A stretch of DNA of 64,000 bases. It comes from Panopea generosa. Taxonomy: Eukaryota; Mollusca; Bivalvia; Adapedonta; Hiatellidae. A model generated the notes under the pieces. That model had not been told where the DNA came from, did no database searches, and was given only the letters and a program-made list of their open reading frames with translations. Below, in pieces: positions 1 to 64,000 of this stretch. Numbering within the stretch: the first letter of the stretch is position 1; each line of letters starts with the position of its first letter. Made by a program: the position numbers and the translations under genes. The stretch is taken from assembly GCA_029582155.1 (NCBI GenBank), contig CM055908.1, forward strand, positions 20,251,406-20,315,405. The letters run 5' to 3'.

Positions 1-662
1 CATGCACACACACATAATGTATACAACTGAATTTTATCGGCAAATGAAAATATTGAATGCATTTTAATCAAACAACATACTTCAACAAATCAATATTGTT
101 AAAACAGAGGCAAATCCAAACAAATAGTTTGAAAAGTTGCAATGCTCATATTATAATATAGAAGATTCGACAAATGCATCTTTCTACTTATTTTGGTGGA
201 CCTGTATACTGAAAACACCACTCACTACCACAAGTTTATATGTATTTACAACCAGATACATGTACATCAATCAGAGGACCAACAAACATTTAAGTTTAAA
301 ATTTTTTGTGTCAAATTGATCAATAAGATCTTTTAACAGCAAGCACTAAATCATGATGGTATATTTCAACTTTATAAACCATTTTATATTTCTGGTTAAA
401 ATTTTGTGAATTATGAAGAAAGATTTTTGTCCTTAGTGTACATTTATCAATAAAGTTAAGTGCTTCTTTCAACAAAATGTAGTTTATTATTTAACGTCCA
501 GTTTTCTGGTGGAGATTGCAGGAATACATATACAGAAATAACATAACTGCAATCCAAGTGAACTTCAATCTTGTCTCAAATTAATGACTTACTTTCAGGA
601 TGAATTGGATAGCAAAATAGGGCATTACATTTGAAATTAACACATTTAGCGGCACTACAAAC
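1..662. other. SMC3 intron, nothing else seen
   Basis: AT-rich intron sequence. I looked on the minus strand for the next SMC3 block (family motif near WREEN) and did not find it here. Confidence 0.6.
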
Positions 663-14251
<13,589 letters not shown>

Positions 14252-14549
14252 TTATTTCATGGCTTTTTTTACCTTTTACCATATATGGGTCATAGGTGAG
14301 CAACATATCGGCGTATTTCATTTGATCAAATTGTTAGATATGCAAAGAAATTCATTATCATGCCCATCAAATATGTAATACTTTTGAATTTCATGAATGA
14401 CTTTATATATTTCCATATATAACAAAATGTAATGTAAAACAATCCTCGAAAACTTACTTTACTTCAGTAAATATATCAACTACTTTAAATTGGTTCATTT
14501 TTTTTTAATTTTTATATAACTTTCATTATATTTTTAACATAGATGCTAC

Positions 14550-14680
14550 TAAGTTTAAACTTATTTCTTTATAACTTCATTTGTGAAAGAAGTTTTTGCA
14601 ACTAAGATAAAGTACTCTGAGCCGACAGATGAAGGAGGTAGAAATAAAACTTTATGCTGATACCAGCTTTCTGGATAATC
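14550..14680 (-). mobile_element. Possible SINE tail fragment
   Basis: TTTAAACTTATTTC, then TTTGTGAAAGAAGTTTTTG, is a diverged match to the reverse complement of the SINE tail at 20720-20765. Confidence 0.35.
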
Positions 14681-14939
14681 CTGTGTCATTTCACAATTGT
14701 TGATTCGAACTGCATAGTGGTAGTCTCATTTAATCGCCGTAATAGGGGTGAGACTAGCCCCTTTACGTCTCTTTTCCATCCGAACAAAACCAAGTGGAAA
14801 ATTAGACCATACATACGTCTTTTTCGAAGGCAAGTACTGCATTAACAATCGTTAATTCCTTGAAACGTTGATTTATATTGATTAAATAATGAGTAATTAA
14901 TGCGTGCTATGCAAAAAAACTGTCCTCTGTAGTTTGATA

Positions 14940-15100
14940 GACGATGAATATGATCAAGACATTCGAATTTACCTTGTTTCGCTGTCATTTAGCAGCCATT
15001 TTACATAAGTGGAGTTGATGCGAGCTAGATCCAAGCTACTGGGTGGAAACATGTACATGCGAAATTGGAACTTCGGCGGAGTGAGCGATATGGGTTATAG
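14940..15100 (-). promoter_or_regulatory. Candidate SMC3 promoter / first-exon region
   Basis: This is the first stretch upstream of SMC3 exon 2 with raised GC and CpG content (GCGAAATTGGAACTTCGGCG). On the minus strand ATGACAGCGAAACAAG precedes a good donor GTAAAT at about 14972, but its phase does not join exon 2. It may be a 5' untranslated exon or chance. The expected MYIKQ codons were not found. Confidence 0.25.
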
Positions 15101-15284
15101 AGGAATAAGAAAATTTTCTTCCGTCCGATATTTCGTCATGTTTTTAGTTTAAAATCTATGATTATTTTGAATATTATTATGATTAAGTGTTTTATTACTG
15201 CTGAAGAATAAATAAAAAAATAAGATTTAAATTGAAAAATTTACAGAGAAATATATGGGTTATAGCAAGGACTTGTATATCTCT

Positions 15285-15385
15285 AGTTTAGTTTAAACTT
15301 ATTTATTTTACTTCGATTGTGAAACAAGTTCTTACAACTTTGACAAATCACGCTCGAAGTCTTCCTGGGTATAACCAGAGACGTC
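15285..15385 (-). mobile_element. SINE tail fragment
   Basis: AAACTTATTTATTTTACTTC, then GATTGTGAAACAAGTTCTTA, is the reverse complement of the tail at 20720-20765 and resembles 59090-59135. Confidence 0.55.
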
Positions 15386-15399
15386 TTTGTGGTATAAAA

Positions 15400-17240
15400 T
15401 AATATCATTATGTACTATTGGCGCATGTAGTTATCTTTTGAAAATTAAGTTTTGCTCTTTTACTATACGTTCAACGGTTATGATAGAAGATTACCAGAGA
15501 TTTATGAACACACGCTTAACTTTCGGCATGGAAGTATATAAACCTGACATAGATATTATCATTAACTGATGAGTTCCTAAAAGTGTTTTAGGATATATTG
15601 GCAGGAGGTAGGAATGGGTGGCCATACTGGACAACATTATGTCGATCTCATAATACACTTACAAAAGATTACTAATGAAAATGGTAGCAGACGATAAAAA
15701 AAAATATGAAAATAACGGATATTCCAAAGTCGAAGCAATGCGGAGAAAGACAATGTCATGTGTGTGGCTGCATTATTTGCCAAAGGAAATGTTAGTGTTC
15801 AGGCAGCATTAAGTTTAAACACTATTTTGTTCACAGTAAACATGGTAGTCATACATTAAATTACAAGTGAAAAAGATCCATAAGAAAGCTATACTATCTT
15901 ATCATCCGTTTTCTACATATAAAGTACAAGCAACATTTCTGCTACAGACATAATATTTATAAACTTTGATAGTGATGAATATTGTCATTTTTTTTGTCAA
16001 AACACAAACACAAGTATTGGTTTGTTTAATTTGAATACACACTGTGAAATGTTAATTTCTCGGAACATATTGCATAGTAAGTATTGCCTTTCCAATTTAC
16101 CGCGTAGAGCTTCCATCACAGTTTTCTATTCAAATGGCTACGACGCTTGAAAGGTGCGTGTCACGTGATAACTGTCAAAAACGATTTGAAAGTAGGATTG
16201 TATTTAAAAACTAAGTTATTTAAGTGTTTTGTGGATATTTTTACGTTATGGACATATATAACGTGTTTTTTTTAACAACCGGTAAGAGTTTTTGCTAATG
16301 ATATTACATATTTTAATCAATATGAGTGTTTTGGCTTCCGCACTGAATCGGTGCGGAAAAATCCACCCATAAAAAAGCGAATGGAGTATGCACGTAGAGG
16401 ACGATCAAATAAAAAAAATATAAAAATCGTTCGAAAACGTGCTTTGATATGCACTAGCATAGTGGATGAATAGTAAACAAATTATTACTCTGGAAATGTA
16501 TAATGAAACCTTCATGTGATATTTTATCAACATTAAGTCAGATAGTGCAAGTTTCCTATCCTTCTATATAATTCCTTGGGTCAAGGTATGCTTTTTTTTC
16601 TTGAATATCTTGAACCAGTAAAGAATTTGAGCCCAGACAGATGCTGCAGATTTTGTTTTTCCACTGTGTTTTGGACATTAATGTTACAGTGGAGCCCTAT
16701 GGGAAATGTTATAGTGGTGTCAGACGTTAATGTGCCACCAAAACCCGGCCCTGGAAGACAAAAGATAAATTTGATCGTAAGAATTTCTTAATGATTGCAG
16801 TTTATAATCGTGGTGCACAACCAAACTACACATAGTCTTTTACGAACCTGTTTTATATACATTGTGACCGAACTGTTCAACGCATATTAAGTGCTAATCT
16901 GCATTGATTTCCAAATAAACATCTACAAAATATAGCTATGTTTACAAATATACAAATGGCGGCAAACGCACATCGCTTAAAGCAAAAATAAAACAATATT
17001 TATTTACTTTATATACGTGGTCTTTATTATTCAAGTTTGATTTAAATGTATATCAACATACATTTTATAGTATAACAAAATCATAAAGTACGTAGGGGCT
17101 TCCGATTTAATTAGTTAAACAAATTTTATCTTTTTATTAAGGATGTAAGTATAATTAAGCGCCAACTTCTATGGAAAGCTACATGTCATTGGCCAATTTT
17201 TTCGTCAGTAACCAATGAAAATACAGCTTTCAAAACAATA
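15400..17240. other. Intergenic spacer, no gene recognised
   Basis: AT-rich with a few GC-richer patches (a TCACGTGA palindrome near 16162). An open frame of 71 codons at 16576-16791 has no recognisable domain. I see no exon that I can support. Confidence 0.5.
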
Positions 17241-18273
17241 TGCAAGGGTACTACTAAACCCGTCAAATTCCGGCCGAACCGGTCACTTTTCCGGCCGTAG
17301 GGAAAAGGCAAATTTAGCATGTATACTTGTGATTATGATGTTAAACTGCCCTAATCCCAATAATTATGTACTTCCCTTGACATACTAGTTTATTTCAAGA
17401 AAATATATGAAAAAAAGCCTTATATTTAGTCTTGAACCTTACCTTTTTATGACGTTTTTTGATGAGTTTTCGACGGTTTTTTTACTAATTCCTGCTGAGT
17501 ATTAATGGTTATTTAAAGTACATTCGTTGTAAATAACCATGGTTTTAATCAATTCTTACAAAGTTTAAGATATGCTGAATCTATAACAATGAAAATAACA
17601 TCAAAATCAATAACAAATAATTGTTTATTTCGCTCGAAACAGAGAACATATAGTTTCTATAAAATCCTGACGATTTCAACGGCGTGGCGTATTTACCGTA
17701 CGTTGTAAAATTTAGACAATATTTACAAGACGTAACAAAACTTTATAACAAAGTTTAACGAATAAAGAATACCACGTTGTGCGAATGCAGCTTCTATGCT
17801 GTATATAGAATGTTTACCTTTACAAATCATACTTATACATTTTAACGAAATAATACAACATGTAGCAACAAAAGGTACAAGCATTCATATACAAAGAAAT
17901 TATACAAAAGAAAGGGCAATATAATATATAGTACATAATAGATTATTAATAAAGGATTAACGGATGATCTAATGCAATAGTTTAACTATCAAAATATCTA
18001 TATTTCATTTTCATTTAAACACAAAGGAAAATTCCAGAATTTCAAATTATTTCGATTTACACATTGGTAATGGTACTATCGCCTTGAATATCAGGCTTAA
18101 TATTGCAATTAAAATAGCCATAATATGCAGCTTCCCAGGGCTGGCTTCGCGTTTCCTCTAGCTCATTGAACTGGTCCTCAGAAGTACATTTTAAAAGTTC
18201 GTCTAAATTATACAAATTTAAATCTATGTTAGAAGAAGGTGTATTTCTACTTGTCGTATATTACGCGGTACTG

Positions 18274-18275
18274 AT

Positions 18276-18327
<52 letters not shown>

Positions 18328-18347
18328 TACAGACAGACAGACAGACA

Positions 18348-18397
<50 letters not shown>

Positions 18398-18400
18398 CAA
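18274..18400. repeat. (CAGA)n/(CAGG)n microsatellite
   Basis: About 75 bp of CAGA units passes directly into about 50 bp of CAGG units. It lies in the loop of the foldback element. The open frames through it on both strands are repeat artefacts. Confidence 0.97.
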
Positions 18401-18694
18401 ATGTAACACCCGTTATAAGCACGGCGGGTGTTGTTAATTCAGTCAAAGTGTTGCTGACACCTATTGTTTATTCTGTCAATATAATTTGACTACCGGATAT
18501 CGATCGGCTATAGTAGCCAGTCACGCTTCGGTTAACATGATAACAATGGGTCATTATAAATATAAGGTAATTGTACCTCTAAGCGTAACACAACGTTAAC
18601 GTAAAAAGTGTATAACATGTATCATTTAATTTAAATTTACAAGATTTTTGTCAAGATTAAATATCTTAACTTCCATACATCATCCATGATAGAT

Positions 18695-18725
18695 AACACA
18701 CGCACGCACGCACGCACGCACGCGC
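18695..18725. repeat. (CACG)n microsatellite
   Basis: About six CACG units, also inside the foldback element loop. Confidence 0.9.
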
Positions 18726-19065
18726 AAGGCCTCACCAAACATTAAGCACCATATAGCAAAACAATGAAAATATTTTGTCTAAAATTCTTTTAATTTTGGA
18801 TAAAACAATATTAATAATCATAGTGAATAATTTAATACTTGTTACTTATACAAATACAATGAAAAAATGACATAGCATTGAAACTCATCGACGCTTTTGG
18901 TATCATCTCTCGGATACTTGGTGATTCCAACGGATTCTCAACATCAGATTGTGTCAACTAGTCTAATAATTTATTCACAATGCATGTTAATGCATGTTAT
19001 TTTACCCTTGTTTATGTTAATGTGCTTGATGTATCTTTTATCTATGGCATATCACAATCACAAGT

Positions 19066-19091
19066 AGATAAATAGATAAATAGATAAATAT
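19066..19091. repeat. (TAGATAAA)n microsatellite
   Basis: Three units of an eight-base repeat at the inner edge of the right arm of the foldback element. Confidence 0.85.
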
Positions 19092-19599
19092 GGATATTTA
19101 GTTTTCAATTACGGTAGCAAACTAATTCAAAGGAAGTCTAAATCTTACAACGTGAGGTAAATACGCCATACCGGTGAAATCGCCGTGTTTCGAGCGAAAT
19201 GAACAATTATATGTTATTGATTTTGGTGTTATTTTCATTGTTATAGAATAAGCATATCTTAATCTTTGTAAGAATTTATTTAAACCATGGTTATTTACAA
19301 CGAATACACTTAAAATAACCATTCAAACTCAGCCAGAATTAGTCAAAAAACGGCGAAAACTCGTCAAAAAACGTCATAAAAAGGTTAAGTTCAAAACCAA
19401 ATTTAAGGCATTATTTTATTTTTTTCATATATTTTCTTGATATATATGTCAAGGGCAGTGCATAATTATTGGGATTCGGGCAGTTTTACATCATAATCTC
19501 TAATATACGCCACATTTGCCGTTTTCCCTACGGCCGGAAAAGTGACCGTGTCGGCCGGAATTTGACCAGGTTTTAGTAGTACCCACTTTGTTTTGATTG

Positions 19600-19912
19600 G
19601 TCAATACGGACACCTCAGAATCGATTGGAACTTCGCTCGGTAATTTCCGTAAACGTTCGAACGTTCCGATTGGGCCGAGTATATGCGGAAAATTTGGCGC
19701 CAGTTGATCACAATTTTCACGAGATTTTAGTAGCGAGACAAAATGGCAGATGGATAGAAACAGAAAATTTTATGTTTTTGTATTATTTTGCAATTACACT
19801 GGACAATTTGGATGCATTATCCTTTGGGAAGAAGAGGGACATTCCAGCAACCGAGAGAGGAAAATTGCCTTGGAAACAAGGGGCCGCATACAAGTCGGTT
19901 CAACTGTTCCAG
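19600..19912 (+). other. Possible promoter and first exon, unknown gene
   Basis: Directly outside the foldback element the sequence turns GC/CpG-richer, with TTTGGCGCC (E2F-like) near 19694. An open frame from an ATG at 19750 reads MDRNRKFYVFVLFCNYTGQF onward and meets a donor (CCAG before GTATGT) at about 19912. A second frame is open across the same stretch. I recognise no domain. The ATG at 19744 hits a stop after four codons. It could be a real first exon or chance. Confidence 0.25.
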
Positions 19913-20206
19913 GTATGTTCAAGAAAATCTCAGTATGATTTTGTTACCGGTTTTCGATCACTTAAAAATCGCCGATAGATATATCATTGCTAAAAGGATG
20001 TTGACACCAAATGCGTTTAAATAACTATAATATAAAAAATTTCTACCAAAAAGATAAAAAATACATTACTCGCATCGTGTTGCGACATCTCAGACTACCA
20101 GGAAATGTGTTCATTCACTTTTAAATAAAAATAAATCTACATTAACGAGCAGTTGAGGTGGAATTTTCATATTAGATCACATAAAACCAAATATACTGTC
20201 TTCTAA

Positions 20207-20460
20207 TGCCTGGTTAAGGCATCCATATCGGAAGTGGGAGTCGAAGGTTCAAATCCTAGTGGACACACTTGGTTTTGTCTGATGCGGTCGATTGCTCACC
20301 CAGCAGCAGGAATTGAGAGGTACCCAATGTCTAACAACCTGACACTTTGAAGAATGGCTTTCGGGAAGTAAGTGTGTACAGCATAAAGGTCTTTATAAGG
20401 CCGGTGTGGCTGGCCCTTTCAGTAAGGGTGACACTATAATAAAGCACTTTATTTTTATTT
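20207..20460 (+). mobile_element. tRNA-derived SINE
   Basis: A tRNA-like head with B box GAAGGTTCAAATCCTAG, a body with CTTTATAAGGCCGGTGTGGC, and a tail AATAAAGCACTTTATTTTTA. It is a different family from the others in the window. Confidence 0.65.
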
Positions 20461-20579
20461 AAACTTCCACCAAAATGGTGTCACTAGATTTCGATCACAT
20501 GACTGAAAGAAGATGTTATGTGTAAAACAATTTTTTTTTTATCAGTTTTTTAGCTTGATAAGAATATATATTTTAAATG

Positions 20580-20765
20580 TGGATCGCGTGGTTCAGTGGT
20601 AGAGCACGGAATCCATGATCAGAGCTATGTGTGGTGTCCTTTAGCAAGACGCTTTTCAGCATATGCTTAGTACTGGTTCTAACCAGGAAGACCTTGAGCA
20701 TGATTTGCCTGAATTGTAAGAACTTGTTTCACAATCGAAGTAAAATAAATAAGTTTTAAACTTCA
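20580..20765 (+). mobile_element. tRNA-derived SINE, short form
   Basis: A box GCGTGGTTCAGTGGTAGAGC, then a decayed B box, the body motif AGTACTGGTTCTAACCAGGA, and a tail GAACTTGTTTCACAATCG, then AAGTAAAATAAATAAG. The tail occurs inverted at 15285 and 59090. Confidence 0.65.
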
Positions 20766-20769
20766 TATA

Positions 20770-22750
20770 CTATATGCTGTGCATTAATCTCATTATAATA
20801 TTAATGGAAAGATGGTAAATTGCTAAATAAAAGCAATCACATTTATTTGGTCCATATGACTTTGAGTGGTTGGAGTGGCCATATGAAAGACGAGACAAGG
20901 TCGAAAATGAAAAATGTTAGAATTTTTTACATGTAAATATTGTTTTTTTACAGAAAAGATAGTAAAAAAAGAAACATAATAATAACACAGCATAGAAATT
21001 GAAATATGTGTAGAAAGATAGAGAAGTTAATCATGAGTGGCAAAAATTTCATATTGATACTTAAGCAAGTTTAATTTATTAACACTCTAAATGGTGCCAT
21101 TAAAACTTTAAAATGACAATATCTTGTCTTTTTTTGTTGCTACAATCATTAATCCCATTAACACTTAAATGCACCATGTAAAGTTGAAAAATGACAACAA
21201 AAGTCATGTTTATGCATGTGTTATTTTGGTGCTATAGTTTGGTAAACACCTAAAGTGGTTCCATTTTAATCTAAAAAATGTAAAAAGTTAAAGCGTGAAG
21301 GGATATACCTGCACCCACCCCCTTTTGTCCAATATTTACCTGAGCGCTTTAACAAATTCCTGGGGAAGTGCCTGGCGTTCTCTTTGACCATCCACCATCA
21401 CATATCACAGTTATGCATGAGATACCATCGTCAAAATTACCCATTTCAATCTCAAGTCTCCTTTCATCCACTCCTGCCTTTGCCAATTCATCCTTCAACC
21501 CATCTACACCCTATATTGTCTTCAGTACTGGTAAACATGTTTGCATGCATTTGTGAAATGTTCATGCTTACATGTTAAACACAGGCAAAGGTAACAGACC
21601 TTGGTAAACTCTCCACCTGATATTTTTTCAATATTTTGTTTTCAAATCTTTGCTCAACTCATCATATATAACAAAAAATAGAATAAATAAAAAAGTGACA
21701 AATTGTTTTTACAGAGCCCCAGATAATATTATAAGCCGATGAGTAATAACTCATCAAAATCAGAGTAGATCAGTATTCTCGAGTTTTTCAGAATAGTGAT
21801 GAGTATTGTGCATATGATATACAACCAGTGAAGAGATGACACTTTAATGTTAAATCATTATTAAATTATTGTTTTTATCAACGGCTTGCTGGGCAAACTG
21901 CAATTGCCATTAAACCATCCTTAAAAATAAATTGTTTGCCATACTCCTCCCTTCTCACAAAAAATTGCAGCTACCCAAACTTTGTTATTGACTTTCAAAG
22001 CATTTAATTATTTTTTCACAATTTCTGTCCATTTTTCTTTAAAATGATTTGCAAAATTAAAATTTAGCAAATCTACCTACCCACATGACAAATACTAGGT
22101 TGGAGCACAGTAATCAAATATTTTTTTAAGGATAGCCTTACATAATGGTTTTGTCATTTTTTTAGAACCATTGTTGGTCTTTGTTGTTTGAATGCATGTT
22201 ACATGATTTAACCATTTCCTTTAATGTTCTCCTGACCTAGCCTGATTAAGTAAGTTTTGAATGGACAGCTTTATTATTATTTGGCTATCAGATCTGCTGT
22301 CCATGAAATATTTTTTTTAAAAGGCTCCTTAGAGACGTGTAATATGTCACTAACTCCTGACCTTGACCTAAGCAGAAACATCATCTTTTTTGATGAAAAA
22401 CAAACGTAATTAAGTTTGTATTTGAGTTTATTTGAGTTTTTGTTCGTCATGTTTACAGTTTATTTGTTGACAATCAGTTTATTAATACTTTTATTTTGTG
22501 GCAAAATGTGATGGGGTGGTACTAAAACTCGGTCATAATTTCGGCTGCAAAGAAAAGACGAGTTCCTGCAGAGTTTTACTAGTAACTGCCAATTCCTATA
22601 TCTTATTTGACCGCCAAACCTATATTTAAAAAATAGTTCCGATTTTCAACAAAACACCGTTTTTTTAGGCACATTTACTAATGACATTTCACTATCAATT
22701 CTTGATGCATGGCAAGTGTAATCAGTACATGTACTTGTAATAAATAAGGC
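20770..22750. other. AT-rich spacer, no gene supported
   Basis: No exon I can support. One C-rich stretch, 21310-21540, unlike its surroundings, is open on the plus strand as MPGVLFDHPPSHITVMHEIP onward, with a possible donor GTAAAC at about 21530. It has no recognised domain. Confidence 0.4.
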
Positions 22751-22759
22751 TGTGTGATT

Positions 22760-23185
22760 CCAGCTAAAAATAGAATCACTGCCGATCTCTGCAGAGGGGT
22801 AGGAATCCTCTGAATGGGTCTCATGATCATTTTATCATTTTTGTGGTTAAATTAGCCCCTGTGTGGTTCCAGGAAGCCATATTAGTGATGGTTAGAATAG
22901 AATCACCGTGGCTTGAACATGTCGTAAGAAGCGACAATTTGAGTAATACAATGTCATAAGAAGCGACAATTTGAGTACTACGATAGAATTTGCTGAAACT
23001 CTGCAGTTCTACAGGTATTAAGGTTCTAGGTTCATTCTGCATATTCATTTGTTGATGTTTTGTTATTATCGGTACTTTAATTTGTTGTTTTTTTGTACAT
23101 GTAGTGTGAACCTGGAATCTTCCTGTTGGCATCGAATAACCTATAATGTGTTGGTACGCCGTAAAACCCTATTCATTCATTGTAA
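22760..23185. repeat. Dispersed repeat, about 420 bp (copy 1)
   Basis: Runs parallel to 29490-29905 almost end to end: AGAATCACTG, CTCTGCAGAGGGGTAGGAAT, GTAAGAAGCGACA, GAACCTGGAATCTTCC, GTAAAACCCTATTCATTCAT. This copy has an extra internal duplication of GCGACAATTTGAGTA. It is probably a SINE or small non-autonomous element of unassigned family. Confidence 0.75.
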
Positions 23186-23639
23186 TAAATATAGCAGTTG
23201 AGGAGGAAGATAAATGTGGCCACATTTTTTAGTTGTTTACGCAGCACTGTACTTGGAACTTTTAGTTGTGTAGTGATATAATGTTAAGAGGCCAAGTTTT
23301 ACGTTGTGACAATTATATTTATTAAGGCACTTTACTGTAACAAAGTGTCATCATTTTGCAGTACAATCAATGAGAATTATGACAGGTATTATTATATTAA
23401 GTTGTTTAAAGAAATGTTCATTGTATAAATATGTGAAATTTTATTGCCCAACAGTACATAATTGAAGAAAAATGCATATCAGTATGATAGAGTGGCAGTG
23501 CTCCAGATTTTCTTGCAATGAGTATTTTACTCCTTAAATTAGTATAAAATGCTTATTTTCAAAATGTAACAATGAACAATTTAATCAAATTGCTATTATA
23601 AATAAACAAAATGACACTGAAAGTGTCAGAATCCAATGC

Positions 23640-24225
23640 GTTTTTACCTTTTATGTTAAAATGCCAATGCTTTTTTCAGAAATTTCAATGCTTAAATACC
23701 CACAAATGGTGGTGCTTACCTGGAGCACCCCAGGTGGTTGTTTTTACCTGATTGATTTATCAATGGCAACATGGTGTCCTTGTCAAATGGTCATCATAGG
23801 GCAGTCTTTTGGGAAGTATATCTCCCAATTTATGAGATTTATTTCACTGGAATCTCTTCTGCATTGTAGATTGAGGAGTCCTCTGTCAGTGTTTTTTTCT
23901 ACCATTTTTATAGCCAATATTGGGTCATATTCCCAATGGCAAATGGTATCTTTTTTCCCAATTGAGTGGTAAAAATTCCCAATTGAAAGCTTCAATAATT
24001 GTTAATTGAAACTTCCATTATTCCTTGATAAAATAGACAAAGTTTTCCCCATTCTGAATTGAGTAATACATTGATTCTTTAATTAAATAGCCAGAGAAGC
24101 AAGTGTACACATTTTTATGAAGTTTAACAAATATATTTAATGCATAAGTTTTCCCAATGTTAATGAAAACGCCGCTAAAATTTCCCAATTCCAAGGGTAT
24201 GGGTCATTTTCCCAAAATAGTGAAA
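23640..24225. other. Unassigned repeat-like stretch
   Basis: Repeated short motifs TTCCCAATT and CCCAATGG occur several times between 23820 and 24210, and an open frame of 103 codons crosses it. The look is that of a decayed non-autonomous element. I cannot name it. Confidence 0.35.
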
Positions 24226-24232
24226 AAAACAC

Positions 24233-24370
24233 TGTCTGTGGCTGAGTGGTCTAAGGCGCCGTCTCAAGATCACTTGCCTCCTACCACTAATGTCGTAGGT
24301 TTGAGTCCCGCTCCAAAAACTGTGAGAAATTTTCCAGTTACTTGCGAAAGGGTGCATTATTTGACACATT
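24233..24370 (+). mobile_element. tRNA-derived SINE (Leu/Ser-like head)
   Basis: GTGGCTGAGTGGTCTAAGGC (A box), GTAGGTTTGAGTCCCGC (B box), then CCAGTTACTTGCGAAAGGGT, where it is cut short. Same family as 2692 and 29318. Confidence 0.7.
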
Positions 24371-24816
24371 AAAATCATGCAAAATCTTAACTATACTTTT
24401 TGTTTCAGTAATACTATATATGCAGTGTTCATAACTTGAATGTATATATTAATGTTTTGAACAGGAAACTGTTGGGCAAACCTAGCAGTTTTCACTTAAT
24501 TGAAATTCACTAACCCACCCTCTTTTTGCTCCATTTCAGGCATTGATATACCCTTAAGAAGGAATACAAGGGGTGTGTAACCAAAATGCTGGAAGAACTG
24601 GTGCTCCAACAGCACAATGAATTCAACAGACTGGCCTTCTTGCCTAATGTCATATGGGAATGGTACCGGCAGTGAAAGCCTGTGATTTCTTAGGCAGTAG
24701 AAATTTTAAGTGTAAGGTTAAACCAGTGACATTCTTAACTTTTAAAACTAGATGCAGTTTAGATTAAACAAATTACCAACTATTCAAACTGGTTTGTAGT
24801 GCAATGTGCCAACACA

Positions 24817-24921
24817 GAACAATTTAAGAATTCCTTTGTGAGAACTGTGTACAAGTGGAACCAGCTAGAAGAGAGCACAGCAAATGCCTGGACAGCCTTT
24901 AAGACTTGCCTCCAGAACTGA
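24817..24921 (+). pseudogene. LINE reverse-transcriptase C-terminal remnant
   Basis: A short frame reads EQFKNSFVRTVYKWNQLEES and ends at a stop after AFKTCLQN. The pattern NSFxxRTVxxWNxL, then SFK, is typical of the last segment of non-LTR retrotransposon ORF2 proteins. No upstream RT or endonuclease domain is seen, so it is a 5'-truncated dead copy. A chance match is possible. Confidence 0.45.
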
Positions 24922-25899
24922 TACTGAGCTCTCTCATCTCCTTTAGTTATCTACCAGTATTTGGGAAATATTACATATGTTACAGATACAGGTAAGACAG
25001 ACAGGTCAGCACTGTCATTTTCAAGTATTTGCTAAGAAATGGACATCGAGAAAATTGTCATTCTGGAATATGTAATTATTTGCAGGATTTTTATATACTT
25101 TTTTACGTTAACATGGTTTGCACAGATCTTGAAAACCCTTGAATTTAATACCTGTCTTGAAAAACCCTTCAAAAAACAAAATTTGTCTAAAAAGTCCTTA
25201 AAAACACAATAAAACCAATAAAGCCCTGTAAAAACTGTTAAATCCGGTTTAAATCCCCAAAAAAGTGGTACAGAATTATTTGAGAGTGAATGAAATAATC
25301 GACATCAGATGAAAAAAAAGCTAAAAATCTGTACAAAACTGCTAGTTTGCATACTGGAATATCCGAAGTTATGGTCAGTGTGGACGCTTGCTCTTATCAA
25401 CTTAGAACAATGAGCTTTCAGCGTACACAGGCTAACCGAATTTTCCAACATTTTGCAATGTTTTAATCAATGGTGGCATTTTCACCAGTTGCCTATGCCA
25501 GGCAGTTTTAAATGTTCATTGTCCAAATCCGAATATTCTGACGAGCGTGGAATTTTATTTTGTATAAACCTCTTTTTACAGTTGCCTCAGAAACAGTCTG
25601 GTCTCTGGGCTGATTAAATATTATAGTTATTTGGACAAAGGTAATAGTCTGTTAATTTTCACCAACCTCAAAAGTTTTAACTCACTTCTTTTGTCTAGTT
25701 TTCCTTTCCTACCGTTCTGGCTTTATTCTCTAGATTCCCTCACTGTAAAAACCATTTAACCACTGCATATACAGAACATCTATGAATACCGAGATTCCTG
25801 GCGATTTCTGCATATTTTTTTACTCTTATAACTCTGTACAGTTATTTTTGTTGACAGCCATCAAATCATTGGATATCCCCATAGTTATTTATAGTATGG

Positions 25900-26075
25900 T
25901 ATGCAGTAAAACCTGTGCAAGTGGTCACCTCTATTAAGCAACCACATAATTTTGCTATTTCCCATTTCTGTCCTTCAGAGCAAATTCACCTGTATAAGGC
26001 AACAACCTGTCTTAAAGGGTCACTTTTTCTCCTTCCCATGATTGGTTGCTAAAGACAGGTTTGACCATTTACAAA
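25900..26075. repeat. Dispersed repeat with internal GTCACCT motifs
   Basis: GTAAAACCTGTGCAAGTGGT, CACCTCTATTAAGCAACCAC, ACCTGTCTTAAAGGGTCAC and GGTTGCTAAAGACAGGTTTG recur as related phrases in both orientations. It resembles a family of small DNA elements common in invertebrates. The assignment is from memory. Confidence 0.45.
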
Positions 26076-26673
26076 AATATGTAGGCAATACATTGTGACT
26101 GTAATGTGACGATCAAGTCGTGTCACAAGATTTAAAATCAATTTACATGCTTTTAAATATGACCCACTTTTTAATTGCTATTTGTGTCAGCTATTTTGTT
26201 TATAATGATATGATCTATTGTTGTAAAAAAAACATAGGAGTAATCTTCAAATACCAAAATTTTCACATTACACTTTTCAAACAACTATTCTTATATCTAT
26301 TACAAATGTACTTAAACCCATTGTTACTTTAAATCAAATAGTGTGCCCAATTTCATACACCATTGAGTTTAACTGAAACATACTTAAAGGGGAACGCAAC
26401 CATGTGTATAAAACAGGATAATATGACTAGCTATGAGTTCAGCTTTCTATTAAAAGTATCAATATGCATAAATTCGAGTCCATAAAGATATATCAGCTTG
26501 TTTTGTAACGGTCATTTTCGCACATCGACTTTGTGGTTGAAGTCGCCATATTGGACAACTGCGTGACGTCACAACTGCATTTCCGTTTCAAAACAAAATT
26601 AATTTATACGCTACAGCAGATATAGTAACATGCAATTATAGTCACCGTTAAAAATACTTGCAAGAATAATAAA

Positions 26674-26851
26674 ATGGATTTTAATAACGGAGAAGGATAT
26701 GTGGCCTACAACTTTGAACCAGAATTTTCGGAAGCAGAGTTAAATGAATTAGAAAATGAGAGAAATAGTGAGACGGCACAGTCGTTCACACATGTGAAAG
26801 ATTTTTGCAGCTGCGAAGAACTGTGTACATAATGATGCCTTCGTTTGTCGA
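26674..26851 (+). pseudogene. P2X7 C-terminal-like domain relic, 5' half
   Basis: A frame starting at ATG 26674 reads MDFNNGEGYVAYNFEPEFSE and runs 52 codons to a stop at 26830. YxFEPExSExEL is typical of the many stand-alone invertebrate genes carrying the cysteine-rich domain of the P2X7 receptor tail. The domain's CxC...C...MP...E...CC signature continues across small frame breaks: CSCEELC, then MMPSFVE in the next frame, then CCRC after the SINE at 26853. Function is not known for these genes; this copy is broken. Confidence 0.5.
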
Positions 26852-26852
26852 A

Positions 26853-27111
26853 GCCGGGCCTGATTAGCTCAGTTGGTTACGTGTCTGACTATCAATCCAG
26901 GGGTCGTGAGTTTGAATCCCCCGCCTGGCAACAGTCTCCGTGATGATTGATATACGACATAGTGTCTCATTACCATTCGTTATCAGTTACTTGCGGAGAT
27001 GGGGTGTGCTCGAGTACTGGTTAATACCAGGAAACAGTGGTCAGGTTAACTGATTGTCTGTTAGCCCTCGATGGCATAAAAATGACGCTAAATATTCAAT
27101 CAATCAATCAA
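26853..27111 (+). mobile_element. tRNA-derived SINE with 12-bp target duplication
   Basis: The head is CTGATTAGCTCAGTTGGTTA (A box) and GTGAGTTTGAATCCCCC (B box). The core has CAGTTACTTGCGGAGATGGG and TGTTAGCCCTCGATGGCATA, with a tail of CAAT units. TCGTTTGTCGAA at 26841-26852 and TCGTCTGTCGAA at 27112-27123 form a near-perfect target duplication. It interrupts the P2X7-C-like relic. Confidence 0.88.
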
Positions 27112-27298
27112 TCGTCTGTCGAAATGCTGCAGATGCAATGACCTTACTGTTGGAAATTTAGAAGATTTAGAATGTATCATAGAAATAATACAGAGAAACA
27201 CAGCAATGTCTTGTGAAGCTTTCACCCAAAAAGTTGATAACAGTCACACCGATCATGTACCTGAGATCAAACCTGAAACCCATGAATTACAAGTCTGA
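27112..27298 (+). pseudogene. P2X7 C-terminal-like relic, 3' half
   Basis: From 27119 the frame reads SKCCRCNDLTVGNLEDLECI onward for 59 codons to a stop at 27296. The CC pair sits where the second cysteine pair of the P2X7-C signature should be. Read without the SINE it follows the MMPSxVE motif at 26832-26852. Downstream similarity is too weak to name. Confidence 0.4.
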
Positions 27299-27492
27299 CA
27301 TCTTATCATGTAGCCTGAAATTGATGATTGAATTTTAAAATATTAAAATTACCCTTAGCTTGATAAAGAAATCAAAAGTAATTTTTGCGGTCAGTGTTGA
27401 TGTAGATCCAGGAGAGCCTGCACATTATGCTGTACTATCAGGGTATATACTGTTTGCTACTTAGTTAATAGATTATCAAAAATCACTATTCA

Positions 27493-27550
27493 CCCCCCCC
27501 CCCCCCCCCCCCCCCCCCTTTCTGCCCTTTTTTTTTTTTTTTTTTTTTTT
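27493..27550. repeat. Poly-C (26) and poly-T (23) tracts
   Basis: An unbroken run of 26 C at 27493-27518, nine bases, then 23 T at 27528-27550. The minus strand G run can form quadruplexes; true lengths are likely uncertain in assembly. Confidence 0.95.
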
Positions 27551-27614
27551 AATTTTTGTTTTGTATTAAATTGAATACTCTGCCCAATTTTAATTTTGTA
27601 ACCGGCCAAAAGAC

Positions 27615-28990
27615 CCTCACCGACCCAGACACTTGCTACGAATGATCAACATAACATGACGACATGTTGCGAGTAAAACGGTCAAGGTCACAATTTGAGT
27701 TTGTTTGACAACACTTTGAGTTTGAGTGAGATTTCATTAACTTTGTCATGCATAGATCCCGTACCTCAAAGGTCAAGGTCACAATTTGAGTTTGTTTGAC
27801 AACACTGAGTCTGTGAGATTTCCTGTCTGACCTGTAACTTTGTCATGCACAGATGGATTTTATAAATACTTGCTACAAATGATCAACATAAAATGACGAC
27901 GTGTCGTAAGACCCATACCCATACCTCAAAGGTCAAGGTCACACGTTGAGTTTGTTAGACAACATTTTCAGTCTGTTTGAGATTTCGTGTCTGGCCTGTA
28001 AAAGTGCAAAAAAGGATTTTGTTAATACTAGCTACAAATGATCAACATAGCCTGATGATGTGTTGCATGTTACACCCAGAAAGGTCAAGATCACAATTTT
28101 GACTTTGTTTAATGACACTTTCAGTCTGATTGTGATTTCGAGTTTAAAAAGTGGGGCGCCCCAAGGCGCTTCCATGGATATAATATCAAGACATTGTATA
28201 GCGCTAGCATGCAGTGATAAGTAAGAGCATCCTGGGGCCCTACTGTGGAGGAAAGTGATAGATGGATTTCAAAATCATTCGGCTCAATTGATTAACATGA
28301 CAGGATGGTGTGCTGCCTGTAAGACCCAGACCCATATCTTAAAGATCACATTTTAAGCTTCCCTGGACGAAGTCCAAGGAGAGCTATTGCCATGACCCTG
28401 CCGGCATCATCAGCGTTGTCTTTAGACACCCAGGTTAAAGTTTTGCGCTTAAGTTTAAGATATCTATGTAACCATTCATTGGATGTGAATGAAACTTGCA
28501 TGTGTGTTCACCATCATCAATGGAACACACAGAGATAAGAACCATAACTCTGGATTGCATTTTTGCACAGTTATGGCCCTTTTTGGACTTAGACACCTAG
28601 CGGCAAACTTTGTTGTCTTCAGAAAACTCTTGTAAGTTTGTTTGACAACCCTTCCGAATCTGTTTGAGATTTCGTGTCCAATCTGTAACTTTGTCATACA
28701 TGGATGGATTTCAAAAACACTTTGCTCAAACTATCAAGCTAACATGATGATGTATTGCCCCTAAGACCAAGAATTGTATCTCAAAGGCTAAGGTCACACT
28801 TCAGTCTTTTTGAGATAATGAGTTTGGTCTGCTACTTACATTGAGGGATTGTAAAATAACTTGACACAAGTGATCAACATGTCATGATGCGTTGGTGCAA
28901 TAATCAGATCTATACATCAGGTGTCAAGTTCAATTTCACACAAAGGTCAAGGTCAATTCCTTTCTTTAATACATGTTATTTTCAAAGACC
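27615..28990. repeat. Tandem family with AAGGTCA, 150-160 bp units
   Basis: Diverged tandem copies share ACAAATGATCAACATAAC, GACGTGT, AAGACCCAGACCCATACCTC, TCAAAGGTCAAGGTCACA and ATTTCGTGTCTGGCCTGTAA. Key words recur near 27682, 27773, 27933 and 28084. A different block (about 28360-28630, starting AGCTTCCCTGGACGAAGTCC) is embedded in it. The same family recurs at 51170-52160. Confidence 0.8.
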
Positions 28991-29317
28991 ACTTGCCGGG
29001 TGAGGGCATGTGACAAGTTTACAATTTTTGGGCATTACAATATTAGAAAAAGTATTTAATATAATACATGATAATTCTTTCACATTAGCTTTAATGGTCA
29101 TGTGTCACACAATATTGACATTGTACTTGTTTTTATTTTCAGGACAGATTTTGCCCCCACAAGTCTTTTGGTTGCCATCATGCTTCTGATGAATGCTTAA
29201 GGTAGGAATGTCTTCCACTTTTTTTTCTTGAATTTGGGAAAATATTCACTAATAACGACAGGAAAAATGGTGGCTTCAGCTGTTTAGTTGTTAAATTTCC
29301 CTGTAGTTTATGAAGGG

Positions 29318-29490
29318 TCCTCTGTGGCTGAGTGGTCTGAGGTGCTGTCTTAAGATCAGCTACTTCTCACTGTTAGGGTCGTAGATTTGAGTCATACTCA
29401 CTCTAAAAATCTTTGTGAGAAAGCTTGCCAGTTACTTGGTTCTACTCAGGATTCATTCTGAGGTCTTTCTCCACCAATAAAAGCCCAATT
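29318..29490 (+). mobile_element. tRNA-derived SINE (Leu/Ser-like head)
   Basis: GTGGCTGAGTGGTCTGAGGT (A box), CGTAGATTTGAGTC (B box), GCCAGTTACTTGG, then CTCCACCAATAAAAGCC. It runs straight into the next dispersed repeat. Confidence 0.7.
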
Positions 29491-29912
29491 GGTTCTGGCT
29501 AAGAATAGAATCACTGTCGATCTCTGCAGAGGGGTAGGAATCCTCCGAATGGGTGTCATGTTCATTTTATCATTTTTTGTCATGTTTACTTTTGTGGTTA
29601 AATTATCAACCCTGTGTGGTTCCAGGGAGCCATGAGTGATGGCAAGAATAGGATCACAATGGCTTGTTGTAAGAAGCGACAAATTGAGTAATATGATAGA
29701 ATTTGCTGAAACTCTGCAGTTCTGCAGGTATAAAGGTTCTAGGTTCATTCTGCATATTCATTTGTTGATGTGTTTTTTTTAATCTGTTTGTTAATTTGTT
29801 GTTTTTGTACATGTAGAGTGAACCTGGAATCTTCCTTCCTGTTGGCGTCGAATAACCAATAATGTGATGGTACACCGTAAAACCCTATTCATTCATTCAT
29901 TCATTCCACCAA
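29490..29912. repeat. Dispersed repeat, about 420 bp (copy 2)
   Basis: Collinear with 22760-23185. It ends TAAAACCCTATTCATTCATT with several CATT units, a poly-tail-like end that suggests retroposition. It seems inserted in the SINE: the SINE tail phrase CCACCAATAAAACTGG resumes at about 29905. Confidence 0.75.
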
Positions 29913-29987
29913 TAAAACTGGATTTTTCATAATATAACCTAAAAATGGCATTAAACCTTGTTAAAAAATGATTTGAGTATTATTTGT

Positions 29988-32900
29988 AAGAGTGTTGTTT
30001 TTTATATTGAAATGTGTGAATTGTTGGTGAAAGTGTTATTTTATATTTGGGACTGTGTGTTATGTTGTTAGGTGTTGTTTTGTATTAGGGATTATGTGCA
30101 TTGTATGTTGAAGAGTTGTTTTGCATTTGGGAACATGTACATTGTTGGTGAGAGTTGTTTTGCATTTGTGAATATGTACATTGTTGGTGAGAGTTGTTTT
30201 GAATTTGGGAATATGTGTATTGTTGGTGAAAGTGTTGATTTGTATTTAGGACTATGTGTATTGTTGTTGAGAGTGTTATTTTATGTTTGGAATATGTGTA
30301 TTGTTGGTGAGTGTTGTTTGTATTTTGGAATATGTGCATTATTGGTGAAAATGTTGTTTTGTATTTTGGAATTTGTGCATTGTTGGAGGGTGTTGTTTTG
30401 TTTTTGGATATATGTGTATTGTTGGTGAGAGTGTTGCTTTGTATTTGGAAATATATGCATTGCTGGTGAGTGTTGTTTTGTATTTGGAAATAAATGCATT
30501 GTTGATGACTGTTGTTTTGTATTTATGAATGTGTATTGTTGATGAAAAGGTTGTTTTGTATTTGGGAATATGTACATTGTTAGTGAGAGTGTTGTTTTGT
30601 ATTTGGAAATATATGCATTGTCGGTGAGTGTTGTTTTTTATTTAGGAATGTGTATTGTTGGTGAGAGTGTTGTTTTATATTTTGAAATATATACATTGTT
30701 GGTGAGTGTTGCTTTTTATTTGGAAATATATGCATTGCTGGTAAGAGTTGTTTTGTATCTGTGAATATGTGCATTGATGGTATGTGTTGTTTTGTATTTA
30801 CGAATGTGTATTGTTGGTGAGTGTTGTTTTGTATTACAGACTATGTGCATTGTTAGTGAGAGTGTTGTTTTGTATTTGGAACTATGTGCATTGTTGGTGA
30901 GAGTGTTGTTTTGTATTTTGAGCTATGTGCATTGTTGATGAGTGTTGTTTTGTATTTTGGAATATGTGTATTGTTGGTAAGTGTTGTTTTGTATTTGGGA
31001 ATACGGAGATTGTTGGTGAGAGTGTTGTTTTGTATTTGCGACTATGTACATTGTTGGTGAGTGTTTTGTATTTGTGAATATGTGCATTGTTGGTGAGTGT
31101 TTTGTATTTTGGAATATGTGTATTGTTGGTGAGAGTGTTGTTTTGTATTTGGGACTATGTGCATAGTTGGTGAGTGTTTTGTATTTGTGAATATGTGCAT
31201 TGTTGATGAGTGTTTTGTATTTTGGAATATGTGTATTGTTGGTGAGAGTTGTTTTGTATTTGGGAATATGTACATTGCTGGTGAGTGTTTTGTATTTGGA
31301 ACTATGTGCATTGTTGGTGAGGGTGTTGTTGTGTATTTTGAACAATGTGCATTGTTGGTGAGTGTTGTTTTGTATTTTGGAATATGTGTATTGTTGGTAA
31401 GTGTTGTTTTGTATTTGGGAATACGGAGATTGTTGGTGAGAGTGTTGTTTTGTATTTGCGACTATGTGCATTGTTGGTGAGTGTTTTGTATTTGTGAATA
31501 TGTGCATTGTGGTGAGTTTTTTGTATTTTGAAATATGTGTATTGTTGGTGAGAGTGTTGTTTTGTATTTGGAACTATGTGCATTGTTGGTGAGGGTGTTG
31601 TTGTGTATTTTGAACAATGTGCATTGTTGGTGAGTGTTGTTTTGTATTTTGGAATATGTGTATTGTTGGTAAGTGTTGTTTTGTATTTGGGAATACGGAG
31701 ATTGTTGGTGAGAGTGTTGTTTTGTATTTGCGACTATGTGCATTGTTGGTGAGTGTTTTGTATTTGTGAATATGTGCATTGTGGTGAGTTTTTTGTATTT
31801 TGAAATATGTGTATTGTTGGTGAGTGTTTTGTTTTGTATTTTGTAATGTTTGCATTGTTGGTGAGAGTGTTGCTTTGATTTTGGAAATATATGCATTGAT
31901 GGTGAGTGTTGTTTTGTATTTGTGAATATGTGCATTGTAAGTGAGTGTTTTTTTGTATTTACGAATGTTTATTGTTGTTGGGTGTTTTGTATTTGTGAAT
32001 ATGTGCATTGTTGGTGAGTGTTGTTTTGTATTTGGAATATGTGTACTGTTGGTGAGTGTTGTTTTGTATTTTTGGACTATGTGAATTGTTGGTGAGAGTG
32101 TTGTTTTGTATTTTGGAATATGTGTATTGCTGGTGATAGTGTTGTTTTGTATTTTGGAATACATGTATGTGTATTGTTGGTGAGAGTGTAGTTTTGTATT
32201 TGGGACTATGTGCATTGTTGGTGAGTGTTTTGTATTTGTGAATATGAGCACAATTGGTGAGTGGTGTTTTGTATTTAGAATATGTGCATTGTTGGTGAGA
32301 ATGTTGTTATGTATTTGGGAATATCAACATTGTTGGTGAGTGTTGTTTTGTTTTTAGAAATATGTGTATTGTTGTTCAGAATTGATTTGTATTTGGGAAT
32401 ATGTACATTGTTGATGAGAGTATTGTTTTGTATTTTGGAATATGTGTATTGTTGGTGAAAATGATGTTTTCTGTTTGGGAATATGGACATTGTTGGTGAG
32501 AGTGTTGTTTTGTATTTGGGACTACGTGTATTGTTGGGAAGTGTCATTTTGTATTTGGGAATATGTGTATTGTTGGTGAGAGTGTTGTTTTGTTTTTGGG
32601 CATATGTTTGTTGTTGGTGAGAGTGATGTTTTGTATTTGAGATGTGTGTTGTTGGTGAGTGTTGCTTTGTATTTGGGTACATATGTATTGTTAGTGAGTG
32701 TTGTTTTGTTTTTGGGAACATGTGTTTTATTGGTGAAAGTGTTGCTTTATATTCGGGAATGTGTGTATTTTTGGTGAGATATGTGTTGTTGGTGAGAGTG
32801 TTGTTTTGTATTTGGGGATAATAATGTGTATTGTTGGTGAGAATGTTGCTTTGTATTTGGGACTTTGCGTATTGTTTGTGAGTGTTGTTTTGTATTTTGG

Positions 32901-33118
32901 AATATGTGTATTGTTGGTGAGAGTGTTGATTTGTATTTTGGAATATGTGTATTGTTGGTGAGATAGTTACTTTTTATTAGGAAATATATGCATAGTTGGA
33001 GAGTGTTGTTTTGTATTTAGGAATATGTGTACTGTTGGTGAGTGTTATTTTGCAAATGGGAATATGTGCATTGTTGGTGAGTGTTGTTTTGTATATGGGA
33101 ATATGTTCATTGTTGGCG
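29988..33118. repeat. Megasatellite unit 1: 41-bp minisatellite array
   Basis: About 75 copies of a 39-43 bp unit, consensus GTGTTGTTTTGTATTTGGGA, then ATATGTGTATTGTTGGTGAG. Larger internal blocks of several monomers are repeated too (30905-31090, 31350-31510 and 31640-31795 share the ATACGGAGATTGTTGG variant). The plus strand is almost free of C. Open frames of up to 225 codons with repeating NNTHIPKYK appear on the minus strand only because the unit has few stops. Confidence 0.95.
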
Positions 33119-34010
33119 AGCAAACAGTTTTACAAGGTTGTACATTATACAAATTACTCTTGATCAACCCAGCTGTACAAGGATGTACATTATTCAAATC
33201 ACTCTTGGTAAACCAGTTGTATAAGGATGTACATTATGCCAATCACTCTTTGTAAACTAGTTGTACAAGAATGAATGGTGAAGAAAAGGCTGAATATTTT
33301 GTGTTGAGCTAAATATATGTGATGTTGGTGAGAGTGTTTATTATTTTGTGTTGAAAAAAATGTGTGGTGTTTGGGAAATGTTTGTTTTTTTTGTGTTGAA
33401 AATAATATGTGTGATTTTGGTGGAGAATGTTTGTACGTTTTGCAAATCGCTCTTGATAAGTCAGCTGTACAAGAATGTACATCATACAAATCACACCTGA
33501 TGCTGTACAATGATGAACATTATACAAATCACTCTTGATCAACAGGAAGAAATGACTGAAAACCTTTTGTATTGTTGAGATTGTGTTTTATGTTTAGAGA
33601 CAAATTTATATGTTTGGAAGTGTTTTACTTTGTGTTGGGTATGATGTATATATATTTTTTAGAGGCTTCAGTGTTTTGTATTTAGAGAGATATGTGATTG
33701 TGATGTCTGGGAGAGTGTTTGTTGTTTTCTTATTAGAGAGATATATGTGATATCTTGGAGAGTGTTTGTTATTTTGTGTTTAGAGAGATATATGTGATGT
33801 CTGGGATAGTGTTTGTTGTTTTGTATTTAGAGAGATATTTGTGATGAGATATATATGTGATGTCTGGGAGAGTGTCTGTTGTTTTATGTTGGATGAAATT
33901 ACTGTGATGTTGGGGAAAATGTTGGATAATTTTGTGTTGAGCAAATGATGTGATGTTGGGGAGAGTGTTGATTTTTGTTTGGAGAAAGATATTGTGATGT
34001 GTATCTTCCT
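33119..34010. repeat. Unit 1 spacer: GTACA-rich and GT-rich repeats
   Basis: First, degenerate copies of GATCAACCCAGCTGTACAAG, then GATGTACATTATACAAATCAC (about 41-44 bp). Then a GT-rich part with GTGTTTGTTGTTTTGTATTT, then AGAGAGATATATGTGATGTC, GGGAGA, about 46 bp. The second monomer resembles the 41-bp unit of the neighbouring array and is probably an old relative. Confidence 0.85.
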
Positions 34011-35587
34011 TTGAACACTTCCATCCTGATGGTTATCTCAAAACAGACGACATGATGTATCATAACTGGAACAATTTCCACACTGGTGGTCATCATACAG
34101 CATACGGGATGGTGTGTCATCTCTGAAACACATTCCACATTGGTGATAATCTCAAAACAGATGACATGATGTATCATAACTGGAACAATTTCCACACTGG
34201 TTGTCATCAAACAGCAAACAAAGATTGATGTTGGTGATTAGTTGTTGCAGTAGCCAGTAGTGCAGCGATGAGGTATCTTGACAGGATTGGATTATTACAT
34301 CAGTGAACATAGAGGTCACATAGTGGACAATATTATGTATTATCTCAGGAGCACTTTCAACTTTGGTGGTCGTCATACCACAGACATGATTCCACACTAG
34401 TGGTCATCATACAGCAGAAGGCATGGTGTATCGTCGCTTGAACAATATCCACACTGGTTGTCATCAAACAGTAGACAGCATGATGTCTCGGATCTCTTGA
34501 ACACATTCCAAGCTGAATGTCATCACACAGTAGAGGACATGATGTTTCACCTGAGGCACACTCGCTTCACTGATGTATATGATGTGATATTGTAATACTG
34601 GGGATGGAGAAATGACATTATTTACTACATAAATGTGATGTGTAACTACAACAAAAGGATAGACAAATTGACACTCTCTATCACAGAAATATCCCACGCG
34701 ACTACACCATTGGAATAGGAAGAATGTCACCGACTACTTCTGAACCATAATGTGGAATTACAGCACTGATTTAGAAGGATTGTTGCACTGTGCACTAGAA
34801 GTATGATTTGAAAGCTCAACATTTGGACAGAAACATCGCCATTTTCTGACACAGAAATATGATGCGAAACTACAACACTTGGGCAGCAAATTGATCAAAC
34901 TGTAACACAGAAGTAAGGGAGACAGTAGCAATTGGCCCATTGCTTAATGTTTCATATAAATACTCTTGTGTTAAAGATTGATTAACTTATTGTCCATGTG
35001 TTGCAGTCTCGCATCATATTTCCATGCTAGAGAGAGGCAATATTACTATCCTTGTGTTGAGCTTCCAAATTATACTTCTAGTGCACAGTGCGACAATCCT
35101 TTTGTATTAGTGCTTTAGTTTCATATTATGGTTCTGAGGCAGTGAGTAACGATCTTTTTGTTCCAATGGTGTAGTCTCCTAGCATACTTCTGTGATAGAA
35201 AGTGTCAATTTGTCTAACCTTTTGTTGTAGTCACCTATCATGCTTCTGTGGTCGATAATGGTATTTCTTCAGCCCTACTGCTACAATATCACATTATAAA
35301 CATCAGTGAAGCTAGTTTGCATCAGATGAAACACCATATCCTCTGCTGTGTGATGACAATCAGTATGTAATGTTGTTTTTCGCTGATAATTTTCATCTGA
35401 CGGGTTCCACCTTTCTTTCCGAGTCCCTGGCCCCATTTATGGACGCAAGGATTGATGTTGGCGAATCGTTGTTGCAGTAGCCAGTAGTGCAGCGATGAGG
35501 GAACTTGACAGGATTGGATTATTACATCAGTGAACATGGAGGTCACACAGTGGACAACAAGATGTATTATCTCTGGAGAAAGTTCCA
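34011..35587. repeat. Unit 1: 57-bp repeats and large imperfect palindrome
   Basis: First, diverged copies of a unit of about 57 bp (TTTCCACACTGGTGGTCATC, ATACAGCAGACATGATGTAT, CATCTCTGGAACA). Then an inverted repeat: the left arm about 34490-34940 and right arm about 34990-35370 share, in opposite orientation, TCTAGTGCACAGTGC, TTCCAATGGTGTAGTC and AAGTGTCAATTTGTCTA. The end (35450-35575) is a direct, slightly changed copy of 34225-34350. Minus-strand frames here (YVTSMFTDVIIQSCQ etc.) are by-products. Confidence 0.85.
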
Positions 35588-38500
35588 TTGTTGGTGAGAA
35601 TGTTGTTTTGTATTTGGGAATATGAAATATGTGTATTGCGATTCAGAATTGTTTTATATTTGGGAATATGTACATTGTTGATGAGAGTGTTGTTTTGTAT
35701 TTTGGAATATGTGTATTGTTGGTGAGAGTGATGTTTTGTATTTGGGAATATGGACATTCAATGTTGGTGAGAGTTTTGTTTTGTATAAATTGGGACTATG
35801 TGTATTTTTGGTAAGTGTTGCTTTGTATTTGGGAATATGTGTATTGCTGTTGAGTGTTGCTTTGTATTTGGGAATATGTGTATTATTGGTGATATATGTG
35901 TGTTGTTGGTGAGTGTTAGTTTGTATTTGGGACTATGTGTATTGTTTGTGAGTGTTGTTTTGTATTTTGGAATTTGTGTATTGTTGGTGAGAGTGTCGAT
36001 TCGTATTTTGGAATGTGTACTGTTGGTGAGATTGTTGCTTTGTATTTGGAAATGAATGCCTTGTTGGCGAGTGTTTTTTTTTGTATTTGGGAATATGTGT
36101 ACTGTTGGTGATATATGTGTGTTGTTGGTGAGTGTTGGTTTGTATTTGGGACTATGTGTTTTGTTTGTGAGTGTTGTTTTGTATTTTGGAACATGTGTAT
36201 TGTTGGTGAGAGTGTTGATTTGTATTTGGGCATATGTGTATTGTTGATGAGAGTGTTGATTTGTATTTGGGAATTTGTGTGTTGTTGGTGAGTGTTGCTT
36301 TGTATTTGGGTATATGTATATTGCTGGTGAGAGTGTTTTGTTTTTGGGAACATGTGTATTATTGGTGAGAGTGTTGCTTTGTATTTGGGAATATGTGTAT
36401 TGTTGGTGATATACGGTGTTGTTGGTGAGTGTTGGTTTGTATTTGGGACTATGTGTATTGTTTGTGAGTTTTGTTTTGTATTTTACAATATGTGTATTGT
36501 TGGTGAGAGTGTCGATTTGTATTTTGGAATGTGTATTGTTGGTGAGATTGTTGCTTTGTATTTGGAAATGAATGCCTTGTTGGCGAGTTTTTTTTTGTAT
36601 TTGGGAATATGTGTACTGTTGGTGAGTGTTTTTTTGCAATTGGGAACATGTGCATTGTTGATGAGAATGTTGCTTTGTATTTGGGAATATGTTCATTGTT
36701 GGTGATCAAACAGTTGTACAAGGTTGTACATTATACAAATCACTATTGATCAACCCAGCTGTACAATGATGTAAATTGTACAAAACCATTCTTGATCAAC
36801 CCAGCTGTAAAAACATGTACATTATTCAAATCACTCTTGGTAAACCAGTTGTATAAGGATGTACATTATGCCAATCACTCTTGGTAAACCAGTTGTACAA
36901 GAAAGTATTGTGAATAAAAGGTTGAATATTTTGTGTTGAGCTAAATTTATGTGATATTGGTGAGAGTGTTTGTTATTTTGTGTTGTAAAAAAATGTGTGA
37001 TGTTTTGGAAATGTTTGGGGGGTTTTTGTGTTAAGAATAATATGTGTGATTTCGGGGAGAATTTTTGTACGTTTTGCAAATCATTCTTGATCAGTCAGCT
37101 GTACAATAATGTACATCTTACTAATCACACCTGATGCTGTACAATGATGAACATTATACAAATCACTCTTGATCAACAGGAAGAAATGACTGGAAACCTT
37201 TTGTATTGTTGAGAGTGTGTTTTATGTTTAGAGACATATTTATATGTTTGAAAGTGTTTTACTTTATGTTGGGAATGATGTATACATTTTTTTTGGGAGG
37301 CTTCAGTGTTTTATATTTAGAGATATATATGATTGTGATGTCAGGGAGTCTCGGAGTGTTTGTTGTTTTCTATTTATAGAGATATATGTGATGTGATGTC
37401 TGGGATAGTGTTTGTTGTTTTATATTTAGAGAGATATTTGTGATGAGATATATATGTGATGTCTGGGAGAGTGTCTGTTGTTTTATGTTGGGAGAAATTA
37501 CTGTGATGTTGGGGAAAATGTTGGATAATTTTGTGTTGAGCAAATGATGTGATGTTGGGGAGAGTGTTGATTTTTGTTTGGAGAAAGATATTGTGATTTG
37601 TATCATAACTGGAACACTTCCATCCTGATGATTATCTCAAAACAGACGACATGATGTATCATAACTGGAACAATTTCCACACTGGTGGTCATCAAACAGC
37701 AAACAAGGATTGATGTTGGTGATTCGGTGTTGCGTTAGCCAGTAGTGCAGCGATGAGGTATCTTGACAGGATTGGATTATTACATCAGTGAACATGGAGG
37801 TCACATAGTGGACAATTTTATATATTATCCCAGGAGCACTTTCATCTTTGGTGGTCGTCATACCACAGACATGATTCCACACAAGTGGTCATCATACAGC
37901 AGAAGGCATGGTGTATCCTCTCTGGAACAATATCCACACTGGTTGTCATCAAACAGTAGACAGTATGATGTCTCGATCTCTTGAACACATTCCAAGCTGA
38001 ATGTCATCACACAGTAGAGGACATGATGTTTCACCTGAGGCACACTCGCTTCACTGATGTATATGATGTGATATTATAATACTGGGGATGGAGAAATGAC
38101 ATTATTTACTACATAAATGTGATGTGTAACTACAACAAAAGGATAGACAAATTGACACTCTCTATCAGAGAAATATCCCACGCGACTACACTATTGGAAT
38201 AGGAAGAATGTCACCGACTGCTTCTGAACCATAATTTGGCACTACAGCACTGATACAGAAGGATTGTTGCACTGTGCACTAGAAGTATGATTTGAAAGCT
38301 CAACATTTGGACAGAAATATTGCCATTTTCTGACACAGAAATATGATGCGAGACTACAACACTTGGGCAGCAAATTGATCAAACTGTAACACAGAAGTAA
38401 GGGAGACAGTAGCAATTGGCCCATTGCTTAATGTTTCATATAAATACTCTTGTGTTAAAGATTGATTAACTTATTGTCCATGTGTTGCAGTCTTGCATCA

Positions 38501-39069
38501 TATTTCCATGCTAGAGAGAGGCAATATTACTATCCTTGTGTTGAGCTTCCAAATTATACTTCTAGTGCACAGTGCGACAATCCTTTTGTATTAGTGCTTT
38601 AGTTTCATATTATGGTTCTGAGGCAGTGAGTAACGATCTTTTTGTTCCAATGGTGTAGTCTCCTAGCATACTTCTGTGATAGAAAGTGTCAATTTGTCTA
38701 ACCTTTTGTTGTAGTCACCTATCATGCTTCTGTGGTCGATAATGGTATTTCTTCAGCCCTACTGCTACAATATCACATTATAAACATCAGTGAAGCTAGT
38801 TTGCATCAGATGAAACACCATATCCTCTGCTGTGTGATGACAATCAGTATGTAATGTTGTTTTTCGCTGATAATTTTCATCTGACGGGTTCCACCTTTCT
38901 TTCCGAGTCCCTGGCCCCATTTATGGACGCAAGGATTGATGTTGGCGAATCGTTGTTGCAGTAGCCAGTAGTGCAGCGATGAGGGAACTTGACAGGATTG
39001 GATTATTACATCAGTGAACATGGAGGTCACACAGTGGACAACAAGATGTATTATCTCTGGAGAACGTTC
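35588..39069. repeat. Megasatellite unit 2 (3.48 kb)
   Basis: Same order as unit 1: 41-bp array (35588-36706), GTACA/GT-rich spacer (36707-37610), 57-bp repeats and palindrome (37611-39069). The final part is essentially identical to unit 1 across 35160-35575 versus 38640-39060. The D block is shorter here (one 57-bp monomer group missing). Confidence 0.93.
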
Positions 39070-41618
39070 CATTGTTGGTGAGAATGTTGTTTTGTATTTG
39101 GGAATATGGACATTCAATGTTGGTGAGAGTTTTGTTTTGTATAAATTGGGACTATGTGTATTTTTGGTAAGTGTTGTTTTGTATTTGGGAATATGTGTAT
39201 TGTTGGTGAGTGTTGCTTTGTATTTGGGAATATGTGTATTGCTGTTGTGTGTTGTTTTGTATTAAGGAATATGTGTATTGATGGTGAGAGTTGTTTTGTA
39301 TTTAGGCATATGTGTATTATTGGTAAGAGTGTTGATTTGTATTTGGGACTATGTTTGTTGTTGATGAGTGTTGCTTTGTATTTGGGTATATGTGTATTGT
39401 TGGTGAGAGTGTTTTGTTTTTGGGAACATGTGTATTATTGGTGAGAGTGTTGCTTTGTATTTGGGAATATGTGTATTGTTGGTGATATATGTGTATTGTT
39501 GGTGAGTGTTGGTTTGTATTTGGGACTATTTGTATTGTTTGTGAGTGTTGTTTTGTATTTTGGAATATGTGTATTGTTGGTGAGAGTGTTGATTCGTATT
39601 TTGAAATGTGTATTGTTGGTGAGATTGTTGCTTTGTATTTGGAAATGTATGCATTGTTGGCGAGTGTTTTTTTTGTATTTGGGAATATGTATACTGTTGG
39701 TGTGTGTTATTTTGCAATTGGGAACATGTGCATTGTTGATGAGAATGTTGCTTTGTATTTGGGAATATGTTCATTGTTGGTGATCAAACAGTTGTACAAG
39801 GTTGTACATTATACAAATCACTATTGATCAACCCAGCTGTAGTGTTTGTTGTTTTATATTAAGGGAGATATTTGTGATGAGATATATATGTGATGTCTGG
39901 AAGAGTGTCTGTTGTTTTATGTTGGGAGAAACTACTGCGATGTTGGGGAAAATGTTGGATAATTTTGTGTTGAGCAAATGATGTGATGTTGGGGAGAGTG
40001 TTGATTTTTGTTTGGAGAAAGATATTGTGATGTGTATCGTCCCTTGAACACTTCCATCCTGATGATTATCTCAAAACAGACGACATGATGTATCATAACT
40101 GGAATAATTTCCACACTGGTGGTCATCATACAGCATACGGGATAATGTGTCATCTCTGAAACACATTCCACATTGGTAATAATCTCAAAACAGATGACAT
40201 GATGTATCATCTCTGGAACAATTTCCACACTGGTTGTCATCAAACAGCAAACAAGGATTGATGTTGGTGATTCGTTGTTGCGTTAGCCAGTAGTGCAGCG
40301 ATGAGGTATCTTGACAGGATTGGATTATTACATCAGTGAACATGGAGGTCACATAGTGGACAATATTATGCATTATCTCAGGAGCACTTTCAACTTTGGT
40401 GGTCGTCATACCACAGACATGATTCCACACAAGTGGTCATCATACAGCAGAAGGCATGGTGTATCCTCGCTGGAACAGTATCCACACTGGTTGTCATCAA
40501 ACAGCAGACAGCATGATGTCTCGGATCTCTTGAACACATTCCAAGCTGAATGTCATCACACAGTAGAGGACATGATGTTTCACCTGAGGCACACTCGCTT
40601 CACTGATGTATATGATGTGATATTGTAATACTGGGGATGGAGAAATGACATTATTTACTACATAAATGTGATGTGTAACTACAACAAAAGGATAGACAAA
40701 TTGACACTCTCTATCAGAGAAATATCCCACGCGACTACACCATTGGAATAGGAAGAATGTCACCGACTGCTTCTGAACCATAATTTGGCACTACAGCACT
40801 GATACAGAAGGATTGTTGCACTGTGCACTAGAAGTATGATTAGAAAGCTCAACATTTGGACAGAAACATTGCTATTTTCTGACACAGAAATATGATGCGA
40901 GACTACAACACTTGGGCAGCAAATTGATCAAACTGTAACACAGAAGTAAGGGAGACAGTAGCAATTGGCCCATTGCTTAATGTTTCATATAAATACTCTT
41001 GTGTTAAAGATTGATTAACTTATTGTCCATGTGTTGCAGTCTCGCATCATATTTCCATGCTAGAGAGAGGCAATATTACTATCCTTGTGTTGAGCTTCCA
41101 AATTATACTTCTAGTGCACAGTGCGACAATCCTTTTGTATTAGTGCTTTAGTTTCATATTATGGTTCTGAGGCAGTGAGTAACGATCTTTTTGTTCCAAT
41201 GGTGTAGTCTCCTAGCATACTTCTGTGATAGAAAGTGTCAATTTGTCTAACCTTTTGTTGTAGTCACCTATCATGCTTCTGTGGTCGATAATGGTATTTC
41301 TTCAGCCCTACTGCTACAATATCACATTATAAACATCAGTGAAGCTAGTTTGCATCAGATGAAACACCATATCCTCTGCTGTGTGATGACAATCAGTATG
41401 TAATGTTGTTTTTTGCTGATAATTATCATCTGACGGGTTCCACCTTTCTTTCCGAGTCCCTGGCCCCATTTATGGACGCAAGGATTGATGTTGGCGAATC
41501 GTTGTTGCAGTAGCCAGTAGTGCAGCGATGAGGGAACTTGACAGGATTGGATTATTACATCAGTGAACATGGAGGTCACACAGTGGACAACAAGATGTAT
41601 TATCTCTGGAGAACGTTC
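39070..41618. repeat. Megasatellite unit 3 (2.55 kb, internal deletion)
   Basis: A short 41-bp array (39070-39783), then only the start of the spacer: at about 39841 CAACCCAGCTGT joins directly to AGTGTTTGTTG, removing roughly 0.65 kb present in units 2, 4 and 5. The 57-bp repeats and palindrome follow (40031-41618). Confidence 0.93.
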
Positions 41619-44600
41619 CATTGTTGGTGAGAATGTTGTTTTGTATTTGGGAATATGAAATATGTGTATTGCGATTCAGAATTGTTTTATATTTGGGAAT
41701 ATGTACATTGTTGGTGAGAGTGTGTTTTGTATTTTGGAATATGTGTATTGTTGGTGAGAGTGATGTTTTGTATTTGGGAATATGGACATTCAATGTTGGT
41801 GAGAGTTTTGTTTTGTATAAATTGGGACTATGTGTATTTTTGGTAAGTGTTGTTTTGTATTTGGGAATATGTGTATTGTTGGTGAGAGTGTTGCTTTGTA
41901 TTTGGGAATATGTGTATTGCTGTTGAGTGTTGTTTTGTATTTAGGAATATGTGTATTGATGGTGAGAGTTGTTTTGTATTTGGGCATATGTGTGTATTGT
42001 TGGTGAGAGTGTTGATTTGTATTTGTGTATATGTGTATTGTTGGTGAGAATGTTTTGTTTTGGGGAACATGTGTATTATTAGTGAGAGTGTTGCTTTGTA
42101 TTTGGGAATATGTGTATTATTGGTGATATATGTGTGTTGTTGGTGAGAGTGTTGATTTGTATTTGGGCATATGTGTATTGTTGATGAGAGTGTTTTGTTT
42201 TTTGGAACATGTGTATTATTGGTGATAGTGTTGCTTTGTATTTGGGAATATGTGTATTATTGGTGATATATGTGTGTTGTTGGTGAGTGTTGGTTTGTAT
42301 TTGGGACTATGTGTTTTGTTTGTGAGTGTTGTTTTGTATTTTGGAACATGTGTATTGTTGGTGAGAGTGTTGATTTGTATTTGGGTATATGTGTATTGTT
42401 GGTGAGAGTGTTTTGTTTTTGGGAACATGTGTATTATTGGTGAGAGTGTTGCTTTGTATTTGGGAATATGTGTATTATTGGTGATATATGTGTGTTGTTG
42501 GTGAGTGTTGGTTTGTATTTGCGACTATGTGTTTTGTTTGTGAGTGTTGTTTTGTATTTTGGAACATGTGTATTGTTGGTTTGAGTGTTGATTTGTATTT
42601 GGGCATATGTGTATTGTTGATGAGAGTGTTGATTTGTATTTGGGACTATGTGTGTTGTTGGTGAGTGTTGCTTTGTATTTGGGTATATGTGTATTGCTGG
42701 TGAGAGTGTTTTGTTTTTGGGAACATGTGTATTTTTGGTGAGAGTGTTGCTTTGTATTTGGGAATATGTGTATTGTTGGTGATATGTGTGTGTTGTTGGT
42801 GAGTGTTGGTTTGTATTTGGGACTATGTGTATTGTTTGTGAGTGTTGTTTTGTATTTTGGAATATGTGTATTGTTGGTGAGAGTGTCGATTCGTATTTTG
42901 GAATGTGTATTGTTGGTGAGATTGTTGCTTTGTATTTGGAAATGAATGCCTTGTTGGCGAGGGTTTTTTTTTGTATTTGGGAATGTGTGTACTGTTGGTG
43001 AGTGTTATTTTGCAATTGGGAACATGTGCATTGTTGATGAGAATGTTGCTTTGTGTTTGGGAATATGTTCATTGTTGGTGATCAAACAGTTGTACAAGGT
43101 TGTACATTATACAAATCACTATTGATCAACCCAGCTGTACAATGATGTAAATTGTACAAACCATTCTTGATCAACCCAGCTGTACAAACATGTACATTAT
43201 TCAATTCACTCTTGGTAAACCAGTTGTATAAGGATGTACATTATGCCAATCACTCTTGGTAAACCAGTTGTACAAGAAAGTATTGTGAATAAAAGGTTGA
43301 ATATTTTGTGTTGAGCTAAATATATGTGATGTTGGTGAGAGTGTTTGTTATTTTGTGTTGTAAAAAAATGTGTGATGTTTTGGAAATGTTTGTTTTTTTT
43401 GTGTTAAGAATAATGTGTGATTTCGGGGATAATTTTTGTACGTTTTGCAAATCATTCTTGATCAGTCAGCTGTACAATAATGTACATCTTACTAATCACA
43501 CCTGATGCTGTACAATGATGAACATAATACAAATCACTCTTGATCAACAGGAAGAAATGACTGGAAACCTTTTGTATTGTTGAGAGTGTGTTTTATGTTT
43601 AGAGACATATTTATATGTTTGAAAGTGTTTTACTTTATGTTGGGAATGATGTATACATTTTTTAGGGCAGGCTTCAGTGTTTTATATTTAGAGATATATA
43701 TGATTGTGATGTCAGGGAGTCTCGGAGTGTTTGTTGTTTTCTATTTATAGAGATATATGTGATGTGATGTCTGGGATAGTGTTTGTTGTTTTATATTTAG
43801 AGAGATATTTGTGATGAGAATTATATATGTGATGTCTGGGAGAGTGTCTATTGTTTTATGTTGGGAGAAATTACTGTGATGTTGGGGAAAATGTTGGATA
43901 ATTTTGTGTTGAGCAAATGATGTAATGTTGGGGAGAGTGTTGATTTTTGTTTGGAGAAAGATATTGTGATTTGTATCGTCCCTTGAACACTTCCATCCTG
44001 ATGATTATCTCAAAACAGATGACATGATGTATCATAACTGGAACAATTTCCACACTGGTGGTCATCAAACAGCAAACAAGGATTGATGTTGGTGATTCGG
44101 TGTTGCAGTAGCCAGTAGTGCAGCGATGAGGTATCTTGACAGGATTGGATTATTACATCAGTGAACATGGAAGTCACATAGTGGACAATATTATATATTA
44201 TCCCAGGAGCACTTTCATCTTTGGTGGTCGTCATACCACAGACATGATTCCACACAAGTGGTCATCATACAGCAGAAGGCATGGTGTATCCTCTCTGGAA
44301 CAATATCCACACTGGTTGTCATCAAACAGTAGACAGTATGATGTCTCGATCTCTTGAACACATTCCAAGCTGAATATCATCACACAGTAGAGGACATGAT
44401 GTTTCACCTGAGGCACACTCGCTTCACTGATGTGTATGATGTGATATTGTAATACTGGGGATGGAGAAATGACATTATTTACTACATAAATGTGATGTGT
44501 AACTACAACAAAAGGATATACAAATTGACACTCTCTATCAGAGAAATATCCCATGCGACTACACCATTGGAATAGGAAGAATGTCACCGACTGCTTCTGA

Positions 44601-45444
44601 ACCATAATTTGGCACTACAGCACTGATACAGAAGGATTGTTGCACTGTGCACTAGAAGTATGATTAGAAAGCTCAACATTTGGACAGAAATATTGCCATT
44701 TTCTGACACAGAAATATGATGCGAGACTACAACACTTGGGCAGCAAATTGATCAAACTGTAACACAGAAGTAAGGGAGACAGTAGCAATTGGCCCATTGC
44801 TTAATGTTTCATATAAATACTCTGTGTTAAAGATTGATTAACTTATTGTCCATGTGTTGCAGTCTCGCATCATATTTCCATGCTAGAGAGAGGCAATATT
44901 ACTATCCTTGTGTTGAGCTTCCAAATTATACTTCTAGTGCACAGTGCGACAATCCTTTTGTATTAGTGCTTTTGTTTCATATTATGGTTCTGAGGCAGTG
45001 AGTAACAATCTTTTTGTTCCAATGGTGTAGTCTCCTAGCATACTTCTGTGATAGAAAGTGTCAATTTGTCTAACCTTTTGTTGTAGTCACCTATCATGTT
45101 TCTGTGGTCGATAGTGGTATTTCTTCAGCCCTACTGCTACAATATCACATTATAAACATCAGTGAAGCTAGTTTGCATCAGATGAAACACCATATCCTCT
45201 GCTGTGTGATGACAATCAGTATGTAATGTTGTTTTTCGCTGATAATTTTCATCTGACGGGTTCCACCTTTCTTTCCGAGTCCCTGGCCCCATTTATGGAC
45301 GCAAGGATTGATGTTGGCGATTCGTTGTTGCAGTAGCCAGTAGTGCAGCGATGAGGGAACTTGACAGGATTGGATTATTACATCAGTGAACATGGAGGTC
45401 ACACAGTGGACAACAAGATGTATTATCTCTGGAGAACGTTTCAT
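41619..45444. repeat. Megasatellite unit 4 (3.83 kb)
   Basis: The longest of the inner units because its 41-bp array is expanded (41619-43081). That array contains three near-copies of a block of several monomers with GGTGATATATGTGTGTTGTT. Spacer 43082-43970; 57-bp repeats and palindrome 43971-45444. Confidence 0.93.
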
Positions 45445-48400
45445 TGTTGGTGAGAATGTTGTTTTGTATTTGGGAATATGAAATATGTTTATTGCGATTC
45501 AGAATTGTTTTATATTTGGGAATATGAACATTGTTGATGAGAGTGTTGTTTTTTTTGTTGAATATGTGTATTGTTGGTGAGAGTGATGTTTTGTATTTGG
45601 GAATATGGACATTCAATGTTGGTGAGAGTTTTGTTTTGTATAAATTGGGACTATGTGTATTTTTGGTAAGTGTTGTTTTGTATTTGGGAATATGTGTATT
45701 GTTGGTGAGTGTTGCTTTGTATTTGGGAATATGTGTATTGCTGTTGTGTGTTGTTTTGTATTAAGGAATATGTGTATTGATGGTGAGCATTGTTTTGTAT
45801 TTAGGCATATGTGTATTGTTGGTGAGAGTGTTGATTTGTATTTGGGACTATGTGTGTTGTTGATGAGTGTTGCTTTGTATTTGGGTATATGTGTATTGTT
45901 GGTGAGAGTGTTTTGTTTTTGGGAACATGTGTATTATTGATGAGAGTGTTGCTTTGTATTTGGGAATATGTGTATTGTTGGTGATATATGTATGTTGTTG
46001 GTGAGTGTTGGTTTGTATTTGGGACTATTTGTATTGTTTGTGAGTGTTGTTTTGTATTTTGGAATATGTGTATTGTTGGTGAGAGTGTTGATTCGTATTT
46101 TGGAATGTGTATTGTTGGTGAGATTGTTGCTTTGTATTTGGAAATGTATGCATTGTTGGCGAGTGTTTTTTTTGTATTTGGGAATATGTGTACTGTTGGT
46201 CTGTGTTATTTTGCAATTGGGAACATGTGCATTGTTGATGAGAATGTTGCTTTGTATTTGGGAATATGTTCATTGTTGGTGATCAAACAGTTGTACAAGG
46301 TTGTACATTATACAAATCACTATTGATCAACCCAGCTGTACAATGATGTAAATTGTACAAACCATTTTGATCAACCGAGCTGTACAAGGATGTACATTAT
46401 TCAAATCACTCTTGGTAAACCAGTTGTATAAGGATGTACATTATGCCAATCACTCTTGGTAAACCAGTTGTAGAAGAAAGTATTGTGAATAAAAGGTTGA
46501 ATATTTTGTGTTGAGCTAAATATATGTGATGTTGGTGAGAGTGTTTGTTATTTTGTGTGATAAAAAAATGTGGGATGTTTTGGAAATGTTTGTTTTTTTT
46601 GTGTTAAGAATAATATGTGTGATTTCGGGGAGAATGTTTGTACGTTTTGCAAATCATTATTGATCAGTCAGCTGTACAATAATGTACATCTTACTAATCA
46701 CACCTGATGCTGTACAATGATGAACATTATACAAATCACTCTTGATCAACAGGAAGAAATGACTGGAAACCTATTGTATTGTTGAGAGTGTGTTTTATGT
46801 TTAGAGACATATTTATATGTTTGAAAGTGTTTTTACTTTATGTTGGGAATGATGTATACATTTTTTTGGGGAGGCTTCAGTGTTTTGTATTTAGAGATAT
46901 ATATGATTGTGATGTCAGGGAGTCTCGGGAGTGTTTGTTGTTTAGTATTTATAGAGATATATGTAATGTCTGGGATAGTGTTTGTTGTTTTGTATTAAGA
47001 GAGATATTTGTGATGAGATATATATGTGATGTCTGGAAGAGTGTCTGTTGTTTTATGTTGGGAGAAATTACTGCGATGTTGGGGAAAATGTTGGATAATT
47101 TTGTGTTGAGCAAATGATGTGATGTTGGGGAGACTGTTGATTTTTGTTTGGAGAAAGATATTGTGATGTGTATCGTCCCTTGAACACTTCCATCCTGATG
47201 ATTATCTCAAAACAGACGACATGATGTATCATAACTGGAATAATTTCCACACTGGTGGTCATCATACAGCATACGGGATAATGTGTCATCTCTGAAACAC
47301 ATTCCACATTGGTAATAATCTCAAAACAGACGACATGATGTATCATCTCTGGAACAATTTCCACACTGGTTGTCATCAAACAGCAAACAAGGATTGATGT
47401 TGGTGATTCGTTGTTGCAGTAGCCAGTAGTGCAGTGATGAGGTATCTTGACAGGATTGGATTATTACATCAGTGAACATGGAGGTCACATAGTGGACAAT
47501 TTTATGTATTATCTCAGGAGCACTTTCAACTTTGGTAGTCGTCAATCCACAGACATGATTCCACACAAGCGGTCATCATACAGCAGACAGCATGGTGTAT
47601 CCTCTCTGGAACATAATCCACACTGGTTGTCATCAAACAGCAGACAGCATGATGTCTCGATCTCTTGAACACATTCCAAGCTGAATGTCATCACACAGTA
47701 GAGGACATGATGTTTCACCTGAGGCACACTCGCTTCACTGATGTATATGATGTGATATTGTAATACTGGGGATGGAGAAATGACATTATTTACTACATAA
47801 ATGTGATGTGTAACTACAACAAAAGAAAAGACAAATTGACACTCTCTATCAGAGAAATATCCCACGCGACTACACCATTGGAATAGGAAGAATGTCACCG
47901 ACTGCTTCTGAACCATAATGTGGAACTACAGCACTGATACAGAAGGATTGTTGCACTGTGCACTAGAAGTATGATTGAAAGCTCAACATTTGGACAGAAA
48001 CATCGCCATTTTCTGACACAGAAATATGATGCGAGACTACAACACTTGGGCAGCAAATTGATCAAACTGTAACACAGAAGTAAGGGAGACAGTAGCAATT
48101 GGCCCATTGCTAAATGTTTCAGATAAATACTCTTGTGTTAAAGATTGATTAACTTATTGTCCATGTGTTGCAGTCTCGCATCATATTTCCATGCTAGAGA
48201 GAGGCAATATTACTTTCCTTGTGTTGAACTTCCAAATTATACCTCTAGTGCACAGTGCGACAATCCTTCTGTATTAGTGCTTTAGTTTCATATTATGGTT
48301 CTGAGGCAGTGAGTAACGATCTTTTTGTTCCAATGGTGTAGTCTCCTAGCATACTTCTGTGATAGAAAGTGTCAATTTGTCTAACCTTTTGTTGTAGTCG

Positions 48401-48745
48401 CCTATCATGTTTCTGTGGTCGATAATGGTATTTTTTCAGCCGTACTGCTACAATATCACATTATAAACATCAGTGAAGCTAGTTTGCATCAGATGAAACA
48501 CCATATCCTCTGCTGTGTGATGACAATCAGTATGTAATGTTGTTTTTCGCTGATAATTTTCATCTGACGGGTTCCACCTTTCTTTCCGAGTCCCTGGCCC
48601 CATTTATGGACGCAAGGATTGATGTTGGCGAATCGTTGTTGCAGTAGCCAGTAGTGCAGCGATGAGGGAACTTGACAGGATTGGATTATTACATCAGTGA
48701 ACATGGAGGTCACAGAGTGGACAACAAGATGTATTATCTCTGGAG
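45445..48745. repeat. Megasatellite unit 5 (3.30 kb)
   Basis: Array 45445-46283, spacer 46284-47165, 57-bp repeats and palindrome 47166-48745. Its end does not jump back into the 41-bp array. TTATCTCTGGAGCACTTCCC continues through CTTTGGTGGTCATCATACAG, giving the uninterrupted form of the junction used in units 1-4. Confidence 0.92.
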
Positions 48746-49835
48746 CACTTCCCACTTTGGTGGTCATCATACAGCAGACATGATTCCACACTAGTCTTCA
48801 TCATACAGTAGACGGCATGGTATATCTTCTGGAACAAATCAGTTGGGGAAAATGTTTGATAATCTTATGTTGACCTAGGTATATTTGATGTTGGCGATCA
48901 TTTGTAGTTTATTGTTGAGTAAAATATTATGTGTGGTGTTTGGGAAAATGTTTTTGTTTTTGTTTTGAGAGTAATATGTGTGATTTGGGGGAAAATATAT
49001 GTACATTTTGCAAATTACTCTTGATCAACTGGCAGTACAAGGATGTACATTATGCAAATCACTCTTTGATCAACATGTACTGTTATTACCAGTTTGTATA
49101 TTGTTGAGACAGTTCAAGGTGAGAGGATATGTTATTTTCTGTTGGAAATATATTTATTATGTTTATTTATAATGTGCAGCTTGGTTTGGAAATATATGTA
49201 TTGTGAGTAAGACAACTGCTTGAGTACTACGACAGTATAACATGACTGCAATTCTGTGAAGTATGGAACACTTTCCACACTTACGGGTTTCACTATGAGT
49301 AGTAACAATACTGTGGCTTTATATAACTGTACCAAACTGTGACCATATGACATGACTGCAATTCTGTGTTTCCACACTGGTTGTCATCAAACAGCAGACG
49401 GAATGATGTCTCGATCTCTTGAACACACTCCAACCTGAATGTCATCACAAAGTAGAGGACATTGTGTGTCACCTGAGGCGCGCTCACTTCACTGATGTAC
49501 ATAATGTGATATTGTAATGCTGGGGATGGAGAAATGGGAGAAAATTACTGTGATGTTGGGAAAAATGTTTGATAATTTTGTGTTGAGCAAATGATGTGAT
49601 GGGGAGAGTGTTTGTTGATTTTTGTTTGGAGAAAATTGTTGAGCACTTTCCGCTTTGGTGGTCTTCATACAGCAGACATGATTCCACACTAGTGGTCATC
49701 ATACAGCAGCCGGCACGTTGTATCATATAACTGGAACACATTCAACATTGGTGATAATCTCAAAACAGACCACATAATGTATCATCTCTGGAAGAATTTC
49801 CACACTGGTGGTCATCATACAGTAGACATTAACTG
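48746..49835. repeat. Degenerate megasatellite tail
   Basis: Scrambled, diverged pieces of the same blocks: 57-bp repeats (48746-48840, 49370-49500, 49640-49835), GTACA/GT-rich spacer (48841-49090) and part of the 41-bp type. This is expected at an array edge. Confidence 0.8.
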
Positions 49836-50567
49836 CAGTAGTGTGACTGATATGTCTGCAGCACTGTGACACTATACCATGCATATGCACTATGCTATGA
49901 CATCACTATGACATGGCATGACTGCAGAACTGATTGTATGACATGACTGCTGTACTGTGACTATGACATGGCTGCAGAACTGTGGCTGTAGGACTTTACT
50001 GCTGAACTGTAACTGAAGGATATAACTGCAGAACAGACTCTGACTTGACTAGAGTTTTTACTGTATCACATGACTGCAGTATTGTAACTGTATTGCATGA
50101 CTGCATAACTCTGACCATATGACGCTACTGCAGAACTGTAACAGTATGACTTAACGGTGACTGTATGTCATGACTGTATGACTGCAGAACTGTGACTATG
50201 ACTTTACTGCTGAACTGTGACTGTATGACGCAACTGCCTTACTGTGATTCTATGACTTGCCTAGAGAACTGAGACTATGACTGCAGCACTATGACTGAAA
50301 CAATGTGACTGTATGACAAGACTACAAAACTGAGACACTGTGACACTATGACGTGACTGCAGAACTTTAACTACAACATGACTAATGCTGTGACTATTAC
50401 ATGACTGTAACTTTTTCACATGACTGCAAAACTGTGACTGTAGAACTTTGACTTGATGATATGACTAATACACTGACAGTATGACTTGACTGCAGAACTT
50501 TGACTGTTGACTGCAGAACTGTGATCATATGACATGACTTACACTGTGACCGTAATTGTGACCATAA
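49836..50567. repeat. TGACTGCAGAACTGTGAC minisatellite
   Basis: Roughly 25 diverged copies of a 27-32 bp unit built from TGACTGCAGAACTGTGAC and TGTATGACA. It contains many CTGCAG sites. It is unrelated in sequence to the preceding megasatellite. Confidence 0.85.
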
Positions 50568-50569
50568 TA

Positions 50570-50816
50570 CAGTGAAAGGAAAAAGAAAGTATACATACCT
50601 ATAAATATCGACAGGTCGAGGAACTATAAATGGATTTCATATTAATTTTGTTTATTTATATTTCATCATATTGTTGAATAAAAAAACAAACATTTAATTC
50701 ATTTCAAAGCAAAACTATAAGAAAAAATCTGTTCATTTTCCATCACATGAATAAACTTAGCCAATAATGAAATAATTTTATTAAACAAAATGTATACTTT
50801 CTTTATCCTTTCAATG
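50570..50816. mobile_element. Tc1/mariner-type MITE, 247 bp, TA duplication
   Basis: Ends CAGTGAAAGGAAAAAGAAAG and, inverted, CATTGAAAGGATAAAGAAAG, each continuing TATACAT, with TA on both sides (50568-50569 and 50817-50818). The interior is AT-rich and non-coding. It splits the minisatellite array, so it arrived after the array formed. Confidence 0.88.
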
Positions 50817-51160
50817 TACATTACTGCAGACACGATAGTGTATCATCTCTGCAACACATTCCTCATTGGTGAGAATCTCAAAACAGACCACATGATGCAT
50901 CTTCTCTGAAACAATTTCCACACTGGTGGTCATCATACAGCAGACATTAACTGCAGTAATGTGACTGCAGCACTGCGACACTATGCCATGATGACAGCAC
51001 TGTGACATGGCATGACTGCAGAACTGATTGTATGACATGACTGCTGTACTGTGACTATGACATGACTGCAGAACTGTGACTGCCTTGACTAGAACTTTTA
51101 CTGTATATCTTGACATCAGTACTGTAACTGAATGGCATGACTGCAATAGTAATCGCAGCG
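50817..51160. repeat. Resumed minisatellite after the MITE
   Basis: Begins with 57-bp-type megasatellite sequence (50825-50945), then repeats about 250 bp closely related to 49845-50110 (GACATGGCATGACTGCAGAA, CTGATTGTATGACATGACTG). The junction order shows duplication of part of the array. Confidence 0.8.
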
Positions 51161-51164
51161 TCCG

Positions 51165-52175
51165 TCTGTCCTTCCATCTGGTATTTCGTTTCTGGCCTGT
51201 ATCTTTGTCATGCATATATGGATTTAATAAATACTTGCTACAAATGATCAGCATAACATGACGACGTGTCGCGAGTAAGACCCACACCTGTACCTCAAAG
51301 GTCAAGGTCACAATTTGAGTTTGACATCACTTTGAGTCTGTATGAGATTTCATGTCCGGCCTGCAACTTTGTCTTGTATAGATGGATTTTTATAAATACT
51401 TGTTATAAATGATCAACATAACATGATGTACCCAAACTCCCACTTCAAAAGTCAAGGTCACAATTCAACGTTTGACAACACTTTCAGTCATTTTGACATT
51501 TCTTGTCCGGTCTGTCATCTATGGATAAATTTTAAAAACACTGGGCTCAGTTGATCAACATGACATTATCAAGTGTCGCATGTAAGACCCAGAACTTTTA
51601 TTCAAAGATCAAGGTCATACTTTCAATTTGTTTGATATTGTGTGTCTGGTCTGTGGCTGCCTTTAACTTGGATCAATTTATCAAGTTGACATGACGATGT
51701 GTGGTAAGTAAGACCTAGACCCATACCTCAAAGGTCAAGGTCACACTTTTAGTAAATATGATTACACTTTGAATCTGTTCGAGATTTGAAGTTAGTCCTT
51801 TAACTTTATCATACATGGATGGATTTCTAAAACACTTGGCTCCATTTATCAACAATTGATCTGTAACTTTGTATTACATTTAGGGATTTTAAAATAGCTT
51901 GACACAAGTGATCAGCATGTCATGATGATGTTTCAGCAGCATTTAACTGTTGAAATACCCAGACCATTACATCAGATGTCAAGGTCAAAGTTACTCAAAG
52001 GTCAAGGTCACACTTTAATGTAAAACACATGAAATTGCATGTCTAGTCTGAAACATCAGTCCATTACTCTTTATATTCATGAATACATTGCTACCTGTTA
52101 TAACATAATTATATTGTTATTTTTCAACAACCATTTGGGGGGCATGCAACACTTACCAGTGACATTTCTTGTTAT
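51165..52175. repeat. AAGGTCA tandem family, second locus
   Basis: Same family as 27615-28990. TCAAGGTCA-type words recur near 51300, 51453, 51609, 51736, 51979 and 52001. It starts CGTCCGTCTGTCCTTCC and ends in CATTTGGGGGGCATGCAACA, then TTTCTTGTTATT. Confidence 0.8.
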
Positions 52176-52230
52176 TATTGTGTTAAAGACATTCAGTCAT
52201 ACATAAACAAAGACAATACAAATACATATA

Positions 52231-53279
52231 CTGAGCCAAAAAAGAAAGTACCTACTCTATATATCTATCATTATTAAGAAAAGGAGTATACATTTGGATT
52301 TAATTTTTTAATTGCAGTAAAGAACAATTTGTTCTTGAAGTCCTGTGAAAATTTGAAGAAGCTGCAATATGTGTTTCATTGAAAAAAAATGGACCGATAT
52401 GACGTAGGGGTCATTTTCCGAAGTAACACGGTTTTGATAAATCTGCACTTGTAATCGGGAAAGTTTAAAACCCAATTTTATGGGATTTTTCTGCAGTGAA
52501 AATGTGTTAAAAGAATTAATATCTCATGTGTCCACCGTGTTGCCCAATGCACGTCATGATCCGCTTTCGTATGCTGTCCATGTAACGCTATACGTACGGT
52601 GCCAGTTAATTGTCCCATTTAGCCTGTAGGGCTGCTGAAAGGTCCTGCACCATGTTGATTGCATAATTTGTTCTAACACAGCGTCCTAACTCATCCCATA
52701 TGTGTTTGATGGGATTTAAGTCTGGACTATTAGCTGGCCAGTCTAAAACATTGATGTTATTATCCGCCAAAAAACTTTGAGTAAGTGCAGCTGTATGGGA
52801 ACGGGCGTTATCATGCATAAGTGTGACTTCGGTCCATGGCATTGAAAATAAAAGGAACTTCTGGTTCAAAAACATTATTGACGTAGGTCTTGGCATTAAT
52901 GTTTCCTTCAATAACGATTAGGCGGGTCTTGTGTACATCCCATTTGACAGATCACATGGGACGGTCCCAAACGTTTCCCTTGATCTGGAAACATCTTTGC
53001 AAACGATCAATTTGTTTCCTGATTTCTTTGGTCGTTATTTAGTCTTGGCATTGCAATTTGACTTGATTTTTATGTAATCTTTTTGTATTGTGCCTAATTT
53101 CTGGTCAATCAGTGCAGTCAGAAAACACCACCGGATATTGACCGTCGATGCACGGAGCGCACGTGCAAAACAAGTTAATTGGGCCTCTCGGCTAAGCGCT
53201 TGGCTGATTATTGATAAAACCAACTTTGACAGATACTCCTATCCGAACTGAAAAGCCATGTATGATTCTTTTTCTTGCA
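52231..53279 (-). mobile_element. Decayed Tc1-like transposon, about 1.05 kb
   Basis: TA at 52229-52230 and 53280-53281 flanks diverged inverted ends, left CTGAGCCAAAAAAGAAAGTA and right (inverted) TGCAAGAAAAAGAATCATAC. It holds the transposase pseudogene below. The ends resemble those of the MITE at 50570. Confidence 0.75.
52555..53222 (-). pseudogene. Tc1-like DDE transposase pseudogene
   Basis: Tc1-family transposases bind the inverted ends and cut and paste the element. The clearest part, 52911-52606, contains LMHDNARSHTAALTQSFLAD (second catalytic Asp), then INVLDWPANSPDLNPIKHIW, DELGR with the last catalytic Glu, spacing DD34E-like. Upstream (53223-53035) ISQALSREAQ...ASTVNIRW matches the end of the DNA-binding helix-turn-helix region. 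Between them HKTRLIVIEGNINAKTYVNN is readable only after changing frame. Several frame breaks and a missing stretch around the first Asp show it is dead. Confidence 0.85.
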
Positions 53280-53734
53280 TACCAAACATTGAATATTCAT
53301 TATAGATTTTACAACGATCGCTTTTAAGACATTTAATTATTTGATTTACATCTTATATTTTATACATTACGTCATCTGGATGGTTTCAACATCACAGCGT
53401 GAGAATTTGATCTCACCTAGGGTGAGATAGAAAAAAACTAATTACAGATATCCTTATCCGGTATGCCAGAATAAACGAGCTACTGATTAGTAGCTTGAAA
53501 AAGATAACATTTTACCATGACAAATTCACGTCATTTATATATTCGAACAAGTTGAACAGTAGTTCACCATTTGACATAAGATAAGTGAATTATCCAGAGT
53601 TATAAATTGGAAGTGTTATTACACTTTGTTAATATCAAAAATATGTCGTGGGTTAATTACACTCCTGTGTTGTAAATTATTTGATAATACAATTTGATTT
53701 ATTTGGTATGTAGCAATACACGTTACAGTTTTAC

Positions 53735-55180
53735 AATCTTTTGATGTCACAATTGCTGGACAAATATTTATTATGCGTCCATCCGTGTGTCACCAATTCT
53801 TGTCCGGGCTATTTTTCTACAACCTCTGGTTGGAATTTGATGAAACTTGCTAGGATGCATCATTACCAAGTGCAGATGCGCATATTGTCTCTGTGTTCCG
53901 GTTCAATGATTTTTTACGAAGTTGTGGCCCTTCGATTCTCTTTGTGACCAAATTCTTGTCCGGGCTTTTTCTCTACAACCTCTGGTTGGAATTTTAAGAA
54001 ACTTGCTAGGATGCATCATTACCAAGTGCAGATGGGCAGTATATACTGTCTTTGTGTTCCAGTTCGATGATTTTTCACTGAGTTATAGCCCTTTGATTCT
54101 CTTTGTGACCAAATTCTTGTCTGTGCTATTTCTCTACAACCTCTGGTTGGAATTTTATGAAACTTGCTAGGATGCATCTTTACCAAGTGCGGATGCACAT
54201 ACTGTCTTTGTGTTCAGGTTCGATGATTTTTCACGGAGTTATGGCCCTTTGATTCTATTTGTTACCAAATTTATGTCAGGGCTATTTCTCTACAACCTCT
54301 GGTTGGAATTTTATGAAACTTGCTAGGATGCATCATTATCAAGTGCAGATGCGCATACTGTCTTTCTGTTCCGGTTAGATGTTTTTTCACAGAGAAACAG
54401 CCCTTTGATTCTATTTGTGACCAAATTCTTGTCAGTGCTATTTCTCTACAATCCCATGTTGGAATTTTATGAAACTTTCTAGGATGCATCATTACCAAGT
54501 GCAGATGCGCATATTGTCTGTGTTCTGGTTCGGGGATTTTTCACGGAGTTATGGCCCTTTAATTGAGTATGTGACCAAATTATTGTCTGCTTTTTCTCTA
54601 CAACCCAATGTTGGAATTTTATGAAACTTGCTAGGATGCATCATTACCAAGTGCAGATGCGCATATTGTCTGTGTTTCGGTTTGATGATTTTTCATAGAG
54701 TAATTGCTCTTTCATTGAGTCTGTGACCAAATTATTGTCTGCACTTTTTCTCTACAACCTCACGTTGGAATTTTATGAAACTTGCTATGTTTGTGTTTCG
54801 GTTCGATGATTTTTCACGGAGTTATGGCCCTTTGATTCAGTCTGTGACCAAATTATTTTCCGCTCTATTTCTCGTCCACATGTGGTTGGAATTTTATGTA
54901 ACTTGCTAGGATGCATCATTACCAAGTGGAGATGTGCATATTGTCATCATGACACTATTTCCCTACAACCTCTGGTTTTAATTCTGTAAAACTAGCTAGG
55001 ATCTGGGCATATTGTCATTTTGTTCCTGTTAAATGATTTGTGAATTAGTTCTGTGAAGTGCAGAGCCACATATTGTTCCTGCTATACAGTTTGATATTCT
55101 TCAACCAAGTAGCCTGTACAGAGGCAAACACTCACTTGGGGAGCATCCATCGGTTCCACCGATATTTTCTTGTTATTTTT
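53735..55180. repeat. Tandem array, units of about 157 bp, eight copies
   Basis: AAACTTGCTAGGATGCATC recurs near 53843, 53999, 54160, 54318, 54476, 54627 and 54899, with a shortened copy near 54778. Other constant parts are TCTCTACAACCTCTGGTTGG and TTTTTCACGGAGTTATGGCC. The right edge reads CACTTGGGGAGCATCCATCG, then TTTTCTTGTT. It is a dispersed satellite-like family. Confidence 0.9.
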
Positions 55181-55279
55181 ACAGATGAAATTACTGTGTC
55201 CAAGAAAGAAGCCAATATTCCACTGTTTTGAAGTCTAGCATGCGATGAACTGTGGGTATTTGGTCTGTTTGAAAAGGTG

Positions 55280-55525
55280 AGTTCAAGGTCTCACTGAAGA
55301 ATTACCTCCCCTACATGGCGGTAGCAAGATTATTACACCCGAGAAATTAGAGCTGTGTAATTTGGTTTGGCATAGTTTTTTTGAAAATGCTTTAAATGCT
55401 CTTGTTTTTTTCTACAGATGAGAAGAATGGAATATTGTCATGAGTTGTGCCAAGTTTGGCTGACTCTGGTTGCTGTTTTATGAAGATATAACAGTTTGAA
55501 GATGCGTAGTGATACATTGCAAAAA
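55280..55525. repeat. Direct repeat, left copy
   Basis: About 240 bp, TTCAAGGTCTCACTGAAGAA to GTGATACATTGCAAAAATTG, nearly identical and in the same orientation as 58478-58712. Differences are small indels and point changes. Confidence 0.9.
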
Positions 55526-55629
55526 TTGAGCCAGCGAGCTCTGGCGCATTTTGTCGTAAATATTCTTGTCCTGAATTTTTTTAAGTGAACACAAAACTTT
55601 GGTATTTGATGGGAACTGTGCTCCTACTG

Positions 55630-57540
55630 CCTTAAATTTTTTCTATCGATGAATTTGCCCGGCGTTGTTTAAACGAGCTGCAGCACTTAATTTTCTGGCT
55701 TTGGCATTACGACGGTATGTTACATCTTTTGGATTTGATGCATTTATTCCGCGGTGTAATACTTCAAGCTTATTGGTGTCTGCAGCTTTTCGCGTCTTAA
55801 TGACCGTGTCTTTTCCCAGACGCACGTCCAAACATTGAAGAAATTTTATTCTATTCTCACCCTGAATTATGAGAGGCTTGCATTTTGGCATAAACTGTTT
55901 TTTTCCACATGCAGACTGGAGGCTTGCCACCACAACACGTTGAAAATTTGAGACATGTTTCCTTACATTTACCAGTATTTAACAATCTACAATGGCTGTT
56001 TTCACATTCTCACACTTTTCCTGCAGTAGAGACAAATTAGTGTTACCAAATTTCTTTTGCAAATTTTTGAATTCACATTGAACTCTGTGACAGACATCTT
56101 TCGCAAACCTTCTTTTTATATAGGTGCAATCTCGTTTTGTGCGAGTGGGAAACATTTCAGGAGAAAACACTGTTCGAGTCATTGTTTTTGTTAGCTGAAC
56201 AACGTCTGCCATTCTTTGCATCGGCTTCCCACACATGGCCATTTGTGCTTCATTGCTCCCTTGAACGCGTTGCTGTCCTAATCGGTAACCTTATTGTTTA
56301 TTGTTACTGGCAAAACACTGTTTAAAACTGCCTCCATAGCTAGTTTCGCCTCTGTATTCGTCACCTGAAAAAGATATAATGCGAGTGTTTCATTTAATCT
56401 TGTAAAATGGAATTTCTTTGGCCTGTGTTAACGTGCTTTTCAAATTAAGTCGTCGTGTTGGCCAGAGACAAGCATTTAGTGAAGTATAGATATTTCATGA
56501 TTACATACATTTATGTTGTTATACAGTTTGAAATATATATATATATTTGTGTATATAATAAGGATATATGTCAGGCATTAGTAGCTCAGCTTTAAATTAT
56601 TTTTTTTTAAACTTAATAATATTTAATATCAGTACATGTACTATTGAAATATTATTAGGCGTTATAGTGTTTTATTTTATTTTTTTTCGTTATTTGTTTT
56701 TCATTTATTATTTTTGTCTTTTTAAGAAGAATATTATAAGCTTACAACTTAGAAATGATAATTGAAAAGAAATATAAGTAATGCACTCTACCTATTGACT
56801 GGTTATCCTTAAGATTTTTACTGCACCCTCCCACCTTGTTACAAGTTGCAGCATCTCTATGAGAACAAAGTTGGCTTCCAACATTCATTGCAATCACATT
56901 CTTATGTTTTATTTGCAACTCAATGATTGTTGTACTGACTTGAGTTGCTGGCTGTATTGGAGTTGTCTCCCCTGTATGTCTCAAGACTGTTATACTGGGA
57001 ATCCACCCCAGTTATAATAGAACAATCCCTGCCAAATCCACAGGCTTCATTGTTTTTGATGACTTGGCACCTGGCTCGGTGAAAACTAGCTTCTGCAACC
57101 TCTGTCACTTTATGTGCTGCAAAATTGCAATGAGTTTGCATGGAGTTGTAAGATGGAGGCGGTATTTTCAAACAAACCAACAGATATCGCAAGTCGTTTG
57201 GACCAATTTTGGTGTCTAGCAGTCCCTCTGCTACTGACAGGTTAATATCAGCCGACTTCGGTCCACATCAACCAGTCTCAAGTTCTCTGTATAAGTTTTA
57301 TGTTTTGCCCGTAAAGCCACATTTAGCACATTTTAGTTTCTCGCGCCATCCAAATGCCATCTGTTTGTCAAATTCCATGTCAAACTCCAATTTTCCTTCT
57401 CAGGTGTCATCCCAGAATCTGTGTCCTGCATAGTTCTCGAAAAATATATCCGCAGTCTTTCCCAAATGGAAAATACAGTAGGTACACAGTTCCTTTTTTT
57501 CACTTTCATCTTTACTACATGGTTTAAGTGCATCTTCTAT
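55630..57540 (-). pseudogene. Mutator-like transposase pseudogene
   Basis: Decayed frames on the minus strand in the right order for the Mutator-like transposase domain proteins found in many molluscs and cnidarians. About 57540-57330: SRTMQDTDSG and WNLTNRWHL. 57192-56920: LRYLLVCLKIPPPSYNSMQ, then KNNEACGFG. 56984-56780: TPIQPATQV, VIAMN, QLCSHRD, CSKNL. 56242-55979: FSPEMFPTRTKRDCTYIKRR, then HRVQCEFKNL. 55933-55643: GINASNPKDVTYRRNAKARK, then AARLNNAG. Stops and frameshifts lie between all blocks and about 0.5 kb between 56.3 and 56.75 kb is unrelated. Family assignment is from remembered motifs. Confidence 0.6.
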
Positions 57541-57889
57541 ATCACTTGCCTGGCCTTAAAATCTTTGTGGCTGGTACCTTCTTGTCAACTGCTCCACACA
57601 GTAAAATGTCTGATTTTTTGTCTTGTATGACATCACTATCATAAGCATCTTTTGTCATTCTCTTCAGTGTGGTTGGTTGATTGCTGGAATCAATACAAGA
57701 CCATCAAGTTAGTAATCTTCTTGGATCAAATCCTTTTTGGAATTGTGAACTCTTACGCCTTTTATTGAGCACTTTTGAACGATATTGTGTATTTCGCATA
57801 TTTCCTGATATTCTGATTTTCTTCCACCACAAAATATATTACTTCCTAGCTCTTTCACAAACTTTTGACAATTGATTAATCTTTAACTT

Positions 57890-58475
57890 ATCTACTTATC
57901 CCCATACAGGAAAAGGCAGTAGCTAATTGTACAGTACTTTGGACAGATCTGGACAGTGTCACCTAGGAAGCTGCAGTGTGTCTACATACATATTATAAAC
58001 AGATTAGTCAGCCAGGTAAATATATCTACAAACAATGAAGTTCATTTGGAAGCAGAAATAAAAAGTCTAAAAAAGGTTTTGTTAAAATAATAGCAGATTT
58101 ATTAAAAACAACAACATGTAATTCCATATATGGGCATATATTTGAACATCAGCATTACATAATATTACATATGAAATGAAACTTATTGAAGTAAATCATA
58201 GAATAATCATTTTAGAAGGCATATTAGCACTTTCAAAGCATTTACTGCATCAGAAAAAAAAAATATTCATGATCTAGTGATTCTATGTTGGTGCAGTTTG
58301 TTAAGTTTTCATGCTTGCAGATACCATCATAAGTTGCATGAGATACCCTTCCTAATTCTAATCCTAATTTTAAAAATTGTGATCAGCAAAAGCCAAGTAT
58401 TGGTTTTTTTATGTAGGGAAATAGTGCAAGTTTTAGCGACAAACATTTCAACGAGTCGCGACTGACGGTTCTGCT
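57890..58475. other. AT-rich sequence, nothing recognised
   Basis: No exon or repeat I can support. The right end, GCGACAAACATTTCAACGAG, then TCGCGACTGACGG, may be the far end of the Mutator-like element: inverted, it shares TTTGTCG with 55552-55558. Confidence 0.4.
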
Positions 58476-58477
58476 CT

Positions 58478-58712
58478 TCAAGGTCTCACTGAAGAATTAC
58501 CTCCCCTACATGGTGGTAGCAAGATTATTACACCCGAGAAATTAGAGCTGTAATTTGGTTTGGCAAAGTATTTTTGAAAATGCTTTAAATGTTCATGTTT
58601 TTTTCTACAGATGAGAAGAATGGAACATTGTCATGAGTTTGGCTGACACTGGTTGCTGTTTGATGAAGATATAACAGTTTGAAGATGCGTAGTGATACAC
58701 TGCAAAAATTGA
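58478..58712. repeat. Direct repeat, right copy
   Basis: Matches 55280-55525 from TTCAAGGTCTCACTGAAGAA through GATGCGTAGTGATACACTGC. Together the copies bracket 2.95 kb holding the Mutator-like relic. Confidence 0.9.
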
Positions 58713-59089
58713 ACAGAATTGTCAAAAATGAAGGGGTGTCCTCAAACCATGGATATTGTGAAAAAGCAACCTGGTTAACCCCATGTTTTTTTCTGCATAT
58801 TTGGAGCAACAGATGACAATCTATGGAAACAAAGTGATTTAGAACCATCAGTAATGGTTCACTGTTCCAGAAGTGCATGTCTCTATATGTAGTACAGTGC
58901 AAAATTAATTGGTATGTGAGACGTTATATTGGTTACACATTTTATATACTTAAATGTAAAAAACATTGTCATAGCTACTGATGTAAAGTTAACTTAGGTG
59001 TAAGGTCAATTATTTATTATTTCCTTTATTTGACTGTTGAATCAGGTATGAGGTCAGTGAAATCAAACTACCGGTATGTTATACATGTA

Positions 59090-59135
59090 GTTATTTATTT
59101 ATTTATTTTTACATTGATTGTGAAACAAGTTCTTA
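59090..59135 (-). mobile_element. SINE tail fragment
   Basis: TTATTTATTTTTACATTGAT, then TGTGAAACAAGTTCTTA, is the inverted tail of the SINE at 20580. Confidence 0.55.
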
Positions 59136-59194
59136 AAACTTGTATCAAAAAAAAGCTTGACGTCTTGTTGAATAGAAACAGTTTTAAGTTAGTG

Positions 59195-59345
59195 CTAAGT
59201 GGGCAGTAGTGTAGTCCATAGAGTGTTTGCTGCTCTTGCCAGAGGCTGCAGGTTCGATCCCAAGTCGATTCCATGCATCTATAAAAACAAAACACAGTAC
59301 TGGTTCTAACCAGAAAGAGGAGTGGTTCATATAAGCTCTGAGCTT
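59195..59345 (+). mobile_element. tRNA-derived SINE
   Basis: GGCAGTAGTGTAGTCCATAG head, B box CAGGTTCGATCCC, body AGTACTGGTTCTAACCAGAA, then GTTCATATAAGCTCTGAGCT. Member of the family at 4505 and 10905. Confidence 0.65.
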
Positions 59346-59379
59346 ATATATTATTAACTATATTATGTACATGTTTGGC

Positions 59380-59462
59380 AATTATGTGACGGATTGGGAG
59401 GTTGTTTGCCGCTCACATGAGGTTTTTGGTCCAATCCCAGGGTTTTTAAAAACAACACCCAG
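59380..59462 (+). mobile_element. SINE, left part, split by a transposon
   Basis: Head-like GACGGATTGGGAGG, B box GGTCCAATCCC, then AAAAACAACACCCAG. The body resumes at 62507 with ACCCAGTACTGGTTCAG, after a 3 kb insertion. Confidence 0.65.
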
Positions 59463-59633
59463 AGGGCTCAGCGCAAAACTATTGTAACTCTGTTTTTTTC
59501 AAAAAAAATTTTTTTGCATAAATAACTATAGTTTTACAATGTGCATCTTGTGTTAAAATTTGGTCCAGAGATATTAAATAATTTTGAAGATAGTCACTTT
59601 TGGTGAAAATATTGTATCTCAAATACACTAATT

Positions 59634-59677
59634 ATTTAGCGCAAAACTATTGTAACTCAAGTTTCAATAGTTTTGCG
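59634..59677. repeat. Palindrome of the terminal motif, left
   Basis: Arms TAGCGCAAAACTATTG and CAATAGTTTTGCGCTA around a 12-base centre; a perfect 16-bp stem. Confidence 0.93.
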
Positions 59678-59719
59678 CTAAACAATTAGTGTATATTAGT
59701 AAACTATTGTTACTTGAGT

Positions 59720-60700
59720 TGTTGAAGGTACAGCAAGTAGTGCAGTCGCTATTGCGGATGAACCAGTACAGGTGTGGATGGTACAACTGGAAGCATAGTT
59801 GTTATGGTGGGTAAAGAGAGTACAGCTGGTAATGTAGATGGTATCGTAGTTGTATATACAGTACAGCTGGTAGTATAGATGATATGGTGGGTGTAGAGGG
59901 TACAACTGGTAGTGTTGTTGATATAATGGGTGTAGAGGTTATAGCTTGTAGCGTTATTGGTGGTGTGAGTGTAGATGGTACAACTGGTAATGTTCTTGGT
60001 ACTGTGGGTGTTGAGGGTACAACAGGTAGTGTTGTTGGTATAGTGGGTGTAGAGTGTTTGACTGGTAGCGTAGTTGCTATGGTGGGTGTAGAGGGTATGG
60101 CTGGTAGTATAGTTTTTATAGTTGGTGTAGATGGTACAACTGGTAATGTAGTTGGTATTGTGGGTGAAGAGGGTACATCTGGTTGTGTAGATGATATAAT
60201 GGGCATAAACTGTACAGCTGGTAGTATAGTTGGTATGGCAGGTGTTGAGGGTACAGCTGGTAGTGTAGTTGGTATTGTGGGTAAAGAGGGTACATCTGGT
60301 TGTGTAGATGATATCGTGGGGATAAACAGTACAGCTGTAGTATAGTTGGTATGGTGGGTGTAGAGGATACAGCTGGTAGTATAGTTAGTATGGTGAGTTT
60401 AGAGGGTAGACTGGTAGCATAGTTGGTATGGTGGGTGAAGAAGTTACAGCTGGTAGTGTAGTTGGTATTGTGAGTATGGAGGGTATAGCTGGTAGTGCAG
60501 TTTGTATTCTGGGTGTAGAGGGTACAGCTAGTAGTGTGGTTGGTAATGTGAGTATAAAGGGTACAACTGGTAGTGTAGTTGGTAATGTGAGTATAAAGGG
60601 TACAACTTGTAGTGTAGTTGGTATGGTGGGTATTGATATTAAAGCTAGTAGTGTAGTTGGTATGGAGGTTGTATAGGGTACAGCTGGTAGTATAGTTGGT
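59720..60700 (+). repeat. 39-bp minisatellite, regular part
   Basis: About 25 copies of a 39-bp unit: GGTACAACTGGTAGTGTAGT, TGGTATGGTGGGTGTAGAG. Thirteen codons per unit keep frame, so a plus-strand frame at 59884-60345 reads VGVEGTTGSVVGI repeatedly for 153 codons and another at 60428-60676 continues. No signal peptide, promoter or flanking exon is seen; most likely a non-coding repeat. Confidence 0.92.
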
Positions 60701-61555
60701 ATTATGGGTGTAAAGGGAACAATGAGTGATTAAAATGGTTGATATGGTATAGTGGATGTAGTAAGTACAGTGAGTAGTTATAATGGTATGGTGGATGCAG
60801 AGTGGACATTGAGTAGTGGTGTTGGTATAATGGATATAATGGTTGCAACAGGTAGTGATGTTGATATTAAGGGGATAGTGAGTAGTGAAATTAGTTAAAA
60901 ATTATAGAGGATGTAGAAGGAAGAGTTGAGATGGTATGGTGGATGATTGTAGTGTTCATGAAACAGACGTTACTGATGTTTGTATGGTGAACGCAGTGGG
61001 TAAAGTGGGTAGTGATGTTGATATAATGTGGATTGTGAGTAATGAAGTTGGTATTGTTGATGTAGAAGGTACAGTGTAGTTGAATCTAAATGGTGGGTGT
61101 AGAGGGTGCAGTAAGTAATGGGGTTCTGGTTTGTATTATAGATAATGGTTGGTAGAGAGAAAACAGTACCTATATAATGGAGTAATGTAGAGGGAGCATT
61201 GGAGTGAATGTAGATAGATGTTACAGTGGATAATGGTACAGGATTGGTGGGTGTAATGGTTCAGTAGTTAATTAGGTCAGTATGATGGATGTAATGGATG
61301 CAATGGGTAGTGGGGTTGGTATGGTGGATGTTAAAGATAGAGTCACTGGGGACAGTTGAGTTGGTATGGTGGGTGTAAAGGGTACAGTACCATGGTGGTG
61401 GAGTTGGTACATGTATGAAGACTGAAAGGTGTTTAATTAATTTGGTTTGATGGATTTTGAAGGTGCAGTTGGAATTGGAGTTAGTATGACGAATGTAGAT
61501 GGTACAGTTGTTAGTGATGTTGGTATAGTGGGCCCATGGGGAACAGTTCCCTCTT
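60701..61555. repeat. 39-bp minisatellite, degenerate part
   Basis: The same GGTA/GTGGGTGTAGAGGGTACAG words become irregular and fade to the right, ending near GGGCCCATGGGGAACAGTTC. Confidence 0.75.
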
Positions 61556-61559
61556 ACCG

Positions 61560-62215
61560 CTTGTTTAAATTTAAATGATAACTTTTTCCAAATTTTTAAC
61601 TAAATAAAACACAGGTATCATTTTGTCTTTTTGTCTCAAAATAAGGTTTTAACCAAAACAATCATGTAGTATGCAATTTGATCTCAACTGCCTATTGCAC
61701 CCAAAGTAGAAATTCGTCAATAAATAAGACTGAAAACAACAGTTTTAAAATCTTGTTTGATATTTACTGGTATATTAATATCAAAATGTCACATTCTTAA
61801 ACATGACAGTTAGTTACGATTATGCTGTGGTCCAGATAGTATCTACATACTATATAAATTTACACAATATCAATTTCTAAATATGAATTTGGAAATATAA
61901 TTATATATATTAACTTATATTAACATAATTTAACTCTTTCATAGCTGAAATATTATGCTTTACAGTGTTAATGAGGTTAATTTGTTGTCAACACGAGAAC
62001 TATCAAAATTATTATATTTATAGGCTAAATCATAAATAATACAGCTTAATATACTTTTGTATATGTTTTTCTTTGTTTACAATACTTCTTATATGTTTGT
62101 GCTAACCTTTAATAGAATTAAAATTAGTTTTGGAGTAATAACAACATAATTTTAAACAGTTTTATATTGAGTTACAATATTTCTAAACTTAGAAACTAAT
62201 TATTTATCCCATAAA
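61560..62215. other. AT-rich interior of the transposon
   Basis: No open frame or motif recognised between the minisatellite and the right-hand palindrome. Confidence 0.5.
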
Positions 62216-62219
62216 ACTT

Positions 62220-62263
62220 GGTGCAAAACTATTGTAACTTGAGTTACAATAGTTTTGCACCAA
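62220..62263. repeat. Palindrome of the terminal motif, right
   Basis: Arms GGTGCAAAACTATTGTAACT and AGTTACAATAGTTTTGCACC with a two-base centre, a stem of about 21 bp. Further single copies of the word lie at 62290 and 62480. Confidence 0.93.
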
Positions 62264-62506
62264 ATATAAATTCAGTTTTATTGAATTTTCAACGCAACAC
62301 TATTGTAACTCAAACTTTTACAAATAAATCAAGTTATATTAAAGCTTTAATTGATAACACTGTTAATATTGTAAGTAATGCAGTTTTCATTTGAATTTTG
62401 AAAAATATTAGCAAAAATATCTAAAGAAAAAAATGAAAAACAGTTTTTTCCTTCTCCTGAACAATTTGCAAAAACCTAGTTACAATAGTTTTGCGCCAAG
62501 CCCTCG

Positions 62507-62560
62507 ACCCAGTACTGGTTCAGAAATGCACTTGAGAATGATACACAAATGTTTTCAGCT
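62507..62560 (+). mobile_element. SINE, right part of the split copy
   Basis: Starts ACCCAGTACTGGTTCAG and continues the SINE body interrupted at 59462. Confidence 0.6.
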
Positions 62561-63073
62561 TACTTTAAAATCAACCTAAAATAAATGAGTATAAGTAACT
62601 AGCTTTCAAGATGCTACACATGGCTATTTGGGGATTAAAGCCACCAACTACAAAATACCATGCCAACTAGGTTCCTTCCATATGAATAACAATGCACATG
62701 AAACTTAGATATTTATGTAAATTGATCAACATTGAAATGGTGAAACATATGTAATGTTATGGTTGAGATTCATCGTGCCTTAATAGTTAGAGTTGATTCT
62801 TATATAGGTAAAATAAAGGTTTATTTAAGTGTTAATTTTATACTTTTGGCTTTTATGAAGTGAAATGGGCAAGTCATTGATGATTTAGATTAGAAACAAA
62901 ACATTTTTTTCCTGTTTCACGAATAGATAAGTAACCTGACACAAGATGAGAAATAAGACTTCAGTCTTCCTTTATAACAAAGATGTATCAGGATGCTTAA
63001 ACACTGTAACATTGCAAGTTGCAGTGTTGTTTTGTCAATAGCTAAACTTTATATTTTATATGTTATATCTTAG

Positions 63074-63206
63074 ATTACACCAAAGTTGAAGTCTCTCCCC
63101 CAGACAGTGCCCCTGTTACTACAGGAAGTTGTGACCAGGATGGAGTCTGACCTCGGCAGGGATCTGGTGTCATCTGCACTGTCCCTTCTTGTCTATGCAA
63201 GAGATG
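63074..63206 (+). CDS. Probable exon of a NACHT/STAND-like gene
   Basis: Between acceptor ATCTTAG and donor GTAATC a 133-bp stretch is open as ITPKLKSLPQTVPLLLQEVV, TRMESDLGRDLVSSALSLLV, YARDG, phase 0 to 1. LxxLPxTVxxLL...LE.DLG.xLVxxxLSLLxxxRDG resembles the region after the NTPase in large STAND proteins (NACHT-WD or NACHT-TPR types such as TEP1 or nephrocystin-3-like). It is not repetitive and has coding-like composition. Neighbouring exons are not identified in the window, so the gene name is open. The STAND assignment is from pattern memory. Confidence 0.5.
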
Positions 63207-63299
63207 GTAATCTATAGTGTCTATTTTTCTAGTACTCTAATACTCATGAACACAACATGCCACGACACGACACGTCACGATATACATAAACTTGATATA

Positions 63300-64000
63300 C
63301 ATGCATGTACAAACAGTAATATTAATGTCCACGCCAGGATCAAGGGGCATTAAGTGTTACTGCCATCCGTTCATCCCCCCCAAGGTAAAAAAACCCATTT
63401 GGTTTACTATCAATAATGTCTGAAGGAGTCTGCATTTGATAAATATTCCATGTGTGTCTGTATAATTGTAAAATACAAGTCCAGTTCAATATTTGTCAAT
63501 GTCAGTCAATTTTTTTGCAGGAGTTAATTGTTGGTAAAAAAAATGTTTTTTCCTATTAATAGGAGGCTCATTTGTATCGAGAGATACATTTCTGGTATAT
63601 ACCTAAGTTTTATGATAATTATACAGTTTCATGGTAAAGAGTTTTGTGATTTTTTAGTCTACTGGCCAAAGGCCAGCAATGTTTAATCATGGTAAATTGT
63701 CTGCCGTTTGTCTGTCCGTTGACCTTTTTCTTGTACACGCAATAGCACCTTCATTTTTTAGTGTACAGCAGTTATATAACCACAAGATCTCTGACGAGTT
63801 CTTGAACCAGTGCTATTCGGCCACAAATGCACCCGCAACAGGGCTTATAAGCATATTTCAAGTCAAATTTTAAAAAAAACATTTTTGCTGAATGTTTAAG
63901 GTTTAGACCTTAGATAAGTTAAACGTATCATCTGTTGCCAGTAGGGCATTCAGGTCCTCTTGAGCCTCTTTATAATTAATGTTCATGTACATGATTGTAT
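63300..64000. other. Intron-like sequence with repeat fragments
   Basis: CAGGATCAAGGGGCATTAAG, then TTCATCCCCCC, and GTCTGCCGTTTGTCTGTCCG, then TTTTTCTTGTACACGCAATA, look like edges of dispersed bivalve repeats. The open frame at 63679-63873 belongs to the second of these. No further exon recognised. Confidence 0.4.

What the first reader, a model, noticed from the sequence alone, without database searches (positions are those of the whole stretch)
29988..49835. 20-kb composite megasatellite with five higher-order units
Five head-to-tail units (about 5.6, 3.48, 2.55, 3.83 and 3.30 kb) share one order: 41-bp minisatellite, GTACA/GT-rich spacer, 57-bp repeats, palindrome. Marker phrases repeat at 33117, 36703, 39780, 43079, 46280 and at 35451, 38931, 41480, 45306, 48616. 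Long stretches (35160-35575 against 38640-39060) look identical, so amplification is recent or homogenised. Units differ mainly in array length, which points to unequal exchange inside the 41-bp arrays.
Basis: seen in the sequence. Interest (0 to 1): 0.8.

Follow-up and report, generated by a model that had tools for sequence, protein, structure and literature searches.

The report
Dispersed palindromic composite satellite array
A 20-kilobase stretch of animal DNA is five head-to-tail copies of a patchwork repeat built round a long imperfect palindrome; the palindrome recurs at many other places in the same genome, so this is one site of a scattered satellite family and probably has no gene-like job.

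Summary
In detail: five head-to-tail units (5600, 3484, 2549, 3823 and 3314 bp), an exact repeat of up to 570 bp, and palindrome arms of 409-413 nt in each unit (nothing comparable in 20 dinucleotide shuffles). Refinements: units 2-5 look largely like a duplicated dimer; the fifth unit ends at 48757 and scrambled partial copies run on to about 51150; the core is a 1226-bp palindromic monomer, not the 41-bp array.

The window lies in a 1.47-Gb, 39-contig assembly. The monomer recurs at 22 or more loci on 11 contigs (74 long forward matches), with periods from about 1226 to 3800 bp. At 17 of the 22 loci one further segment lies 2-20 kb downstream in the same orientation. At one locus about 100 nt of one arm match the other almost perfectly (102 of 103 pairs against 83 of 103 elsewhere), which points to arm-to-arm conversion.

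Best reading: a non-coding, dispersed composite macrosatellite, amplified locally by unequal exchange and spread inside larger blocks. RNA-pairing selection and coding are not supported. Raw reads and the block's ends could not be examined, so a giant transposon is not excluded.

The parts
29988..33120 (+). A1: mainly 39/41-bp G/T-rich minisatellite array, 3133 bp; a SINE-like repeat ends about 90 bp to its left
   Evidence: GC skew about +0.8
33117..35587 (+). U1 core: GTACA 44-bp repeats, GT-rich spacer (46/47-bp repeats related to the 41-bp unit), 57-bp repeats, palindromic monomer
34503..35373 (+). palindrome of unit 1: arms 34503-34915 and 34961-35373, 79.2% complementary, no gap
35588..36705 (+). 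A2 minisatellite array, 1118 bp
36703..39071 (+). U2 core; 1226-bp monomer 37708-38933 with palindrome 37987-38857
39072..39783 (+). A3 minisatellite array, 712 bp; 98.2% identical to A5
39780..41620 (+). U3 core (682-bp gap in the spacer part); palindrome 40536-41406
41621..43081 (+). A4 minisatellite array, 1461 bp; contains a match to all of A2 at 88.7%
43079..45443 (+). U4 core; palindrome 44360-45229
45444..46282 (+). A5 minisatellite array, 839 bp
46280..48757 (+). U5 core; palindrome 47671-48540; right junction differs from that of U1-U4
48757..49850 (+). tail: scrambled partial copy of a unit, including 166 bp (49371-49536) 91.6% identical to 47617-47782 round the start of the left arm
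49851..51150 (+). 25-27-bp repeat module, partly duplicated, with a MITE-like insertion at about 50570-50822 (seen by eye)
20935..29022 (+). left flank, collinear with gaps to duplicated blocks on other contigs (pieces 83-96% against C26:130-139 kb)

Best explanation
It is one locus of a dispersed, non-coding, composite macrosatellite family whose core is a 1226-bp monomer containing an 871-bp imperfect palindrome. Shown: five composite units here, one full palindrome each; the same monomer at 22 or more loci on 11 contigs with differing spacing; several other loci that share the same truncation points, so whole arrays were copied; exact tracts shared between units; one arm-to-arm tract. Inferred: one illegitimate join between the end of the palindromic monomer and the 41-bp array made the first composite unit, because the same array-start junction occurs in U1-U4 but not in U5. 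Unequal homologous exchange between misaligned units then multiplied it, the latest large step being duplication of a two-unit dimer, and gene conversion evened out parts. Dispersal between chromosomes happened together with flanking DNA, as large duplications or as a mobile block. It most likely serves no host function and behaves as a self-propagating repeat; that the palindrome provokes recombination is likely but unproven.
For: Five units and a dimer. Same junction in U1-U4, different in U5. Informative sites with all five units: U2+U4 7, U3+U5 6, U1+U5 4, others 5, of 22; exact tracts of 570, 512 and 370 bp. Dispersed monomer: (74 forward matches of 970 bp or more; list cut and 40 of 236 candidates scored, so a lower bound). 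Shared left truncation at monomer position 242 at 7 loci (C22 two, C26 two, C5 60.1 Mb, C16 5.1 Mb, C11), shared right truncation at about position 450 at 7 loci and at 568 at 4 others. Stretches of about 30 kb round C5, C16, C22 and C26 arrays at about 96-99.7% in their longest pieces. Downstream segment in the same orientation at 17 of 22 palindrome loci. Arm tract. Window and C15 21.14-Mb palindromes in one clade, support 100/98. Coding not supported.
Against: The ends of the dispersed block were not found, so segmental duplication and a giant transposon are not separated. The arms of units 1-3 hold no gap at 84-86 differences, fewer indels than the ratios between units suggest (15 indel events to 103 variable sites in the spacer, 2 to 32 in the arms), which could mean constraint. 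The palindrome half of the core varies less between units (2.4-4.8% of sites) than the spacer (12.0%), which could be constraint as well as conversion. 9 of 22 informative sites do not fit a simple dimer. No reads, expression or chromatin data.
Confidence: 0.63

Rival explanations
1. The array is an internal part of a very large non-autonomous transposon (tens of kb) that carries tandem repeats and palindromes, in the manner of foldback or Helentron-type elements but much larger.
For: A 2-kb downstream segment lies in the same orientation 2-20 kb from the palindromes at 17 of 22 loci, and 12 further loci carry that segment without a listed palindrome; many contigs, identities 86-100%; shared truncation points.
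Against: Extents seem to differ: C26:120001-123000 is listed full length at only three other places and the downstream segment at 29 loci, though both lists are lower bounds (40 of more than 13,000 candidates scored). At C16 the left flank is mostly 82-88% like C26 while palindromes and right block are mostly 95-98%. The window lacks the downstream segment; it is not listed at the other three C15 loci or at C13 32.24 Mb. No ends, TIRs or target-site duplications were found, but the ends were not reached. No intact transposase was recognised in the stretches scanned.
Confidence: 0.25
2. The palindromes are transcribed into long hairpin RNAs cut into siRNAs (an hpRNA-type locus).
For: 871-nt hairpins with arms in register, predicted -485 to -495 kcal/mol on the plus strand, in tandem; G-U mismatches exceed A-C mismatches in every unit (33:24, 32:21, 31:21, 29:19, 32:23), though the units are not independent and the excess is small.
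Against: Changes between units and classes do not favour pairing: of 31 arm changes 13 turn a Watson-Crick pair into a mismatch, 8 into G-U, 4 restore one; on the D lineage 11, 4 and 3 of 20. No Rfam family at gathering threshold.
Confidence: 0.05
3. The unit number is partly an assembly artefact: two haplotypes of the dimer placed one after the other.
For: The dimers A2-U2-A3-U3 and A4-U4-A5-U5 differ by 2.4-8.2% in their two main alignments, part of which is within reach of allelic divergence in some molluscs (recalled).
Against: Junctions fall inside the repeat with no duplicated flank in the window; U1 shares exact tracts with U2 and U3; a separate locus on the same contig (21.14 Mb) has the same kind of multi-unit array.
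Confidence: 0.06
4. The repeats encode a repetitive protein.
For: Open minus-strand frames up to 315 codons in the arrays.
Against: Monomer lengths mix mainly 39 and 41 bp, so the frame shifts; overlapping frames are open at once; none of the 10 frames scanned passes a Pfam cut-off.
Confidence: 0.01

Closest known systems
Macrosatellites such as DXZ4 and D4Z4 (features recalled; PMC3491370 and PMC12963445 seen only as titles and abstract starts in listings)
   Same: Kilobase tandem units, partly homogenised.
   Different: Only five units; patchwork of several minisatellites round a long palindrome; many dispersed loci; no gene or CTCF feature tested.
Tetris foldback element and its TIR-220 satellite, Drosophila virilis (PMC4079207, abstract and one results section read)
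   Same: Long inverted repeats and internal tandem repeats, with satellite arrays arising from them.
   Different: Here the inverted repeat sits inside each satellite monomer with a 45-52-nt centre; no terminal position or target-site duplication was found.
Cg_HINE Helentrons carrying satellite-like arrays, Pacific oyster (PMC7492417, abstract and one results section read)
   Same: Dispersed arrays with shared flanking sequence.
   Different: No subTIR, microsatellite or short end palindrome recognised at the window array's left edge (by eye); arms are about 413 nt and units kb-sized.
Clam satellites with short palindromes at array junctions, e.g. phBglII400 (PMC5139131, passages read)
   Same: Palindromes within satellite monomers; abrupt junctions.
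   Different: Palindromes there are 10-12 bp; here 871 bp, and the shared truncation points (monomer positions about 242, 450 and 568) are not at its centre (about 715).
Composite satellites from degraded transposons (PMC12628747, passages read)
   Same: Composite make-up.
   Different: No transposon origin of the modules was shown here.
Mammalian sex-chromosome palindromes with gene conversion (PMC8981503, title and abstract start in a listing)
   Same: Arm-to-arm conversion.
   Different: Those keep more than 99% arm identity; here a tract is seen at one locus and arms are about 80% alike.

Membership tests
Macrosatellite / composite higher-order satellite | kilobase units in head-to-tail order | tested here: met
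Macrosatellite / composite higher-order satellite | homogenisation among units | tested here: met
   exact tracts to 570 bp and conflicting informative sites; window and C15 21.14-Mb copies in one clade
Macrosatellite / composite higher-order satellite | polymorphic copy number among individuals | not testable with these tools
   no reads or second genome of the species
Helentron (HINE) element | subTIRs, 5' microsatellite and short 3' palindrome at fixed ends | tested here: inconclusive
   block ends not located; nothing of the kind seen by eye at the left edge of the window's array
Foldback transposon | long inverted repeats at element ends with 8-10-bp target-site duplications | tested here: inconclusive
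   the palindrome is flanked by 149-231-bp direct repeats (87-89%) that are parts of successive 1226-bp monomers; short duplications were not searched for separately and block ends were not reached
hpRNA locus | pairing maintained by compensatory or G-U changes | tested here: not met
   a small G-U excess between arms is the only hint the other way
hpRNA locus | small RNAs from the stem | not testable with these tools
   no small-RNA data

The most novel reading that the evidence does not exclude
The palindromic satellite is itself the exchange point through which whole chromosome blocks are re-joined. At the window the array separates a left flank shared with other chromosomes from a right flank that mostly is not, and at C16 it separates an older left flank (mostly 82-88% to C26) from a younger palindrome-plus-right block (mostly 95-98%), while at another locus one arm has been copied from the other. 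Long palindromes in a satellite would thus drive both array growth and interchromosomal block shuffling.
Probability: 0.15. Interest if true: 0.65.

Novelty: new variant of a known kind. Interest (0 to 1): 0.42.

Why it matters
Palindromes in satellite monomers have been proposed to help satellites spread (PMC5139131 and PMC12628747, passages), but the clam examples there are 10-12 bp or shorter. Here the arms are about 413 nt, copies occur at many loci with different spacing, and one locus shows a tract copied from arm to arm. That gives a natural series for asking whether palindromes cause satellite amplification and block dispersal. If they do not, it is a well-resolved case of ordinary composite satellite evolution in a large animal genome.

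Tried and rejected
Rejected: RNA-hairpin selection (the small G-U excess is told above). Coding in the arrays. One common ancestor for all short motifs: only the 41/47/46-bp, the 44/38-bp and the two 57-bp consensuses hold together (p 0.005 each, the lowest possible); links between groups were weak (p 0.015-0.03) and a control motif scored p 0.01 against the 41-bp unit, so they were not used (110 comparisons). Rfam at gathering threshold: none. A 26-base palindrome-centre pattern in genome contigs and viral contigs: none. A working gene carried by the block: the exon-like pair at 26655-27490 is split by a SINE-like insertion here and broken differently in the C26 copy. Rows dropped: 8 of the 39 full palindromes found (three C22b, two C26a, one C5, two C26b, all D class) were left out of the 31-row alignment; partial palindromes were not aligned; one of 413 pairs was dropped for a gap. 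Six-frame scan covered 6 of the 18 stretches then held.

Full report
Observation. The five units are real in the given sequence. Self-BLAST, tandem-repeat analysis and phrase searches place them at 29988, 35588, 39072, 41621 and 45444, ending at 48757. Each has a mainly 39/41-bp G/T-rich array (3133, 1118, 712, 1461 and 839 bp), then a core (about 2472, 2370, 1842, 2366 and 2478 bp) with GTACA 44-bp repeats, a GT-rich spacer (missing in most of unit 3), 57-bp repeats and a palindrome. No self-match at E 1e-5 appears in 20 dinucleotide shuffles. The spacer's 46/47-bp repeats are related to the 41-bp unit, the 41-bp to the 47-bp and that to the 46-bp consensus. G/T strand bias reaches a GC skew of about +0.8.

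Unit history. Cores are 95.5-98.4% identical. U2 and U4 share a 114-bp gap and A3 matches A5 at 98.2%, while the other nine array pairs reach 77-89% in their best alignments. The simplest history is duplication of a dimer A2-U2-A3-U3. But 9 of 22 informative sites with all five units support neither U2+U4 nor U3+U5, and U1 shares exact tracts of 570 bp with U2 and 512 bp with U3, so exchange or conversion also took place. The array-start junction is the same in U1-U4 and different in U5, which suggests one founding join (inference). Variable sites fall from 12.0% in the GTACA-spacer part, through 8.2% in the 57-bp part, 4.8% in the left arm and 2.9% in the right arm, to 2.4% after the palindrome. 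Conversion and constraint are both possible causes; alignment error in the tandem spacer may add to the gradient.

The palindrome. Arms of 409-413 nt are 78.9-80.0% complementary with 45-52 nt between them. Units 1-3 have no gap between arms over 413 nt, unit 4 none over the 409 nt aligned, unit 5 has one. The direct repeats that flank each palindrome lie 1225-1227 bp apart and are 87-89% alike over 149-231 bp: they are the same part of successive 1226-bp monomers.

The family. The window is C15:20251406-20315405 of a 1,474,161,289-base assembly in 39 contigs. A monomer query (window 37708-38933) gave 281 matches, of which only part were listed (40 of 236 first candidates scored, so all counts are lower bounds). 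I count 74 forward matches of 970 bp or more at 22 loci on C2, C5, C11, C12, C13, C15, C16, C17, C18, C22 and C26; four loci (C2, C5 68.99 Mb, C13 8.13 Mb, C15 22.69 Mb) show a single such match. The matches at 77-80% on the opposite strand are the other arm and were not counted. Spacing of successive monomers differs by locus (start coordinates): about 1226 bp at C5 (two loci), C11, C13 0.22 Mb, C16 5.1 Mb, C18, C22 and C26; 1576-1638 and 2046-2454 at two further C16 loci; 2247 and about 3506 at C13 32.24 Mb; about 2700 at C15 19.06 Mb; about 2990 at C12; about 3300 at C15 21.14 Mb; 2548-3825 in the window. In a script table of 13 locus groups (C22b and C26b not included) the monomer is complete in all 13 at 90.6-96.7%, while other modules vary in presence and identity. 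These loci were chosen by the monomer, so its presence in all is by construction, and many of the stretches are only 3-9 kb.

Larger blocks. Six 30-kb stretches round arrays on C5, C16, C22 (two) and C26 (two) match one another in long pieces, the longest at about 96-99.7%; C26a and C22b match almost without break over 30 kb. At C16 the left flank is mostly 82-88% like C26 (one 219-bp piece 92%), while the palindromes and the right block are mostly 95-98% (one 444-bp piece 91%). The window's left flank 20,935-29,022 is collinear, with gaps, with C26:130-139 kb (pieces 83-96%). Of its right flank, 51.2-54.9 kb is 4-21% covered by the fetched loci at 73-83% and 55.0-59.7 kb not at all; a 205-bp piece at 63796-64000 matches at 85%. 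C26:120001-123000 is listed full length, at 97%, at C5 68.19 Mb, C22 2.24 Mb and C26 0.296 Mb, so there the shared block is probably about 40 kb or longer, though not all of it was aligned. C26:155001-157000 is listed as about 32 long copies at 29 loci: 17 of the 22 palindrome loci, each time downstream in the same orientation at about 2-20 kb, and 12 loci without a listed palindrome. It is not in the window and is not listed at the other three C15 loci or C13 32.24 Mb. Because 40 of more than 13,000 candidates were scored, these absences are not proven. Six-frame scans of six stretches and of L019 and L030 show no large intact gene; the longest frame, 278 codons in L030, is itself a tandem repeat and was not tested. 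A C17orf113-like zinc finger (Pfam E 1e-15) is in the C5 copy and, by eye, a broken relative in the C26 copy.

Arm-to-arm tract. In 31 aligned palindromes of the 39 found, the class consensuses of the window, C15 21.14 Mb and the remaining (D) loci have 331, 324 and 329 Watson-Crick pairs of 413, and C13 32.24 Mb has 350. The surplus lies in one tract: 102 of 103 pairs against 83 of 103 in the others, 19 pairs gained and none lost, 20 right-arm differences against 6 left-arm; outside it, over 309 pairs, 17 gained and 15 lost (Fisher p 0.00026). The tract was chosen after seeing the data, so the p-value is a guide. Direction cannot be fixed: the tract may have formed in the C13 lineage or been lost from the ancestor of the others.

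Function. Arm changes between units and between classes do not favour pairing; G-U mismatches slightly exceed A-C mismatches between arms (33:24 in unit 1, similar in the others). No Rfam family reaches its threshold, arrays do not keep a frame, and none of the 10 frames scanned passes a Pfam cut-off. I therefore take it as a non-coding repeat without shown function. The surroundings are animal: SMC3-like exons on the minus strand (PDB match E 7.9e-9; Pfam SMC_N down to E 5.7e-7 but below its cut-off) up to a possible start codon at 16862, and Tc1- and Mutator-type transposase fragments to the right. A mollusc is my guess from recalled features; no call shows it.

What is known. Related work that I looked at: foldback-derived satellites (PMC4079207, abstract and one section), Helentron-borne arrays in oyster (PMC7492417, abstract and one section), clam satellite junctions at 10-12-bp palindromes (PMC5139131, passages), composite monomers from degraded transposons (PMC12628747, passages). 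In seven literature searches I saw, among the titles and abstract starts listed, none that describes a kb-scale palindromic composite satellite of this build; most full texts were not read and only open-licence papers are held.

Verdict. A confirmed, unusual but not categorically new repeat: a new variant of composite macrosatellite, dispersed, with very long palindromes and one arm-to-arm tract. On checking, the absence of the downstream segment at some loci proved weaker than first written (capped lists), so I moved the giant-transposon rival from 0.22 to 0.25 and the best explanation from 0.66 to 0.63.

Noticed in passing
59771-60835: Separate 39-bp array of about 24 copies, G/T strand again, with several open frames; variability by codon position was not significant (p 0.087), so coding is not shown.
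   Followed up: partly
1-16862 (-): SMC3-like exons on the minus strand; a possible first exon is followed by a splice-donor-like GT.
   Followed up: partly
26655-27490: Exon-like pair split by a tRNA-SINE-like insertion (about 26856-27115, by eye); the C26 copy lacks the insertion but is broken otherwise.
   Followed up: partly
50570-50822: MITE-like insertion with inverted ends of roughly 24 nt inside the tail module, seen by eye.
   Followed up: no
22755-23181 and 29490-29897: Dispersed SINE-like repeat, 78% alike, the second copy ending about 90 bp left of the array.
   Followed up: no
52606-52917 (-) and 56920-57267 (-): Fragments of DDE_3 (E 2.6e-10) and Mutator-like (E 2.6e-11) transposases.
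   Followed up: no
C13:173133-203373 of the same genome: The downstream block segment occurs there in four copies spaced 9417 bp.
   Followed up: no
53788-54908: 156-bp tandem repeat of 6.4 copies (53788-54787) and related 121-bp repeats right of the array.
   Followed up: no
7620-8069: 75-bp tandem repeat, 6 copies, 97% matches, among SMC3-like exons.
   Followed up: no
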